From positions 124,001-188,000 of the forward strand of contig NZ_WNXC01000005.1 of assembly GCF_014172405.1 (NCBI RefSeq): a stretch of DNA of 64,000 nt, in the 5' to 3' direction. A program made the translations under genes and the position numbers. Source of the stretch: Pedobacter gandavensis (GTDB taxonomy: Bacteria > Bacteroidota > Bacteroidia > Sphingobacteriales > Sphingobacteriaceae). Numbering within the stretch: the stretch's first letter is position 1; each line of letters starts with the position of its first letter. This document shows, one piece after another, positions 1 to 64,000 of this stretch. Under the pieces are notes generated by a model, which saw nothing but the letters and a program-made list of their open reading frames with translations, was not told where the DNA came from and made no database searches.

Positions 1-2
1 CC

Positions 3-1010
3 ACCACCCTTACTTCTTTTGCCTTTGGCTTACTGAGCCTCCTGCTGAGCAATAGCCATATTGTGGAGTCTCCGGGCTATTTTGCTTTCCTTGGAATTTT
101 AAGTTATGTCGCTCTAGAAGTTGCGGTTCGTGTATATCACCATTATAAATCAGGCGTAGATGATGCCCTGATCTGGACCTCGGGCAGCCTCCTGTTAACC
201 GCACTTTATATTTTTCTGGATAAAAGTGCTTTTAGCTTCAAAGGTTATGTTGACGAACTGTTGATTTCTGGATTGGTATTCCTGCTGAGTACTTATTTTA
301 CCCTCCGTTTTGCGCATATGGCTATGGCCCTGCTTAGCTTTTGTGCCTTCATCGCTTTTATCTTCTTTGCCTGGAATAGTTACGGTTTTTACACCCTTAG
401 CACCATGCCTTTCCTCCTCATCATCATGGCAACGATGATCTATTTCTTCGCGCTACAGCTCGTTAAAAAATACTGGATTTATCAGGATTGCCTCGGGATG
501 TTGCAATTTATCAGCCTGCTGACAGGCTATGCTGCTGGAAATTACTTTGTGGTCAGAGAGCTTGGCAGTTCCATGAATCATGTCGTTCTATTGCCAGATC
601 AGGACATTCCTTACGCTTGGTTTTTCTGGCTATGGACCTTTTGTATTCCTTTCGTGTATATCGCAATGGGCTTAAAAAGAAAAGACATTGTACTCATACG
701 TACCGGGTTAATTTTAATTGCCGCAGCCTGTTTTACCCTTAGAAATTATCACCACATTGCTTCAATAGAATGGATACTGGTAAGTTCAGGGGCCTTATTA
801 CTGGCTACCTCTTATGGGCTAATCCGCTACCTGAAAACACCAAAATACGGCTTTACAGTAGCCGAGCTTGATAGTGACCATATTTTAGATAATCTAAAAG
901 TAGAATCGCTAATCGTAAGTGGAACCTTTGGTGATGGCACTACTGCAGCCGAAGGAAGCCGCATGGGCGGTGGTAGTTTTGGCGGAGGCGGCGCCTCAAG
1001 TGATTTTTAA
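3..1010 (+). CDS. Multi-pass membrane protein with Gly-rich tail, 5' end missing
   Basis: The frame is open to the left window edge, so the true start lies outside; the GTG at 63 is internal. The visible part is almost wholly hydrophobic, with roughly eight membrane-spanning stretches separated by short loops. It ends in a soluble tail of about 60 residues finishing in a glycine/serine-rich stretch (GGGSFGGGGASSDF). Similar Gly-rich termini occur on some TPM-type membrane proteins, but no TPM domain is visible. I do not recognise a specific family and assign no function. The next gene starts 115 bp downstream on the same strand. Confidence 0.7.
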   Translation, partial: TTLTSFAFGLLSLLLSNSHIVESPGYFAFLGILSYVALEVAVRVYHHYKSGVDDALIWTSGSLLLTALYIFLDKSAFSFKGYVDELLISGLVFLLSTYFTLRFAHMAMALLSFCAFIAFIFFAWNSYGFYTLSTMPFLLIIMATMIYFFALQLVKKYWIYQDCLGMLQFISLLTGYAAGNYFVVRELGSSMNHVVLLPDQDIPYAWFFWLWTFCIPFVYIAMGLKRKDIVLIRTGLILIAAACFTLRNYHHIASIEWILVSSGALLLATSYGLIRYLKTPKYGFTVAELDSDHILDNLKVESLIVSGTFGDGTTAAEGSRMGGGSFGGGGASSDF

Positions 1011-1125
1011 GCTAGAAACCGAACTCCTGATTAGATTGCCGGGGGCGATTCTGAGGCAGAAAAATTTCTTTAATATTATTTAGAATAATTATAAATAGTT
1101 TGTTTCTTTGTGAAAAAAGAAACAC

Positions 1126-1629
1126 ATGGATTTCAACCTCAAGACCTTATCTATACTCTCGATTTTCCTTTTTGCCGGACAAGCTGTTTTAGCGCAAACG
1201 GCAAAAACAGAGAAAAATCTGGATGCCAAATCTAAAACCACGTTTTACAGTCTGACCGATGGGAAAACAGTAAAAGAAGCTGAAAACTGGGATCTAGCCT
1301 TCAACACCACCACCATCAAGCTGAACAGTAAGCATAAAGTTGCCGGACAAATGTTAAGCAACACCAGCTTTGATAAAGTATCAAAGGCTCCCGAAAACGG
1401 ATACAAAGAAGACACTCAAAGCACAAGTGTAATCCCAACCGGATCAGGAAAAGGCTGGTACAACTATGACATGGCCAGTCATGCATTAACCCCAATTGAC
1501 GGAAAGATTATTCTAATTCGTACTGCGACAGGGAAACAGTATAAAATTCAGGTATTGAGCTATTACTTCGATGAGCAAGACTACAATGATACCGGTTTTT
1601 ACACCTTTAAATATGCCCTATTGAAATAA
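1126..1629 (+). CDS. HmuY-family heme-binding protein
   Basis: This is a 167-residue secreted protein. A signal peptide ends near residue 23 (VLA-Q). The rest matches the HmuY hemophore fold family: an early W-D-L-A-F strand, a central G-x-G-W-Y-N-Y-D segment followed by H-x-L-T-P-I, then a hydrophobic I-I-L-I-R-T strand and the C-terminal K-I-Q-V-L-S-Y-Y...G-F-Y-T-F-K-Y pattern. HmuY proteins bind heme at the cell surface and usually pass it to a TonB-dependent receptor. No receptor gene is adjacent here. There is no lipobox, so it is probably periplasmic or exported rather than lipid-anchored. The heme ligands cannot be assigned by eye. Confidence 0.8.
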   Translation: MDFNLKTLSILSIFLFAGQAVLAQTAKTEKNLDAKSKTTFYSLTDGKTVKEAENWDLAFNTTTIKLNSKHKVAGQMLSNTSFDKVSKAPENGYKEDTQSTSVIPTGSGKGWYNYDMASHALTPIDGKIILIRTATGKQYKIQVLSYYFDEQDYNDTGFYTFKYALLK

Positions 1630-1771
1630 GTCTCCGTTCATTTTTAACGATTATTCAAACCATTTATAATTGCTGCAAACTCGCCCTTAGCTTTTGCTAA
1701 ACCCTTAACATAGATACAGAAATGACCGGAATGCTACATAAATATTATCCTGCGTACGGTTATTTCTTATG

Positions 1772-1779
1772 TATCTTTG
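1772..1779 (+). promoter_or_regulatory. Bacteroidota -7 box (TATCTTTG) of the M16 peptidase gene
   Basis: It is an exact match to TAnnTTTG and ends 7 nt before the ATG at 1787. The expected transcription start falls at or just before the ATG. An in-frame ATG at 1769 overlaps the box and is therefore rejected as the start. No clear -33 TTTG is seen. Confidence 0.6.
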
Positions 1780-1786
1780 TGCCCTG

Positions 1787-3016
1787 ATGGAATACAATGT
1801 TCACACTTTGCCAAATGGCATCCGATTACTTCATGTCCCTTCTCCCTCAACCATTTCCCATGCTTGCATTATTGTAAATAGTGGGTCAAGAGATGAGCAG
1901 GACGAAAAAGCAGGTTTGGCTCACTTTATTGAGCACTTAATCTTTAAGCGCACAGAAAAAAGAACGACAAACCAGATCCTAAACCGACTGGAAAGCGTGG
2001 GTGCTGATCTAAATGCCTACACAACCAAAGAATATACTTGTATTCATGCTTCCTTTCTAAATCCATATCTGGACAGGACTTTAGAACTTTTCCATGACAT
2101 CGTTTTCCATTCCACTTTTCCAGAAGACGAGATGGACAAAGAAAAAAGTGTCATTCTGGATGAGATTACTTCTTACCTGGATCAACCGGAAGAGGCAATT
2201 TACGACGACTTCGAAGACCTTGTTTTTGCAGGGCATCCACTGGGTAGGAATATCCTGGGTAGCCCGGAGACGGTCAACAATATCAATCAAGCAGACATCC
2301 ATCAGTTCATCAAGGAAAACTACCATACCGATAAAATTATTGTTGCAGTTTTAGGAAATTACAGCCTGAACAAACTAATCAAAACCGGTGCTAAATATTA
2401 TTCAGAGATTCCGGAAAACCTACATAAAAACACCAGAGTTGCGCCAGAAAAAGCGCCATTGGCGAAGGTGATTCTCGAGAAACCGATTATGCAGGCTCAT
2501 GTGATGTTAGGCTCCCAGGCTTATTCTTTACACCATCCCTACAAAACAGGATTATTGTTACTGAACAATTTAATTGGTGGCACAGGAATGAGTTCGATTT
2601 TAAACTTACAGATCCGCGAGAAATACGGCATCGCTTATACCATTGAAACAGGCTATAGTCCTTTGAGTGATACTGGTATCTTTACCTTATACTTTGGGAC
2701 AGACAAAGAAAAAGTAGACCGCGCCTTATCACTGATTTTTAAAGAGTTTAAAAAGCTGAAAGACCATCCGCTCACAGAAGTTCAACTTCAAAAAGCGAAG
2801 AATAAGTTTATTGGACAAATTGCTTTAGGTGAAGAAAACAGAATAGGACTGATCATTTCTATGGCTAAGAGTCTGATCGACTACAATAAGATTGACGATT
2901 TACAAACTGTTTTTAATAGAATTGAGGCCGTAACCACCACCGATATGGCTAATATTACGCATGAAATATTAGATGAAAGTAATCTTAGCGCCTTAACCTT
3001 TTACCCTTTAGCGTAA
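1787..3016 (+). CDS. M16-family zinc peptidase (processing-peptidase-like)
   Basis: This is a 409-residue single-unit M16 protease, an inverzincin of the insulinase/processing-peptidase group. The zinc motif HxxEH is at H46-H50 (HFIEH), with E49 catalytic. The third ligand E126 lies 76 residues after H50, the canonical spacing. A C-terminal half-domain of the same fold follows, including a R-E-K-Y-G-I-A-Y segment. M16 peptidases cut peptides or small unfolded proteins. The substrate is unknown and there is no signal peptide, so it is probably cytoplasmic. The ATG at 1787 is chosen because a -7 box overlaps the upstream ATG at 1769. Peptide deformylase follows 18 bp downstream but has its own -7 box. 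Confidence 0.9.
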   Translation: MEYNVHTLPNGIRLLHVPSPSTISHACIIVNSGSRDEQDEKAGLAHFIEHLIFKRTEKRTTNQILNRLESVGADLNAYTTKEYTCIHASFLNPYLDRTLELFHDIVFHSTFPEDEMDKEKSVILDEITSYLDQPEEAIYDDFEDLVFAGHPLGRNILGSPETVNNINQADIHQFIKENYHTDKIIVAVLGNYSLNKLIKTGAKYYSEIPENLHKNTRVAPEKAPLAKVILEKPIMQAHVMLGSQAYSLHHPYKTGLLLLNNLIGGTGMSSILNLQIREKYGIAYTIETGYSPLSDTGIFTLYFGTDKEKVDRALSLIFKEFKKLKDHPLTEVQLQKAKNKFIGQIALGEENRIGLIISMAKSLIDYNKIDDLQTVFNRIEAVTTTDMANITHEILDESNLSALTFYPLA

Positions 3017-3022
3017 TATTTG

Positions 3023-3030
3023 TATTTTTG
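3023..3030 (+). promoter_or_regulatory. -7 box (TATTTTTG) of def
   Basis: It matches TAnnTTTG and ends 4 nt before the def ATG at 3035, so the transcript is probably leaderless. It excludes the TTG at 3020 as start. Confidence 0.6.
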
Positions 3031-3034
3031 CATT

Positions 3035-3595
3035 ATGAAATTACCCATTGTAGCATACGGCGATCCGGTACTTAAGAAAGTTTGCGCTCCTATAGACGAG
3101 ACTTATCCGGATTTAAAACAATTGATCAGCAACATGTTTGACACCATGTATAATGCTCATGGAATTGGTTTAGCTGCCCCTCAGATTGGCTTACCGATCA
3201 GGTTATTTATTGTTGATACGGGAGTAGATGAAGAGGAGAAGCAAGGCTTCAAAAGTGCTTTCATCAATGCAGAGATCCTGGAAGAAACAGGCGAGCCCTG
3301 GGCTTTCAACGAAGGCTGTTTAAGCATTCCAGACATTAGAGAAGATGTGATGCGTAAGCCAAACATCCGCATCAGGTACTATGATGAAAACTGGGATTTG
3401 CAGGAAAAAGAAATCAATGGCATCCTGGCCCGCGTAATTCAACATGAATACGATCACATTGAAGGCAAACTGTTCACAGAAACTTTAAGTTTATTGCGTA
3501 AAAGAATGCTGAAAAGCAAACTAGATGCGATTTCTAAAGGGAATGTGAGAGTAGATTATAAAATGCGTTTCCCACAGCAGAGCAGAAGGCGTTAA
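3035..3595 (+). CDS. def: Peptide deformylase
   Basis: This 186-residue enzyme removes the formyl group from the N-terminal Met of new proteins. All three family motifs are present: GIGLAAPQ at 43-50, EGCLSIP with metal ligand C95, and QHEYDH with ligands H137 and H141 and catalytic E138. The length is typical of bacterial type I PDF. The ATG at 3035 directly follows the promoter-like box. Its stop codon overlaps the stop of the convergent gene on the minus strand by 4 nt (shared TTAA), with no terminator between them. Confidence 0.96.
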   Translation: MKLPIVAYGDPVLKKVCAPIDETYPDLKQLISNMFDTMYNAHGIGLAAPQIGLPIRLFIVDTGVDEEEKQGFKSAFINAEILEETGEPWAFNEGCLSIPDIREDVMRKPNIRIRYYDENWDLQEKEINGILARVIQHEYDHIEGKLFTETLSLLRKRMLKSKLDAISKGNVRVDYKMRFPQQSRRR

Positions 3596-4233
3596 TTACC
3601 TTCGCTCCTGCTTTTATCACCTTTGAATATGGATTGCATCAACTTACCCCATGCGAATGGGTTTAAAAGCGGGTTGGTTTGCACCATATTCTTATTTAAA
3701 GACCTATCGTGATTCAATCGGAAGTTAATTCCGGAGATCTCTGAAGCGTCTCTTGGCAGGGTTTGTATCCTTTCAGTGATACTCTCCTGAGAAAGATTCC
3801 TGATGGCGATTGAAAAATCATCATCAGCAATCTTCATAGCCATAAAGTCTCTGGTGAAATCCTCTACAGTAGCCCATGGATAAACCCGAACGGTAGGTAG
3901 ATTGACAATCTCTGCTTTTAGCTTCACCATCGCTGTATATTTACTGTCGTCTATCTGTGTAGGTATTGCCTGTAGCAAATCCTTATAGCCTATCGCAGTA
4001 TATAAAATGGTATCGCCAGGATGTGCGATAAAGGAGAAATATCCTTTATAATTCGCCGCATAGCGCTGGCCTTTATTTGTTAAATTGGTCACCGTTACAT
4101 AAGGCACCACTGTATTACTGTCTACATCGGTGATAATCCCGCTAAACTGAATCAACTTCTTTCCACCCGGGCTTTCTTGTGCAAAAGCCGTAGAAATGAA
4201 AAGAAGTAATAATAAGGTGAGTGAATACTTCAT
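3592..4233 (-). CDS. Secreted carboxypeptidase-regulatory-like domain protein
   Basis: This 213-residue protein has a signal peptide (SLTLLLLLFISTAFA, cleavage before QES). A beta-rich domain of the CarboxypepD_reg-like type follows at about residues 30-110, with the usual opening F-S-G-I-I-T-D-V-D...V-P-Y-V-T-V and the Y-T-A-I-G-Y-K-D turn. The C-terminal half is less conserved and charged. Such domains occur in Bacteroidota envelope proteins, often at the N-terminus of TonB receptors; here the domain stands alone. The ATG at 4233 is preferred over the TTG at 4239 because a -7 box ends at 4237. Function is unknown beyond an envelope role. Confidence 0.75.
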   Translation of the reverse strand: MKYSLTLLLLLFISTAFAQESPGGKKLIQFSGIITDVDSNTVVPYVTVTNLTNKGQRYAANYKGYFSFIAHPGDTILYTAIGYKDLLQAIPTQIDDSKYTAMVKLKAEIVNLPTVRVYPWATVEDFTRDFMAMKIADDDFSIAIRNLSQESITERIQTLPRDASEISGINFRLNHDRSLNKNMVQTNPLLNPFAWGKLMQSIFKGDKSRSEGN

Positions 4234-4236
4234 ATA

Positions 4237-4244
4237 CAAAAATA
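4237..4244 (-). promoter_or_regulatory. -7 box (TATTTTTG) of the CarboxypepD-reg-like gene
   Basis: On the minus strand, the TAnnTTTG match ends 3 nt before the ATG at 4233. This again suggests a leaderless message. Confidence 0.55.
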
Positions 4245-4286
4245 GCTGTATTAATTAAAACGGCTAGTTAAATAGTGTTAAAACGA

Positions 4287-4532
4287 TTATACCGGTTCTG
4301 CCAGGTTAACAGCCACAACAGCAGTGATTTGTGGCACTGCTTTCATGATGGCTTGTTCAATACCTGCTTTCATGGTCATAAAGCTCATTTTGCAAGATCC
4401 ACAGTTACCTAATAATTTTAATTTAACTACATTATCCGCCGTAATCTCTTCTATAGCCACATCCCCACCATCAGCAATTAAATATGGTCTGATCGTGTCT
4501 AGTGCCTGCTCTACTTGTTGTGTTAAATCCAT
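4287..4532 (-). CDS. NifU/Nfu C-terminal-type Fe-S scaffold protein
   Basis: This 81-residue protein consists only of the Nfu domain, which carries or transfers [4Fe-4S] clusters. Diagnostic parts are I-R-P-Y-L-I-A-D-G-G-D-V near the N-terminus and the cluster-binding C44-x-x-C47 (GNCGSC) followed by M-x-x-M-K-A-G-I-E. It lies 36 bp downstream of the mrp-type gene on the same strand, so the two probably form a two-gene Fe-S assembly operon. There is no N-terminal HesB-like domain of the kind found in E. coli NfuA. Confidence 0.92.
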   Translation of the reverse strand: MDLTQQVEQALDTIRPYLIADGGDVAIEEITADNVVKLKLLGNCGSCKMSFMTMKAGIEQAIMKAVPQITAVVAVNLAEPV

Positions 4533-4568
4533 TTTATTAATTTATTAAAGTATAAAAATAGTAATTTT

Positions 4569-5645
4569 TTAGCAATTAACGGTCAGTGCATTGTTAATAG
4601 CTACCTGTTGTGCCACCTTTCCAGCAATATCCGCAAAGACAGCTGACATTTGACTAGACAGGTCTAGTGCAATTGGCGCCCCTTGATCACCAGCAGCTGT
4701 AATCCCTTGAACGATTGGTATTTCCCCTAAAAATGGTACTTCAAATGATTTTGCCAGCTCCTTACCTCCATCTTTACCAAAGATATAATATTTGTTCTCT
4801 GGTAATTCTTCGGGTGTAAAGTAAGCCATATTTTCGATTACGCCTAATACCGGGATATTAATGCTTGGCATTTTAAACATGGCCAATCCTTTCCTGGTAT
4901 CTGCAAGCGCAACCTGTTGAGGAGTCGTCACAATGACAGCGCCTGCAATTGGGAAGCTTTGGGTGATCGTGATGTGAATGTCGCCGGTTCCTGGAGGTAG
5001 ATCTACAATCAGGTAATCCAATTCACCCCAATCGGCATCATTAAACAATTGCTTGATTGCATTGGAGGCCATTGGTCCACGCCATGGTACAGGCTGATCC
5101 GGATCTGCAAAAAATCCCAATGACAATAGCTTGATGCCATATTTTTCAATAGGAAGAATCAACGTTTTTCCATCTTCAGTTTCTCTGGCACTAGGTTTTG
5201 CACCTACCAGATCAAACATCGTAGGTACCGATGGGCCGTAAATATCGGCATCAATCAATCCTACTTTTGCGCCATCAGCAGCCAGAGCCACAGCAAGGTT
5301 ACTTGCAACCGTAGATTTCCCAACTCCACCTTTTCCTGAAGATACCAGCAAAATATTGCGGATAGCTTTCAATTGAGTGGTGTCCATTGGCTTGGTTACC
5401 CTCGAAGTGATATTAATTTCGACTTCAGCTTCCTGACTTACAAAATGTTTCACTGCATTTAAACATGCATTTTTCAGCATATCTTTCATTGGACATGCAG
5501 GAGTGGTTAATTCCAACGTGAAACTCACCTTCTTATCTTCTATTTTCAAATCCTTGATCATGTTCAAAGTCACCAGATCTTTTTTAAGATCAGGGTCTTC
5601 AACATTTCTCAGAGCGGCTAGAACTTGTTCTGGACTAATCATCAT
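4569..5645 (-). CDS. Mrp/ApbC-type P-loop ATPase for Fe-S cluster assembly
   Basis: This 358-residue protein has an N-terminal MIP18/DUF59-like domain (about 5-80) and a MinD-like ATPase domain. The deviant Walker A GKGGVGKST lies at about 104-112, the Walker B-like hydrophobic strand ends in DLPPGTGD, and the family D-A-D-I-Y-G-P-S-V-P is present. Mrp proteins bind and hand over Fe-S clusters as dimers. The CxxC seen in enterobacterial ApbC after the I-E-N-M segment is absent: the equivalent stretch (about 280-300) has no cysteines. ATG 5645 is used; ATG 5642 is equally possible. It precedes the Nfu gene in the same operon. Confidence 0.92.
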   Translation of the reverse strand: MMISPEQVLAALRNVEDPDLKKDLVTLNMIKDLKIEDKKVSFTLELTTPACPMKDMLKNACLNAVKHFVSQEAEVEINITSRVTKPMDTTQLKAIRNILLVSSGKGGVGKSTVASNLAVALAADGAKVGLIDADIYGPSVPTMFDLVGAKPSARETEDGKTLILPIEKYGIKLLSLGFFADPDQPVPWRGPMASNAIKQLFNDADWGELDYLIVDLPPGTGDIHITITQSFPIAGAVIVTTPQQVALADTRKGLAMFKMPSINIPVLGVIENMAYFTPEELPENKYYIFGKDGGKELAKSFEVPFLGEIPIVQGITAAGDQGAPIALDLSSQMSAVFADIAGKVAQQVAINNALTVNC

Positions 5646-5649
5646 TAGC

Positions 5650-5657
5650 CAAAATTA
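5650..5657 (-). promoter_or_regulatory. -7 box (TAATTTTG) of the mrp-nfu operon
   Basis: The minus-strand TAnnTTTG match ends 4 nt before the ATG at 5645. It lies in the 116-bp divergent spacer shared with the GT51 gene. Confidence 0.55.
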
Positions 5658-5761
5658 ACAAAAGACGGCCACAATTAATTGACTTTAGGCTTTTTAAGTG
5701 TAATTTTAACACGAAATAAACATTCGCGTTTAACGTTTAGCAATTATATCTACTTTACCGT

Positions 5762-7933
5762 ATGCAACTTCCCAAAATTAACATCCCCAAAAAATATATA
5801 AAAATTGGTGCCTGGGTGTTTGGAGTTTTTCTATTGATCTCGGTTATTCTGGGCGGCATTGCCTATAGTAAGCGGGAAGCTTTGTTACAAAAAATGATGG
5901 CGAAAGCCGTCGCTAAAGCCGACACGGACTATGATCTGGATTTGAAAATCGGGAGCTATGGTTTCAGCGGTTTGAGTACCGTTCACCTCACTAATATTAC
6001 CGTAGTGCCAAAGGATCGCGATACATTGGCCAATATTAATGATTTTACTGTTGGTGTAAAGCTATTCCCACTGATCTTTGGAAATGTGAAGTTGTCGGAA
6101 ATTATCCTCAATAAAGGAACGCTAAATGTGGTGTTTAAAGATTCACTGAGTAACCTGGATTTCTTATTGAAACGCAAAAAGAAAGACACAGTGAGTACGA
6201 AAAAATCAGATCTTGCTGACCTTGCACATAATCTTTTGAACCAGGTTTTATATAAAATCCCTGACCATATGGAGCTGAAAGATCTGATGCTCCGAATCAA
6301 TGACAATGATACGGCAAAACTGAGCTTTTTAACCACCACAGCCACCATTAGTGACGGAGATCTATTATCGACCATTAAAGTGAATGATAATTATGCAACC
6401 TGGCATGTGAATGGCTCGGTATATCCAGGTAGAAAACAACTGGATGTCATGCTTTTTGCCGACAAAAAAAAGGTTGACCTTCCTTACCTGGAAAAGAGAT
6501 TCAAAACCAAGTTCAGTTTTGATACGGTAAGAACCGAAATGAAAAGCGCAGATTATAGTGGCGATGATTTCAAAATCAAGGGCTCATGGGCCGTAAAAAA
6601 TCTATTACTGAACCATCCGAAAGTCGCTTCCAACGATATTGTAATTGAAGATGCCAAGATTGATGCCGATATGCGCATCGGTGCAAATTATATTGCTCTG
6701 GACAGCTCATCCACTGTATATCTGAAAAAAGCAACACTTCATCCTTACCTAAAATATACCCTATCTCCGAATAAAATTTATGAAGTAAAAATCCAGGCTC
6801 CAGAGCAGGATGCCCAGGATATATTAAATGCGTTCCCACAAGGACTGTTCGAATCACTGGACGGCCTGCAGGTAAGTGGAAAGGTAAAATATGCACTCAA
6901 CTTTTACCTCGACAGCTCGATCCCAGACAGTGTAAAATTTGATTCAGGTCTTACACCAGTCAATTTTAAGATCCTGAAATGGGGAAAAACAAATCTCCAA
7001 AAGATCAATAGCGACTTTATTTATACGCCCTATGAGCGCGGAAAGCCGATGAGAGACATCATGATCGGTCCTTCCAACCCGAATTTCACACCGCTTTCGG
7101 AAGTGTCCAGCAATTTTAAGAATGCCATTTTGACTTCTGAAGATCCTTCATTCTTTACCCACAAAGGCTTTGTACAAGAATCCTTTCGCAAGTCTCTTGC
7201 GGTGAATTTCAAAGAAAAGAAATTCGTGAGAGGGGGTAGTACAATCTCTATGCAGCTGGTTAAGAATATATTCCTCAGCAGACAAAAAACGCTGGCCAGA
7301 AAGGCAGAAGAGATTCTGATTGTATGGCTGATTGAAAATAACCGCCTGATCAGTAAGAACAGAATGCTTGAAGTTTATTTCAACATCATCGAAATGGGAC
7401 AAAATGTTTACGGAATCGGTGAGGCTACCCGCTACTATTTCGGTAAAAGACCTTCTGACCTGAATATCGGAGAAGGAATCTTCCTCGCCAATATCGTCCC
7501 TCGTCCAAAGATTGCCCTATTTAAGTTTAAACCAGATGGTGGCCTGAAAGATTACCTACATCCTTACTTTAAATATATTGGTAATATCATGGCCAATCGT
7601 GGCTTGACGCCTAGAGATAGCAGCGCCTATGGCTTCTATAATGTACAATTGAGACCAGCATTGAGGCAACATCTATTGCCTGATACCACAGCGGTAGATT
7701 CTGCTGCCTTTGATAGTGACGATCTACTTCCGGCCATAGAAACACATGATGAGTCTAAAAGCTTATTCGACCGGATCTTTGGTGGCAGCAAAAAAGACAC
7801 GACTTCCAGGCCTGCTATAAAAACGGACAGCTTGCAAAAGACCAAGAAACAGTTGAGACAAGAAAAAAGAGAGCAGAAGAAGAAGGAAAAAGATTTAGAA
7901 AAACAAATGGAGCAGTCCAAAGAAAAGGGTTAA
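5762..7933 (+). CDS. GT51 peptidoglycan glycosyltransferase with long N-terminal extracytoplasmic region
   Basis: This 723-residue protein starts with a cytoplasmic tail and one membrane anchor (about 18-40). A region of about 400 residues follows, beta-rich and repetitive in style, somewhat like AsmA-type envelope proteins. A complete GT51 domain spans about 445-610, with EDPSFFTHKGF (catalytic Glu near 460), RGGSTISMQLVKN, the RK-x-x-E helix and the L-E-V-Y-F-N motif. There is no transpeptidase domain. The last 110 residues are low-complexity and Lys/Glu-rich. GT51 enzymes polymerise lipid II into glycan strands. It differs from MtgA in its large N-terminal insertion. hpt follows 18 bp downstream. 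Confidence 0.88.
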   Translation: MQLPKINIPKKYIKIGAWVFGVFLLISVILGGIAYSKREALLQKMMAKAVAKADTDYDLDLKIGSYGFSGLSTVHLTNITVVPKDRDTLANINDFTVGVKLFPLIFGNVKLSEIILNKGTLNVVFKDSLSNLDFLLKRKKKDTVSTKKSDLADLAHNLLNQVLYKIPDHMELKDLMLRINDNDTAKLSFLTTTATISDGDLLSTIKVNDNYATWHVNGSVYPGRKQLDVMLFADKKKVDLPYLEKRFKTKFSFDTVRTEMKSADYSGDDFKIKGSWAVKNLLLNHPKVASNDIVIEDAKIDADMRIGANYIALDSSSTVYLKKATLHPYLKYTLSPNKIYEVKIQAPEQDAQDILNAFPQGLFESLDGLQVSGKVKYALNFYLDSSIPDSVKFDSGLTPVNFKILKWGKTNLQKINSDFIYTPYERGKPMRDIMIGPSNPNFTPLSEVSSNFKNAILTSEDPSFFTHKGFVQESFRKSLAVNFKEKKFVRGGSTISMQLVKNIFLSRQKTLARKAEEILIVWLIENNRLISKNRMLEVYFNIIEMGQNVYGIGEATRYYFGKRPSDLNIGEGIFLANIVPRPKIALFKFKPDGGLKDYLHPYFKYIGNIMANRGLTPRDSSAYGFYNVQLRPALRQHLLPDTTAVDSAAFDSDDLLPAIETHDESKSLFDRIFGGSKKDTTSRPAIKTDSLQKTKKQLRQEKREQKKKEKDLEKQMEQSKEKG

Positions 7934-7951
7934 CGCTCCTAAAGAAAAGAT

Positions 7952-8509
7952 ATGAATACGATTAAAGTGCTGGATAAGGAGTTCAATATCCTACTAGAAA
8001 ATGACAACATTCAGAAACGTACCCGCCTGATTGGCATACAGATGAATTTAGATTATGAAAAGCGCTGCCCCCTATTTATCGGGGTATTAAATGGTAGCTT
8101 TTTGTTTATGGCAGATTTGGTTAAAGAAATCACCATTCCCTGCGAAATGACCTTTATTCGTGTCTCCTCTTATAAGGACACCGAAAGTACCGGCGAAATT
8201 AAGGAAGTATTTGGTCTTCCGGAAAATCTGGAAAACCGCGATATTATCCTGGTTGAAGATATTGTAGATACTGGCTTTACCCTGAGTTATATCCTTAAAG
8301 AGATTTATAAACAATCACCAGCTTCAGTTAGTGTCTGCTCCCTTTTACTGAAACCAGATGCGCTAAAAGTGCCCATTGAAGAGTTGGAATATGTAGGCTT
8401 TGAGATTGCCAATGAGTTCGTTGTAGGCTATGGTCTGGATTATAACGGGCATGGCAGAAACCTTAACCATATCTATACGGTTAAAACTGTTGCAGACCCT
8501 ATACCTTAA
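7952..8509 (+). CDS. hpt: Hypoxanthine phosphoribosyltransferase
   Basis: This 185-residue purine salvage enzyme transfers phosphoribose from PRPP to hypoxanthine or guanine. The PRPP-binding loop V-E-D-I-V-D-T-G-F-T-L lies near 98-108 and the P-P-loop region G-V-L-N-G-S-F-L-F near 46-54. The C-terminal F-V-V-G-Y-G-L-D-Y purine-contact segment is also present. It lies 18 bp after the GT51 gene with a purine-rich AAAGAAAAG just before the ATG, so co-transcription is likely. Confidence 0.93.
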   Translation: MNTIKVLDKEFNILLENDNIQKRTRLIGIQMNLDYEKRCPLFIGVLNGSFLFMADLVKEITIPCEMTFIRVSSYKDTESTGEIKEVFGLPENLENRDIILVEDIVDTGFTLSYILKEIYKQSPASVSVCSLLLKPDALKVPIEELEYVGFEIANEFVVGYGLDYNGHGRNLNHIYTVKTVADPIP

Positions 8510-8558
8510 TGTTATATTTTTTTATCACTTTTGCAGAAACTAATACTCCAAATCACCA

Positions 8559-9218
8559 ATGACCATACACAAAGAAGGTTACACTACCATTGCCATATCA
8601 TTGCTGTTCATTTTTGTATTGAACGCTTTTATCGACTATAAATTTGCAGACATTACCTGGTTAACCTGGTTAGTATATATATTCTCATTTGCATTATTTA
8701 TTATTGTATTGCAATTTTTCAGGAACCCAAGTAGACAATTTGTTACTGCCGACAACAAAGTGATTTGTCCGGCGGATGGTAAAGTTGTCGTAATTGAAGA
8801 GACTGAAGAAGGTGAATATTTCAAAGATAAAAGACTTCAGGTCTCTATCTTTATGTCGCCAGTAAACGTACACATCAACAGAAATCCAATTTCTGGTGTA
8901 GTGAAGTTTTTTAAATACCATCCAGGGAAATACCTTGCCGCATGGAACCCTAAGTCTTCTACCGAAAACGAACGTACTACAGTTGTTGTAGAGCATGCTA
9001 ATGGAACACCCGTATTATTCAGACAGATTGCCGGCGCCCTTGCCAGACGTATCGTATGGTATGTTAAAGAAGGAGACCAGGTTAAACAATCTCAGGAATT
9101 TGGCTTTATCAAATTTGGTTCTAGAGTAGATATCTTCTTACCACTAGGTACTAAGGTTAATCTTGAACTCGACCAGGTTGTAAAAGGTGGAATTACCGTT
9201 TTAGCGGAATTGAGCTAG
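8559..9218 (+). CDS. psd: Phosphatidylserine decarboxylase (short archaeal-type/PSD-B)
   Basis: This 219-residue membrane-associated enzyme makes phosphatidylethanolamine from phosphatidylserine. Two hydrophobic segments lie at the N-terminus (about 10-55). A D-G-K-V-V-V core, a S-I-F-M-S-P-V-N-V-H-I-N-R-N-P motif with conserved His, and a C-terminal F-G-S-R-V-D motif follow. The self-cleaving Gly-Ser of the last motif creates the pyruvoyl group. The length fits the short proenzyme class. A strong terminator follows 23 bp after the stop, closing the block that began with the GT51 gene. Confidence 0.93.
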   Translation: MTIHKEGYTTIAISLLFIFVLNAFIDYKFADITWLTWLVYIFSFALFIIVLQFFRNPSRQFVTADNKVICPADGKVVVIEETEEGEYFKDKRLQVSIFMSPVNVHINRNPISGVVKFFKYHPGKYLAAWNPKSSTENERTTVVVEHANGTPVLFRQIAGALARRIVWYVKEGDQVKQSQEFGFIKFGSRVDIFLPLGTKVNLELDQVVKGGITVLAELS

Positions 9219-9241
9219 AAGTTTATCAGCTATTTATTTAG

Positions 9242-9276
9242 ACGGCGTTCTGTTACAGGACGCCGTTTTTGTTTTT
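9242..9276 (+). terminator. Intrinsic terminator after psd
   Basis: An 11-bp stem with one G-T wobble has arms 9242-9252 and 9256-9266 and a TTA loop. A T-rich tract follows (TTTTTGTTTTT). Confidence 0.9.
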
Positions 9277-9775
9277 AATAGAATTTAAGGGGAGGTCAGC
9301 GGATAGCAGATTTTTCTGAGTAGTTCTACATTGTTAAACTGGGGAGGAGAAGCTTATAGCTCGTTTGTAACGGCTATAATAGATTCAGGCCTGTAAAGGT
9401 GGCTCAATTCATTTGACGCTACTGTAGCCCTTAGAAATCGATTCTAGCTTTATTTCTACATAACCAAGAGATTTCTTGATCAGCAGATGCCGAATTTATA
9501 TTCAGCGTTAAACCTCATGGCTTTTTTGAATAATTTTTAGGCGTCAAAACGCGGCTGGCCGATCTGAATGATCCGCTCATTTTCTCCGGCCAGGGAATGG
9601 CCATTGATTACCCTTCAGAGGGTATTTTACTTTCCGTAATCGTATCCTTCCTGGAACAGGAACTTCTTGTACAGACAAAAACTACTTGTAGCATCTTATA
9701 ATTGCCAAAAAAAGCCATTAAAGACGTACATTGTAAATGTCTGCCTACAGAAACCACCTCCTTCAAGAGGAGAAC
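9277..9775. other. Gene-free, hairpin-rich stretch between psd and rplS
   Basis: No convincing gene or known RNA was recognised. The stretch holds several inverted repeats. One is an 11-bp hairpin with one bulge at 9354-9379. A two-part hairpin at 9555-9593 has a 7-bp outer stem, a symmetric 5x5 internal loop and a 5-bp inner stem. AATGGCCATT is at 9596-9605. TACCCT/AGGGTA hairpins at 9609-9624 and TTCCTG/CAGGAA at 9648-9662. A 55-codon open frame (9534-9701) with normal-looking codon use overlaps these. The stretch could be a structured RNA or a decayed gene. Confidence 0.4.
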
Positions 9776-9806
9776 AAAAAAACCTCCCCGATCGGGATCG
9801 GGAAGG
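9776..9806 (-). terminator. rplS: Intrinsic terminator of rplS
   Basis: Read on the minus strand, a 10-bp stem (arms 9797-9806 and 9783-9792, one wobble) with loop CCCG is followed by seven T. It lies 26 bp after the rplS stop. Confidence 0.92.
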
Positions 9807-9831
9807 CTATTATGCTTTTTGACTAGAGAGA

Positions 9832-10179
9832 TTAAACTCTTCTAGATTTGATACGAGCTGCTTTACCAGTTAATTCACGTAGATAGAATAATTTCGCTCT
9901 GCGAACCTTACCGTGGCTGTTAACCTCTATTTTAGCGATATTAGGCGAGTTGATCGGGAATATACGTTCCACACCAACACCATTAGACATTTTACGAACA
10001 GTAAACGTTTCATTAGCACCTACACTATTACGTTGTAATACTACACCTTGGTAAATTTGAATACGTTCTTTATTACCTTCGCGAATTTTATAGTGAACAC
10101 TCACTGTATCTCCTGATTTGAATGCAGGAAACTCATTTTTTGCGATTACCTGCTCTTCAACAAATTTTACTAAATCCAT
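9832..10179 (-). CDS. rplS: Ribosomal protein L19
   Basis: This 115-residue 50S subunit protein lies at the 30S-50S interface. It shows the L19 hallmarks: [16 protein letters not shown] near 21-36, R-I-Q-I-Y-Q-G-V-V, and the terminal [15 protein letters not shown]. In most bacteria rplS directly follows trmD. Here it is separated from trmD by about 1.5 kb holding three small helix-turn-helix-like genes. It therefore probably has its own promoter in the 220-bp spacer upstream. Confidence 0.97.
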
Positions 10180-10280
10180 GATTTTAAGCTATTAAGCCGA
10201 CTTTTTGTTGTTTAAAATCGGACTGCAATATTAGGAATTATTTTTTATAAATGAAAGTGATTTCTGTTTTTTTCCACATT

Positions 10281-10319
10281 CTTTAACATTTCCACATTTC
10301 ATTCTTTGGCATTTCTACA
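10281..10319. repeat. Direct repeat upstream of rplS
   Basis: Two 16-bp copies lie at 10281-10296 (CTTTAACATTTCCACA) and 10304-10319 (CTTTGGCATTTCTACA), with 3 mismatches and 23-bp spacing. TTTCCACATT occurs twice, at 10271 and 10289. The layout resembles an operator but no regulator is known. Confidence 0.4.
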
Positions 10320-10400
10320 ATTAAACATACTGCAAAGCCCTTTTTAGCCTAAAATTTTTTTTTTAGCGTTTTGACTACCAGCAATGTTGGTCATTTAAAT

Positions 10401-10691
10401 TCAGGCATTTTCCTCCTGCCCAGCTTCTTCATAAATAAGGCACTGTAGACTTTTCATTTCTAAAGGGTAATTCGCAAGTTGACCATGCTCCAGCCCAAAA
10501 ATACCTTCCAACAAAACGACTGTAGCATAAGGAATATCAGCCTTCCCATTTAAGGGTAGCTTTCTATAATTGTGAAAGGTATTAAAGGCTATATTCAAGT
10601 ATTTAGGAATTAACCTGCTCGCAGCTTTATAATTCTTAAGATTCAACTTGTTCATCTCTTCTTCAATTTTGTACTTCTTTGGTTCTTCCAT
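10401..10691 (-). CDS. Small helix-turn-helix-like protein, paralogue of the next gene
   Basis: This 96-residue protein has no recognised name. Residues about 15-50 look like a helix-turn-helix: a charged helix, then I-P-K-Y-L-N-I-A, a turn, and N-T-F-H-N-Y-R as candidate recognition helix. It aligns along most of its length with the protein at 10883-11185. Shared blocks are KYKI, L-N-x-K-x-Y, N-T-F-H-N-Y-R, P-Y-x-x-V-V and E-x-x-F-G. The two are therefore probable tandem duplicates. The acidic C-terminus is variable. A DNA-binding regulatory role is inferred, not shown. It sits between trmD and rplS, where other bacteria have nothing. Confidence 0.65.
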   Translation of the reverse strand: MEEPKKYKIEEEMNKLNLKNYKAASRLIPKYLNIAFNTFHNYRKLPLNGKADIPYATVVLLEGIFGLEHGQLANYPLEMKSLQCLIYEEAGQEENA

Positions 10692-10882
10692 ATTTTTTTG
10701 GTTTTGCGGTTAACAAGTGGAATTGGATATTTCTTGATAATAAATACAGTTTATTTCGAATTAAACAATTTTCACATTGCAATTATATAAATAAGCAACG
10801 ACTCTACATAATTTATTTCTACATAGCGTACTTATTGTCACCAAAAGAATTTAAAACAGCTGCATCATCTCGTTTAGGGAGG

Positions 10883-11185
10883 TCAGGGATTAGTCCTTTC
10901 AGATTGACTTTTCCCGTTCGGGTTGAGAAAATCAACAAGGTCCCCCATATCAATTGGCTGTGCCCTTAAACTACCTGGGTCCATACCAAAAAGCTGCTCC
11001 ATCATCACAACTTTTTCATAAGGAACATCCTGAATTTCATTTCCCAAAATATTTCGGTAATTATGGAAAGTATTTAACGAAATTCCCAAAATTTTAGGTA
11101 GTGTTTGTATGGCTCTTCTATAGTCTTTTACGTTAAGCTGATAGAGGTAATCGTTGATTTTATACTTTCTAGGGGCTTCGGTCAT
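10883..11185 (-). CDS. Small helix-turn-helix-like protein, paralogue of the previous gene
   Basis: This protein is 100 residues long when started at the ATG at 11185 (MTEAPRKYKIND). That start matches the N-terminus of its paralogue at 10401-10691. A longer open frame to 11290 adds a hydrophobic, AT-biased extension not found in the paralogue and is rejected. The candidate helix-turn-helix is A-I-Q-T-L-P-K-I-L-G-I-S-x-N-T-F-H-N-Y-R (about 24-43), close in style to XRE/phage-repressor folds. It lies back to back with the plus-strand gene at 11310, leaving a 124-bp AT-rich divergent spacer that could hold shared operators. Function is unknown. Confidence 0.65.
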   Translation of the reverse strand: MTEAPRKYKINDYLYQLNVKDYRRAIQTLPKILGISLNTFHNYRNILGNEIQDVPYEKVVMMEQLFGMDPGSLRAQPIDMGDLVDFLNPNGKSQSERTNP

Positions 11186-11309
11186 ATCTTTTTTAAAAAA
11201 ATAATATTTAAAGTGTATTATTGTCAGAATTATGGTTGTAAACATATAATTTACTAGAACTAAAATACTTATTATTTTTAGTAATAACACACAATATCCC
11301 TAATTTTTT

Positions 11310-11669
11310 ATGGAACTAAAAAGTATCATTGACGAAATTTTAAAGAAGAAGAAGCGCCCGTTTAGCTGGTTAGCAGATCAGATGGGGATGACCTTTGATG
11401 GCTTTAAATTGAGTCTGAACAATCGCTCCATCAAATACAGAGATATTGTATTAATGACTAACATACTGGAGGTTTCACCTATGGTCTTTTTTAGCAGGCC
11501 TACCGCCGCCGCTGAATTACCGGGAAAAAGTGCAAACGACCGTGTTACCTTAGAACAGGGCGAGCTAAAGCAGGCATTAAAGAGCTGCAAAGAACTAAAT
11601 GCAGCCTTAAAAGATCAAATAAAAGACAAAGACAAGATTATTGCCCTGATCAGTAAAGAAGGGTCCTGA
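11310..11669 (+). CDS. Small XRE-like protein with C-terminal coiled coil
   Basis: This 119-residue protein has an N-terminal helix-turn-helix-like part (about 1-60: S-W-L-A-D-Q-M-G-M-T-F-D-G-F-K-L-S-L-N-N). It resembles XRE-family domains in which the second helix carries A-x-x-M-G-M. A charged heptad-like coiled coil follows (about 80-115), suggesting dimerisation. It is the only plus-strand gene in this minus-strand ribosomal block and is transcribed away from its helix-turn-helix neighbour. It converges on trmD, whose stop lies 14 bp from its own. A regulator role is inferred; the target is unknown. Confidence 0.65.
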   Translation: MELKSIIDEILKKKKRPFSWLADQMGMTFDGFKLSLNNRSIKYRDIVLMTNILEVSPMVFFSRPTAAAELPGKSANDRVTLEQGELKQALKSCKELNAALKDQIKDKDKIIALISKEGS

Positions 11670-11682
11670 GCGAGTTAAATAG

Positions 11683-12360
11683 CTAGTCGGCCAGTAAGTC
11701 TGGTCTACGTTGTTGCGTGCGCAGTACCGCTTGTTCATGGCGCCATTCATTGATTTTTTGCTCATGACCACTCAATAAGATATCCGGAACTTTATGTCCA
11801 TTCCAATCCGCTGGGCGAGTATATACCGGAGCATCTAATAGTTCCCCTTGAAAACTATCTGATAAGGCTGAGGTTTCATCATTTAATACCCCAGGAATCA
11901 ACCTGACAATGGCATCCACGAGAACGGCCGCAGGCAGCTCTCCACCAGACAATACATAATCGCCGATGGATATCTCTCTGGTTACATATAAATCTCTTAT
12001 ACGTTGGTCTATCCCCTTATAATGGCCACATAAAATCATGATGTTCTCTTTCCCTGACAATTCATTAGCGATTGTCTGGTTAAAAGTAACGCCATCCGGG
12101 CTCATAAAGATAATCTCATCATAGGTTCTTTCCGCTTTTAAGGCTTCAATACAGCGTGCAAAGGGCGGAAGAGACATCACCATCCCGCTGCCACCGCCAT
12201 AAGGATAATCGTCTACGCTCTTTTGCTTATTGGTAGAATAATCCCTTAAGTTATGAACTACAATTTCGGCAATTCCCTTGGTCTGGGCACGTTGTAAAAT
12301 AGAGTGTGCAAAAGGGCTGTCCAATAAAGCGGGTAATACAGATATGATGTCAAAACGCAT
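11683..12360 (-). CDS. trmD: tRNA (guanine-N1)-methyltransferase (m1G37)
   Basis: This 225-residue SPOUT-fold enzyme methylates G37 of tRNAs and so prevents frameshifting. Diagnostic segments are Y-G-G-G-S-G-M-V-M, the knot strand [14 protein letters not shown], and [13 protein letters not shown], which binds SAM. It lies 14 bp after rimM in the conserved rpsP-rimM-trmD operon. Confidence 0.96.
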
Positions 12361-12374
12361 GCGGCAAAGATAAT

Positions 12375-12902
12375 TTAATTTTCCAGGTAAATGTCTAACA
12401 AACCGTCAGGAAGGTGTACGCGAAGGATACTTTCTTCTTCATCAATTTCTACGATCATGTCATCATTAAGTGGAAACATGACTTCTTTTTCCTGATAAAG
12501 TACGGTAGCGACAAACTGTTGCGGATATTCATTCACTTCAATAATTTCTCCGAGTTCACCATGATTTACATCGGTAACCAGGTACCCTTTCAGGTCATCA
12601 TAATGAAATTCATCATTAGAGCGGTCTGGCATTTTGGTTAATGGCAGATAGATTTTTTTCCTTAATAAAGGTTGTGCTTTATCAATATGATCTATGTCAT
12701 CAAAATAAATATTTGCCGTATTATTGGTTTGTAGTTTATAGGTAGACACGAAGTAAGGCACTAATTTTCCATTAAAATCGGCAAAAATAACATCCAGTTC
12801 CAGCAACTCAGGTTCATCATATTCAAAAAATACCTGTACCTCTCCTTTTAATCCTTTTGTTTTGGTGATGTAACCAATGTAAAATGCTTCTTCAATTTTC
12901 AT
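12375..12902 (-). CDS. rimM: 16S rRNA maturation factor RimM
   Basis: This 175-residue protein binds S19 and assists 30S head assembly. The N-terminal RimM domain shows [16 protein letters not shown]. The C-terminal PRC-barrel has [17 protein letters not shown] and ends with the usual hydrophobic-acidic strand. Its start lies 137 bp after the rpsP stop. That gap holds a 13-bp perfect hairpin which may set relative expression. Confidence 0.94.
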
Positions 12903-12979
12903 AATCGTATCCTTAGTGTTTCCACTTTATCCTTAAAATCTTGCCCTTTCAGGCTGCCGTAAAAAATGGCTTAAATGAA

Positions 12980-13020
12980 AATAGCGAAGAATACATTCCA
13001 GAGGAAGATTCTTCGCTATT
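12980..13020 (-). promoter_or_regulatory. 13-bp perfect hairpin between rpsP and rimM
   Basis: Arms 12980-12992 and 13008-13020 are exact complements, with a 15-nt loop. On the minus strand only a weak T-rich stretch (TTCATTT) follows. It looks more like a partial terminator or RNA-processing site than a full stop. rpsP and rimM are likely transcribed together across it. Confidence 0.6.
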
Positions 13021-13039
13021 GTTCAGAATAACAAAAATA

Positions 13040-13609
13040 TTATGCTTGTTCTTCTTTGTTTTCTTCAGTTGCAGGAGCTTCTTCAGTTGCAGGAGTTTCC
13101 TCAGCTACGTCTTCAGATGCTACTTCTTCTTCAACAACTTCTTCTGCTACTGGAGCATTTTTGATTGCTAAAGCAGCTGCACGGTCTGCATTTTTCTTAG
13201 CTTCAGCAGCTAAAGCAGTTTTCTTAACTTCTTCTTTAGATTTAGTCAAGTTTTCTTTTTTGCCTTCAATTTGACCGTCTTTTCCTGTTAACCATGCAGC
13301 AAATTTAGCTTCTGCTTGTTCTTCAGTTAAAGCGCCTTTTTTAACACCACCTTGTAAATGTTTTTTGTATAAAACACCTTTGTATGAAAGGATAGCACGA
13401 CAAGTATCCGTAGGCTCAGCACCTTTGTTAACCCAGTCTAAAGTTTTATCGAAATTGATTTCGATGGTTGCAGGATTGGTGTTTGGGTTGTATGAACCTA
13501 AACGCTCAATGAATTTACCATCTCTTGGTGAACGAGAATCCGCTACCACTACGTGGAAAAAAGGCTTACCTTTTTTACCGAATCTTTGTAATCTGATTTT
13601 AGTCGACAT
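13040..13609 (-). CDS. rpsP: Ribosomal protein S16 with long acidic C-terminal extension
   Basis: This is the 30S subunit protein S16. Residues 1-85 carry the family core ([32 protein letters not shown]). Most bacterial S16 proteins end near 80-90 residues; this one has 189. The extra 100 residues comprise a Lys/Glu/Ala-rich helix and then a Glu-rich acidic tail. Extended S16 forms are, to my knowledge, common in Bacteroidota. It is the first gene of the rpsP-rimM-trmD operon. Confidence 0.96.
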
Positions 13610-14032
13610 TTCTTATTTTGTTTATGTATTCAACATAGTTCCCGGAGCAACGCGCTTGCGGGACTGCAAAAGTAAGTAAAATCCTATTGATTAGCAAGAT
13701 GCATTATTTTTAATTATATTTAAGTACTGATGTCCCAGAACCAAGCTTCAGCAATTGTTGCTCAATAGGATAGCGCTAAAAGAATCACCGTACTGCTTTG
13801 GAAAGTAACTAAATGTGCTTTGATCTTCTAGGGCTTTGCTAGGGCCCTTCTAGGGCCATGCTCCGCATTTAAAGGGGCAAAGACCGAACCTGATCCCATG
13901 ATAAGCACTCACGAGCCTTTAATAGACGACCTTCTATTTCCTCTAGTAGTTAGGCAATACCCGAATCTTTCCGTAAAGCACCTTGCAGGACATCAATTGA
14001 TCATGGCGCTAAGCAGCTAAATTTTCATTCAT
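13610..14032. other. Gene-free spacer between rpsP and pfkA
   Basis: I see no gene. The part next to rpsP presumably carries its promoter. Near the middle are three copies of CTAGGGC at exact 11-bp intervals (13828, 13839, 13850), overlapping a GGCCCT/AGGGCC hairpin at 13843-13857. The GC content there is visibly higher than in flanking sequence. Confidence 0.4.
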
Positions 14033-14068
14033 AAAAAAACAGCCCTCTAAAAGAAAGGGCTGTTTTTT
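14033..14068 (-). terminator. Terminator of the dsbD-pfkA block
   Basis: A-run, CAGCCCT, loop, AGGGCTG, T-run. The structure is nearly symmetric, so it can act on either strand. It lies 25 bp after the pfkA stop on the minus strand. Confidence 0.88.
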
Positions 14069-14092
14069 TATGATATCATGAGTTTCACTCGA

Positions 14093-15076
14093 TTACAAGG
14101 AAAGAATTTCTACCAGTTTTAACCAGGCAGGTGTGATCTCTTTTGCATCGATATGTTTAATAGCATGGTCAAAAGGTGTAAAAATGATTTCTCTGTTTAC
14201 TTGTCCAACCATGACGCCAGACTGCCCTGCGATTAGCCCTTCAACAGCTGCTACGCCGAGGCTACTGGCCAATACACGGTCCATGCAGCTCGGTTTACCA
14301 CCGCGCTGAATGTGTCCTAAAACAGAAACCCTGATGTCATACTGTGGAAATTTCTCTTTCAAGACTTCGCCCACATTAAATGCACCTCCAACTTCATCAC
14401 CTTCGGCAACGATAATAATTTTTGAAGATTTATCCTTTCTTCCGGAGGCCAATCTGGTCACCAATCCTTCTACGCCCATATTGGCTTCAGGAATCATGAT
14501 TGCTTCTGCACCTACACCAATTCCGCTTCTTAAAGCAATCAGCCCAGAGTCACGTCCCATTACCTCTACGATAAACAGACGGTCATGAGATTCTGCAGTA
14601 TCGCGAATCTTATCTACGGCATTGATTACCGTATTGATTGCAGTATCATACCCGATAGTGAAATCCGTTCCCTCCAGGTCATTGTCTATAGTACCAGGCA
14701 AGCCTACTACCGGAAAGTTATATTCTGTTGTTAATAAATGGGCGCCGGTAAAAGTACCATCACCACCAATTACAATCAGGGCATCAATATCGTGTTCTTT
14801 TAATTGCTTGTAAGCTGCATCTCTACCTTCTTTGGTACGGAAGGCATCGCTTCTGGCGGTTTTCAAAATTGTGCCGCCGCGTTGAATAATATTGGCTACG
14901 GATTTACGGTCCATATCGAAGAAATCACCATGAATCAGACCTTCATAGCCCCGTAATATACCGGTAACTTTCAAATCATAATAGATTGCCGCTCTTACCA
15001 CTGCCCTAATGGCAGCATTCATTCCCGGGGCATCGCCACCGGAAGTTAATACTCCTATATTTCTAATTTTATTCAT
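14093..15076 (-). CDS. pfkA: ATP-dependent 6-phosphofructokinase
   Basis: This 327-residue glycolytic enzyme phosphorylates fructose-6-phosphate. Motifs are G-G-D-A-P-G-M-N-A-A-I-R near 14-25 (ATP), G-G-D-G-T-F near 103 (Mg-ATP; the Gly indicates ATP rather than PPi use), P-G-T-I-D-N-D catalytic loop, and V-E-V-M-G-R-D-S-G for substrate. Its start overlaps the end of the dsbD gene by 8 bp, which implies co-transcription and translational coupling. Confidence 0.96.
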   Translation of the reverse strand: MNKIRNIGVLTSGGDAPGMNAAIRAVVRAAIYYDLKVTGILRGYEGLIHGDFFDMDRKSVANIIQRGGTILKTARSDAFRTKEGRDAAYKQLKEHDIDALIVIGGDGTFTGAHLLTTEYNFPVVGLPGTIDNDLEGTDFTIGYDTAINTVINAVDKIRDTAESHDRLFIVEVMGRDSGLIALRSGIGVGAEAIMIPEANMGVEGLVTRLASGRKDKSSKIIIVAEGDEVGGAFNVGEVLKEKFPQYDIRVSVLGHIQRGGKPSCMDRVLASSLGVAAVEGLIAGQSGVMVGQVNREIIFTPFDHAIKHIDAKEITPAWLKLVEILSL

Positions 15077-16781
15077 TTGGTTTTTCAGCGTTTTTAAATT
15101 TATCTAAACCACTTTGTAAATATGCAGCGTACTCCTTTGCGTCAAAAATTGCGCCCTGTGGTTTTACCAAAGGGTTCAGGTCATGGCCTGCCAAAACATA
15201 ATAAGGCTGTGAATTTGAGCCATATTTAGTGGCTTGAAAATCACCGTTCCATCTTCCCAGGTCATCGGTTGTGGTTCTTAATATTTCCGAATAGTGGATT
15301 TTATCTTTAGGCATTTTGATATTTCTCTCATCCACATAAAGCTGGATCAGCACATACTCATCTTTAATCAACCTACCAACTTCTTTATCAATCCAGACTT
15401 TATCTTCCATCTTACGACAGTTCACACAGGCATGACCTGTAAAATCGATTAAAACTGGTTTGTTTACGCTTTTCGCATAGGCTAAACCTTCATCCAGGTC
15501 AAAAAAGGCATTGAATCCTACTGGTGGTTTAAGGGTTTCATTGTATTTTACCGTTGCAGGGAAACCATTGGAAGCTGTTGATGATGCAGCTGAACCATTG
15601 CCACTCAAGATAAAGTCCTGGGTGTTCATTGGTGGTGCAATACCGCTCAGGATATTTACCGGAGCGCCCCATAGGCCTGGAACCAGGTATACTGCAAATG
15701 ATAAAGAGAAGATGGCGAAAAATAATCGCGGTACAGAAACGTAAGGAACGTCACTATCGTGCGAGAATTTGATCTTACCTAACAAATAGATTCCCATCAG
15801 GATAAAGATGATGATCCATAAAGCGAGGAACAACTCACGGTCGAACCATTCCCAATGCCAAACCAGGTCGGCAGCAGAGAGGAATTTTAGTGCCAATGCC
15901 AGTTCCAGGAATCCCAAACACACTTTTACACTGTTCAACCAACCACCAGATTTAGGCATAGAGCTTAAAAATCCAGGGAAGATTGCCGATAGCGTGAAAG
16001 GCAATGCCAGTGCCAATGCGAAACCAAACATCCCGATTGCAGGGGCAAGAATATCACCTTTAGAACTCGCCTGAACCAGAATCGTCCCAATAATTGGTCC
16101 TGTACAAGAGAAGGAAACCAGCGCCAGAGAGGCCGCCATAAAAAATATCCCTCCTAATCCTTTGCTATTGTCTGCTTTTTGGTCGATTTTATTGACAAAC
16201 GAACTTGGCAATGTGATCTCGAAAGCGCCAAAGAAAGAGATGGCGAAGACCACTAACAGGATAAAGAAAAAGAAGTTGAAATAACCGCTAGAGCTCAATT
16301 CATTGAGTTTTGCAGAGCCAAAAAGCAAGGTAATCAATAATCCTAAAGCGACATAAATGACAATAATGGAAACTCCATAGATCAATGCTTGTCCTATTCC
16401 ACCCTGCTTACTTCCCGCTCTTTTAATAAAGTAGCTGACAGTAAGGGGTACCATTGGAAAGATACAAGGCATCAGAAAAGCGATAAATCCACCTAATAAA
16501 CCTGCAATAAACGTCTCCCAAAGTGTTTTATCTACTTCTGCCGGAATTGCCGTACTGGTTGGAGTTTCTACTGCTGTAGATTTCAATACTGCAGTTTCTT
16601 TCTTTACCGTGTCTTTAACGATGTTATTTGCGATGCTATCTTGAGCGGAACCGACTTCAGTAAAAACTAATTCTTCTTCGGCAGCGGCACTATCAGGTTT
16701 TTGTATGGAAGCAAAGCCATTAGAGGTTAAGGCTACGGTAAACAGCAGCATTAAACTCAGCATTAAAAATAATCTCTTCAT
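15069..16781 (-). CDS. dsbD: DsbD-family thiol:disulfide interchange protein (membrane plus thioredoxin part)
   Basis: This 570-residue inner-membrane protein moves electrons from cytoplasmic thioredoxin to periplasmic partners. It has a signal/anchor (1-25) and a Ser/Ala/Thr-rich linker. An 8-TM DsbD/CcdA domain lies at about 88-390, with cysteines in A-F-L-M-P-C-I-F-P-M-V-P and S-F-S-C-T-G-P. A C-terminal thioredoxin-like domain carries C-V-N-C in G-H-A-C-V-N-C-R-K-M. The classical N-terminal substrate-binding domain is missing and appears as the separate gene at 17012-17461. It overlaps pfkA by 8 bp. Confidence 0.93.
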   Translation of the reverse strand: MKRLFLMLSLMLLFTVALTSNGFASIQKPDSAAAEEELVFTEVGSAQDSIANNIVKDTVKKETAVLKSTAVETPTSTAIPAEVDKTLWETFIAGLLGGFIAFLMPCIFPMVPLTVSYFIKRAGSKQGGIGQALIYGVSIIVIYVALGLLITLLFGSAKLNELSSSGYFNFFFFILLVVFAISFFGAFEITLPSSFVNKIDQKADNSKGLGGIFFMAASLALVSFSCTGPIIGTILVQASSKGDILAPAIGMFGFALALALPFTLSAIFPGFLSSMPKSGGWLNSVKVCLGFLELALALKFLSAADLVWHWEWFDRELFLALWIIIFILMGIYLLGKIKFSHDSDVPYVSVPRLFFAIFSLSFAVYLVPGLWGAPVNILSGIAPPMNTQDFILSGNGSAASSTASNGFPATVKYNETLKPPVGFNAFFDLDEGLAYAKSVNKPVLIDFTGHACVNCRKMEDKVWIDKEVGRLIKDEYVLIQLYVDERNIKMPKDKIHYSEILRTTTDDLGRWNGDFQATKYGSNSQPYYVLAGHDLNPLVKPQGAIFDAKEYAAYLQSGLDKFKNAEKPNE

Positions 16782-16957
16782 TCTTGTGTGTTTTTTTACT
16801 TAAAGGCTCACCATAAATAGGGAAAATCTATCTAAACGGCAATTCTCTTTATGATAAGGGCGTGAAATTAGTTATAATTTTTTATTTAAGGGTTTCAATA
16901 TGGATGGATGGGCTATAATTTTACGTTGCCCCGATAACTTGCTGAATGAATGGGCAT

Positions 16958-16986
16958 AAAAAAAGCGATGGGGAAAATCCCATCGC
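16958..16986 (-). terminator. Terminator of the birA-nDsbD operon
   Basis: Read on the minus strand, GCGATGGG (16986-16979), a 6-nt loop and CCCATCGC are followed by seven T. It begins 26 bp after the stop at 17012. Confidence 0.92.
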
Positions 16987-17011
16987 GCTCATTATCCTGC
17001 TTTCTTCCTGC

Positions 17012-17461
17012 TTATTTCACAGAAATGCTGAAGCTAACCTCTTCCGGAGGCAAACACTTGCTATCGTTACAAACCATAAATTCCACTTTCCCTTTTACAG
17101 TTGCGGTTGGTTTATTCAATTTTATTTTTTGTTGGAATACCACACTATTGCCAAAATAGCTCACATTCATCTTAAAATTTTCATCAAAATAAGTGGTTGC
17201 TTTAGGTTCAGTAGTCTTTCCTACTAAAGTATAATCTTTAGAAGCTGCAAAACTGAAACTTGTTGGCTGAGGCCCACCTGATTTCAGGGTTTGCGAATAA
17301 ATGTGCCATCCACTTTCCATTGTTGCCTTGATATACACTACCGCTTCGGTTTTACTTATTTTTTTTGCGGCATACGACCAGGTTACCGGTTTTTCTATTT
17401 GCGCAGAAGCACCGATTACTGCAAATAGTACGAACGCAATCATCAGACTGATTTTTTTCAT
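17012..17461 (-). CDS. Stand-alone DsbD N-terminal-type domain (disulfide bond corrector family)
   Basis: This 149-residue secreted protein has a signal peptide (cleavage after ASA, residues 18-20). The Ig-like fold matches the N-terminal domain of DsbD (Pfam DsbC-type 'disulfide bond corrector'). It has W-H-I-Y-S-Q-T near 52 and the cysteine pair C-N-D-S-K-C in M-V-C-N-D-S-K-C-L-P-P near the C-terminus. In E. coli this domain receives electrons from the DsbD core and reduces partners; here it is likely a soluble partner of the DsbD encoded just downstream. It overlaps birA by 4 bp (ATGA). Confidence 0.85.
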   Translation of the reverse strand: MKKISLMIAFVLFAVIGASAQIEKPVTWSYAAKKISKTEAVVYIKATMESGWHIYSQTLKSGGPQPTSFSFAASKDYTLVGKTTEPKATTYFDENFKMNVSYFGNSVVFQQKIKLNKPTATVKGKVEFMVCNDSKCLPPEEVSFSISVK

Positions 17462-18237
17462 ATTGTGTGGTTTAAAAATTCTATTTCTTTAAAATTATAC
17501 TCTTTTTTTTCTCCATTGATCAAGAGGACAAGCATCCCAGCTTCGGTCACTGATACAATCTTGCCTTCAATAATCTCGCCATTTTGGCGGTAGCTAGCAA
17601 GCGTATCGAATTTATACAGTCCGCTGACATAATCATTCAACAGTTCCTTGTAATTTCCTGACTTTAAACGAAGGTACTGTTTTTCAATATTGCTACAAAT
17701 TTCTGCTAAAACACGAATTAAATTAACATCCTCTTGTAAAATTACCTTCATTGAAGTTGCGCGATCAGCAAGCTCCGGAGCAAAAATACACTGGTTCACA
17801 TTGAGGCCAATACCGATAATACTGGCTTTGAAAGTGCTTCCAGCCAGCATATTTTCGATCAGCACACCGCCCATTTTACGGTCGTTATGGTAGATATCAT
17901 TGGGCCATTTGATCTTCACTCCTTCTTTGATGAAAATTTGCAAAGCATTCCGAATACCAATGCTTACAGCCATATTAAGCAGGAATTGTTGAGGTATTGC
18001 TAAAAAAGCGGGTTTGAGATAAAGGCTAAAAGTGAGGTTTAATCCGGGCTCGGTACGCCATACATTGCTTTGCTGTCCTCTACCAGCAAATTGATGGTCT
18101 GCCATAATAACAGTTCCTTCCGTTAATGGCTCGGAATTTGACACCAAGTCTTTTATAAAGTTATTGGTAGAATCAACCTCTAATAATTTGATAAGATTTT
18201 GACCAACAAATAATGTTGAAAAAGTGTTATTTTGCAA
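17458..18237 (-). CDS. birA: Biotin-[acetyl-CoA-carboxylase] ligase, monofunctional
   Basis: This 259-residue enzyme activates biotin as biotinyl-AMP and attaches it to BCCP. The biotinyl-AMP loop G-R-G-Q-Q-S-N-V-W appears near 52, and K-W-P-N-D-I-Y with the catalytic-region Lys near 110. R-K-M-G-G-V-L-I-E and the SH3-like C-terminal domain follow. It lacks the DNA-binding N-terminal domain of E. coli BirA and so should not act as a repressor. It is divergent from rsfS with a 41-bp spacer and 4-bp coupled to the nDsbD gene, to which it has no obvious functional link. Confidence 0.93.
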   Translation of the reverse strand: MQNNTFSTLFVGQNLIKLLEVDSTNNFIKDLVSNSEPLTEGTVIMADHQFAGRGQQSNVWRTEPGLNLTFSLYLKPAFLAIPQQFLLNMAVSIGIRNALQIFIKEGVKIKWPNDIYHNDRKMGGVLIENMLAGSTFKASIIGIGLNVNQCIFAPELADRATSMKVILQEDVNLIRVLAEICSNIEKQYLRLKSGNYKELLNDYVSGLYKFDTLASYRQNGEIIEGKIVSVTEAGMLVLLINGEKKEYNFKEIEFLNHTI

Positions 18238-18247
18238 GTGTTGATTG

Positions 18248-18255
18248 TATATTTG
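18248..18255 (+). promoter_or_regulatory. -7 box (TATATTTG) of rsfS
   Basis: It matches TAnnTTTG exactly, 23 bp before the rsfS ATG and only 11 bp from the divergent birA start. Confidence 0.5.
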
Positions 18256-18278
18256 TTTATCAAAACTAAAAAATTTTA

Positions 18279-18653
18279 ATGGTAAAAAAGAAAAATGTAA
18301 ACCTTTCTACATTACTCTCAGAGATAGCCGTGAACGGCATGCAGGAAAAAAAAGGGAAAGATATTGTGCGTTTAGACCTACGTGAACTTAAGAGTTCTGT
18401 TTCTGACTATTTCATCATCTGCCATGCAGATTCAGCTACCCACGTGAAGGCAATTGCGGATAGTGTAGAAGATGAAATTTACAAAAACACAAAGACAGAT
18501 CCTTGGCAGAAAGAAGGACAAGCTAGCGGAGACTGGATTGTTTTGGATTATTTCGATGTGGTAGTTCACATATTTAAGACTGACAAGCGCGAGTTTTATG
18601 GCATAGAAGATCTATGGGGTGATGCCCAATCGACTAGCTATCAAAGCGCTTAA
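18279..18653 (+). CDS. rsfS: Ribosome silencing factor (Iojap/RsfS)
   Basis: This 124-residue protein binds L14 and blocks subunit joining in starvation. Typical segments are D-I-V-R-L-D-L-R-E-L, S-V-S-D-Y-F-I-I-C-H-A-D-S, Q-K-E-G-Q-A-S-G-D-W-I-V-L-D-Y-F-D-V-V-V-H-I-F and the terminal Y-G-I-E-D-L-W-G-D-A. It lies 30 bp upstream of ftsH on the same strand, so the two are likely co-transcribed. Confidence 0.95.
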   Translation: MVKKKNVNLSTLLSEIAVNGMQEKKGKDIVRLDLRELKSSVSDYFIICHADSATHVKAIADSVEDEIYKNTKTDPWQKEGQASGDWIVLDYFDVVVHIFKTDKREFYGIEDLWGDAQSTSYQSA

Positions 18654-18683
18654 TCATTTACACAAAAACATTTTTGACTCAAG

Positions 18684-20774
18684 ATGAAAGAGAACCCGAA
18701 TACAAACCCTAAGTTAATTAAGAAGTTACCGAATATTCCTAAAAAGCCTCAAAAAGGCTCTAAATTCAATATTATTTGGGTTTATGGGGCAATTATTTTA
18801 GGTCTGTTTTTACTGCAGTTTTTATTTAGTGCAGATACGATCAAGGACGTTACTTACCGTACTTTCGAAACTCAAATGCTCTTACCTGGCGACGTTGATA
18901 GATTAGTTGCCTATAAACATGAAGACCTGGTAAAGGTTGAAGTGTATATAAAGAAAGACAAACTTGGCGAGGAGAAGTATAAAAAGTACATCAGTAAAAA
19001 TAATTTCGGCACACAGAATGGCCCATTGGTGTATTTCACCGCTGGATCTATGGATGCCCTGGACACTCAGTTAAAAGAAGCTCAGAAAAATATTCCTCCG
19101 GATCAACAGATTTTGGCGGAGAAAGAGACGAGACAAAGCACTTTTAACTCTTGGTTCTTTACTGTAATTATTCCGGTATTGTTATTTATCGGGTTCTGGA
19201 TTTTCATTATGCGTCGCATGGGCGGTGGCGCAGGTGGTGGTGGTGGACAGATTTTCAACATTGGGAAATCTAAAGCAACGCTATTTGATAAAGAAAGCCA
19301 GGTTAACGTAACATTTAACGATGTTGCAGGTCTGGAAGAAGCTAAACAAGAGGTGATGGAGATCGTTGATTTCCTGAAAAACCCTCAAAAATACACGAAT
19401 TTAGGAGGTAAAATCCCTAAAGGTGCACTATTGGTAGGTTCTCCTGGTACTGGTAAAACTTTATTGGCCAAAGCAGTAGCTGGTGAAGCTCAGGTTCCTT
19501 TCTTCTCGCTATCGGGTTCCGACTTCGTAGAGATGTTTGTAGGAGTTGGTGCTTCAAGGGTACGTGATTTGTTCAAGCAGGCGAAAGATAAAGCACCATG
19601 TATCATCTTTATTGATGAGGTGGATGCAATCGGTCGTGCAAGAGGAAAAAACAGTATGATGGGCGGAAATGATGAGCGTGAAAATACGTTAAATCAACTT
19701 CTGGTAGAGATGGATGGTTTCGGTACAGATTCAGGAATTATCATCCTTGCTGCAACTAACCGTCCGGATGTATTGGATTCTGCCTTACTTAGACCAGGTC
19801 GTTTTGACCGTCAGATCTCTATTGACAAACCAGATTTAGTAGGTCGTGAGCAGATTTTCAAGGTTCACCTGAAGCCGATTAAAACGGATGAAGTGGTAGA
19901 TGCTAAAAAGCTTTCTGCACAGACTCCTGGATTTGCCGGGGCGGAAATTGCGAATGTTTGTAATGAGGCTGCATTAATCGCTGCCCGTCGCAATAAGAAA
20001 TTTGTAGATATGCAAGATTTCCAAGATGCAATTGACCGTGTAATTGGTGGATTAGAGAAGAAAAATAAGATCATCTCTCCTGAAGAGAAAAGAATAGTTG
20101 CTTACCATGAGGCTGGTCATGCGATTGCAGGATGGTTCCTGGAACATGCCGATCCATTGGTAAAAGTATCTATTGTTCCCCGTGGTGTTGCAGCCCTTGG
20201 CTATGCGCAATACCTGCCAAAAGAGCAGTTCCTGTATACTACAGAGCAGTTAACCGATGGTATGTGTATGACAATGGGAGGTCGTGTTGCGGAAGACCTT
20301 ACTTTTGGTAAGATTTCTACCGGTGCACAGAATGACTTAGAACGCATTACTAAATTAGCTTATGCGATGATTACCATTTATGGTATGAACAGCGTAATCG
20401 GTAATGTTTCCTTCCATGATCCACAGAATGAATATAACTTCAACAAACCTTACTCAGAGAAAACATCAGAATTAATTGATGTGGAAGTGCGTAAATTGGT
20501 AGAAGAGGTTTATAACAGAACTAAACAACTTTTAACAGACAAAAGAGAAGGTCTAGAGAAACTGGCTCAGAAACTTTTAGAAAAAGAGATTTTATTCCAG
20601 GCAGATCTGGAAGAGATTTTAGGTAAACGTCCTTTTGACAACCGTACTACTTATGATGAATTTGTAAATGGTACAGGTGATCAAAAGCCGGCTGCTGAGG
20701 GTCTATTGCACCATGGTGTTGGTGAGGCAACCGATGTATCGGCTCCTACCAGCCCTTCTCAAACAGAATCTTAA
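18684..20774 (+). CDS. ftsH: ATP-dependent zinc metalloprotease FtsH
   Basis: This 696-residue membrane-anchored AAA+ protease handles quality control and regulated proteolysis. TM1 is near 29-49, a periplasmic domain follows, and TM2 is near 153-173. Walker A GSPGTGKT is at 252-259, Walker [14 protein letters not shown], and [11 protein letters not shown]. The zinc motif HEAGH is at 475-479. A long Lys-rich N-terminal cytoplasmic tail and a Pro/Ser-rich C-terminus are lineage features. A strong terminator follows immediately. Confidence 0.97.
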
Positions 20775-20784
20775 ACACATTTAT

Positions 20785-20831
20785 GAGGAACCGCCAGTAC
20801 GATTTTGTGCTGGCGGTTTCTCCTTTTTTTT
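20785..20831 (+). terminator. Strong terminator of ftsH abutting the next start codon
   Basis: A 16-bp stem (20785-20800 with 20807-20822, two G-T wobbles) and a 6-nt loop are followed by an 8-T run at 20824-20831. The next gene's ATG begins at 20832. Confidence 0.9.
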
Positions 20832-21476
20832 ATGCAAGAAAACCGATCTTCTAAAGAACTCATACTAAAAAAGATAAGGAAGGCGCTTCTAGAAAAGCGG
20901 GACAATCCTTATCCGAATCTGGAAGATACCCCATTGTATCCTAAGAGCGATGAATTTTTGGAAATTATGTTCGCTGAAGAGCTGACTGCGGTTTCCGGGA
21001 ACTTTATTTATTGCGAAAATGGCATGGATTTCATTGAAAATATGCTGCAATTGGCAGAGAAATTCAACTGGAGAAAGATCTATTGCTGGGAACCTGAATT
21101 ACAAAACCTTTTATCAGAATATGAATTCCCCTTTTATCAGACCGACAAGGATTTTGAACTGGCGGAAGTAGGCATAACCCTTTGCGAAGCTTTAATTGCA
21201 CGTAATGGTTCAGTGATGGTTTCTAATGAAAATGCAGCTGGCAGAAGGCTGAGTATTTTCCCCCATCACCATATTGTTATTGCCAGAACCGGTCAACTGG
21301 TACTGGATTTAAAAGATGCATTTAAGCTCATTAAAAACAAATATGCTGATCAACTTCCTTCGATGATCAGCACGATTACCGGTCCGAGCAGAACTGCTGA
21401 TATTGAAAAAACTCTGGTACTTGGTGCACATGGACCTAAAGAATTATTTGTAATTTTAATTGACGATTTTAGCTAA
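20832..21476 (+). CDS. LUD-domain (LutC/YkgG-like) protein
   Basis: This 214-residue protein begins at the ATG at 20832 (MQENRSSKELILKKIRKAL), which fits the family's N-terminal helix. An earlier in-frame start at 20805 lies inside the ftsH terminator and is rejected. The LUD core shows G-I-T-L-C-E-A-L-I-A-R-N-G-S-V-M-V-S near 115-132, R-R-L-S-I-F-P-H-H-H-I-V-I, and I-T-G-P-S-R-T-A-D-I-E near 175-186. The final block is typical of LutC proteins, which belong to L-lactate oxidation complexes in other bacteria. No lutA/lutB neighbours are present, so the role here is open. Confidence 0.85.
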   Translation: MQENRSSKELILKKIRKALLEKRDNPYPNLEDTPLYPKSDEFLEIMFAEELTAVSGNFIYCENGMDFIENMLQLAEKFNWRKIYCWEPELQNLLSEYEFPFYQTDKDFELAEVGITLCEALIARNGSVMVSNENAAGRRLSIFPHHHIVIARTGQLVLDLKDAFKLIKNKYADQLPSMISTITGPSRTADIEKTLVLGAHGPKELFVILIDDFS

Positions 21477-21542
21477 TCGTTTCAGATTTCAATTAATTAA
21501 TCCTAATTTTATACTGTACACCAAATCAGTATCCGGTTCAAA

Positions 21543-22625
21543 ATGGGCGAAAAAACAAACATACATTCAGTTATTATAGGTACTGGTAGTTATATTCCAG
21601 AAAATATCATCTCAGGTGACGCCTTTTTGAATTCTACATTTTACGACAATGGCGTGCTTCTGGAGAAGGATATTCATGAAATCATTCATAAGTTTAGCGA
21701 GATCACAGAGATCAAAGAAAGACGTTATATAGACGATCATTTGGTGAATAGTGATATGGGAACAGTTGCTGCGCAACGTGCAATCGACCATGCTGGGATT
21801 GACAAAGAGAGTCTGGATCACATTATCTTCTGCCACAATTTTGGCGATGTAAAGCTAGGCAGTAACCGAATGGACATTTTACCTGCTCTTGCAGCAAAGG
21901 TGAAACAAGCGCTCGAAATCAATAATCCTAACTGTGTGGCATATGACCTTATCTTTGGTTGTCCGGGCTGGGTACAGGGCGCTATTCAGGCAAATTATCT
22001 GATTCAAAGTGGCGATGCTAAAAGGGTATTGGTCATTGGTGCGGAAACTTTGTCCAGAATTACTGATCCACATGACAGGGATTCCATGATTTTTTCTGAT
22101 GGTGCTGCTGCAGTCGTTTTTGAAAGCCAGTCTACCACAGAGGATCTGGGTATTATTGCGCATAAAACACAGACTTATGCCGTTAATTTTGGTTCATTGC
22201 TTCAAATGGGTAAAAGTAACAATCCAGAGGAAGACAATGGCAATGCTTATTTAAAGATGAATGGTCGTAAGCTATATGAGTTTGCGGTAACCAATGTTCC
22301 ACAGGTTGTGAAAAAGGCAATTGATAAGGCAGGGATTGACATTACTGCAATTAAAATTGTGTTTATTCATCAGGCAAATGGAAAAATGGACAGCGCCATC
22401 ATGAAGCGACTCTTTAAATTGTACGATATTGATACTGTTCCGGAAAACCTGGTTCCAATGTCTATTTGCTGGCTTGGAAATAGCTCAGTCGCTACAGTTC
22501 CCACCCTACTGGATTTAGTCTGGAAAGGCAATGTGGAAGGTTATCAAATCAATAAAGGCGATTATGCGGTATTTGCTTCCGTTGGAGCAGGCATGCACAT
22601 CAATGCCTTTGTTTATCGTTTTTAA
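21543..22625 (+). CDS. 3-oxoacyl-ACP synthase III (FabH-like)
   Basis: This 360-residue thiolase-fold condensing enzyme has the full KASIII triad: C140 (F-G-C-P-G-W), H276 (I-H-Q-A-N-G) and N313 (L-G-N-S-S-V-A-T-V-P). KASIII enzymes start fatty acid or specialised acyl-chain synthesis from an acyl-CoA and malonyl-ACP. It is about 30 residues longer than E. coli FabH, with an N-terminal insertion (about 25-60). It may be a paralogue rather than the housekeeping FabH, since it is not in a fab cluster. Confidence 0.88.
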   Translation: MGEKTNIHSVIIGTGSYIPENIISGDAFLNSTFYDNGVLLEKDIHEIIHKFSEITEIKERRYIDDHLVNSDMGTVAAQRAIDHAGIDKESLDHIIFCHNFGDVKLGSNRMDILPALAAKVKQALEINNPNCVAYDLIFGCPGWVQGAIQANYLIQSGDAKRVLVIGAETLSRITDPHDRDSMIFSDGAAAVVFESQSTTEDLGIIAHKTQTYAVNFGSLLQMGKSNNPEEDNGNAYLKMNGRKLYEFAVTNVPQVVKKAIDKAGIDITAIKIVFIHQANGKMDSAIMKRLFKLYDIDTVPENLVPMSICWLGNSSVATVPTLLDLVWKGNVEGYQINKGDYAVFASVGAGMHINAFVYRF

Positions 22626-22696
22626 GTTTCATTTATCTTTCTTTGAAATAAAAATATCCCCTAAAAATATTACAAAAAAGCATCGTTATTTTTAAT

Positions 22697-22704
22697 TAAG
22701 TTTG
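22697..22704 (+). promoter_or_regulatory. -7 box (TAAGTTTG) of the lipoprotein gene
   Basis: It is a TAnnTTTG match 22 bp before the ATG at 22727. No clear -33 element was found. Confidence 0.45.
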
Positions 22705-22726
22705 GTTAACCACAAATCAACCTAAC

Positions 22727-23557
22727 ATGAAAAAAATAATGATGCTATTTAGTGCGACATTACTGTTGAGCTCCTGCTCCAGGTATTATGTGAGCACCCT
22801 GGAGAGTTCTACTGCCAGAAAATCTGAAGAAACAGGCGTTTTTACCTTTGAAAATGACACGCTTGCGGTAACCTACAATTTTAACGGAAAAAATGCCCCG
22901 GTCAGTATTGAAATGTATAACAAGCTCAACGAGCCTCTATATATTGACTGGCAAAAATCAGCTTTAATAAAAGGAGACAAAGCGGTCAGTTTCTTGGGAA
23001 GGGAAGTATCCATAAAAGCCGATATCTCTGGCTATTCAATGAATTTCAGCAATGAAAAGGCATTTAATGACCTGAGATTTCATGATTCGGCGCTCAAAGG
23101 CTCAGCAGAGCTGCCAGAAGTGATCAGTTTCATTCCACCGAAATCAAGAATTTCAAGGACTCTTTTAAAGCTTGCAGAGGCACATAATTACAAGTCCTTA
23201 CCAGACTCGGTTTATAAGAAATCTTTCATTTCACTGAATGACAGACCTGGTATTTGGGCCAAAGCCGCGACATTCAGTCCACAGAACAGTCCTTTATCCT
23301 TTAAAAGCTACCTGACTATTTTTACGGAGCAGGAGGATAAAAGAAAAAATTTCTCTTTGGTTCAGGATTTCTACCTATCAACGCTGGTAAAGTCTTTTGT
23401 AAACCCAAAATCAATGACTTCCGTGGAACAGAAGCCAGGTAATATTTTCTATAACTCAGAAAGTACAGGCTACGGAAAAACGATGACAGGTGTCGCTATT
23501 GGTGCGATTGTAATGGTTGGTGCTGCAGCTGAATCTAGCTTGCCAGTATCAAAATAA
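22727..23557 (+). CDS. Lipoprotein of unknown function
   Basis: This 276-residue protein has a lipoprotein signal: MKKIMMLF..., lipobox L-S-S-C with lipidated C17. The mature part is mostly beta-strand-like with no recognised motif. Near the C-terminus is a hydrophobic glycine/alanine stretch (about 252-268) that could be a membrane insertion or buried strand. It converges on the TPR gene with only 9 bp between stops and no terminator. No function is assigned. Confidence 0.7.
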   Translation: MKKIMMLFSATLLLSSCSRYYVSTLESSTARKSEETGVFTFENDTLAVTYNFNGKNAPVSIEMYNKLNEPLYIDWQKSALIKGDKAVSFLGREVSIKADISGYSMNFSNEKAFNDLRFHDSALKGSAELPEVISFIPPKSRISRTLLKLAEAHNYKSLPDSVYKKSFISLNDRPGIWAKAATFSPQNSPLSFKSYLTIFTEQEDKRKNFSLVQDFYLSTLVKSFVNPKSMTSVEQKPGNIFYNSESTGYGKTMTGVAIGAIVMVGAAAESSLPVSK

Positions 23558-23566
23558 ATTAAACTA

Positions 23567-25075
23567 TTATTTTATTCGGTTCAATCCAGCTTTTGCCTGC
23601 GTTTCAATACTGCTTTCGTATTCATGATTTTTCATTTGGATGGCAGTATTGAAACTTTCTTTTGCTTTAGCAATGTTCTTTTGTCTTTCATAAACCTTCC
23701 CCATTTGTAATGCAGCATTGGCGGCAAAATAGTACTTCAATTGTTTTCCATTGCTGATGGCCAATTGATAGTTGCTTAAAGCAGCATCATCTTTACCCAG
23801 GTCATCATTTAAGCGGCCAAGACGGTAATAATATTCCGTACGATCTCTCCCCACGGTAAAATCTTCTGCTTTCTGCCCTGATAAAATGGCAAGACCTTTC
23901 GCATCATACCCTCCATCAAAGAGTAAGCGTGCTTTTAATAAGGTCACATCGGGGACTGGGGCGTTCGCTTCATTAAGCGCCTGCTTGTCTTTTTCCTGAT
24001 ACAAATACCCATTGTTCTTTACTTTGCTCACAAAAGCCGAATAAGCTCCTGTGTCGCCTTTTAATAGAGAAACCCAAGCCAAGTGCAGGTTAGCATCTTT
24101 AATGTAGTTAACGCCTTTATTTTGCTGTAGAAACTTATTAAAATAGCTGGCAGAGGAAACATCGAGCTTATTGAGCATGGCGGTGCCTAACAAGAGGTCT
24201 AAATATGGGAAAGCGGTATAGTAATTCCCGGAAGGTCGGTTTTGTAAAATCTGAATAGCTTCGGCATTGTGTCCGGTTTTTGCACACACGGAGGCTTGCA
24301 GGTAAGCTTTCAACAAACTACTATCGGCCATCCTTGAGGTATATTTCATAGTTTTCTGGTAAGCGCTCGGGCTATGCGCAATATCGTTAAGGACGAATAC
24401 GTAGTAAAAAACAACCTCTTCATAAAAAGGCTCATAGGTGGATTTAGGTAGGTTTTCGGCCAGATTATCGAGCATATTCATACCCGCCTGAAGATTCCCC
24501 TTGACGCCAAATGTGGCCAGCGTACTTTTCAACATCCCATCAGGCAGGTTTCCAAGGAAAGCATTAATTACCCCTAATCCTTTTGAATTGAGGTGGAAAC
24601 CGGGGAACTTTTTGGTGTTTTCCTGCAGCAAGCCATTTGCTTTTTTAATCTCCCTGGCCGCTGTAAAATATTCGCCGTAACGTCCTCTGATCAAGGCCCA
24701 TTGGAGATTGATTTCTGCCTGTGCATATAAGTAATACGGAGAGCTTTTATCGTCACCTTCGATCTGATCCAGTCTCTTTGATTTGTTATCTTTCAGTTGA
24801 TCAAAATCGCTTTTGCTTTCTGTAGTCAGTAGATGAAAGTAATCGATATAATTTTCCAGTAGTGGAATTATAGCGTTATTGGGATTTACTTTTTTCTCAT
24901 TTGCGATCAGTGCTTTTGCAGTATTCAATTTCAATTCAAATATATTCTGATACGCCCTCAAACAGTTGGCATTGAAATCAAAGTTGGCAAAAAGAGCGTT
25001 TGGAGCTGTTAAAAGCAGTATAAAAAGGAATAATCTAGCAATGATATATTTTACTCTCGACATTATGGAATCCAT
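23567..25075 (-). CDS. Secreted TPR-repeat protein
   Basis: This 502-residue protein has an N-terminal signal peptide (ARLFLFILLLTAPNALFA) and is otherwise helical. The C-terminal 150 residues show clear tetratricopeptide repeats (Y-Y-R-L-G-R-L-N-D-D-L-G-K-D-D-A-A-L and A-L-Q-M-G-K-V-Y-E-R-Q-K-N-I-A-K-A-K). The start may be 25075 or the internal ATG at 25063. TPR proteins scaffold envelope complexes or bind peptides; the partner is unknown. A -7 box lies at 25126-25133 in the spacer that separates it from the zinc-ribbon gene's terminator. Confidence 0.8.
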   Translation of the reverse strand: MDSIMSRVKYIIARLFLFILLLTAPNALFANFDFNANCLRAYQNIFELKLNTAKALIANEKKVNPNNAIIPLLENYIDYFHLLTTESKSDFDQLKDNKSKRLDQIEGDDKSSPYYLYAQAEINLQWALIRGRYGEYFTAAREIKKANGLLQENTKKFPGFHLNSKGLGVINAFLGNLPDGMLKSTLATFGVKGNLQAGMNMLDNLAENLPKSTYEPFYEEVVFYYVFVLNDIAHSPSAYQKTMKYTSRMADSSLLKAYLQASVCAKTGHNAEAIQILQNRPSGNYYTAFPYLDLLLGTAMLNKLDVSSASYFNKFLQQNKGVNYIKDANLHLAWVSLLKGDTGAYSAFVSKVKNNGYLYQEKDKQALNEANAPVPDVTLLKARLLFDGGYDAKGLAILSGQKAEDFTVGRDRTEYYYRLGRLNDDLGKDDAALSNYQLAISNGKQLKYYFAANAALQMGKVYERQKNIAKAKESFNTAIQMKNHEYESSIETQAKAGLNRIK

Positions 25076-25125
25076 TGTATGGTAAAGAATTGAAAAAGAT
25101 TAACAGCAATACAGCAACAATGTTT

Positions 25126-25133
25126 CAAAGATA
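25126..25133 (-). promoter_or_regulatory. -7 box (TATCTTTG) of the TPR gene
   Basis: It is a minus-strand TAnnTTTG match about 50 bp before the start at 25075. It lies just downstream of the upstream gene's terminator, as expected for an independent promoter. Confidence 0.5.
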
Positions 25134-25150
25134 AAAAACAGGATCAACGA

Positions 25151-25181
25151 AAAAAGGCCGGATTTTAATTCCGGCCTTTTT
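25151..25181 (-). terminator. Terminator after the nif3-zinc-ribbon operon
   Basis: A 9-bp AAGGCCGGA/TCCGGCCTT stem is extended by A and T runs on both sides. It lies 20 bp beyond the stop at 25201. Confidence 0.9.
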
Positions 25182-25200
25182 ATTATTCGATAATCTGTGG

Positions 25201-25944
25201 TTATACTGGAGCTACTTCTTGTGTTAGGGCTTCATCCACAAGGATTCTTCCACAGTGCTCGCACACGATAATTTTCTTACGTTGACGAATGTCAAGCTGA
25301 CGTTGAGGCGGGATCTGGTTGAAACAACCTGAACATGAATCGCGATCAATAGTCACCACTGCCAATCCGTTATTTGCATTGCTTCTTAACCTGTTATAAG
25401 CGGTTAAAAGTCTTTCCTCGATTTGAGTTTCTGCTTTTTCAGATTTTTTAGCAAGTGATTGCTCTTCTTTTTCCGTTTCAGCAGTAATGGTTTGCAATTC
25501 GCCTTTTTTAATTTCAAGATCTTTTTTTCTTGACTCTAAATCAGCTAATGCTTTTTCATAAACCTCATTTTTCGTTGTGATGTCAAATCCGTACTCTCTG
25601 ATCTTCTTCTCACAAACCTGAATTTCAAGCGTTTGTATTTCTACCTCTTTAGTTAAGGCATCATACTCACGGTTGTTTTTAACATCTTTTAACTGGGTCT
25701 CATATTTCTTGATCAAGTTTTGAGCTTCTTTGATCATGTTTTTACGCGTTACAATGGCATCTTCAGTATCATCCAATTCGCCTTTGAATTTTTGTATACG
25801 TGTTTCCAGGCCAGCAACTTCATCTTCTAAATCAGCTACTTCCATTGGTAATTCACCACGGATTTGACGTATTTTATCGATCTTAGTATGCAGGGTTTGT
25901 AATTCGTATAAAGCTTTTAGCTTTTGCTCTACAGTTTGTTCCAT
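25201..25944 (-). CDS. Coiled-coil protein with C-terminal C4 zinc ribbon
   Basis: This 247-residue protein has residues 1-185 as a long charged coiled-coil hairpin (repeated E/K/L heptads). A zinc ribbon follows with four cysteines, in D-S-C-S-G-C-F near 200 and V-C-E-H-C-G-R near 226. This matches the bacterial zf-RING_7/C4-type family; relatives have been proposed to act in regulation or nucleic-acid/protein binding. The start shares its A with the stop of the Nif3 gene (TAATG), so the two are translationally coupled, a pairing commonly seen with nif3. Confidence 0.85.
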   Translation of the reverse strand: MEQTVEQKLKALYELQTLHTKIDKIRQIRGELPMEVADLEDEVAGLETRIQKFKGELDDTEDAIVTRKNMIKEAQNLIKKYETQLKDVKNNREYDALTKEVEIQTLEIQVCEKKIREYGFDITTKNEVYEKALADLESRKKDLEIKKGELQTITAETEKEEQSLAKKSEKAETQIEERLLTAYNRLRSNANNGLAVVTIDRDSCSGCFNQIPPQRQLDIRQRKKIIVCEHCGRILVDEALTQEVAPV

Positions 25945-27041
25945 TAAATGAAATAATTTATGGGGTTTGTGTTATGCTCCGTTAAACGGATTGCAAAGTT
26001 AGGAAATTTTTCTTGAATAATATCTATCAACAAATCAGATGTAAATTGTTCACTCTCAAAGTGTCCGATATCTGCGATGACTAATTTTTCATCGGCATCA
26101 AAAAACTCATGGTATTTAAAATCAGCGGTTACAAAAGCATCGGCACCCGCAGCAATTGCTTCTTTTAGCAGAAAACTACCGGAACCACCACATACTGCGA
26201 CCTTTCTGATTCTTTTTGGCAATAATTTTGTGTGTCTGATCACTACAGCATCCATCTTATCTTTAACCAGATTGAGGAATGCCCGGCCTTCTATAGCTTC
26301 TTCCAGCCAGCCGATCATACCTGCTCCTACTGTATCTAGTTTGTTTTCGAGGGGGTATATGTCGTAAGCAACCTCTTCATAAGGATGGTTTTCCAATAGG
26401 GCAAGTAATATTTTACGTTCATTTTGTGCGATAAATACGGTTTCAATCCTGATTTCTGGCTCATGGTGGCGGATACCCGGTTCTCCAACAAAAGGGTCGG
26501 TATGTTCATTTCCTTTGAAGGTTCCGGTACCAGTGACATTAAAACTGCATTCACTATAATCGCTAATGTTTCCTGCTCCGGCAGCAAATAGTGCATCTTT
26601 TAGTTCTTCTGCCTGTTCAATTGGGCAAAAAGTAACCAATTTTTTCAGTAATGAGCCTTTAGGGCTGAGAATCTTGGCATTTTTTAATCCGAGTCTTTTC
26701 GCGATTACGCCATTGACGCCATATTTTACATGATCCAGATTGGTATGGATGGCATATAAGGCAATGTTATTTTGAATGGCTTTCAGTACTACCCTTTCCA
26801 CATAAGTTTTTCCGGTGATCTTTTTCAGTCCTTTAAAAACAATGGGATGATGGGTAATAATCAGGTTGCAATTTTGGGCAATCGCCTCTTCTACAATCGC
26901 TTCCGTACAATCTAAGGCAACTAGTGCCCCATGTACCTCCATTTCAGGCTGACCAACCAGCAGTCCAGAGTTGTCGTAATCTTCCTGATAATTGAGCGGT
27001 GAAAATGCTTCCAGGTGTGCTATTAAAACGGATAATCTCAT
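25944..27041 (-). CDS. Nif3-like dinuclear metal centre protein
   Basis: This 365-residue member of the NIF3/YbgI family forms toroidal hexamers with a di-metal site. Metal-binding H64-H65 occur in I-T-H-H-P-I-V-F, and the C-terminal D-I-G-H-F-E-S-E supplies further ligands. Between the two halves (about 130-235) is the extra PII/CutA-like domain present in the longer family members. Proposed roles range from GTP cyclohydrolase-like to hydrolase activity, but none is settled. It is coupled by TAATG to the zinc-ribbon gene. Confidence 0.9.
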   Translation of the reverse strand: MRLSVLIAHLEAFSPLNYQEDYDNSGLLVGQPEMEVHGALVALDCTEAIVEEAIAQNCNLIITHHPIVFKGLKKITGKTYVERVVLKAIQNNIALYAIHTNLDHVKYGVNGVIAKRLGLKNAKILSPKGSLLKKLVTFCPIEQAEELKDALFAAGAGNISDYSECSFNVTGTGTFKGNEHTDPFVGEPGIRHHEPEIRIETVFIAQNERKILLALLENHPYEEVAYDIYPLENKLDTVGAGMIGWLEEAIEGRAFLNLVKDKMDAVVIRHTKLLPKRIRKVAVCGGSGSFLLKEAIAAGADAFVTADFKYHEFFDADEKLVIADIGHFESEQFTSDLLIDIIQEKFPNFAIRLTEHNTNPINYFI

Positions 27042-27114
27042 AAGCTGTAAATTTACGATTTGAACCTCAGAAAATAAACTTAATCATTTTTAGGCTTCCA
27101 AGCATTTGAAAAAC

Positions 27115-27144
27115 AAAAAAGCCGGTTCAAAATTTGAACCGGCT
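27115..27144 (-). terminator. Terminator of the DUF2752-TM2 operon
   Basis: AGCCGGTTCAA pairs with TTGAACCGGCT; on the minus strand six T follow. It starts 19 bp after the TM2 gene stop. Confidence 0.9.
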
Positions 27145-27162
27145 CTCCTATTTATTGAGGTC

Positions 27163-27522
27163 TTATTGGATATTTCCCATTTTCACCATTTGCAAGCTTT
27201 CAAAAACCATGCGTTGGTTGTATTCCATGGCTAAAGTTTTATGATTTACCAAGTCGATGATTGTGCCTATGAAGCATAATCCCAAGGTAAAGAAGTAAAG
27301 CACACCCATTCCGATTTGGTTCACCAAGAACCTTGGCAATCCAGGAACAAAGAAACCTAAGATGCAGTACAATACCATATCATCTGGATTCCTTCTTTTA
27401 CTCCCGTAAATCATTAAAAAACCTCTTAATTGTTGTTCACTAAATCCTGTAGTTGCAGTCTGCAAGTAAGAATATTCCTGGGGTGTGATACCCGGCAGCG
27501 TCATAAATGGTGAATCAAACAT
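27163..27522 (-). CDS. TM2-domain membrane protein
   Basis: This 119-residue protein has two transmembrane helices in the TM2 arrangement (about 50-95): I-L-G-F-F-V-P-G-L-P-R-F, G-x-G-V-L-Y-F-F-T-L-G-L-C-F-I-G and D-L-V. The N-terminal 40 residues are soluble. TM2 proteins are small membrane proteins of unknown biochemical role. The start lies inside the end of the DUF2752 gene, behind an unusually strong Shine-Dalgarno-like AGGAGGAG, so translation is coupled. Confidence 0.85.
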   Translation of the reverse strand: MFDSPFMTLPGITPQEYSYLQTATTGFSEQQLRGFLMIYGSKRRNPDDMVLYCILGFFVPGLPRFLVNQIGMGVLYFFTLGLCFIGTIIDLVNHKTLAMEYNQRMVFESLQMVKMGNIQ

Positions 27523-27841
27523 ATCTCTCCTCCTTGTACTTTAATTTTCTATTGTTATCTATTTTCCTGTTAATCAATTCAATAATCCGGTGAACAATGA
27601 TCATCACCGCGGGAATTCCAAACCAGTGATGTGCCAGACTTTCCCTGATATTTCCGTGGAAAAGTTGCGTTATTGCTCTTCCAATTCCACATCCCGGACA
27701 CCATTCTATCCCCATATTTGCCAGTGGACAAAGCGTAAAATGATGAATATGCCCATGCTTTATTGGTTCTGCTATAGCAAGCAGCACCAAAGCTGTAATC
27801 CAAAAGATCAGTTCTACAGGTATACGGCGTAGCATTTTCAT
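27515..27841 (-). CDS. DUF2752 membrane protein
   Basis: This 108-residue protein has two hydrophobic helices. Between them lies the DUF2752 signature C-P-G-C-G-I-G-R-A, preceded by C-P-L-A-N and followed by an H-H-W-F-G-I-P helix. The C-x-x-C could bind a metal or form a disulfide, but the family role is unknown. The ATG at 27841 is chosen over the in-frame TTG at 27844; ATG 27835 is also possible. Its end overlaps the TM2 gene by 8 bp. Confidence 0.8.
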   Translation of the reverse strand: MKMLRRIPVELIFWITALVLLAIAEPIKHGHIHHFTLCPLANMGIEWCPGCGIGRAITQLFHGNIRESLAHHWFGIPAVMIIVHRIIELINRKIDNNRKLKYKEERYV

Positions 27842-27942
27842 CAATGAGCTTTAATCAATCCCCGAAATCAGTTCTCCCAATATCGTTTTTATTTTAGATT
27901 GATTATTAGAGACTTTGTTACATTTAAGCTCATCATAAATCT

Positions 27943-27950
27943 TACCTTTG
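27943..27950 (+). promoter_or_regulatory. -7 box (TACCTTTG) of mfd
   Basis: It is a TAnnTTTG match ending 4 nt before the GTG start at 27955. A TTTG lies at 27914-27917, but its 25-bp spacing is longer than the usual 19-21. Confidence 0.55.
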
Positions 27951-27954
27951 CATA

Positions 27955-30900
27955 GTGAACATCCGTGACCTGATTAATACCTATAAAACAGACGAACGCA
28001 TTGTCGCATTGGCAAAAGCCCTCAACGCGGGCAAAGGTAATAAACTTCAACTAAAAGGTTTAGTGGGGTCTGCCGATGCAACAATAGCCACTGCTATTTA
28101 TTTTCTTCTGCACAAACCTATGTTATTTGTGCTTCCTGATCGGGAAGAGGCCTCCTATTTCATGGCCGATCTGGAGAGTATCCTCGATAAAGAGGTCTTA
28201 CTTTTTCCTTCTTCCTTCCGTAAACCATTTGAATTCACCCAGGTAGATACTGCAAATGTATTGGCCAGGGCAGAAGTACTCAATGAACTGAATCACCATT
28301 CAGAATACGGTAAGATTGTGGTGACTTACCCCGAAGCTTTGGCTGAAAAGGTAATCAATAGAAGTGTGCTGGAAAAAAATACACTGGAAATTGCCGTTCA
28401 AACTAAACTAGGCATTGATTTTATCAATGAATTCCTATTCGATTATGATTTTGAACGGACTGAGTTCGTTTATGAGCCCGGGCAGTTTTCTATACGTGGA
28501 GGGATTGTAGATATTTTCTCTTTCTCACATGATTTGCCTTACCGGATTGAGTTTTTTGGTGATGTCGTAGAAAGCATCCGGACTTTTGAAATTGAAAGTC
28601 AGCTTTCCGTGGAAGATGTAAAAAGCTTTACCATCATTCCTAACGTACAATCTAAATACCTGACAGAAAGCAATATTAACCTGTTAGATTATATAGAAAA
28701 AGATACGTTGCTTTGGTTTAAAGACGTAGAATTTAGTCTGGACATCATTAAAGCTGGCTATAAGAAAGCGAAAGAACTCTGGCTGGCTTTACCTGCAAAG
28801 GAGAAAGCGGAAAATCAGGATTGGATTGATCCAAAGTTTGCTTTTACAGATGAGAAAATGATGGCTGATATGGTTCATGATTTTGCTTTACTGGAATTTG
28901 GCAAGCAGTTTTTCTATAAAACGGAACATGTCTTTTCTTTTGATACCAAACCTCAACCTTCCTTCAATAAAGACTTCAACCTGCTCATTCACAACCTAAA
29001 AGAGAATGAGAAACAGGGGATTCACAATTATATTTTCAGTTCCTCTCCGAAACAAACCGAGCGTTTGTATGCGATTTTAGAAGATATTGATAAAACAGCA
29101 AAATTTACACCGGTTAATATTCCATTAAGGGAAGGTTTTTTAGATCCACATCAAAATGTGGCTTTTTATACCGACCATCAGATTTTTGACCGTTTCTACA
29201 AATACAAGCTTAAAAGGGGATACCAACGGAGTCAGGCAATTACGCTGAAGGAATTAAGAGACCTCAAACCTGGAGATTTTGTGACCCATATTGACCATGG
29301 TATCGGAAAATATGCCGGTTTGGAAAAAGTTGAGGTAAGCGGTAAGACTCAGGAAATGATCCGTCTGGTTTATGCAGACAATGATTTGCTCTATGTAAAC
29401 ATCAATTCCTTAAACCGAATTGCAAAATACAGCGGCAAGGATGGAACTCCACCGAAAATGAATAAACTGGGCACAGAGGCCTGGGATAAGCTTAAAAAGA
29501 ATACTAAAAAAAAAGTTAAAGACATTGCCCGGGACCTGATCAAGCTTTATGCTATAAGGAAAACCCAGGTAGGTACAGCTTTTGCTCCTGATGGCTATCT
29601 GGAAACAGAATTGGAGGCTTCCTTCATTTATGAAGATACGCCAGATCAGGAAAAGGCCACCATGGACGTTAAAAAAGACATGGAAGCACCACATCCAATG
29701 GATCGACTAATTTGTGGTGATGTAGGTTTTGGTAAGACCGAAATCGCGATCAGGGCTGCTTTTAAAGCCGTTGCCAATGGAAAACAGGCGGCTGTATTGG
29801 TACCAACTACCATTCTTGCACTTCAACATTTTAAAACTTTTTCTGCCCGTTTGAAGGATTTCCCTTGTACGGTGGATTATATCAACCGTTTCAAGACCAA
29901 TAAACAGATTAAGGAAACCCTGGTTAAATTAGCTGAAGGGAAGGTCGATATCGTTATTGGAACCCACAGGTTATTGAGTAAAGATGTTAAATTCAAGGAT
30001 TTAGGCATCATGATCATTGATGAAGAGCAGAAATTTGGGGTAACCTCCAAAGAAAAGCTCAGGGTGCTGAGGGCAAATGTGGATACACTGACCTTGACGG
30101 CAACACCTATTCCACGGACTTTACATTTCTCGCTGATGGGGGCAAGAGATCTTTCGATCATGAGTACGCCACCACCAAACCGTCAGGCTGTAAACACAGA
30201 ACTTCATGTATTCAACGATAAATTGATCCAGGAAGCCATTCAGTTCGAACTGGATAGAGGCGGACAGGTATTTTTCATCCACAATAGGGTCAATGATTTA
30301 CCACAATTGGGAGGTATGATCCAAAGACTGGTGCCTAAAGCAAGGATTGGAATTGCACATGGTCAGTTGGATGGTGATGCACTTGAAGATGTGATGCTTG
30401 ATTTCATCAACGGAGAAAAGGATGTATTGGTTGCCACCACAATCATAGAGGCTGGTTTGGACATTCCAAATGCCAATACCATCATCATTAATCATGCTCA
30501 CATGTTCGGTTTGAGCGATTTACACCAGATGCGAGGCAGAGTAGGGCGTTCCAATAAAAAAGCATTTTGTTACTTACTGAGTCCACCATTGTCTACATTG
30601 ACATCTGAAGCAAGAAAAAGACTGAGTGCCATAGAAGAGTTTTCAGACCTGGGTAGTGGTTTCAACATCGCCATGCGGGATTTAGACATTAGAGGCAGTG
30701 GAAATCTACTAGGAGCGGAGCAAAGTGGTTTTATCGCTGAAATTGGCTTCGAAATGTACCATAAAATCTTAGATGAGGCCATTCAAGAGTTAAAAGGTGA
30801 TGAATTCAAGGATTTATTTAAGAATGAACCCGCTCGTCCTTTTGTGACTTATACCCAAGTGGATACTGATCTGGAGATGTTCATTCCAGATGATTATGTA

Positions 30901-31296
30901 ACAAATATTACAGAAAGATATAACCTCTATACGGAGCTTTCTAAATTGGAAAATGAAACACAGCTGAAAGCTTTTGAAACTGCACTGAAAGACCGTTTTG
31001 GCCCTGTTCCTAAACCGGTAAAAACAATGCTTAATGTATTGCGCTTACAATGGGTGGCTAAGAAATTGGCTTTTGAAAAGCTGAGCTTTAAAAAAGGAGT
31101 ATTGCGCGGATATTTCATCGCCGATAAGCAGAGTAATTTCTTCGATTCTACAATGTTTAACCAGATCCTGCATTTTGCACAGATGCACCCAAGAATCTGT
31201 AATTTAAAAGAAGTGAAAAATTCTTTACGGATTGCTTTTGAAGGCCTGAAATCAGTGGATGAAGCCGTAGAAATGCTCAATATGGTTGCTAATTAA
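27955..31296 (+). CDS. mfd: Transcription-repair coupling factor
   Basis: This 1113-residue SF2 translocase removes RNA polymerase stalled at lesions and recruits UvrA. Domain order is UvrB-homology region (about 1-330), CarD-like RNAP-interacting domain with L-K-P-G-D-F-V-T-H-I-D-H-G-I-G near 440-455, and helicase motor with Walker A G-D-V-G-F-G-K-T-E at 588-596 and DEEQ at 689-692. TRG motif R-G-S-G-N-L-L-G-A-E-Q-S-G and C-terminal D7 follow. The start is GTG, directly after a -7 box. A DUF3820 gene follows 11 bp downstream. Confidence 0.97.
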   Translation: MNIRDLINTYKTDERIVALAKALNAGKGNKLQLKGLVGSADATIATAIYFLLHKPMLFVLPDREEASYFMADLESILDKEVLLFPSSFRKPFEFTQVDTANVLARAEVLNELNHHSEYGKIVVTYPEALAEKVINRSVLEKNTLEIAVQTKLGIDFINEFLFDYDFERTEFVYEPGQFSIRGGIVDIFSFSHDLPYRIEFFGDVVESIRTFEIESQLSVEDVKSFTIIPNVQSKYLTESNINLLDYIEKDTLLWFKDVEFSLDIIKAGYKKAKELWLALPAKEKAENQDWIDPKFAFTDEKMMADMVHDFALLEFGKQFFYKTEHVFSFDTKPQPSFNKDFNLLIHNLKENEKQGIHNYIFSSSPKQTERLYAILEDIDKTAKFTPVNIPLREGFLDPHQNVAFYTDHQIFDRFYKYKLKRGYQRSQAITLKELRDLKPGDFVTHIDHGIGKYAGLEKVEVSGKTQEMIRLVYADNDLLYVNINSLNRIAKYSGKDGTPPKMNKLGTEAWDKLKKNTKKKVKDIARDLIKLYAIRKTQVGTAFAPDGYLETELEASFIYEDTPDQEKATMDVKKDMEAPHPMDRLICGDVGFGKTEIAIRAAFKAVANGKQAAVLVPTTILALQHFKTFSARLKDFPCTVDYINRFKTNKQIKETLVKLAEGKVDIVIGTHRLLSKDVKFKDLGIMIIDEEQKFGVTSKEKLRVLRANVDTLTLTATPIPRTLHFSLMGARDLSIMSTPPPNRQAVNTELHVFNDKLIQEAIQFELDRGGQVFFIHNRVNDLPQLGGMIQRLVPKARIGIAHGQLDGDALEDVMLDFINGEKDVLVATTIIEAGLDIPNANTIIINHAHMFGLSDLHQMRGRVGRSNKKAFCYLLSPPLSTLTSEARKRLSAIEEFSDLGSGFNIAMRDLDIRGSGNLLGAEQSGFIAEIGFEMYHKILDEAIQELKGDEFKDLFKNEPARPFVTYTQVDTDLEMFIPDDYVTNITERYNLYTELSKLENETQLKAFETALKDRFGPVPKPVKTMLNVLRLQWVAKKLAFEKLSFKKGVLRGYFIADKQSNFFDSTMFNQILHFAQMHPRICNLKEVKNSLRIAFEGLKSVDEAVEMLNMVAN

Positions 31297-31307
31297 CCCG
31301 ATATACT

Positions 31308-31520
31308 ATGAATCCGCAAATATTAAACGACCTGGTGACCATGAAAATGCCTTTTGGCAAGTATCAGGGTAAAACCATGTGTGACCTTCCGGAATCTTAC
31401 CTGATCTGGTTTCACAATAAAGGCTTTCCTCCTGGAAAACTAGGGGAGATGCTGGCCACTTTATATGAAATCAGATTGAATGGTTTAGAATACTTATTAC
31501 AGCCTTTAAGAAGACGCTAG
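31308..31520 (+). CDS. DUF3820 small protein
   Basis: This 70-residue protein matches the DUF3820 family over its full length: M-P-F-G-K-Y-Q-G-K-T near 15, D-L-P-E-S-Y-L-I-W-F near 26, G-F-P-P-G-K-L-G near 40 and N-G-L-E-Y-L-L-Q-P-L at the end. The family is sometimes labelled a quorum-regulated virulence factor, but that is not evidence of function here. It is probably co-transcribed with mfd. A strong terminator follows about 60 bp later. Confidence 0.88.
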   Translation: MNPQILNDLVTMKMPFGKYQGKTMCDLPESYLIWFHNKGFPPGKLGEMLATLYEIRLNGLEYLLQPLRRR

Positions 31521-31583
31521 GTTAATTTGTATCTATTTAGGGAGAAATGGCTTAAAAGCCCTTATTTTATGTAAAAAGGCTAT

Positions 31584-31619
31584 AAAAAAAGCAGCAGAGT
31601 AATATCTGCTGCTTTTTTT
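31584..31619. terminator. Bidirectional terminator between DUF3820 and cdsA
   Basis: AGCAGCAGA (31590-31598) pairs with TCTGCTGCT (31605-31613), flanked by A and T runs. It serves the mfd side and, less closely, cdsA. Confidence 0.9.
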
Positions 31620-31680
31620 ATAGTTCATTCAATCGGCCTGCAAGATTTATAAACAGGTCAATAATTTATATTTTGTCTGC

Positions 31681-32490
31681 TTAATTTAGAATAAGATACA
31701 GATACACATAAACAACGGGTGCAGACATCAATAAACCGTCAAATCGGTCTAAGAGTCCACCGTGACCAGGAAGAATATCTCCGGAATCTTTAACATTCAA
31801 GCTTCTTTTCAGCATAGATTCTACCAGGTCACCTAATGTTCCGAAACTAGAAATTAAAACTGCCATACCTCCTAAGATCGGAAAAGAAAGTTCTGTGAAG
31901 TAAATAGACAGAATAAAAGCAACTAATACACTGGTGAATACTCCACCAAAAAAGCCTTCCCAGGATTTTTTTGGAGAATGGCGTTCAAATAGTCGTGTTT
32001 TGCCAAATTTGGAGCCAAAAAGATAAGCACCAGTATCATTTGCCCAAAGCATCAACATAAAGGATAATGGCAAATGAAAGCTATAATCGGGGATATGACC
32101 AATGAACCCCAGGGAATAAAAGAAACAGAAAGGTACTGTCACATACATGAAACCAACAAAAGTGTAAGAGATATTGGCGAAAGGTATTTTATCTTTTTTG
32201 TAAAGCTCTGAGAGAAATACAGAGAAGATCAGTGGTACCAACAGCAGTAGGTATTTCGTTTCAAATTGCAGAAAATGATATCCTGCAGTCATGAAAAAGA
32301 TCAGAGCCGCCGCAACCATGGCAATATTCCGATGAGGCCTGATACCTGCCGTTTTGATCAGTTTAAAAAACTCCCATAAGGCTGCTAAACTCAGTAATAA
32401 ATAAAAAGCAGAATAGACATAAGGGCCTAAAAACATAGAGCCTAACATCACTATAGTAAAAAAGAAAGCAGTTATAGCTCTTGTTTTCAT
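31681..32490 (-). CDS. cdsA: Phosphatidate cytidylyltransferase
   Basis: This 269-residue polytopic membrane enzyme makes CDP-diacylglycerol for phospholipid synthesis. About eight TM helices are seen. The family signature near the C-terminus is complete: A-N-D-T-G-A-Y-L-F-G, H-S-P-K-K-S-W-E-G-F, G-D-L-V-E-S-M-L-K-R and K-D-S-G-D-I-L-P-G-H-G-G-L-L-D-R-F-D. It lies last in a minus-strand run with the DUF2007 and CPBP genes. Confidence 0.95.
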   Translation of the reverse strand: MKTRAITAFFFTIVMLGSMFLGPYVYSAFYLLLSLAALWEFFKLIKTAGIRPHRNIAMVAAALIFFMTAGYHFLQFETKYLLLLVPLIFSVFLSELYKKDKIPFANISYTFVGFMYVTVPFCFFYSLGFIGHIPDYSFHLPLSFMLMLWANDTGAYLFGSKFGKTRLFERHSPKKSWEGFFGGVFTSVLVAFILSIYFTELSFPILGGMAVLISSFGTLGDLVESMLKRSLNVKDSGDILPGHGGLLDRFDGLLMSAPVVYVYLYLILN

Positions 32491-32516
32491 GCGTATACGT
32501 GTGTAATTGTATTGGT

Positions 32517-32726
32517 TTATGCGATCTCGTTATCTTTAATATAAGCCATCGCTTTTTCTAAATTTTCTGGGTGTACCAGGATATGGATGACACCAAAAAC
32601 CTTGTAGGAAGAGTCTTGTTGGTTCATCACTACTGCGGGAATATCTTGCTCCAATAGCCCTTGCTTCAATATTTCAGCAGTAAAGGGATCTTCTGTACTA
32701 AATACTTTTGTCCAATTGTTTTCCAT
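32517..32726 (-). CDS. DUF2007 small protein
   Basis: This 69-residue cytoplasmic protein matches the DUF2007 'putative signal transducing' family: W-T-K-V-F-S-T near the start, E-A/I-L-K-Q-G-L-L-E-Q-x-I-P-A-V-V-M-N-Q and the V-H-P-E-N-L-E-K-A strand-helix at the end. The fold is a ferredoxin-like sandwich in related proteins; no biochemical role is known. It overlaps the preceding CPBP gene by 29 bp and lies 26 bp before cdsA, so the three form one operon. Confidence 0.85.
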   Translation of the reverse strand: MENNWTKVFSTEDPFTAEILKQGLLEQDIPAVVMNQQDSSYKVFGVIHILVHPENLEKAMAYIKDNEIA

Positions 32727-33630
32727 CTGTTCTTGATTTATTTTTAAAATATTTGAATACTAAAAAAGTTAAAACCGCACTGATTAGATAACCGTACCAT
32801 TGAAAATAGGTGGTTTTATCTGATTCGGACAAAGGTATATTGTTTTTTTGCATATACCATGCTGCGGTTACTGCATAAGCATTATTTAAAAAATGGGCGA
32901 ATATGGAATACCAAAGACTTTTAGTCCAGAAGTAAATATAGCCGAAAGCTGCCCCCAGTAGTAAACGCGGTAAAAACCCATAAAACTGTACATGAATCGC
33001 ACTAAAAATAAAGGCGGTAAGCCAAATGACGAAATGCGGATTTTGGAACATTCTGCCTAATGCACGCTGAATTGCACCCCTAAACATGAATTCTTCCGCA
33101 ATAGCTGGCAATAAGGCAATCAAGGCAATATTTATCAGGTAGTCACCAATACGGTTCATCTTTAACAGTTCCAAAGTAGTAGCCATGGCTGAATCTTCCT
33201 GGGTTTTCATCCATTGTTCTATTGGTTTTAAAAATTCCGGCAGCACCATTTGTTGATTAAGCTGAGTAACCCATTCCAATGTGGGCATGGATAACACCAT
33301 GATCAAGATCACGAGTAGGAGCAGTTCTATCCTTATTTTCTTAAAATGATAGAATTGAGGAATTTTTTGTCGCTCTCCCCAGGCCATTAATAAAGCTGGA
33401 AACAAAAAAAGACCGAATTGCTGTAAGGAAATCAAGGTTCTGGAAACGATGATAAATTTTGGATTTCCCGGACTTAACCAACTGGGATCTATCATTTCAC
33501 CATACCAGAAATACAATCCGGAAAGGGCAACAACATATGTGAGTACCAAGCCAGCAATCGCATATAAGGCCAAGGTAAGTAATTGTACATAAGGACTTTT
33601 TTCAGGTCTTTCGTTTTCTATAAAATTCAT
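32698..33630 (-). CDS. CPBP-family intramembrane metalloprotease
   Basis: This 310-residue membrane protein has about eight helices. The CPBP/Abi motifs are present: E-E-F-M-F-R (EExxxR, near 181-186), F-I-F-S-A-I-H (FxxxH, near 214) and H-F-L-N-N-A near 246. These residues bind the active-site metal or water in the CAAX prenyl protease/Rce1-like fold. The bacterial substrate is unknown. It is divergent from dus with 53 bp between start codons, and its 3' end overlaps the DUF2007 gene. Confidence 0.9.
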   Translation of the reverse strand: MNFIENERPEKSPYVQLLTLALYAIAGLVLTYVVALSGLYFWYGEMIDPSWLSPGNPKFIIVSRTLISLQQFGLFLFPALLMAWGERQKIPQFYHFKKIRIELLLLVILIMVLSMPTLEWVTQLNQQMVLPEFLKPIEQWMKTQEDSAMATTLELLKMNRIGDYLINIALIALLPAIAEEFMFRGAIQRALGRMFQNPHFVIWLTAFIFSAIHVQFYGFLPRLLLGAAFGYIYFWTKSLWYSIFAHFLNNAYAVTAAWYMQKNNIPLSESDKTTYFQWYGYLISAVLTFLVFKYFKNKSRTDGKQLDKSI

Positions 33631-33645
33631 TATTTGTATAATTTG

Positions 33646-33653
33646 TACCTTTG
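33646..33653 (+). promoter_or_regulatory. -7 box (TACCTTTG) of dus-apaG
   Basis: It is a TAnnTTTG match 30 bp before the ATG at 33684. It overlaps the in-frame TTG at 33651 and so excludes that start. Confidence 0.5.
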
Positions 33654-33683
33654 TCCTTTGATTTTAGGTTTGAAGATAGAGAA

Positions 33684-34691
33684 ATGTCTGTAAAGATAGG
33701 AAATATTGATCTGGGAGAGTTCCCACTTTTGCTTGCACCGATGGAAGATGTAAGTGACCCTCCGTTCCGTTTTGTATGTAAACAAAGCGGCGTGGACATG
33801 ATGTACACTGAGTTTATCTCTTCTGAGGGGCTAATTAGAGATGCCGCGAAGAGTAGGGCTAAATTGGATATTTTCGAATATGAACGTCCAATTGGCATCC
33901 AGATTTTTGGCAGTGAAATTGATCATATGCGCGAAGCAACAGAGATCGCCACCCTTGCTGGACCAGACTTAATGGACATCAATTATGGCTGTCCGGTTAA
34001 AAATGTAGCTTGTCGCGGAGCGGGATCTGCTTTATTACAAGATATTGACAAAATGGTAAAAATGACAGAGGCTGTGGTGAAAGCAACACATCTGCCAGTT
34101 ACTGTTAAAACTCGTTTGGGATGGGATGACACCACTAAAAATGTAGAAGAAGTTGCCGAACGTTTACAAGATATTGGAATTCAAGCTTTAACTATTCATG
34201 GAAGAACACGCGCACAGTTATACAAAGGCGCGGCCGATTGGACATTAATCCGCGAAATCAAAAGAAATCCGAGGATTAAAATTCCAATTTTTGGAAATGG
34301 TGATGTAGATAGCATTCAAAAGGCAGCAGATTGGCGCCTGGAATATGAGGTAGATGGCATCATGATCGGTAGAGCAGCCATTGGATATCCATGGATTTTC
34401 AGGGAAATCAGACACTTTTTCAAAACTGGTGAAATTCTTGCCGGTCCAACAGTAGAAGAACGTGTCAATGTATGCAGAACTCATTTTGAAAAATCTATTG
34501 CCTGGAAAGGTCCAAGAGTAGGTGTTTTTGAAATGAGGAGACATTATGCCAATTACTTCAAAGGTTTGCCTGATTTCAAACCTTACAGAATGTTATTAGT
34601 CAAAGAAGAAAACATTGAAATAATTCATAGCATTTTAGACGAAGTGGCAGATAAATATCATCACATTCACCCGGATAGGGAAATGGCTTGA
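33684..34691 (+). CDS. dusB: tRNA-dihydrouridine synthase
   Basis: This 335-residue FMN enzyme reduces uridines in tRNA D-loops. It is a TIM barrel with L-A-P-M-E-D-V-S-D-P-P-F-R at the FMN site and N-Y-G-C-P with the catalytic-region Cys near 104. A-G-S-A-L-L follows, then T-V-K-T-R-L-G-W-D, H-G-R-T-R-A-Q-L-Y-K-G and F-G-N-G-D-V near 210. The subtype (B-like) is inferred from sequence style. ATG 33684 (MSVKIGNI) fits the family N-terminus and the upstream promoter-like box. apaG follows after 35 bp. Confidence 0.92.
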   Translation: MSVKIGNIDLGEFPLLLAPMEDVSDPPFRFVCKQSGVDMMYTEFISSEGLIRDAAKSRAKLDIFEYERPIGIQIFGSEIDHMREATEIATLAGPDLMDINYGCPVKNVACRGAGSALLQDIDKMVKMTEAVVKATHLPVTVKTRLGWDDTTKNVEEVAERLQDIGIQALTIHGRTRAQLYKGAADWTLIREIKRNPRIKIPIFGNGDVDSIQKAADWRLEYEVDGIMIGRAAIGYPWIFREIRHFFKTGEILAGPTVEERVNVCRTHFEKSIAWKGPRVGVFEMRRHYANYFKGLPDFKPYRMLLVKEENIEIIHSILDEVADKYHHIHPDREMA

Positions 34692-34726
34692 TTTTTGAAA
34701 AACATTTCTTAAACAATATTTTAAAA

Positions 34727-35113
34727 ATGGTTACAGCGATCACACAGGGCGTTAAAATTTCAGTAGAAACCATGTACCAGGATGAATTTTCAAATCCTGG
34801 TAATGACCACTTTATGTTTGCTTACCGAATTACTATTGAGAACTTATCTGATTATGCCATCCAATTGATGAGAAGGCAGTGGTTTATTTTTGATTCTAAC
34901 GGTACAGAGCGAGAAGTTGAAGGGGAAGGTGTAGTTGGAATCCAACCGGTAATTGAACCTGGAACAAGCTACAGCTATGTTTCTGGTAGTCATTTGAATA
35001 CGGATATGGGATCCATGAAAGGTAATTACCTCATGCACCGACTTGTTGATCAAACTGATTTTACAGTAGATATTCCGGAATTCAATCTAGTTGTGCCTTA
35101 CCGCCTCAATTAG
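34727..35113 (+). CDS. apaG: ApaG family protein
   Basis: This 128-residue beta-sandwich protein is linked by the E. coli name to Co/Mg tolerance and Ap4A metabolism; its biochemistry is unresolved. Motifs are F-A-Y-R-I-T-I-E-N-L-S, Q-L-M-R-R-Q-W-F-I-F-D-S-N-G, V-V-G-I-Q-P-V-I-E-P-G and G-S-M-K-G-N-Y-L-M. ATG 34727 (MVTAITQGVKISVE) is preferred to the TTG at 34688. Its stop overlaps the stop of the convergent zinc peptidase by 4 nt. Confidence 0.92.
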   Translation: MVTAITQGVKISVETMYQDEFSNPGNDHFMFAYRITIENLSDYAIQLMRRQWFIFDSNGTEREVEGEGVVGIQPVIEPGTSYSYVSGSHLNTDMGSMKGNYLMHRLVDQTDFTVDIPEFNLVVPYRLN

Positions 35114-35805
35114 TACTTATTTCTTCCAAATAACATAGAAGCATAATAGATCAAATTGGCTAATGAGCCTAATGCCGCTACTAGATAGGTCATTGCTGCC
35201 CAGAAAAGCGCATCTTTGGCCTGTACATTTTCTTCTGGCGTAATCATTACGCCATGGGTATTTCTTAACCACGCCAATGCTCTTTTACTGGCATCAATCT
35301 CTACAGGTAAGGTGATGATGCTAAATATAGTCAGTAGTGCTAATCCGATGACCCCAATGCTCAATACAAAAGGATTTCCGGTAAAACCTATTAATAAAAC
35401 CCCAAGAATTAATACCCATTGTAATAAGGTAGAAGAAATGCTCACTAAAGGCACCATACTTGTCCTCAGTTGTAACCAATGATAGGCAGTGGCATGTTGT
35501 ACTGCGTGTCCACATTCATGGGCTGCAACTGCTGCTGCTGCAACACTACGTCCATGATAAACATCTGTACTTAGATTCACGGTTTTTTCAGCAGGATTAT
35601 AATGATCACTGAGTTGCCCATCGGCACTCATCACCCTCACATCATATATTCCACTGTCGTGAAGCATCTTCTCCGCCACCTCTTTTCCCGAAAATCCCGA
35701 AGTTAAACGCATTTCCGTGTACTTTGAAAATTTACTTCTAAATTTCCATTGGACGTACATGCTAATCAGTAATATCGGGATTATTAAAAATAAATAAGTT
35801 CCCAT
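35110..35805 (-). CDS. Membrane zinc metallopeptidase (YugP-like)
   Basis: This 231-residue protein belongs to the neutral zinc metallopeptidase group (Zn_peptidase_2). It has an N-terminal TM helix and a soluble loop with the H-E-C-G-H zinc motif in A-A-H-E-C-G-H-A-V-Q-H near 94-104. Two or three C-terminal TM helices and the conserved P-V-E-I-D-A-S-K-R-A-L segment after the second TM follow. Its physiological substrate is unknown. It overlaps apaG tail-to-tail with no terminator. Confidence 0.9.
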   Translation of the reverse strand: MGTYLFLIIPILLISMYVQWKFRSKFSKYTEMRLTSGFSGKEVAEKMLHDSGIYDVRVMSADGQLSDHYNPAEKTVNLSTDVYHGRSVAAAAVAAHECGHAVQHATAYHWLQLRTSMVPLVSISSTLLQWVLILGVLLIGFTGNPFVLSIGVIGLALLTIFSIITLPVEIDASKRALAWLRNTHGVMITPEENVQAKDALFWAAMTYLVAALGSLANLIYYASMLFGRNKY

Positions 35806-35956
35806 TTCCGTAGTGTATGTTTTTCAATTAATTCAAATCAAAAAACGAGCCTAAATTCGTACACCTAAAAAAAAATTTAAAAAGCCTGATCACATTATTT
35901 AACATTCAGACTTGCAGGTTCCTTTTTATTTCTTCATTTTTGATAAAAATATTAGT

Positions 35957-37279
35957 ATGGAAGCAGCAATAATCGCCTTATTGATCATAATTTTAGTAGT
36001 AGTTATCGTATTGTTCTTAAAGAAACCTCTTGCTGGAAACCAGCATATTGCACTCTTGGCTTTAAAAGAGGAAGAGCATCAAAAATCATTAAACTGGTTA
36101 AAAGAAGAGAAATTAAGACTGGAAGATGAGCTGAATGACCTACGTAATAATTTCCTGTTAGAACGTAGTAAAGTCATCAAATCCGAAGAAAGCCTGGTTG
36201 CACAGCGGGAAAAACAGGCAGAACAGGAGTTGTACATTGCTGATCTTCAAACACGTTTCAAATTAGAATTTGAAAACATTGCCAATAAAGTACTGGAAGA
36301 GAAAACAGCAAGATTTACGGAGCAGAACCGGACAAATCTCGATCTCATCCTGAATCCATTCAAAGAAAACATCAAAGCTTTTGAAGAGAAAGTAGAAAAG
36401 GTTTATAAATCGGAATCTGACGAACGCAATATTCTTAAAGGGGTAATTTCACAGCTAATGGATCAGAGTAAACAGATTCAGGAAGATGCGAATAACCTGA
36501 CCAAGGCCCTCAAAGGGGATTCTAAAAAACAGGGAAATTGGGGTGAAGTCATTCTCGAAAGGGTATTGGAACGTTCTGGATTGATCAAAGATAGAGAGTA
36601 TAGGATACAAGCCAATTTAAGCGCTGCGGAAGGGAACAGGATGCAACCAGATGTGATCATTGACCTTCCAGACGATAAACATGTCGTAGTCGATTCTAAG
36701 GTCTCCCTGGTGGCTTACGAGCGATTGGTTACTGCAGAGACTGATTTAGAAAGAGAGACCCATTTGAAACAACATATTCTTTCCATTAAAAACCATATTC
36801 AGGGATTATCTGACAAAAATTACCATGACCTCTACCAGATCAATTCACCTGATTTTGTACTGCTTTTTATTCCTATAGAATCATCCTTTGGTATTGCAGT
36901 ACAGCAAGATGCAGAATTATTCAACTATGCATGGGACAGAAAAGTAGTCCTGGTGAGTCCTTCCACTTTGCTTGCAACTTTGCGCACTATAGCCAGCATA
37001 TGGAAACAGGAAAGACAAAACAGAAATGTATTGGAAATTGCCAGATTGAGTGGCAGTATGTATGATAAGTTTGTTGGGTTTTTAACAGATATGGAGAACA
37101 TCGGGAGAAACATCAGACAAAGTCAAGATGCTTATGATAAAGCCTTAAACAAGCTTTCCACAGGAGCTGGAAACCTCGCAAATACTTCAGAGAAAATCAA
37201 AAAATTAGGTGCCAAAGCAACGAAGCAAATTGACACCAAATTTTTAGATCCTTTAGTTGTAGAAGAGGAGCGCTTATAA
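35957..37279 (+). CDS. rmuC: DNA recombination protein RmuC
   Basis: This 440-residue protein limits inversions at short inverted repeats in E. coli. It has an N-terminal TM helix (about 4-22), a coiled coil (about 35-150), and a predicted PD-(D/E)xK-type nuclease domain. That domain has Q-G-N-W-G-E-V-I-L-E near 195, P-D-V-I-I-D-L-P near 232 and V-V-V-D-S-K-V-S near 244. ATG 35957 places the TM helix at the terminus; the longer frame from 35912 does not. Its stop overlaps the thiL stop by 6 nt. Confidence 0.92.
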   Translation: MEAAIIALLIIILVVVIVLFLKKPLAGNQHIALLALKEEEHQKSLNWLKEEKLRLEDELNDLRNNFLLERSKVIKSEESLVAQREKQAEQELYIADLQTRFKLEFENIANKVLEEKTARFTEQNRTNLDLILNPFKENIKAFEEKVEKVYKSESDERNILKGVISQLMDQSKQIQEDANNLTKALKGDSKKQGNWGEVILERVLERSGLIKDREYRIQANLSAAEGNRMQPDVIIDLPDDKHVVVDSKVSLVAYERLVTAETDLERETHLKQHILSIKNHIQGLSDKNYHDLYQINSPDFVLLFIPIESSFGIAVQQDAELFNYAWDRKVVLVSPSTLLATLRTIASIWKQERQNRNVLEIARLSGSMYDKFVGFLTDMENIGRNIRQSQDAYDKALNKLSTGAGNLANTSEKIKKLGAKATKQIDTKFLDPLVVEEERL

Positions 37280-38314
37280 TTTAAAAGCGTTCCATCCCTG
37301 TGCTTTCAATTCATGAACCACATTGGATTTAGAAATCATTTTACAACCTGAGTTTTTATCGGTAATATGTCCAATAATACTGATGTCTACATCATTTTTT
37401 AGCTTGGTATAATCTGCTTGTTTTATGGTAAAAAGTAATTCGTAATCTTCCCCACCATTCAATGCACAAACAGTTGGATCTAAGCCCAGCTCACGTGCCG
37501 TTTCATAGGTCATCGGGTCAATCGGAATCTTTTCTTCGTACAAAGTACAGCCTTTTTCAGACTGCTGACAGATGTGCATAATCTCTGAAGCAAGGCCATC
37601 AGAAACATCAATCATTGAGGTTGGAATAATTTCCATTTGTGCCAGCAAATCAATGATATCTCTTCTTCCTTCTGGCTTCAGCTGACGTTCAATAATATAA
37701 TCCTTTCCTTCCAGATCAGGCTGAATATTAGGGTTTTCTAAAAATATCTGTTTTTCTCTTTCTAGAATTTGCAAACCTACATAAGCACCACCTAAATCTC
37801 CGGAAACACATAAAAGATCACCCTCCTGGGCACCACTTCTGTACACCACATCTTTTTTATCTGCATAGCCAATACTGGTTACACTGATCACCAAACCCTG
37901 TTTGCTGGAAGAACTATCCCCACCAATCAGGTCAATATTGAATTTATTACAGGCCAATTCAATGCCTTTGTATATTTCTTCTACGGCTTCCAATGGAAAT
38001 TTACTAGAAATTCCGATAGAAACTGTAATCTGAGTAGCGATACCATTCATGGCATAAATGTCACTCAAATTCACTTGAACCGCTTTAAAACCCAAGTGCA
38101 TTAAGGGCACATAAGCCAGGTCAAAATGAATGCCTTCCAGCAATAAATCTGTAGAAATTAATACTTCTTTATCTGGGAAATTCAGTACTGCGGCATCATC
38201 CCCAACCCCTTTAATACTGCTTTCATGTCTGATCTTGAAATTATCAGTCAGGTGTTTTATCAGACCAAATTCTCCAAGTTCTCCGATGTCGGTACGCTCT
38301 TTATTCTCAAACAT
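37274..38314 (-). CDS. thiL: Thiamine-monophosphate kinase
   Basis: This 346-residue enzyme phosphorylates TMP to thiamine pyrophosphate. It has an AIR synthase-like fold. Mg-ATP residues are in V-G-D-D-A-A-V-L at 37-44, then S-T-D-L-L-L-E-G-I-H-F-D, G-G-D-S-S-S near 125, V-S-G-D-L-G-G-A-Y near 165, and I-D-V-S-D-G-L near 240. No other thiamine genes are adjacent. It lies upstream of, and convergent with, rmuC. Confidence 0.94.
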   Translation of the reverse strand: MFENKERTDIGELGEFGLIKHLTDNFKIRHESSIKGVGDDAAVLNFPDKEVLISTDLLLEGIHFDLAYVPLMHLGFKAVQVNLSDIYAMNGIATQITVSIGISSKFPLEAVEEIYKGIELACNKFNIDLIGGDSSSSKQGLVISVTSIGYADKKDVVYRSGAQEGDLLCVSGDLGGAYVGLQILEREKQIFLENPNIQPDLEGKDYIIERQLKPEGRRDIIDLLAQMEIIPTSMIDVSDGLASEIMHICQQSEKGCTLYEEKIPIDPMTYETARELGLDPTVCALNGGEDYELLFTIKQADYTKLKNDVDISIIGHITDKNSGCKMISKSNVVHELKAQGWNAFKL

Positions 38315-38406
38315 ATATTTTATTTCTATTGAGTTTTAACTTTTAATACTTGTTGATTTTCTTTAAAATTCTCCGGAAATCTCCAGAAAAATCCACTATA
38401 TGAAAT

Positions 38407-39399
38407 TTATAAACCCAATGCTGCGGAAATCTCCAGCATTCTTTCAATTGGTTTACGTGCTTGTACTATAATATCCGCAGGAACAGTCACTTCAGGGCTT
38501 CCATTTTTTAAGCATAAATAGAGTTTTTCTAAAGTATTTCTTTTCATATAAGGACAATCATTACAGGCACAGTTATTATTTGGTGGTGCAGGAATAAAAG
38601 TTTTTGTCGGATTTGCTTTCTCCATCTGGTGAATAATCCCACTTTCCGTAGCGACAATAAATTCCTGAGCATCACTATTCGTACTATATTTCAATAATCC
38701 GGTGGTCGATCCAATGTAATCTGCCATTTCCAAAACTGCCTCTTCACATTCCGGGTGGGCAATAAACTTTGCATTCGGATGACGAGCTTTCAATTTCGTA
38801 ATTTTTTCTCTCGAAAAAATCTCATGGACCATACAGGCACCGTTCCAAAGCACTAAATCGCGACCTGTTTTTTTAGCCACCCAAGCACCTAAATTTTTGT
38901 CTGGACCAAAAATGATCTTCGTATCCTTTGGAAGACTTTCTACAATCTGTACCGCATTCGTGGAGGTACAAACAATATCGCTCAAAGCCTTCAATTCGGC
39001 GGTACAATTCACATAGGTAATCACCACATGATCAGGGTACTTTTCTTTGAATTTTTTAAACAGGTGTGGCGGACAACTATCAGCCAACGAACATCCTGCT
39101 TTCAAATCCGGCAACAAAACTTTTTTATCCGGAGAAAGAATCTTTGCCGTTTCTGCCATAAAATGCACTCCTGCAAACACAATCACCTCAGCATCAGTTC
39201 TTGCCGCTTCTTGTGAAAGTCCTAAACTGTCCCCAATATAATCAGCAATATCCTGAATATCAGGCTCTTGGTAGTAGTGCGCCAGCACTATTGCATTTTT
39301 CTCTTTTTTTAGTTTTTCGATTTCCACGAAAAGATCAAGTGTAGGATCAATCTTTTCTTCGACAAAACCTTTTCTATTTAATTCCTCAAATGTATCCAT
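38407..39399 (-). CDS. nadA: Quinolinate synthase
   Basis: This 330-residue [4Fe-4S] enzyme condenses iminoaspartate with DHAP to quinolinate in NAD synthesis. Family features are [10 protein letters not shown] near 40, V-N-C-T-A-E near 110 and G-A-C-M-V-H near 195. The terminal [12 protein letters not shown] also matches; the three conserved cysteines coordinate the cluster. ATG 39399 is taken rather than TTG 39405. It is divergent from nadB across a 400-bp spacer, so the two NAD genes share a control region. Confidence 0.96.
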
Positions 39400-39506
39400 T
39401 TTCAACAGTTCAATAAATTATAATTATTTAATATAGATAGACTTCTATTGTTTATTAGTGTGTTAATAACGTTTGTAAATTATTTTTTTTTAGGCGATTA
39501 TTTGAG

Positions 39507-39641
39507 TTATTCATAAGTTATCCACAATTAAGTTGATTTTTTTAAACAAAAATCCGCTGATTCACAGTATTTTATTTTTCTCTCTCAAAACTTATCCATA
39601 GTAATATGTGTATTGTTAGTTTGTGTGTAAAAAGTGGATAA
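39507..39641. other. DnaA-box cluster, candidate chromosomal origin oriC
   Basis: In the AT-rich nadA-nadB spacer are six matches to TTATNCACA with at most one mismatch. Plus strand: 39507 TTATTCATA, 39518 TTATCCACA (perfect), 39558 TGATTCACA and 39592 TTATCCATA. Minus strand: 39622-39630 TTACACACA and 39633-39641 TTATCCACT. The outer pairs are each spaced 11 bp start to start and face opposite ways. AT-rich flanks (39420-39500 and 39660-39750) could unwind. A perfect parS lies 6 kb away. Under uniform base composition I estimate about 0.1 such matches by chance in 135 bp, two strands. Origin function is inferred. Confidence 0.6.
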
Positions 39642-39799
39642 CCTCTGCAAAGTTGCTCAAAAATAACTGAAAATATTGTGGCAAATTCCCTTTTTAGCTT
39701 AGCTTTAAACATTCAAATTTATTTGTTCTATATGTTTAGACAAGAAATTAACAATTATATCAACGTTGTTAACAAAGTAAGGGAAGTAGCTTAATTTCA

Positions 39800-41386
39800 A
39801 TGAGAAAAGTAGATTTTTTAGTAATAGGGTCGGGTATAGCGGGTTTAAGCTTTGCATTAAAAGCAGCTCAGCATGGTAAAGTTTTAATTGTTACAAAATC
39901 AAATGAAGATGAGTCAAATACAAAATATGCGCAGGGTGGAGTAGCAGTTGTTGTGGATAAAGATGATTCGTTTGAAAAACATATTGAAGATACATTAATT
40001 GCTGGAGATGGGCTGTGTGACAGAGAGATAGTAGAAATAGTTGTCAAAGAAGGGCCTCAGCGAATTCAAGAAATTATAGATTATGGGATCAATTTTGATA
40101 AAAATCAAACCGGAGTTTACGATTTAGCGAAAGAAGGTGGGCACTCAGAAAATCGTGTTTTACACTATAAAGATGTCACCGGATACGAAATTGAAAGTGT
40201 TTTATTAAAGCAGATTCATGAGAACGAAAACATAGAGATATTAACACATTACTTCTGTTTGGAGTTAATTACTCAGCATCATTTGGGTGTTCATGTGGAT
40301 AAGAGTTCAGAAGATATCCACTGTTACGGCATATATGCCTTTAACACAGAGCGTAATGATGTGGAAAAGATACTAGCTAGTGTGACTATCTTAGCCTCGG
40401 GAGGCGCAGGGCATGTGTATAGCAGTACAACAAATCCAATAATTGCCACGGGCGACGGAATGGCAATGGTATACCGGGCAAAAGGGAAAGTTAGAAATAT
40501 GGAATTTATTCAGTTTCATCCTACCGCATTGTATCACCCAGGAGAATATCCGGCATTTCTGATCTCTGAGGCCGTTCGTGGTTATGGCGGAGTGCTCAAA
40601 AGAAAGAATGGAGAAGAATTCATGTATGAATATGATGCCAGGGGATCTTTGGCTTCCAGGGATATTGTGGCTCGTGCGATAGATTCTGAAATGAAAAAAT
40701 CTGGGGAGGACTTTGTCTACCTTGACATCACCAATCGAAAAAAGAGTGATATTTTAGCTCATTTCCCGAACATTTACGCCAAGTGTCTATCTATAGGTAT
40801 AGACATGACGAAGGATTTAATACCGGTTACGCCTGCAGCTCATTATATGTGCGGTGGAATTTTGGTAGATGAATACGGGCGATCTTCTATAAAAAATTTA
40901 TATGCTTGTGGTGAATGTTCTTCAACAGGTTTACATGGCGCCAATCGTTTGGCTTCAAATTCCTTGTTAGAAGCGCCAGTGTTTGCACATCGTATATATG
41001 AAGATGCTATAGCTACTTTCGAAAATACGGTGATCCCTGATGACATCCCAGAATGGAACGACGATGGGGTGAAACAATCTGATGAGGATATTTTAGTCAC
41101 ACATAATTTAAGGGAAACTCAGAAATTAATGAGCGATTATGTTGGAATTGTTCGTTCCGATTTTAGATTGGATCGTGCAATGAGGCGATTGTTTTTGCTT
41201 CATGAAGAGACCGAAGCCTTTTATAAAGCCAATAAAGTTTCCGTGAAATTGTGTGAATTGCGGAATGTGATCCAGGTAGCTTTCTTGATTATTAAGTCTG
41301 CAAAAGCAAGAAAAGAGAGTAGGGGATTACACTATACAACTGATTATCCAGTACACGCAGAAGAATTAACAGATACAATTTTTTAG
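39800..41386 (+). CDS. nadB: L-aspartate oxidase
   Basis: This 528-residue flavoenzyme makes iminoaspartate for NadA. The FAD-binding GSGIAG lies at 10-15, followed by S-N-T-K-Y-A-Q-G-G-V-A near 48. Q-F-H-P-T-A-L-Y-H near 240, the active-site region R-G-Y-G-G near 260 and H-G-A-N-R-L-A-S-N-S-L-L-E near 375 also match. A C-terminal three-helix domain is present. It resembles SdhA but has the NadB-specific terminal domain. The carbonic anhydrase-like gene follows 3 bp after the stop. Confidence 0.95.
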   Translation: MRKVDFLVIGSGIAGLSFALKAAQHGKVLIVTKSNEDESNTKYAQGGVAVVVDKDDSFEKHIEDTLIAGDGLCDREIVEIVVKEGPQRIQEIIDYGINFDKNQTGVYDLAKEGGHSENRVLHYKDVTGYEIESVLLKQIHENENIEILTHYFCLELITQHHLGVHVDKSSEDIHCYGIYAFNTERNDVEKILASVTILASGGAGHVYSSTTNPIIATGDGMAMVYRAKGKVRNMEFIQFHPTALYHPGEYPAFLISEAVRGYGGVLKRKNGEEFMYEYDARGSLASRDIVARAIDSEMKKSGEDFVYLDITNRKKSDILAHFPNIYAKCLSIGIDMTKDLIPVTPAAHYMCGGILVDEYGRSSIKNLYACGECSSTGLHGANRLASNSLLEAPVFAHRIYEDAIATFENTVIPDDIPEWNDDGVKQSDEDILVTHNLRETQKLMSDYVGIVRSDFRLDRAMRRLFLLHEETEAFYKANKVSVKLCELRNVIQVAFLIIKSAKARKESRGLHYTTDYPVHAEELTDTIF

Positions 41387-41389
41387 ATT

Positions 41390-41899
41390 ATGCCAGTTAT
41401 ATTACCAGTGAAAGATAAGCACCCTCAATGGGGTGAAAATTGTTTTATAGCGCCAAATGCGACGATTGTTGGCGAAGTATCCATGGGCAGTAACTGTTCT
41501 GTCTGGTTTAATGCTGTGATCCGTGGTGATGTTAATCGCATTACAATTGGTAACGATAGCAATATTCAAGATGGGGCTGTGATTCATGCGACGTATTTAA
41601 AAGCGGCAACAGTGATTGGAAATAGAGTTTCTGTTGGACACAATGCGATTGTTCATGGCTGTGTTTTAAAAGACCATATACTGATCGGTATGGGCGCAAT
41701 TGTGATGGATAATGCAATCGTAGAAGATTATTGTATTATTGCCGCAGGCGCAGTTGTATTAGAGCATACACACTGTGAGTCAGGCTATATCTATGCTGGT
41801 ACACCTGCAAAAAAAATAAAGCCCATTACTGAAGAGCAACGGGCTTTATTGAATAAATTACCAGATAACTATATTATGTATGCTGACTGGTTTAAATAA
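41390..41899 (+). CDS. Gamma-class carbonic anhydrase-like protein
   Basis: This 169-residue left-handed beta-helix protein is built of hexapeptide repeats. The three zinc-binding histidines of gamma-carbonic anhydrases are at H66, H84 and H89, and R45/D47 are in V-I-R-G-D-V. The terminal segment Y-A-G-T-P-A-K-K-I-K is typical of the YrdA/PaaY subgroup, in which activity varies. It starts 3 bp after nadB and is probably co-transcribed, although no metabolic link is obvious. Confidence 0.9.
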   Translation: MPVILPVKDKHPQWGENCFIAPNATIVGEVSMGSNCSVWFNAVIRGDVNRITIGNDSNIQDGAVIHATYLKAATVIGNRVSVGHNAIVHGCVLKDHILIGMGAIVMDNAIVEDYCIIAAGAVVLEHTHCESGYIYAGTPAKKIKPITEEQRALLNKLPDNYIMYADWFK

Positions 41900-41913
41900 A
41901 TAGTTTTAAAGAC

Positions 41914-43542
41914 TTATTCTTTTGGAATTTTAATGGTTTCATTTCGTTCCCAAAGGGCTCTAATGGAGAGTTCTTTGGGTTCGTTCCAAATTTTCTCGGG
42001 TTGACGCCCATCAGTCACACTTCCAGTATCCCATTTTTTGTTTTTGTTATTGTCGTAGGTAATCCTTGTAAAGTATTTACCAGCTTTATAATTGTTAAAT
42101 TTGACGGTGGTATCTTTGGTAACCACTATCGTATTTACCGGATTCTTATTCTCATCAATTACTTCTACGATGTAACTTTTATTCTGCTCAGGAACGATCA
42201 GTTTTAGAATTAAAGTTCCATAATCATCCTTATTACCTAATTTGAAATCCTTGGTAAATTCCTTATTTTTTGTGTTGAAGATAGCATTAAAAGTACCTGC
42301 TTCAAACTTCATTTCATAGGATTTTTTAACTCGCCAAGGGTACTTTACATAGTAGGATAGAAAGTCGGTGCTATCTTTTTCCAAGGTAAAGTTGGTTCTT
42401 TTTACGGAATCTTCCAGCAATTGGATCTTAGCGATATCAGTACTTAAAATAGGAAAATTGAAAGTTAATTTTAATGGTTTGTTAGGATTTAGTACACCAC
42501 TTTCGAAGTTATCCGTTGCGTTCAAAACTCTAGTATAGGTTTCTTTTTTCCCCCTGAGTAATGTTGTGGTTTGCAATAATTTTCCGTTTTCTTTGAGGCT
42601 GATTTTTGTTGAATCGAAGCTCATGTCTGTCAACCACATTTTCAAAGAGTCGTTGTTTTTACTGAACTTGATATATTTTTTTGCATCTAAGGCTGCAGGT
42701 TCCACTACATTCACTTCTGGTTTTTGTAGTTTTTGATTAAAAGCAAAACTGATACTTCCATCAGCATTGATGCGTTTATCTAAAATTCGGAAGACTGTTG
42801 CTTCTTCTTTGAAGACTTTAATATTTACGGAGTCCATAGTTTTTTTTAGGACGATCGGCTCTTTAATAAAACCAATTTCATCTGTACTCTGCTGATAAAT
42901 TTTGTCTCCGCCTTTTTCTTTTAATGCATAGATTTTGTAGGTTCCTTCTCTTAAATTATTCAGACTGTAGTGACCACTGCTATCAGTTAATGAATAAATG
43001 GATGGTCTTGCTTTTCCAAAGATCGTATCTTTTTCCAAGGGGAGGATAAATGCTACTGCTTCAATTTCTGGTTCACCGGTTACGGCATTTGTGACCTTGC
43101 CTTTGATGCTTAAGGAATCGAGTTTTGGACCTGTTGAAAATACATAAGAGAAATTCTTTAGGATGTTGTTTTCGTTGATATCCGCGATCAACTTCCCGAA
43201 GTTCATGGTATAGGTTGTGTTTTTTTCCAAAGTGTCTGGGAACGAAATCTCCAGTAATTTCTTTTTCACTTTTAACAAAGGTGCAACCTTTAATTCTGGA
43301 GAGATAGAAAATTCTTTAGACTCATTTTGTAGCTTGAAGTATTCATCAAATTCAATGGTGATTTTCTTGGCCTTGAAATTTGTCGTAAGATTTTTAGGCT
43401 CCATACTCAACACCTTAGGCGGCTCCGTATCTCGGGGACCTCCTTGTGGTTGTTGTATGCTCGCACAGCTATATATTAATGAAGTTAGCAATAGGAGGGA
43501 TGCAAAAAGCCTGAAGTTCGGTATAATGCTATTATTGGCCAT
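41914..43542 (-). CDS. Ig-like domain lipoprotein
   Basis: This 542-residue lipoprotein has signal peptide and lipobox S-L-I-Y-S-C with lipidated C26. An N-terminal Big_5/SbsA-type Ig-like domain (about 35-130) includes G-G-P-R-D-T-E-P-P-K-V, a common Bacteroidota opening. A carboxypeptidase-regulatory-like beta domain (about 140-225, G-H-Y-S-L-N-N-L-R-E-G-T-Y-K-I) and further beta-rich regions follow, with D-N-N-K-N-K-K-W-D-T-G near the end. It is probably an outer-membrane surface or periplasmic structural lipoprotein. It is convergent with the carbonic anhydrase gene, 14 bp between stops. Confidence 0.82.
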   Translation of the reverse strand: MANNSIIPNFRLFASLLLLTSLIYSCASIQQPQGGPRDTEPPKVLSMEPKNLTTNFKAKKITIEFDEYFKLQNESKEFSISPELKVAPLLKVKKKLLEISFPDTLEKNTTYTMNFGKLIADINENNILKNFSYVFSTGPKLDSLSIKGKVTNAVTGEPEIEAVAFILPLEKDTIFGKARPSIYSLTDSSGHYSLNNLREGTYKIYALKEKGGDKIYQQSTDEIGFIKEPIVLKKTMDSVNIKVFKEEATVFRILDKRINADGSISFAFNQKLQKPEVNVVEPAALDAKKYIKFSKNNDSLKMWLTDMSFDSTKISLKENGKLLQTTTLLRGKKETYTRVLNATDNFESGVLNPNKPLKLTFNFPILSTDIAKIQLLEDSVKRTNFTLEKDSTDFLSYYVKYPWRVKKSYEMKFEAGTFNAIFNTKNKEFTKDFKLGNKDDYGTLILKLIVPEQNKSYIVEVIDENKNPVNTIVVTKDTTVKFNNYKAGKYFTRITYDNNKNKKWDTGSVTDGRQPEKIWNEPKELSIRALWERNETIKIPKE

Positions 43543-43685
43543 TTATATGCGCTGTGTTAAGTTTATTACTCTTTTTAATAGATATCATTAAAGAATTTTA
43601 AAAGTCGCTTAAAACTCATTTAAACGAGCCAGCTAGATTTCATCAGAATGTAAATGTAACTAGCTCGTTATCAATTAGTTGTGTT

Positions 43686-45548
43686 TTATTTACTCATGTG
43701 CACCATTAAAACGGAGATATCAGAAGGAGAAACTCCTGAAATTCTTGAAGCCTGGCCTAATGTGCGGGGTTTGATCTTCAATAGCTTCTCTCTCGCTTCT
43801 TTTGATAAGGATCCAAGTTGAGCATAATCAAAATCTGGATTGATGTCTTTGTCTTCCATCTTCTGCATTTTATTTACAATTTCTTGTTCCTTCTCAAAAT
43901 AGCTTTCATATTTAATTTTGATTTCCGCCTGTTCTATTGTCTCTTTATCAAATGCAGCAAGGTAATCTTTAAATGGTGTACTGATCTCACGTATGTCTTC
44001 AATGCCGACCTGAGGTCTGCCCAGTAAACTCACTATTTTTACATTTTGAGTTAGCGTGCTTGTACCTAGTTCTTCCAGTTTTGCATTGGCTTCGGCCATG
44101 TCAATACTTTGCTTTTTAGCAAAGGCAACGATGGCATCAGAGTTGGCAACTTTCTGTTTAACGAGGTCCAAACGTTCGTCACTAATCAATCCCAACTGAT
44201 GGCCGATAGGAGAGAGACGGATGTCTGCATTGTCTTGGCGAAGTAGTAACCTATGCTCTGCTCTTGAAGTAAACATACGGTAAGGTTCGTCTGTTCCTTT
44301 GGTCACCAAATCATCAATCAATACCCCTATATAAGATTCAGAACGCTTCATGATTAATTCATGTAAATCATTCACTTTTTGATGTGCATTGATACCTGCA
44401 ATAAAGCCCTGACTGGCGGCTTCTTCATAACCGGTAGTTCCGTTGATTTGACCAGCGAAGAATAGGTTGCTGATCATTTTCGTTTCTAAGGTTAGAGAAA
44501 GTTGAGTAGGTGGAAAATAGTCGTATTCGATCGCATAACCTGGGCGGAACATTTTAGCGTTTTCAAATCCAGGGATTTTAGTGAGCGCTCTATATTGTAC
44601 ATCCTCTGGTAAAGAAGTTGAGAAACCATTTACATAAATTTCACAGGTATGTAAACCTTCTGGTTCCACAAATATTTGATGTCTTTCTCTTTCTGCAAAG
44701 CGATTAATCTTGTCTTCGATAGAAGGGCAATACCTCGGACCTAAGCCTTTAATTCTTCCGGTAAACATCGGAGATTTTTCGAATCCTTCTTTTAAGGTTT
44801 CATGAACTTCTGCATTGGTATAGGTAATCCAGCAGCAACGTTGTTCTGTAGGACGCTCCACATTGGTGTAGGAAAAACGACCGGGATTTTCATCGCCCCA
44901 TTGTTCTTCCATGACAGGATAATTTAAAGACCTTCCATCCACTCGGGGTGGGGTACCAGTTTTCATTCTACCCGCTTCAAAACCTAACTCTACTAATTGT
45001 TCGGTTAGGCCTGTTGCCGATCTCTCCGCAGTTCTACCACCACCAAATTTCTTTTCTCCAATATGAATCAATCCATTTAGGAAAGTTCCATTTGTTAAAA
45101 CCACCGACTTTCCTTTGATCTCAATTCCTAAAGAAGTTTTAACTCCAACAACAGTATTGTTTTTTAGGAGTAAGCTGCTCACCATATCCTGCCAGAAATC
45201 CACATTAGGCGTGCGCTCTAAGGCTAGTCTCCATTCTTCAGCAAATCTCTTCCTGTCATTTTGTGCTCTTGGACTCCACATCGCGGGACCTTTAGAAAGA
45301 TTCAGCATTCTAAATTGTAGTGTGGTCTTGTCACTGATGATTCCAGAGTAGCCACCCATCGCATCGATCTCTCTTACGATCTGGCCTTTTGCCACACCAC
45401 CCATAGCAGGGTTGCAACTCATCTGTGCAATGGTTTCCATATTCATGGTGATCAGTAAGACTGAAGATCCCAGATTGGCAGCAGCAGCAGCGGCTTCACA
45501 ACCGGCATGTCCGGCACCAACTACTATAACATCGTATTCTTTAAACAT
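43686..45548 (-). CDS. mnmG: tRNA uridine-5-carboxymethylaminomethyl modification enzyme MnmG
   Basis: This 620-residue FAD protein, with MnmE, modifies wobble U34. FAD motif G-A-G-H-A-G is at 11-16, with C-N-P-A-M-G-G and the MnmG signature G-G-x-R-T-A-E-R-S near 150. [13 protein letters not shown] near 270-282 and the C-terminal MnmE-binding helical domain also match. mnmG (gidA) often lies beside the replication origin in bacteria. Here a perfect parS and a weaker copy are 30-90 bp upstream of its start. Confidence 0.97.
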
Positions 45549-45577
45549 TACCTGTTGTTTTTATATCGCTTAAATTT

Positions 45578-45593
45578 TGTTTCACGTGGAACG
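45578..45593. other. Degenerate parS (ParB-binding) site
   Basis: TGTTTCACGTGGAACG matches the parS consensus at 14 of 16 positions and keeps the central TTCACGTG core. It lies 30 bp upstream of the mnmG start. Confidence 0.6.
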
Positions 45594-45620
45594 CAGTAAA
45601 TGCCCGCTGTTAAGCTCGGA

Positions 45621-45636
45621 TGTTTCACGTGAAACA
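45621..45636. other. Perfect parS (ParB-binding) site
   Basis: TGTTTCACGTGAAACA is a 16/16 match to the widely conserved chromosomal parS palindrome first defined for B. subtilis Spo0J. It is 43 bp from the weaker copy. No parA or parB gene is visible in this window. Confidence 0.85.
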
Positions 45637-46947
45637 ATAGGTTAAAATTAATCATTTAATAGTGGAGACACGCTAATTCATGCTCCTTTTTATTGTTTCT
45701 TTTTTTGCTCAGCTTCATTTATCTATTGAAGGAAGAGCAGCCTTCCTTATTAATAGGGGGCGGATTTTATTTATTCAATAGCTATAAAACACTTGGTATT
45801 CAAACCAGAGCAGCCTTTATCTAAAATCAGTATTCAATTTAAAGCATCACTTTAAATGATGCCTACTTTGTTGTTTTTATTTTAATGTAGAACGCTAGGT
45901 TCCACGGTATATTTTTAAAGATGGAATCAGCAATTTCTGGGCTAATCCTGGAGTTTACTGGGTATCCAAATATTCTTTTTTTAGATTGGGCGAAGGTCTT
46001 TTTCCTATTTATCAAAAGGTTCTTGGCTCAAAGATCTTGGCTTTTATTCCTTTTTTTCGGGGGTATTTGATTGCTGTAAATCTGTGAAACAAGGAAGGGC
46101 CATCTGTGATACATCTTAGTTTACGGCTAATATTTTAAGGAATTTCATCGAAATATCTAAGCCTGATTCTGGTTGTTTCTTCATCGGTGATTTAGTTTTG
46201 TACGCCACATATATTACACTACTGATTACAAAACCTCGATTATGCAAACGATTTTTTTTGTTTCTGTTGACACCTTAGTTCTTGCTTTTTTAACTTTAGA
46301 ACTTTGGAATCCCTGACTTTGGATTCTGTCTTTAGCCAGCTCAAGCATTTGTTTTTAGCTTGCTATTCTTTATTTTTTTAGAAGAAAGCTTTTGCTGATC
46401 GGCAATTCCAAGGCTTAGTTTTTTGCATCATGAACTGTAATGAGCACCTAATTCCATTCTATTTTCATTTTAATTGTTACCAATTTTGTGGCAAAATAGG
46501 AGCTGGAATTTTCAATTGTTTGTCGGATTCAGGTTTCAAATTACAGGTCTTTATTGCTGTTATTAATATCAATATTGCTATTGTAAAAGAAACGGATCTG
46601 ATTTGTCGCGATATCCAATAGCAGAAAAATTCCGGATTCAAATGTGTAGCTCATGAAATTATCATTCCTTTAAATCGAGAAATAAAGCTTTTATTCTTTT
46701 ATTTCTAGTCACAACCGAAAGGTAAAATCACCGTTGTTATTTAGCTATTAAAAATGAGAAAGAACATTTTGTTGTTTTTTGAAAGTATCAGGAGGGAGGG
46801 CTTATGGCAATCAAACCTGATGAATTTCTTATTTATAATTCTCAATTGTATACTGTTTGTTGAGAATTTTTCCTCCTGAAAGGAGTGGCTGATCAATCTG
46901 TCCCCACCTAAATCTTTATAAGATCAGGCGGGGATAATTGGTATTGC
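45637..46947. other. Long gene-free region next to parS
   Basis: About 1.3 kb, AT-rich, with no gene I can support. Two overlapping short open frames near 45910-46090 and a 63-codon frame at 46430-46621 have no family resemblance or clear start signals. A stem-loop at 46901-46934 near the ABC-F stop has a 9-bp outer stem and an inner ATCTT/AAGAT stem. I found no perfect DnaA box here. Confidence 0.5.
46901..46934 (-). terminator. Hairpin after the ABC-F gene, possible terminator
   Basis: The GC-rich outer arms (TCCCCGCCT/AGGTGGGGA on the minus strand) begin 14 bp after the stop. No T-run follows, so termination would be weak or factor-assisted. Confidence 0.5.
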
Positions 46948-48810
46948 TTATAGCTCGGATAATGTTAACCAGCGTTCAGTAACTTTTTCTAATTCCTGAT
47001 TTAAGCCTTCAATAGTTTTAGAAACATCCTGTATTTTGTTGTAATCTGCACTATCTATAGTCAATAAAGAGTTACTCAATTCCTGGATTTTTGCTTCTAG
47101 TTCAGCAATCTTCAGTTCCGAATCTTCCAGTTCTTTTTGCTCTTTAAAAGACAATTTTTTAGCAGGTATTGCTGCCGTATTTTGAACAGGCTGCTCCTTT
47201 GCTTTTGCTGGTGTTTTTTCTTTAGGGGTCTCTAAACTGATTCTATATTCAGAGTAATTACCATTGTAAATTCCAACTTCTCCATTGCCTTCCATGATGA
47301 ACAATTGCTCACTCATTTTGTCTAGCAGATACCTATCGTGTGATACCAGAATTAACACACCAGGGAAGTTCTCTAAGAACTCTTCCAATACATTTAAAGT
47401 ATCAATATCAAGGTCGTTTGTAGGCTCATCCAGGATTAAGAAATTAGGATTTTGCATCAATACTTTCATCAGGTGTAATCGCTTCTTTTCACCACCACTT
47501 AACTTCTCCACCATGCCATGTTGTTTCTTAGGAGGGAAGAGGAACAGGGTCAATAGTTGCGAAGCAGAGATCGTTTGACCGTCGGCCATTTTGATATATT
47601 CAGCATCTGATTTTACGATATCAATTACTCTTTCTTTCTCATTGAAAGCCAAGCCGCCTTGTTTATAGTAACCATAAACAGTCGTCTCACCGGTACTCAC
47701 TTTTCCTTTTTCAGGCGTTAAGTGGCCGGTAATGATATTCAATAAAGTAGATTTTCCGGTACCATTCTTACCTGCAAGTCCGATACGGTCTGCACGCTTA
47801 AAGGTATAGCTGAAGTCATTAATGATTGGTTTATCATCAAAAGACTGGCCGATATGGTCCAGTTCCAGGATTTTATTCCCTTGACGTGCCATTTTAACAT
47901 TCAAAGTAACACTTTGATTATCAGATCTTTGTTTAGTTTTACTTTCCAGGTCATAAAAAGCATCAATACGGGATTGAGACTTTGTAGTACGCGCAGCAGG
48001 CATTCTTCTCATCCATTCCAGTTCCTTTTTTAAAAGGTTCTTGTTTTTCTGAAAAGTACTCTCATCAGCCATTTCACGCTCAGATTTCTTCTCTAAGAAG
48101 TAAGCATAATTGCCGTTATAATTATAGATTTTTCCTCTGTCCAACTCTACGATTGTATTACAGACGTTGTCTAAAAAGTACCTGTCGTGTGTAACTAATA
48201 ATATAGTTTTGTTTCCGGAAGTCAATAGTTTCTCCAGCCATTCGATGGTGTCAATGTCCAAATGATTGGTTGGCTCATCTAACACATAGATTTCAGGGTC
48301 TTCTATCAGGAGTTTTGCAAGCGCGAGACGCTTTTTCTGCCCACCAGATAGGGTAGAGATCTGTTGTTGCAAATGAGTGATTCCCATACGGCTTAAAATC
48401 GTTTTAATTTCATGCTCATATTCCCAGGCATTGTGTTCGCTTAATTCCTCATATAAGCGATTCAGTGTTTTTTCATCTGGGTTTGGATCTTCAATCAGTT
48501 CCTCATATTCTTTGATCAGTTGCTGCTGTTTGTTTTCCGTAGAGAAAATGAAATCACTAATAGAGTGACCGTCTGGAAAAGAAGGTTCCTGATCCAGGAA
48601 GCCTATTTTAACAGATTTATTCTTTACGATTTTACCTTCCAAAGGATTAAACCTTTCGGCAAGTAATTTCAGTAGGGTGCTTTTTCCGGCACCGTTTATA
48701 CCAACCAACGCTACGCGCTGTCCAGGTTGAATCCCCAGGGTCAAATTTTTAAATAGCCATTCATCATGGTAAGCATGGCCTAAGTTTTCGGCTGCAATTA
48801 GTGTACTCAA
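46948..48810 (-). CDS. ABC-F family ATPase (Uup-like)
   Basis: This 620-residue soluble protein has two ABC domains and no membrane segments. Walker A GINGAGKS lies at 37-44, with signature L-S-G-G-Q-K-K-R near 155. The second copy has G-K-N-G-T-G-K-S near 349 and L-S-G-G-E-K-K-R near 440. The C-terminal 90 residues are a charged coiled coil as in Uup, which binds DNA or ribosomes. ABC-F proteins act on ribosomes. The only plausible start is TTG at 48810: the upstream frame meets a stop four codons earlier. A -7 box lies at 48849-48856. Confidence 0.93.
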   Translation of the reverse strand: MSTLIAAENLGHAYHDEWLFKNLTLGIQPGQRVALVGINGAGKSTLLKLLAERFNPLEGKIVKNKSVKIGFLDQEPSFPDGHSISDFIFSTENKQQQLIKEYEELIEDPNPDEKTLNRLYEELSEHNAWEYEHEIKTILSRMGITHLQQQISTLSGGQKKRLALAKLLIEDPEIYVLDEPTNHLDIDTIEWLEKLLTSGNKTILLVTHDRYFLDNVCNTIVELDRGKIYNYNGNYAYFLEKKSEREMADESTFQKNKNLLKKELEWMRRMPAARTTKSQSRIDAFYDLESKTKQRSDNQSVTLNVKMARQGNKILELDHIGQSFDDKPIINDFSYTFKRADRIGLAGKNGTGKSTLLNIITGHLTPEKGKVSTGETTVYGYYKQGGLAFNEKERVIDIVKSDAEYIKMADGQTISASQLLTLFLFPPKKQHGMVEKLSGGEKKRLHLMKVLMQNPNFLILDEPTNDLDIDTLNVLEEFLENFPGVLILVSHDRYLLDKMSEQLFIMEGNGEVGIYNGNYSEYRISLETPKEKTPAKAKEQPVQNTAAIPAKKLSFKEQKELEDSELKIAELEAKIQELSNSLLTIDSADYNKIQDVSKTIEGLNQELEKVTERWLTLSEL

Positions 48811-48848
48811 AGTCTGTGTTTAACGATATTTTATGTATGAAATTAGTG

Positions 48849-48856
48849 CAAAAGTA
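48849..48856 (-). promoter_or_regulatory. -7 box (TACTTTTG) of the ABC-F gene
   Basis: It is a minus-strand TAnnTTTG match 38 bp upstream of the TTG start. Confidence 0.5.
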
Positions 48857-49100
48857 AGCAATAATTCTTAGGTATATAGTTGAGCCTATTGAAGATGTAA
48901 TGATTTGCTCCTTTAAAAATCAACGGATTGGGCTTAAAGGATTCCGGATATGGCGCTGATTACGGTATGGCTTTTTGCTTAGGGACATCCAGAAAGCTTA
49001 AGAAAAGGGGAGTCCCTTGGACTGGCTCCATTTGGAAATTGGGTATTTAAGAAGTAGGGTTACAGGTAAGTCAGTAGTAAACGATGACGGGTAATGTCTT

Positions 49101-49118
49101 GTTTTTAGCGCTAAAAAC
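49101..49118. repeat. 18-bp perfect palindrome
   Basis: GTTTTTAGCGCTAAAAAC reads identically on both strands. It lies alone in the ABC-F to ybeY spacer, 16 bp beyond the end of the small peptide frame. It could be a dimeric regulator's operator; it has no terminator-type T tail. Confidence 0.5.
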
Positions 49119-49133
49119 GGGAGATTAGGCAGC

Positions 49134-49253
49134 CTATTTTCTGGTATGTGTTAAAGTCACGCTTTTTTCGACAGGCTTCATTCCAAATTTGGTTCCGGTA
49201 AGGATCACGATGGCTACGGAGCCGATCAGTAATTTTTTAAGCACATTATTCAT
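49134..49253 (-). CDS. Possible 39-residue membrane peptide
   Basis: Between the ABC-F gene and ybeY is a short frame of 39 codons, ATG at 49253 to TAG at 49134. It is laid out like a small membrane peptide: a Lys-containing N-terminus (MNNVLKKL), a hydrophobic run (LIGSVAIVILTG), then a basic tail. A CAGGAAATC sequence precedes the ATG, and TATCTCTG, one mismatch from TAnnTTTG, lies further upstream. No family is recognised. The 615-bp spacer otherwise shows only the palindrome at 49101-49118. Confidence 0.4.
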   Translation of the reverse strand: MNNVLKKLLIGSVAIVILTGTKFGMKPVEKSVTLTHTRK

Positions 49254-49425
49254 GATTTCCTGGTTTTAGGCGTTCGTAAAATCTTTCAGAGATAAGACGT
49301 AATTGCCTAAGAAACGTTTCAATAAATTGACGTTCATTAGACCATCTGTGTTTAAATTTCGACGAACAGTCGTAAATTACCTATCAACAGTTTGTACTAA
49401 AATTGCATTAGAGATTATAAAATGA

Positions 49426-49872
49426 CTATAGCGTGGATTCCATCACTTTAAATAAGGAAAGAGACTCATCTTCTTTGGCAGTCATCAATGTTTTAGCCGC
49501 TTTACCTTTATCTTTATAACCCAAAAGGTGTAAGGTGCCATGAGCCATGACGCGGTATAATTCGTCTGCTACGGTATGCTTAAATATTTTTGCGTTTTCC
49601 TGAATTCGCTCCAAGCTGATAAAAATGTCACCAACAATCATTTTAAGCTCCTCTGAGTTATCAAAAGTTATCACATCAGTATAGGTGTCATGATCAAGGT
49701 ATTCTTGGTTTATACGCAGTAAATATTCGTCTGAGCACAAAATAAAGTTCAATTCCTGTAACGAATAACCTTCTTTTTCAATGATCGCCTTAATCCAGGC
49801 CTTTAGCAAGGTTTTCTTTTTAAGGGTATAACTAAGGTCTTCGGTGAAAAAATGAACTGCTGCTTTTGCCAT
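49426..49872 (-). CDS. ybeY: Endoribonuclease YbeY (16S rRNA maturation)
   Basis: This 148-residue UPF0054 protein is involved in 16S rRNA 3' processing and ribosome quality control. The core motif is H-G-T-L-H-L-L-G-Y-K-D near 111-121. The first two zinc-binding His are present. The third position, His in E. coli (G-Y-D-H), is Asp here (G-Y-K-D), which I believe is usual in Bacteroidota. D-T-Y-T-D-V-I-T-F-D lies near 60. It follows the DUF4175-like gene by 12 bp and is probably in the same operon. Confidence 0.92.
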   Translation of the reverse strand: MAKAAVHFFTEDLSYTLKKKTLLKAWIKAIIEKEGYSLQELNFILCSDEYLLRINQEYLDHDTYTDVITFDNSEELKMIVGDIFISLERIQENAKIFKHTVADELYRVMAHGTLHLLGYKDKGKAAKTLMTAKEDESLSLFKVMESTL

Positions 49873-49884
49873 TTGTATATAGAA

Positions 49885-52800
49885 TTATTGGGTCAAATTT
49901 AGCAATTTAAAATATTCCGCAATTTTATTTTTATAATAGTAGTTCAGGCTGGGCGGTAATTTTTGAATCCATTCGGACTCATTCTTTTGATTTTTACGGA
50001 ATTTTTCCAGCATCTGCTGATAAGAAGGAGGTAGGTCTTTACCAGCTTTACTTTCTCTTTTTGAATCCTGGTCCTGCTCTCGTTTGGCATCATTTGCATC
50101 CAGCAGTTTCGTTAACAAGTCTTTCTGGCGGTTCAGCGTTTCTTGTTCCAGGCGCTTATTCACCAGGTCGGTCTCTGTGGCCTTCATGTCCTTGATCATT
50201 TGATTCAGGTTACCCAATCCGGACTTACCATCTTTATTTTCCTCGCTATTGATTTTTTGCAAGGCTTCTCGAATCATTTGCTGCTGCTGAGCCATTTTAG
50301 CAAATTCTTCAGACATCTGACCCTTTGGAACAGTGCCTTTATTCCCTGATTTTTGCAGTTGATCTTTCGCTTTTTGCATGCTGTTATTGAGTTGCTGTTG
50401 CATTTGTTGCAACTGCTTCATGCTTTGTTTTTTCCCTTTACCACCACCACTGGAGTTTTTCATCATCTTTTGGAGTTGTTCGAGTGCTTCATTGAGCATT
50501 AGTGATAAATTATTGATGGAGGTCATGGTGTATTGCTGGTTCTTGTTTGCAGCAGCAGTATTTCTTTCGCCAAGGTTATCCAAGCTTTTATCCATATTAA
50601 AGTTGATCTTTTGAAGCTCGTCAGTTACTGTGCTTTCAATCTGTGGAACTCTTTTGCTTAGAGAAGACAAGCTATCCGCAATGGTCTTCATATTGTCTTT
50701 GATCGCCCTTTGTTCTTGTACATTGGCGGTGTAAAGCGGGTCATTACTACTTAGTTTCTTCAAACTCAGCATTACCTTTTCCTGATCAAATGAAGTTCTC
50801 AGCAGATTTTCCAGTAATTGCCGCAGCTCTTGAACGTTCAGGTTATTCTCCATTTCCGCAGATTGTTGTTGCATTTCGTCCATCTTTTTGGCCATCTTCT
50901 CTAGCTGATCTGCTGCATTCTGTTGGTTTTCAGCGGCCTTCTTACGGTCGTTTTTATCCAGGTTGTCTTTACTCTCTTTTTGCTGCTGTTGAATGTTTTT
51001 ACGCTCCTTTTCAGGGTTTTCGAATGGATTTGGTCGTTCTAGCTGCTCATTTTTTTCTTGAAGACTTTTCAATTCTTTTTGAACATCTTCAAAAGTCCTA
51101 CGTTGCTCCTCTTGCTGTTGTTTCAAGTCGCCAGTTGGTTTTTTTTGATCTTTGCTTTGCTGAGAAAGGGATTTCTGAGCTTTGGCGAGTTCCTTTAGCC
51201 GATCAATGTTGTTTTGCAGATTTTGTTCAAATTCCAATTGCTTGTAAAGCTCCAGGATACGATCGAGCTCATTTTTTAGAGATTTATTATCGACTTGCAT
51301 CTTGGAAAGTTCTTGCTGCGTCTGGTCTTTGTTGTTTTGATCCATCAAATTTTGCAGCTTTTCCAGTAATGCCTTGGTTTTATCGTCTAACACGTTTTTA
51401 AAAAGCTCATCGATTTGCTTTTGTTTTTCCAGCAGCTCATCCTTTACTGCAGCATGCTCTTCTTTTTCAAAATTGTTCTTATCATTCAGCTGTTTGAGTG
51501 ATTTAACCGTTTCTTCCAACTGCTTTTGCTTGTCCACTAACTGCTGGATTTGCTTTTTATCGTCGAAGGTCAGCGTTTTTTTATCCAGTAGCGCAGCACC
51601 CAGCTTTTTACTTTCTTTTTCTACTGTGCCAGCTAGTTTGATGGCCTGATCCATTTTCTGTTTGACTGCCTGACTACCTTGATTTATTTTTTCTGCGACC
51701 TGTTGTGCTGTTGGGAGCTCATAGGTTTTTATCGCAGATTTGGCAGTTTTAGGCCCGTTTACACCATCATTATCTGCTACTTCAAAGTAATATTCCAACT
51801 GCTGACCAGGCTTGATTGCGGCCTGACTGAGGTCCCAGTAGAAGAAAAATGCGTTCTCCAGTTGTGCTTTTTTCACTGGAATGGATTGGCTTACCTTGTT
51901 TGTTACTTTTCCATTTTCAGTGACGATATAGCTGAATTTTAATGAGCTAAAGCCATGGTCATCAGTTATTTTTCCAGAAAAATATAGCGCTTTACTACTT
52001 ATAGAATCCGGCGATTCAGACACCGCGATATTTGGGTATTCATCTGCTATGATGCCAATTTGATGTACCAGGGAATCAGTTCCTCCAGCAAAAATGCTAT
52101 TTTTTGGACTCAGGTGGTATTCTCCACTCTTTCGTAAAGTGCTTTTAACTGTAAAAATATTGTTTTTAGAACGCAGCACTTGTGCTTTCTTATCCAATAT
52201 AAAAACCAACTCATCGCTGTTTGCCGTGGTTAATTTCCATGTGACAGCGGTGCCATCTGGCAACAACAGATCACCTGCATTGGAAACGGTCTCCGCCTTT
52301 TTACCCAGATATGCAGGATAATGAAGTTCGGCTGTCATGGCTACAATTGATGGACGTGGCTTCACTTCAATCACATAAGGTAGCGAGTTGAACCCAGCTG
52401 CAGCAAAGTGGATTTCCTTATTCTTTTGAAGGTTTTTGAAAGTATATTGAAAGGTCGTTGCGTCCTTCTTTTCGAGTTTATAGGTATTCAATCCATCAGA
52501 TATATAAACCTCTTGTGGGATCTCATTTCCCGTGATTTTAAGGTTCAAGGTCAAGTCATCTCCTTGCGCACAAACTAGTTTTTCATTGAGCAACTTAAAA
52601 TTAAAGGGGGCTTTTTGCAAAATCTGTTTATTGTACTGTACAAAACTACTGGTACCTTCTTTCAATATTGCAGGGGCAATAATGGCAATCAAAACGATGA
52701 TGCTCAATGGGAATAGGGAATATCGCAGGTATTTTTTATTTTCATTGAGGCGGATAGCACTGCTAAATGGAATGGGCTTCAGCTCATTGATCTTTTGATC

Positions 52801-53199
52801 GATACCTGCCATGATCAGCAGATTATGCGCTGGATTTTGATCTGCAAGTGCCTTGAGTTGCAAAGTATTTAACAACTTGTCTTTTACATTGAAGAAATGA
52901 TCTCCAATGAGCGTTGCAGCCTGTTCTATACTTAGATTTTTACTCAGCTTAAAATAGGAAAGGGCTGGTTTAACAACCCAGAACACGATAACAAGAATTG
53001 AAAGGGCAATCGAGCTAAAAAACAAAAAGGTTTTAATAGAGACTCCTGGTTGAGTATAATAAACCAGGAGGAACAGCACTAAGTATAAGGCCAGGAGGAA
53101 AGTGGCGGCATAAATGCTACCCCGCAAGAGTTTATTCAAGTAAAACTTTTGCGTAAATTCATTAACCTTTGAAATTAAAAGTTCGTAATTGCTGTTCAT
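49885..53199 (-). CDS. DUF4175-like giant membrane/coiled-coil protein
   Basis: This 1104-residue protein has three N-terminal membrane helices (about 24-47, 57-80, 161-183). A beta-rich extracytoplasmic region (about 195-500) includes an Ig-like stretch. A very long Gln/Lys/Glu-rich coiled coil (about 500-1060) with runs of Q, M and N follows. The layout fits DUF4175 proteins of Bacteroidota, whose function is unknown. A short conserved tail ends with Y-Y-Y-K-N-K-I-A-E-Y-F. It lies 12 bp upstream of ybeY. The long antisense open frames here come from the low-complexity coding strand. Confidence 0.8.
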   Translation of the reverse strand: MNSNYELLISKVNEFTQKFYLNKLLRGSIYAATFLLALYLVLFLLVYYTQPGVSIKTFLFFSSIALSILVIVFWVVKPALSYFKLSKNLSIEQAATLIGDHFFNVKDKLLNTLQLKALADQNPAHNLLIMAGIDQKINELKPIPFSSAIRLNENKKYLRYSLFPLSIIVLIAIIAPAILKEGTSSFVQYNKQILQKAPFNFKLLNEKLVCAQGDDLTLNLKITGNEIPQEVYISDGLNTYKLEKKDATTFQYTFKNLQKNKEIHFAAAGFNSLPYVIEVKPRPSIVAMTAELHYPAYLGKKAETVSNAGDLLLPDGTAVTWKLTTANSDELVFILDKKAQVLRSKNNIFTVKSTLRKSGEYHLSPKNSIFAGGTDSLVHQIGIIADEYPNIAVSESPDSISSKALYFSGKITDDHGFSSLKFSYIVTENGKVTNKVSQSIPVKKAQLENAFFFYWDLSQAAIKPGQQLEYYFEVADNDGVNGPKTAKSAIKTYELPTAQQVAEKINQGSQAVKQKMDQAIKLAGTVEKESKKLGAALLDKKTLTFDDKKQIQQLVDKQKQLEETVKSLKQLNDKNNFEKEEHAAVKDELLEKQKQIDELFKNVLDDKTKALLEKLQNLMDQNNKDQTQQELSKMQVDNKSLKNELDRILELYKQLEFEQNLQNNIDRLKELAKAQKSLSQQSKDQKKPTGDLKQQQEEQRRTFEDVQKELKSLQEKNEQLERPNPFENPEKERKNIQQQQKESKDNLDKNDRKKAAENQQNAADQLEKMAKKMDEMQQQSAEMENNLNVQELRQLLENLLRTSFDQEKVMLSLKKLSSNDPLYTANVQEQRAIKDNMKTIADSLSSLSKRVPQIESTVTDELQKINFNMDKSLDNLGERNTAAANKNQQYTMTSINNLSLMLNEALEQLQKMMKNSSGGGKGKKQSMKQLQQMQQQLNNSMQKAKDQLQKSGNKGTVPKGQMSEEFAKMAQQQQMIREALQKINSEENKDGKSGLGNLNQMIKDMKATETDLVNKRLEQETLNRQKDLLTKLLDANDAKREQDQDSKRESKAGKDLPPSYQQMLEKFRKNQKNESEWIQKLPPSLNYYYKNKIAEYFKLLNLTQ

Positions 53200-53363
53200 T
53201 AATTAGCTTTATGATGCTTAAAGGTAGAGAATGAATATTGGTTTTGATAAAATTAAAGATATAATAGCATTAAATTAACGTAGGGATGCCGTTTTTTGTA
53301 TTGTTCGTGCAGGAACGTGTATGTGGTATAATTAAGTATCGTGATTTATAATTCAATAGCAAA

Positions 53364-54161
53364 ATGACCAATTCAATTTATGGCCTGGCAATGGCAGCTT
53401 TATTTACAACAATCGGATTAAAAGCCCCTGTGATGGAAAACACCTTAACCTGGAAAAAAAATCAAGTCATTGCACATCGTGGCGCCTGGAAAAAGAAGGG
53501 ACTACCTGAGAACTCCATTGCTTCGTTAAAAGAAGCGATTAAGTTGGGCTGTTATGGATCAGAGTTTGATGTACAGATGACCTCTGACAGTATTTTGGTA
53601 GTCAATCATGATGCAGATTTCCTCGGAATACCAATAGCGACCTCGACCTACGCTCAGTTGTTGGAGAAAAAACTGAGTAATGGAGAACATATCCCTACCT
53701 TGGAAGCCTATTTAAAAGCAGGGAAGAAGCAAAAAGGAACAAAATTGATATTGGAACTGAAACCGGCTAAAGTCAGCGGCGAAAGGGATCTTCAAATGAC
53801 GAGAAAGGCAGTCGCGATGGTGCAGCAGCTGGGGGCCGGGGCATGGGTAGATTACATCAGTTTCAGTTATGCGATGGGGGAAGAAGTGCTGGCTTTACAA
53901 CCCGGGGCGAAGGTGGCTTACCTGAATGGGGATGCGACTTTAGAAAAATTAATATTCTCAGGATTTTATGGTGCGGATTATCATTTTTCGGTCTATAAAA
54001 ATGGCGATTGGTTTACCAAATCAAAAGCACTCGGACTAACCTTAAATGCCTGGACTGTTAACACAGCTGCAGATATGACCTGGCTGTTAGATCAGGATAT
54101 CGAATTCATTACCACCAATGAGCCAGAGCTCCTGTTTGAGCTGCTTCAAAATAGGAAATAG
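53364..54161 (+). CDS. Glycerophosphodiester phosphodiesterase
   Basis: This 265-residue TIM-barrel enzyme hydrolyses glycerophosphodiesters to glycerol-3-phosphate and alcohol. Active-site residues are H38-R39-G40 (I-A-H-R-G), E67 and D69 (S-E-F-D-V), H82 (V-N-H-D-A-D) and the C-terminal L-N-A-W-T-V-N. The first 25 residues look like a weak signal peptide, so it may be periplasmic. It stands alone, converging on the cold-shock gene. Confidence 0.92.
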   Translation: MTNSIYGLAMAALFTTIGLKAPVMENTLTWKKNQVIAHRGAWKKKGLPENSIASLKEAIKLGCYGSEFDVQMTSDSILVVNHDADFLGIPIATSTYAQLLEKKLSNGEHIPTLEAYLKAGKKQKGTKLILELKPAKVSGERDLQMTRKAVAMVQQLGAGAWVDYISFSYAMGEEVLALQPGAKVAYLNGDATLEKLIFSGFYGADYHFSVYKNGDWFTKSKALGLTLNAWTVNTAADMTWLLDQDIEFITTNEPELLFELLQNRK

Positions 54162-54170
54162 CCTCCTTTT

Positions 54171-54204
54171 AAAACAAAAAAGCATCGCGATTGCTCGCGA
54201 TGCT
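54171..54204 (-). terminator. Terminator of the cold-shock gene
   Basis: The 10-bp AGCATCGCGA/TCGCGATGCT stem with a 4-nt loop is followed on the minus strand by TTTTTGTTTT. It lies 22 bp after the stop at 54227. Confidence 0.92.
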
Positions 54205-54226
54205 GTACAATTATGTTTTTAATAAT

Positions 54227-54418
54227 CTAGATTACTTTAACATTAATCGCATTCAACCCTTTTTTACCGCTTTCAACATCGTATTCAACTTTGTCGTTTT
54301 CACGAATTTCATCGATAAGGCCTGTTGAATGTACAAAAATTTCGCTATCTCCGTTAGCTGGAATGATGAATCCGAAACCTTTAGTTACATTAAAAAATTT
54401 TACTGTTCCTTCTTGCAT
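54227..54418 (-). CDS. Cold-shock-domain protein (CspA family)
   Basis: This 63-residue single OB-fold RNA/DNA chaperone has RNP1 K-G-F-G-F-I at about 13-18, RNP2-like I-F-V-H-S-T near 27-32 and the opening G-T-V-K-F-F-N. RNP2 has S-T where most have F-S. The 5' untranslated region is AT-rich. It is a monocistronic unit with its own terminator. Confidence 0.94.
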   Translation of the reverse strand: MQEGTVKFFNVTKGFGFIIPANGDSEIFVHSTGLIDEIRENDKVEYDVESGKKGLNAINVKVI

Positions 54419-54522
54419 TGTATTATTTATTAATAAATTAAGTGTGCAAGATACGGAATATTTTTAATAATACACAGGGGCTCAATTTTTTGATAAATTG
54501 CGTTTTTGAGGCTTTATCGCAC

Positions 54523-55452
54523 TTATTTTTTACCCACCACAATCAGGTTAATTTCACTGGAATGTGGGATACCAAGGGTCGTACCTGGTTGAATTTTTAA
54601 CAAATTTTGCAGGTATACATGGATGATCGCTTCCAGTGTTTTTTTCCTGGGTTCGTAGTTTTCCGGGTCTGAAGTCCGGAAGTTTCCTAAGTACATTTTG
54701 CCTTTTGCATCTACCAATGCACTGAACTCATAACCGAAGTCTTCATAAGCCCGAGAAATGTCTATTCTATATTTCGGAAACAGGTAGTCATAAGCCTCCG
54801 TTTTGCCGTTGATCCGGTCCACGACTTCTAGCTTTTTCACTCGGATCATATCACTCATTGGTTGAAAAACCACGGGCTGACGACCGGCGAATGCCAGCTT
54901 CAGGTCAGCGGGCTTTTGATTACTCGCTTTCGCTAATTTTTGGATATATAACGTATCTGCTTTCGATGGTTTTTGCAAATTTTCTGGCGTTGTTTTGAGT
55001 ACATTTTTAATATAATCATCCGAGTAATAGGTGATATTTACATCCGAACGGATGTCTTTCGCGATCTCCTTCTTGTTGACTTGCAAGCGCTGCATTTGTA
55101 AACTATCCTTGCTAATTTTCTTTATCCTGAACCACTCTTTTGCGAAGTTATAGACATCACCATGATCATATTGTAAGAAAAAAGTCTGCATTCTCTTTTT
55201 CTGTGGACTATAAGCCATGATCGAGTCGTTAGACTTAAACTGAATGATCCAGCTGGGTTCTTGTTGGAATCCCATTTCATTAAAAGATAAACCAGTACTG
55301 AAACGGCGCTTTACCTCATGGTATTTAATGCCTTTTATCGTGTCAAAAGATAGTTCTCTTGTTTTATTTCTTCTTTCTTCATTGGATTCGGAGTTACAAC
55401 TCAGAAAAACACTAACGACGGCTAATAAGATATAAATGAGCTTTTTGGACAT
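54523..55452 (-). CDS. Lipoprotein of unknown function
   Basis: This 309-residue protein has lipoprotein signal peptide and lipobox V-F-L-S-C with C19. The remaining sequence is charged, with alternating helix and strand character and no motif I can name. The C-terminal 80 residues (D-A-K-G-K-M-Y-L-G, then I-H-V-Y-L-Q-N-L-L) might be a domain. It lies 59 bp downstream of the retropepsin-PDZ gene on the same strand, so the two may be co-expressed at the envelope. No function is assigned. Confidence 0.7.
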   Translation of the reverse strand: MSKKLIYILLAVVSVFLSCNSESNEERRNKTRELSFDTIKGIKYHEVKRRFSTGLSFNEMGFQQEPSWIIQFKSNDSIMAYSPQKKRMQTFFLQYDHGDVYNFAKEWFRIKKISKDSLQMQRLQVNKKEIAKDIRSDVNITYYSDDYIKNVLKTTPENLQKPSKADTLYIQKLAKASNQKPADLKLAFAGRQPVVFQPMSDMIRVKKLEVVDRINGKTEAYDYLFPKYRIDISRAYEDFGYEFSALVDAKGKMYLGNFRTSDPENYEPRKKTLEAIIHVYLQNLLKIQPGTTLGIPHSSEINLIVVGKK

Positions 55453-55511
55453 GCAAAGAAAATAATGGTATGGGTTAAAACTGAAGACAAAGGTATAAGA
55501 ATCGGCAGATT

Positions 55512-56762
55512 TTATATTCTTTGTTTTAGTTTTATGATCCGAATGCGGATTTCACCTTTCCTCAAGACGGTTACAATGACTGTTTTATGATCGCCATCCC
55601 GGAAGAGCTTGTTGACCTCTGTTAAGGTGTAGCTGGTAGAAGGAATAAAATTCAAGTATAAGATTTCGTCTTCTGCCAATAATCCTGCTTGTTCTGCGGG
55701 GGAATCGGGTTCTATTCTGCCAATAAAATAACGTTTAAGCTGGGTATCCTCTGAATAGACCTCCATTCCAGCCATATCGTGTTGAAAGGGGCGCTTAAAA
55801 TTTCCGTTCTTCCGCAAGTACATAGAATTGTCTGCGTAGTCAAAAGTGATGTCGAATCGGCTCAATATATCAGCCCCAAGGTTCCCATTTCGATCATTGA
55901 GCAATACCTTTGCAGCAACCTCCTCATATTTTGGATAAGCCGTCAGTACATTGTTCAATTGAAAAGTTCCGATTTTTACCACAGGTAATCTACCGATATT
56001 TCCACTGATGGGACCACCAAGTCCAATTCCCAAGTTGGCTAAGATGGAAATCGGCGGCAAAGGAAAAGGTTTTTTATTAAGAATTTCCAAGGAGACTGCA
56101 TGACTCGCGCCATTATCGATCAACATTTTCAAGGTTAAGGCACCAAGTTCCGGTGATTCCACCTCTATTTTTGCATATGGCTTATCATTGATTAATTCCA
56201 AAGGAATCCGTTCCCCTTTGATTTTTCGGCCATATGAAGGTAGATAGAAAACAATTCTTTTAGTAGAGTATTTAAGCTCTACAATGAAACTTTTGAAGAA
56301 ATGATAGCCCAATAGCCCATGAATAGGTATTCCCAGGTAGCTCGATAAGCGAAATAAGTCTTCTTTTAGTATGGCTGTGGGAATATGGCTTAGGGTTGCT
56401 TTTCCAATGCGTGCGTTGACCGAACTGGATACAAAAGCTTCAATTTCATTGCCTTTACCCAAGCCGGAGATTTTGATAGTCCGTAAGTCTTTAATCTTTA
56501 AGCTGTCGGAGATGCGCGGGTCTGAGATGATCATTGGTCCAACACCCGTGTCTAAAATGAAGTTAAAAGGTCCTTTTTCATTGATAAAAACGGGAATAAT
56601 AACCAGATTTTTCATCAGAATGAAATTGATTGCGTCTTTTTTTCGGTTATTTGGAAATTCAAAATTTTGGGCGTAACCGGTTTTTATGGTCATAGCGATG
56701 ACCAAGAACAGCAGGAGAGTTTTTAGCCAGATCAAATTTATCGCACAGACGGACCGTTTCAT
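55512..56762 (-). CDS. Retropepsin-like aspartyl protease with PDZ domain
   Basis: This 416-residue protein has a signal or anchor helix at 11-30. Two aspartyl-protease half-domains follow, with D71-T72-G73 (F-I-L-D-T-G) and D216-N217-G218 (L-I-D-N-G-A). A PDZ domain (about 325-410) has I-G-R-I-E-P-D-S-P-A-E-Q-A-G-L-L. This layout is widespread in Bacteroidota as putative secreted or periplasmic proteases. The second motif reads DNG rather than DTG, so activity should be regarded as likely but unproven. Confidence 0.86.
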   Translation of the reverse strand: MKRSVCAINLIWLKTLLLFLVIAMTIKTGYAQNFEFPNNRKKDAINFILMKNLVIIPVFINEKGPFNFILDTGVGPMIISDPRISDSLKIKDLRTIKISGLGKGNEIEAFVSSSVNARIGKATLSHIPTAILKEDLFRLSSYLGIPIHGLLGYHFFKSFIVELKYSTKRIVFYLPSYGRKIKGERIPLELINDKPYAKIEVESPELGALTLKMLIDNGASHAVSLEILNKKPFPLPPISILANLGIGLGGPISGNIGRLPVVKIGTFQLNNVLTAYPKYEEVAAKVLLNDRNGNLGADILSRFDITFDYADNSMYLRKNGNFKRPFQHDMAGMEVYSEDTQLKRYFIGRIEPDSPAEQAGLLAEDEILYLNFIPSTSYTLTEVNKLFRDGDHKTVIVTVLRKGEIRIRIIKLKQRI

Positions 56763-56901
56763 TGATCTAATTTAATAAATTAGTACATAGGATGATTAGA
56801 GTTAAGGATAAATGTAAATTTTATTTTTCCGATTACAATTGTTGTCAGGTATAGCGGAGGTTACCTGAAAATTGGATTTCAACCATTAATATGATTATAA
56901 A

Positions 56902-57405
56902 ATGAAACGCTTCTTATTATTATTCCTGCTTTTAGCAGTTAGTTACCATCTGAATGCCCAAACCACAAGAATCTGGGTAGTCAGACATGGAGAAAAAAAC
57001 CTAGAAAATCCGGCAGATAAGGATCCTGCATTAAGCCCGGCTGGTGAAGAGCGGGCTATGGCCTTGGCCAAATACTTGAAAGGAAAAAAAATGGCCGCCT
57101 TATTCAGTACAGACTATAAGCGAACTAGAGGAACTTTAGCGCCACTAGCCGCTGTACAAAAATTACCTTTACAGTTGTATAAATCTACCGCTTACCAAGC
57201 GCTTGCCGATACGATCCTGAACAACTATAAGGGGAAAAACATTGTTATTTGTGGTCATTCAAACCGTCTTTTGGGGATAATAGCGGCATTTAAAGCCACA
57301 AGTACCTTGAAAGAGATTTCTGAGGATGAATACAACCACATTTTTCTGATAGAAATTGTAGGAGATCGGGTGAAGCTCAAAGAAAGGACGTATGGTAAAT
57401 TATAG
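56902..57405 (+). CDS. Histidine phosphatase (SixA/phosphoglycerate-mutase-like), secreted
   Basis: This 167-residue protein has a signal peptide (L-L-L-F-L-L-L-A-V-S, cleavage near A19-Q20). The branch-1 histidine phosphatase core is R28-H29-G30-E31, with second His in I-C-G-H-S-N-R near 118. The substrate is unknown; secreted members often act on phosphorylated small molecules. Its stop overlaps the stop of the convergent M15 peptidase by 6 nt. Confidence 0.88.
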   Translation: MKRFLLLFLLLAVSYHLNAQTTRIWVVRHGEKNLENPADKDPALSPAGEERAMALAKYLKGKKMAALFSTDYKRTRGTLAPLAAVQKLPLQLYKSTAYQALADTILNNYKGKNIVICGHSNRLLGIIAAFKATSTLKEISEDEYNHIFLIEIVGDRVKLKERTYGKL

Positions 57406-58086
57406 CTTTTCAAAAGGAATGTCCAAAAGGTCATAATTTCTCCATCCCTGGAAGTCAAAATGCCACCATTCATTTGACATCACGCGAAAGCCATGGGATT
57501 GCATAACCTGGATCAGAAGGTTACGGTTTTTCTGCACAGGAGTAGGGAGCGCGCTATAATTCGCTGCTGCCATAGGAGAAAAACTGTCGTAAGCGGTGGG
57601 CATTTCCAATTCTTTTCCTGTCTTCAGGTTGACCAGAGTAAGGTCTATTGCGCAACCTCTATTGTGACGGGAGCCTACTTTGGGATTGGCCACAAAATTC
57701 TTATTACTCGCCTTTATGTAGAGTGTTTTTGTCGCTGTATAAGGGCGATAGGCATCGTAGATCTTTAGCGCATAACCTTTTTTGGCAAGCACAGCCTGTA
57801 CTTTTTTCAATTGCATGACCACCGGCTGTCGGGCAAAAGCACGAGCTTGTTTATAGACTGCAAGCTTCATGAAATTATTGCTTGTGGCATAGCGAATGTC
57901 TAGCACAATGCCCGGAATTTCTTTTTTAAGTTCCAGGAGTTTCTGATTTGAGTTGTCTTGGTAGGCTTGTTGATAGGCAGTAAAACTGCTGACAACTTTT
58001 AAAGGTTTGGGGCTGTTTTTTTTTACAGCACCGGGGTTCTGGAAAAAAAAGGCGGTTAACAGAAAAAGGGAAATGGTTTGAATCAT
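57400..58086 (-). CDS. D-Ala-D-Ala dipeptidase (M15, VanX/DdpX-like), secreted
   Basis: This 228-residue protein has an N-terminal signal peptide. Zinc ligands fit M15D: S-R-H-N-R-G-C-A-I-D (His and Asp) near 140-149, and E-W-W-H-F-D (Glu base and His) near 207-212. Y-D-A-Y-R-P at about 113 is also typical. Such enzymes recycle D-Ala-D-Ala from cell wall; in some contexts they confer vancomycin resistance, but no vanH/vanA is present, so recycling is more likely. It starts 3 bp after the alanine dehydrogenase gene, which suggests a D-Ala to pyruvate salvage route. Confidence 0.88.
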   Translation of the reverse strand: MIQTISLFLLTAFFFQNPGAVKKNSPKPLKVVSSFTAYQQAYQDNSNQKLLELKKEIPGIVLDIRYATSNNFMKLAVYKQARAFARQPVVMQLKKVQAVLAKKGYALKIYDAYRPYTATKTLYIKASNKNFVANPKVGSRHNRGCAIDLTLVNLKTGKELEMPTAYDSFSPMAAANYSALPTPVQKNRNLLIQVMQSHGFRVMSNEWWHFDFQGWRNYDLLDIPFEKL

Positions 58087-58089
58087 CTA

Positions 58090-59316
58090 TTATTGATTGG
58101 AAACGACTAAAAGTTCAATATCCTTATAAGGGAGGTTAAACATATTGGCCAGGTCTTTATTCGTGAGGTGACCCTGATATATATATAATGCTTCTCTGAT
58201 TCCAGGCTTACTCCAAATTACTCCGGTTAAGCCACCGAGATCCCCAATGTCTAGTAAGATTGGCGCAAAGATATTGGTTAGTGCATAAGAGGCTGTTCTT
58301 GGAACGCGCGAAGCAATATTTGGAACACAGTAATGAATCACGTCATGTTTTCTAAACACGGGATTGCTGTGGTTGGTTACTTCAGAGGTTTCGAAGCAAC
58401 CGCCTTGATCAATGCTCACATCAATCACTACCGAATTCGGTTTCATCCTCATCACCATTTCTTCCATCACGATACAAGGGCTTCTGCCATGATTTGCACG
58501 AATTGCGCCGATCACAACATCACAAGTGGTAATTGCCTTGCTTAAAACGATCGGTTGCATCACCGAAGTGAAGACCCTGCTCCCTAAGTTATTTTGAAGC
58601 CTTCTGAGGCGATAGAGGGAGCTATCGAACACTTTTACTTCCGCACCTAGAGATAGTGCCGTACGCGCGGCGTATTCTCCGACCGTTCCTGCCCCTAAAA
58701 TGACAACTTCAGTTGGCGGGACGCCTGTGAAGCCGCCGAGCATCAATCCTTTCCCACCTGTTGCCGAGCTTAAATATTCGGCCGCGATAAAAATTGAGGT
58801 TGCGCCAACAATTTCGCTCATGGCCCGTACCACGCTTAAAATCCCACCTTCATCCCGAAGGTTTTCAAAACAGAGCGCGTTGATCTTTTTATTTAATAAA
58901 GCTTTTAGGTAGTTTTCTTTCAGCCCGCCCATTTGAAGCGCAGAGATCAGCGTTTGCCCTTTATGCATCATCGCAATCTCTTCTATCGTGGGCGGTGCTA
59001 TTTTGACCAGTATATCTGCCTCAAAAACACTTTTCTTATGAAAAGAAATAGTAGCGCCTTGCTCACTATAGTCGTTGTCTGAAAAATTAGCTCCAACTCC
59101 TGCGCCACTCTCTATAATGACCCGATGCCCATTATTGATCAAAAGGGCAACAGATAATGGGGTCAGTGCGATCCTGTTCTCCTGAAATGAAATTTCTTTT
59201 GGAATGCCAATATAGAGACTGTTGGTTTTTTTATTAATTTCCGACATGGTCTCTTTGGGCTGTAGTAGCCCTTTTTGAGCAATAGAGGCCATTCCTTCCC
59301 GTAATCCTGTAGCCAT
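58090..59316 (-). CDS. ald: Alanine dehydrogenase
   Basis: This 408-residue NAD-dependent enzyme interconverts L-alanine and pyruvate. It matches the AlaDh/PNT family: I-G-I-P-K-E near 35, N-R-I-A-L-T near 45, nucleotide motif G-A-G-T-V-G-E-Y-A-A near 212, and D-V-S-I-D-Q-G-G-C-F-E near 292. N-I-A-S-R-V-P-R-T-A-S-Y-A near 328 also matches. Compared with classical Ald it has an extra 25-residue N-terminus. It is followed 3 bp later by the M15 dipeptidase gene, probably one operon for alanine recycling. Confidence 0.9.
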   Translation of the reverse strand: MATGLREGMASIAQKGLLQPKETMSEINKKTNSLYIGIPKEISFQENRIALTPLSVALLINNGHRVIIESGAGVGANFSDNDYSEQGATISFHKKSVFEADILVKIAPPTIEEIAMMHKGQTLISALQMGGLKENYLKALLNKKINALCFENLRDEGGILSVVRAMSEIVGATSIFIAAEYLSSATGGKGLMLGGFTGVPPTEVVILGAGTVGEYAARTALSLGAEVKVFDSSLYRLRRLQNNLGSRVFTSVMQPIVLSKAITTCDVVIGAIRANHGRSPCIVMEEMVMRMKPNSVVIDVSIDQGGCFETSEVTNHSNPVFRKHDVIHYCVPNIASRVPRTASYALTNIFAPILLDIGDLGGLTGVIWSKPGIREALYIYQGHLTNKDLANMFNLPYKDIELLVVSNQ

Positions 59317-59378
59317 TTTATTTATAGATATTTAATCTGAAATTAAGCAAAATACCTGAAAATAAGTGTATTTAGAAT

Positions 59379-59795
59379 TTATATTCTGGAAATTGATAGT
59401 AATCTTTCCGTTTCTGAGCTTGCGGAGATTTCAATTTTAATATAATGTTCTGGTAGGAGTTCTGCTACTTTTTCCGGCCATTCGATCAGGCAGATATGGT
59501 CCGAATAAAAATATTCTTCATAACCAATATCATAAGCTTCTTGTAAGTTTTTAATCCTGTAAAAATCAAAATGATAAATAATTCGGCCATTTCCTTCATA
59601 TTCATTTACAATAGAAAAAGTAGGACTAGAAACGACCTCTGTGACACCTAATGCCTTAGCCAAGGCTTTAATGAAAGTTGTTTTTCCGGCGCCCATTTCC
59701 CCCTCAAAGATGAAAAAATTCTCATTTTGAGCAAATTCAAGCACTTCTTGCGCCGCCTGATCCAGGCCTGCTAAATTTTTAACTTCAATGTTCAT
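59379..59795 (-). CDS. tsaE: tRNA t6A37 synthesis ATPase TsaE
   Basis: This 138-residue P-loop protein is needed, with TsaB/C/D, for t6A formation. Walker A G-E-M-G-A-G-K-T-T lies near 33-41. F-D-F-Y-R near 82-86 and the C-L-I-E-W-P-E segment are family marks. ATG 59795 (MNIEVKNL) is used; the longer frame from 59825 overlaps a -7 box. It is separated from the upstream gene porX by about 160 bp with its own promoter-like box. Confidence 0.93.
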   Translation of the reverse strand: MNIEVKNLAGLDQAAQEVLEFAQNENFFIFEGEMGAGKTTFIKALAKALGVTEVVSSPTFSIVNEYEGNGRIIYHFDFYRIKNLQEAYDIGYEEYFYSDHICLIEWPEKVAELLPEHYIKIEISASSETERLLSISRI

Positions 59796-59822
59796 TTGAA
59801 TCCGATTGGTTTTTTTACGAAT

Positions 59823-59830
59823 CAAAAATA
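59823..59830 (-). promoter_or_regulatory. -7 box (TATTTTTG) of tsaE
   Basis: It is a minus-strand TAnnTTTG match 27 bp before the ATG at 59795. Confidence 0.5.
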
Positions 59831-59956
59831 ATCAATTTATTATAACCAGATTCTGATTGCTAGAGAATGACCATAGAAAGGGTATAGTATACAATAGCCA
59901 GACTATACGAATTTTTGTATAGTCTGGCCAGGAGGTATAATATAGGTGAAACCTAT

Positions 59957-61513
59957 TTACTTGGAGCTATAAGTAGCTACTGGAATGATCATTTCTTCCA
60001 AGGAGATCCCACCATGTTGAAAGGTTTCATTATAATAGTTCACAAATTGATTATAGTTATTCTGATAAACGAAATAACGGTCTTCCTTGGCAAAGATATA
60101 GTTGGAGCTGATGTTGATTTTAGGCAACTGTGCTTCATGTGGATTTTTAATTAAAAACACCTCTTTTGCATTGTAATTTAGGTTTCTACCTTGTTTGTAG
60201 CGTAAGTTTGTGTTCGTATTTCTATCTCCAATCACCTTACTTGCATGTTTTACACGGATTGTTCCGTGATCTGTTGTGATCACCAGTTTCACCTTTTTCT
60301 GAGACAATTTTTTCAATAGCTCCATCAATGGAGAATGCTCAAACCAGGAAAGCGTAAGGGAACGGTATGCAGCGTCATCATTGGCCAGCTCACGAATCAT
60401 TTGCATGTCCGTACGGGCATGAGATAACATGTCTACAAAGTTATATACGATGGCATTAAAGTCGTTTTGAAGTAGATTGTTGACCTGTTCGTTTAAAGCC
60501 TTACCGTCATCATAAGTCAGAATTTTATGGTAACTATGCTTGCAGTCTTTTCTAAATGTTCTTTTGATATTCTCAGTGAGGAAAGTGCTTTCATGTAAGT
60601 TCTTCCCACCTTCATCATCGTCATTTTGCCATAGTTTAGGGAATCGTTTTTCCATCTCTAAAGGCATCAGTCCAGAGAAAATCGAATTTCTTGCATATTG
60701 TGTTGCAGTTGGAAGAATACTAGAATACGTATCTTCTTCTTCCAGGCGGAAATGTTCGGTAATTAGCGGGTTGATGATTTTCCATTGGTCATAACGTAAA
60801 TTGTCTATGAGAATGAAAAATACGGGGATATTATTGTCGTTGATAAGAGGAAAAGCTTTCTTTTTCAAAAGCTCATTTGAAAGTAAAGGCGCTTTTTCTT
60901 TGCCATTTACCCAACCCAAATAGTGGTCTTCAATAAATTTAGAGAATTGTGCATTGGCTTCCGATTTTTGCATTGTCAGGATCTCATGCATTTGTGGGTC
61001 ATCCAGTTTTTCAAGCTCTAATTCCCAGAAAACTAACTTTTTATAGACTTCTACCCATTCTTCATAACTGAGTTTATCATTCAAGGTCATACCTAGCCTA
61101 CGGAAATCTTGCTGATAGGCCATAGATGTCTTTTCGCTGACTAAACGCTTATTGTCAATGATCTTTTTAATGGTCAATAACACTTGTTTTGGGTTCACTG
61201 GCTTAATCAAATAGTCATCGATTTTAGAACCAATCGCATCCTCCATTAAGTTTTCTTCTTCACTTTTGGTGATCAATACAACCGGTACATCATTTCTAAT
61301 GTTTTTGATGGCAGTAAGGGTTTCCAATCCGGTTAGTCCCGGCATATTTTCATCTAAAAAAACCAAGTCAAAGTGCTCTTTACCAAAGGCTTCTAATGCG
61401 TCGTTGCCATTGGTGAAAGTAGTAACATGGTATCCTTTTTCGTTTAGTAATAGTATATGTGGTTTTAATAAGTTAATCTCATCGTCGGCCCATAAAATTT
61501 TGGTTTCCTGCAT
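59957..61513 (-). CDS. porX: PorX-like response regulator with PglZ/alkaline-phosphatase-type effector
   Basis: This 518-residue protein starts at the ATG at 61513 (MQETKILWADDE). The receiver domain (1-125) has acidic D10-D11 and phosphoacceptor D54 (L-D-E-N-M-P-G). A helical linker precedes a PglZ domain (about 210-518) with I-L-I-D-N-L-R near 235 and T-T-D-H-G-T near 425. Both belong to its metal-dependent hydrolase site. PorX works with histidine kinase PorY to control type IX secretion genes in Bacteroidota. No porY or T9SS genes are in this window. It is divergent from the HD-domain gene. Confidence 0.9.
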   Translation of the reverse strand: MQETKILWADDEINLLKPHILLLNEKGYHVTTFTNGNDALEAFGKEHFDLVFLDENMPGLTGLETLTAIKNIRNDVPVVLITKSEEENLMEDAIGSKIDDYLIKPVNPKQVLLTIKKIIDNKRLVSEKTSMAYQQDFRRLGMTLNDKLSYEEWVEVYKKLVFWELELEKLDDPQMHEILTMQKSEANAQFSKFIEDHYLGWVNGKEKAPLLSNELLKKKAFPLINDNNIPVFFILIDNLRYDQWKIINPLITEHFRLEEEDTYSSILPTATQYARNSIFSGLMPLEMEKRFPKLWQNDDDEGGKNLHESTFLTENIKRTFRKDCKHSYHKILTYDDGKALNEQVNNLLQNDFNAIVYNFVDMLSHARTDMQMIRELANDDAAYRSLTLSWFEHSPLMELLKKLSQKKVKLVITTDHGTIRVKHASKVIGDRNTNTNLRYKQGRNLNYNAKEVFLIKNPHEAQLPKINISSNYIFAKEDRYFVYQNNYNQFVNYYNETFQHGGISLEEMIIPVATYSSK

Positions 61514-61619
61514 TGCTGTACTTATATAAAATAAAATTAAATCTTTCAAAAAAGAATTTCTCTTTCTTAGTATGGATAAAAATAGCAATTTTTGTACCGT
61601 ATAATTTTATTTGTAAGGA

Positions 61620-62843
61620 TTGAACAAAAAGAAAATCATAAATGACCCCGTATATGGCTTCATAAATATCCCCTCTGAAATCGTGTTTGATTTGATCTCG
61701 CACCCTTATTTTCAGCGGTTACGATATATTAAGCAATTGGGGATGACCCATTTGGTGTATCCAGGAGCCCTGCACACCAGGTTTCATCATGCGCTAGGCG
61801 CAATGCATTTAATGAGTCTCGCTTTGGAAATTCTTAAAAGTAAAGGACAGGAGATCAGCAAGGAAGAGGAAGAAGCGGCGTCAATTGCCATACTTTTACA
61901 TGACATCGGACATGGGCCTTTTTCTCATGCGCTGGAGCATACGCTAGTCAACGGGATTCATCATGAAGCCATTTCTATGTTGATCATGGAAAAGTTAAAT
62001 GTGGAGTTTGAAGGCCGGTTAACAATGGCAATAAACATCTTCAAAGGTGATTATCCAAAAAAATTCCTACCACAACTGGTTTCCGGGCAACTGGATCTGG
62101 ATCGCATGGATTACCTCAATCGCGATAGCTTCTTTACTGGGGTAAGCGAAGGAGTGATCAGTTTTGATCGCATCATCAAGATGTTCAATGTATTGGATGG
62201 GGAATTGGTGATTGAAGAGAAAGGCATCTATTCTATCGAAAACTTCCTGATTGCGAGAAGACTGATGTATTGGCAGGTATATCTCCATAAAACGGTGGTT
62301 GCCGGAGAATATTTGCTGGTTAAAATATTGGAACGTGCAAAAGAACTTGCCAGCAGAGGCGATACACTCTTTGCAACACCAGCACTACAGCATTTCTTGA
62401 AGAATGACGTCAATAAAGCCGATTTCTTCCAGGATGATAGTCATTTGCAAGCATTTTTCAAGCTGGACGACCAGGATATTGTGGCTTCAGTAAAAGTTTG
62501 GAGGGAACATGCTGACCCAATTTTATCAAAATTGTGCGACATGTTCATCAGCCGTAATCTATATAAAGTAGAGATCAGCTCAGATGCACCAGATCCAAAA
62601 CGCGTTCAGGAGCTACAAGCGAAAACAGCTGCACTTTTACAACTTAACGAACAGGAAGTTAATTATTTTGTTTTTACAGACCAGATAGAAAACCGCGCAT
62701 ATAACGCCGGAAGTGGAAATATCAATATTCTGTTTAAGAACAATACCATCATTGACATTGCAAAAGCATCGGATTTATCTAATTTAAAATCTTTAGATAA
62801 AACGGTAACCAAACATATACTATGCTATCCTAGAATGATTTAG
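61620..62843 (+). CDS. HD-domain phosphohydrolase
   Basis: This 407-residue protein opens with I-N-D-P-V-Y-G-F-I and continues with F-Q-R-L-R-Y-I-K-Q-L-G near 33-43. The HD metal ligands are in H-T-R-F-H-H-A-L near 52, H-D-I-G-H near 94 and L-D-R-M-D-Y near 162. This is the dNTPase/SAMHD1-like HD group seen across bacteria. Start TTG at 61620 is required because no ATG lies in frame before the conserved N-terminus. AAGGA sits immediately upstream. Confidence 0.86.
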   Translation: MNKKKIINDPVYGFINIPSEIVFDLISHPYFQRLRYIKQLGMTHLVYPGALHTRFHHALGAMHLMSLALEILKSKGQEISKEEEEAASIAILLHDIGHGPFSHALEHTLVNGIHHEAISMLIMEKLNVEFEGRLTMAINIFKGDYPKKFLPQLVSGQLDLDRMDYLNRDSFFTGVSEGVISFDRIIKMFNVLDGELVIEEKGIYSIENFLIARRLMYWQVYLHKTVVAGEYLLVKILERAKELASRGDTLFATPALQHFLKNDVNKADFFQDDSHLQAFFKLDDQDIVASVKVWREHADPILSKLCDMFISRNLYKVEISSDAPDPKRVQELQAKTAALLQLNEQEVNYFVFTDQIENRAYNAGSGNINILFKNNTIIDIAKASDLSNLKSLDKTVTKHILCYPRMI

Positions 62844-62914
62844 CATTTTTTAACAAAATAATTAATTTTTAATCCCGTTTTTAGATTGACCAAGTGATAA
62901 CCTAATTAGGTTTA

Positions 62915-62945
62915 TTTGTTCATATCAATTTAACACTTAACTTTG
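62915..62945 (+). promoter_or_regulatory. Complete Bacteroidota promoter of lpxD
   Basis: TTTG (62915-62918), a 19-bp spacer, then TAACTTTG (62938-62945) match the -33/-7 consensus in both elements and spacing. The -7 box ends 4 nt before the ATG, so the transcript is probably leaderless. Confidence 0.7.
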
Positions 62946-62949
62946 TACG

Positions 62950-64000
62950 ATGCAATTTACTGCCAAGCAGATAAGCGAATTTATAGATGGCACCATTGAA
63001 GGCGATGAAAATGCTAAGGTAACAGAACTTTCTAAGATAGAAAATGGTACTGCTGGGTCTTTATGTTTTTTGTCTAATCCTAAATATGAAAACTATTTAT
63101 ACTCAACGAAGGCCTCTGTAGTCATCGTAGGGAATGATTTTTTTCCATCTCAGCCAATTGAAAGCACCTTAATTAAGGTGGCTGATCCTTATAGCGCGTT
63201 CTCAGTTTTGCTGGAGAAGTACAATGAGGTAATGAATCAGTTGAATGCACAATCAGGTATTGAGCAACCTTGTTTTATCCACCCTTCCGCTAAAATCGGT
63301 AATAATGTTTTTATTGCAGCATTTAGTTATATCAGCGAAAACGTAGTCATAGGTGATGATACCAAGATTCAGGCGCAAGTTTTCGTAGGCGCAGATACCC
63401 TAATTGGGAATAACTGTCAGATTTTTCCTGGCGTAAAAATATACAACCGTTCAGTTCTTGGAAATAACATTGTCATTCACGCAAATACCGTAATTGGTAG
63501 TGATGGTTTTGGCTTTGCGCCACAACCGGATGGTACGTATTCGAAGATTGCACAGATCGGAAATGTGGTGATTGAAGACGATGTAGAGATTGGCGCAAAC
63601 ACTGCTATAGACCGCGCTACAATGGGCTCTACTTTCATTAGAAAAGGAGTGAAACTAGATAACCTGATCCAAATTGCACACAATGTAGATATGGGCGCCC
63701 ACACGGTAGTTGCAGCGCAAACGGGTATCTCTGGAAGTACAAAAGTCGGAGAAAATTCCGTGATTGGAGGACAAGTTGGTATTGCTGGTCACCTGAGCCT
63801 TGCAAAAGGAACTCAGATTGGTGCTCAGGCAGGAATCAACTTCAATACCACTACCGAGTTTAAACAATGGCATGGTAGCCCTGCACAGCCTTTAAGAGAC
63901 TGGATGAGGGCTTCAGTGATCTTTAAACAACTGCCAACCGTTGAAAAACGAATTGTGGCATTAGAAAATACTATCTCAGAACTCAAAGCATTAATTGAAC
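62950..64000 (+). CDS. lpxD: UDP-3-O-acylglucosamine N-acyltransferase, 3' end beyond window
   Basis: The frame is open from the ATG at 62950 to the right edge (350 codons, no stop), so it is nearly complete. LpxD adds the N-linked acyl chain in lipid A synthesis. Visible features are the uridine-binding N-terminal domain with L-C-F-L-S-N-P-K-Y, then hexapeptide beta-helix repeats. The catalytic His is H244 in I-A-H-N-V-D-M-G, followed by A-A-Q-T-G-I-S-G-S. The C-terminal helix has begun (V-E-K-R-I-V-A-L-E). In related genomes lpxC/fabZ usually follows, just outside this window. Confidence 0.95.

Follow-up and report, generated by a model that had tools for sequence, protein, structure and literature searches.

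The 394-bp spacer between the divergent genes nadA and nadB (39406–39799) is, judged from its sequence, very probably the chromosomal origin of replication (oriC) of the soil bacterium Pedobacter gandavensis; the origin probably also takes in the ~570 bp at the start of nadB. An earlier note had proposed a candidate oriC for a cluster of DnaA boxes at this place, and the proposal is supported by box enrichment, kept box positions, low duplex stability, linkage to parS and a nearby change in GC skew. Related bacteria appear to share the site. The window, i.e. the whole stretch of 64,000 nucleotides that was analysed, comprises positions 124001–188000 of contig C17 in a 5.59-Mb genome of 21 contigs; in the coordinates of that contig the spacer lies at 163,406–163,799.

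The flanking genes had been named nadA and nadB from the letters alone, and the Pfam and NCBIfam profiles agree (Table 1). Both genes point away from the spacer that they share, and among named NadB proteins the closest, at 93% identity, comes from Pedobacter sp. ok626. The gap between mnmG and an ABC-F gene (45549–46947) contains a pair of parS sites and no ORF of at least 120 amino acids. A tRNA scan of the whole window returned zero tRNAs, and an Rfam search of 37000–50000 gave zero matches at the gathering score. For comparison, 80 nadB loci were divided into the 24 nearest (L031–L053 and L076; NadB identity 75–93%) and the other 56. The nadA-spacer-nadB order is present in 23/24 of the nearest loci, the remaining one ending at a contig edge, and a parS (≤2 mismatches) lies upstream of mnmG in all 20 of those with an uncut mnmG start, L043, L045, L046 and L050 being excluded from this count as their contigs end before or in mnmG. 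A divergent nadA is absent from the available flanks, some of them short, of the other 56 loci; in one of these (L088) nadA is adjacent and co-directional.

Table 1. Coordinates of genes, DnaA boxes and parS sites at the candidate origin (positions in the window).
Feature	Position	Strand	Evidence or remark
nadA, quinolinate synthase	38407..39405	-	PF02445, TIGR00550
AT-rich spacer of the divergent genes nadA and nadB, candidate oriC core	39406..39799 (394 bp)	.	24.9% G+C
Conserved block adjoining nadA, three box-like 9-mers (39449, 39461, 39470)	39449..39478	-	62%, 46% and 68% of the aligned spacers have a box-like site
Two-mismatch box TTATTCATA	39507..39515	+	11 bp ahead of perfect box
Perfect DnaA box TTATCCACA, best kept box position	39518..39526	+	box-like in 25/28 aligned spacers
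One-mismatch DnaA box TTATCCATA	39592..39600	+	box-like in 11/29 spacers
Box-like site, kept position	39607..39615	-	box-like in 38% of spacers, unbiased position scan
One-mismatch DnaA box TTATCCACT	39633..39641	-	box-like in 14/29 spacers
Weak box TTGTTAACA, second best kept position	39766..39774	+	box-like in 24/29 spacers, TTATCCACA in 2
nadB, L-aspartate oxidase	39800..41386	+	TIGR00551 and NF006567, above cut-off
Perfect DnaA box in nadB	39952..39960	-	box scan
Perfect DnaA box in nadB	40294..40302	-	box scan
One-mismatch DnaA box in nadB	40360..40368	-	box scan
mnmG (gidA)	43686..45548	-	TIGR00136, PF01134
Second parS, two mismatches to TGTTTCACGTGAAACA	45578..45593	+	consensus scan; overlooked in the earlier note
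Perfect parS, only exact parS in the 5.59-Mb genome	45621..45636	+	consensus scan

The cluster described in the earlier note, within 39507–39641, is present, though its counts by mismatch class were wrong and the boxes within nadB and the second parS had been overlooked. The one perfect box that it reported was found, on the plus strand at 39518; in place of its five one-mismatch boxes there are two, along with four boxes that carry two mismatches, at 39507 (+), 39558 (+), 39622 (-) and 39624 (-), the last two overlapping. The two opposed pairs with 11-bp spacing exist as positions (39507/39518 on the plus strand and 39622/39633 on the minus strand), but each includes a two-mismatch member. 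The excess over chance that was claimed for the cluster holds for the spacer, with three boxes of at most one mismatch against a shuffle mean of 0.1, rather than for the whole window (24 against 19.7 expected).

In what follows, sites matching TTATCCACA with at most one mismatch are termed canonical and those matching TTATNNACA with at most one mismatch box-like. Both were counted in 29 spacers of 240–598 bp, namely that of the window, those of the 24 nearest named loci and those of four further genomes (G108, G071, G052 and G058). The 29 spacers contain 41 canonical boxes against 4.2 in dinucleotide shuffles (largest of 200 shuffles, 11). Their box-like sites number 355 against 162 (largest of 200, 200), a test that is not blind for the named loci since the TTATNNACA pattern was derived from their alignment. 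The four further genomes were absent from that alignment; with 0.32–0.80 Mb of each scanned, only 1–4 of 6,272–15,680 400-bp segments match the box-like count of the spacer, the spacer included. Three segments do so in 767 kb of the genome under study, at the spacer and at C15:290.

The comparison of the spacer across relatives that the earlier note had called for thus found both the gene order and a concentration of box-like repeats. In 23 of 25 loci (5–30 kb each) it is the spacer that contains the densest 400-bp segment, the exceptions being L035 and L046, of which the latter includes only 240 bp of spacer. Within 8 kb on either side of the nadB start, the same 25 loci average 13.0 box-like sites per 500 bp in the spacer, 4.4 in the first bin of nadB and 1.7–3.8 in the other bins, an approximately four-fold peak. 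Canonical boxes extend into the gene, with means of 1.42 for the spacer bin, 1.52 for the 500 bp at the start of nadB and 0.0–0.48 elsewhere. At the other 56 Bacteroidota nadB loci there is no box-like peak (2.8 sites in the spacer bin), and canonical boxes average 0.04 in the first 500 bp of nadB.

Within the spacer the sites occupy kept positions. The frequencies listed in Table 1 for 39518 and 39766 compare with a median of 0 across the 698 combinations of position and strand, and the next best kept positions (39470, 39449, 39633, 39461, 39607 and 39592) are box-like in 38–68% of spacers. The letters found at 39518 in relatives are TTACTAACA (11), TTATTAACA (5), TTATCCACA (4), TTATCAACA (2) and others; those at 39766 are TTGTTAACA (8), TTATTAACA (7), TTATCAACA (4), TTATCCACA (2) and others, so that the relatives' boxes at kept positions are mostly TTAYYAACA-like. 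A position that is kept while its middle letters vary is what one expects of a binding site. Loss of the boxes in close relatives that retain the nadA-nadB arrangement had been named as an outcome that would refute an origin here. Taken literally such loss was found, a canonical box being absent from 6/29 spacers because the middle letters vary at the kept positions; these six nevertheless hold 8–14 TTATNNACA-like sites, and we therefore read the difference as a change of box sequence and not as loss.

The canonical sequence alone was rejected as a genome-wide criterion, both for its absence from these six spacers and for the denser clusters that occur elsewhere. A canonical count of three is attained by 44 of 15,169 400-bp segments in 767 kb of the genome under study, and the spacer's canonical count of one is reached by hundreds of segments in each of G071, G052 and G058. 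It was also considered whether the boxes within nadB prove that silent sites are under selection. Among 25 well-kept NadB valine columns, Val52, Val188 and Val166 rank first, third and fourth in GTG use, a ranking that counts as weak because the columns were picked where boxes lie.

The perfect parS reported 6 kb from the cluster was confirmed and, with the second site at 45578, forms the genome's only parS sites with at most one mismatch to TGTTYCACGTGRAACA; both are upstream of mnmG. A survey of 22 genomes (the one under study, 12 mixed genomes and nine single-contig genomes of the same genus) revealed 35 exact parS sites in 18 genomes, all 35 within ~9 kb of nadA. One-mismatch sites occur elsewhere too in several genomes, and G142 has a one-mismatch site near nadA and no exact one. 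G147, G016 and G052 possess nadA with no parS (≤1 mismatch) near it, where parS may have diverged or been lost; G052 still has the skew change.

Full-length dnaA is far from nadA in 9/12 genomes. The three others (G142, G147 and G016), in which it lies 5–10 kb from nadA, are the three tested genomes of genus g16, where the classical origin neighbours are together. Nearby parS sites and an adjacent dnaA often accompany a bacterial oriC, though neither is needed. No dnaA lies beside the candidate origin in the genome under study, both of its dnaA genes being on other contigs (C18, L009:970–2403, and C3, L010:1087–2517). These are full-length, encode proteins of 477 and 476 amino acids that are 84% identical, and have a perfect DnaA box ~165 bp upstream of each. 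Both proteins contain GGRDHSTVIYA, which we take to be close to the box-reading signature of DnaA. Two or three strong matches to the DnaA C-terminal domain, in open frames of at least 477 amino acids, were seen in 16/60 genomes of the genus; of such multiple frames, the two of the genome under study were translated.

GC skew, a check suggested in the earlier note, speaks in favour of the origin proposed there. A change of sign near nadA was found on the contig itself and in 4/4 relatives, but the resolution is ~20–110 kb and the minimum on the contig is 21.5 kb away from the spacer. Along the 360 kb of C17 the cumulative skew drops to a minimum at 141,971 and then climbs, the spacer sitting in a nearly flat part of the curve, and a single change-point is fitted better at 142 kb than at 163 kb. 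In the relatives, skew was taken from sampled stretches and not from complete curves. G108, a single contig of 4.64 Mb sampled in 40 stretches of 20 kb, is negative between 2.07 and 3.60 Mb and turns positive at 3.68 Mb, with nadA at 3.569 Mb; the three stretches over and beside nadA remain weakly negative. The opposite change falls between ~1.04 and 1.38 Mb, and the point half a chromosome from nadA is 1.25 Mb; against this trend, skew is positive in two stretches, at 1.84 and 1.96 Mb, and slightly negative in one, at 0.81 Mb. In G071 (same genus), G052 and G058 the sign changes within ~20–40 kb of nadA, the first stretches past nadA being near zero in G071 and G058, and the skew of G052 looking unbalanced further out. 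Skew places the origin in the neighbourhood of nadA, not to the base pair.

A rival reading puts the origin nearby but outside the spacer, for example in the 1.4-kb parS-bearing gap that separates mnmG from the ABC-F gene, or at the skew minimum ~20 kb further left. The position of that minimum speaks for such a site, as do published predictions at mnmG in two Flavobacteriaceae. However, the 1,399-bp mnmG gap has no canonical box, its 10 TTATNNACA-like sites are about background, and no 400-bp segment of C17 outside the spacer attains the spacer's TTATNNACA-like count. We regard an origin in the neighbourhood but outside the spacer as unlikely.

The AT-richness noted earlier was upheld, and the lowest-G+C 394-bp stretches of the window are all located in this place. 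In the 360 kb of C17 examined, the spacer ranks first for instability among 400-bp segments and second among 200-bp ones; it again ranks first at 400 bp in a 20-kb piece of G071, which is not the case in the 20-kb pieces of G108, G052 and G058. The block at 39449–39478 is a candidate unwinding element or weak-box array. The part of the spacer query that matches across genera is its opening ~80 bases, with 20 of the 23 non-self rows beginning within the first 21. A simple scan of the spacer for at least three TAG/TAA triplets gave no DnaA-trios, the pattern described in the excerpt of PMC8287927 being looser; that source presents a run of DnaA-trios close to a box as the basal unwinding system.

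That the best kept cross-genus DNA adjoins nadA is also what a promoter or leader would lead one to expect. The spacer might accordingly be a mere divergent promoter or regulator region of nadA and nadB, two genes that do point away from it, and its boxes due to chance or to regulation. We consider this very unlikely, as it leaves unexplained why exact parS sites occur only nearby, why the skew changes here and why canonical boxes lie within nadB.

Other dense box clusters were observed in the genome. At C15:290486–290853 (L028) one strand carries eight boxes that differ from TTATCCACA at no more than one base, all within ~370 bp. This cluster, which has the 3' end of a ribonucleotide reductase gene on one side and the start of a carbon-nitrogen hydrolase gene on the other, could be a DnaA reservoir or control site. 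At C16:337901–338130 (L027), between convergent genes, there are five boxes with at most one mismatch on the same strand, four of them perfect, and 2 kb beyond, inside an HlyD-like gene, a facing pair of perfect boxes (340136–340158). Both clusters are denser in canonical boxes than the spacer.

DnaA reservoir or control sites are known under the names datA and DARS. The existence of dense clusters at non-origin places means that clusters need not be origins, and the spacer could by analogy be a datA- or DARS-like site close to the origin. Such sites need no AT-richness, easy melting or tie to parS or skew, and no better origin candidate was found nearby; we hold this to be exceedingly improbable. 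There is equally little probability that the origin is one of the two denser clusters on C15 and C16, whose eight and five boxes are each on one strand, since the skew sampled to either side of them is negative (9/9 and 9/10 stretches, respectively) and neither contig has a parS within one mismatch of the degenerate consensus.

Taking the spacer as the origin, on the basis of its box content, kept positions, low stability, parS linkage and skew, we infer how binding, melting, firing and segregation might proceed. DnaA would first bind a small number of strong sites, those at 39518, 39592 and 39633 together with the perfect boxes inside nadB, and then occupy the weaker TTAYYAACA-like boxes at their ordered positions. 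This assembly would melt the AT-rich spacer, perhaps at the conserved block adjoining nadA, and the helicase would be loaded. Two forks would then depart in opposite directions, each co-directional with the first gene it enters, nadA or nadB, while ParB on the parS pair 6 kb away would aid the segregation of the new origins.

An oriC of the Escherichia coli type adjoins gidA/mnmG. The candidate resembles it in having few strong and many weak DnaA boxes, an AT-rich part and mnmG nearby, and differs in its TTAYYAACA-like weak boxes, its nadA and nadB flanks and the parS pair in its vicinity. A gidA-mioC context is described for the origin of Yersinia pestis (PMC10225481, excerpt), and the same source states that Ori-Finder 2022 uses skew, boxes and indicator genes. 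Within Bacteroidetes, oriC is commonly far from dnaA, and dnaA beside it uncommon, according to the excerpt of PMC4755523. The predicted origin of Prevotella intermedia OMA14 in that excerpt is likewise a DnaA-box cluster at a skew transition with dnaA elsewhere; its gene context is different, and nadA, nadB and parS go unmentioned there. Excerpts on Mariniflexile litorale (PMC11278836) and Algorimicrobium (PMC12843772), both Flavobacteriaceae, report Ori-Finder origins at mnmG, with claimed agreement of GC skew and, in M. litorale, dnaA not at the origin, although a figure legend in PMC11278836 calls mnmG ter and so contradicts its own text. These share the mnmG neighbourhood with the present case, in which mnmG is 4 kb from the boxes and the genes on either side of them are nadA and nadB. 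For Pedobacter sp. Hv1 the excerpt of PMC4683228 gives an Ori-Finder oriC of 447 bp; the genus name is the same and the length near that of the spacers here (240–598 bp), and as the comparison is by length, with no gene context reported in the excerpt, it is a candidate for the same site only.

Among the literature matches listed, seen as excerpts, no origin between nadA and nadB is described; DoriC lies outside this coverage and may hold predictions here. The sole joint match listed for oriC, nadA, nadB and DnaA is a Propionibacterium genome. An excerpt of PMC5850607 uses DoriC positions and mentions none for this family, and one of PMC13342612 cautions against errors in part of the DoriC entries. 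Reports of origins remote from dnaA, or at mnmG, already exist for Bacteroidetes; the nadA-nadB spacer is very probably a real origin, at a location undescribed among the matches listed.

A further idea, which we offer tentatively and think rather doubtful, is a coupling of the origin to NAD synthesis, whereby DnaA assembly would repress or time nadA and nadB, so that initiation would gate the supply of NAD. It arises because DnaA boxes fill the upstream region shared by the two genes and extend into nadB. Bacterial DNA ligase requires NAD. Were the coupling true, the kept order of nadA, origin and nadB would be held by regulation and not by chance.

For this group, whose origins are usually just predicted by software, the spacer offers a concrete place to study the start of replication, and in the form of a ~400-bp to 1-kb fragment a candidate for origin plasmids in Pedobacter-like bacteria. 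The dnaA gene, by comparison, is a misleading landmark: in G108, G052 and G058 it sits no more than 1 kb from where the record begins, and the origin as placed by skew is 0.7–1.5 Mb away. The kept positions at which the TTATCCACA and TTAYYAACA types alternate would provide a natural series on the evolution of box strength.
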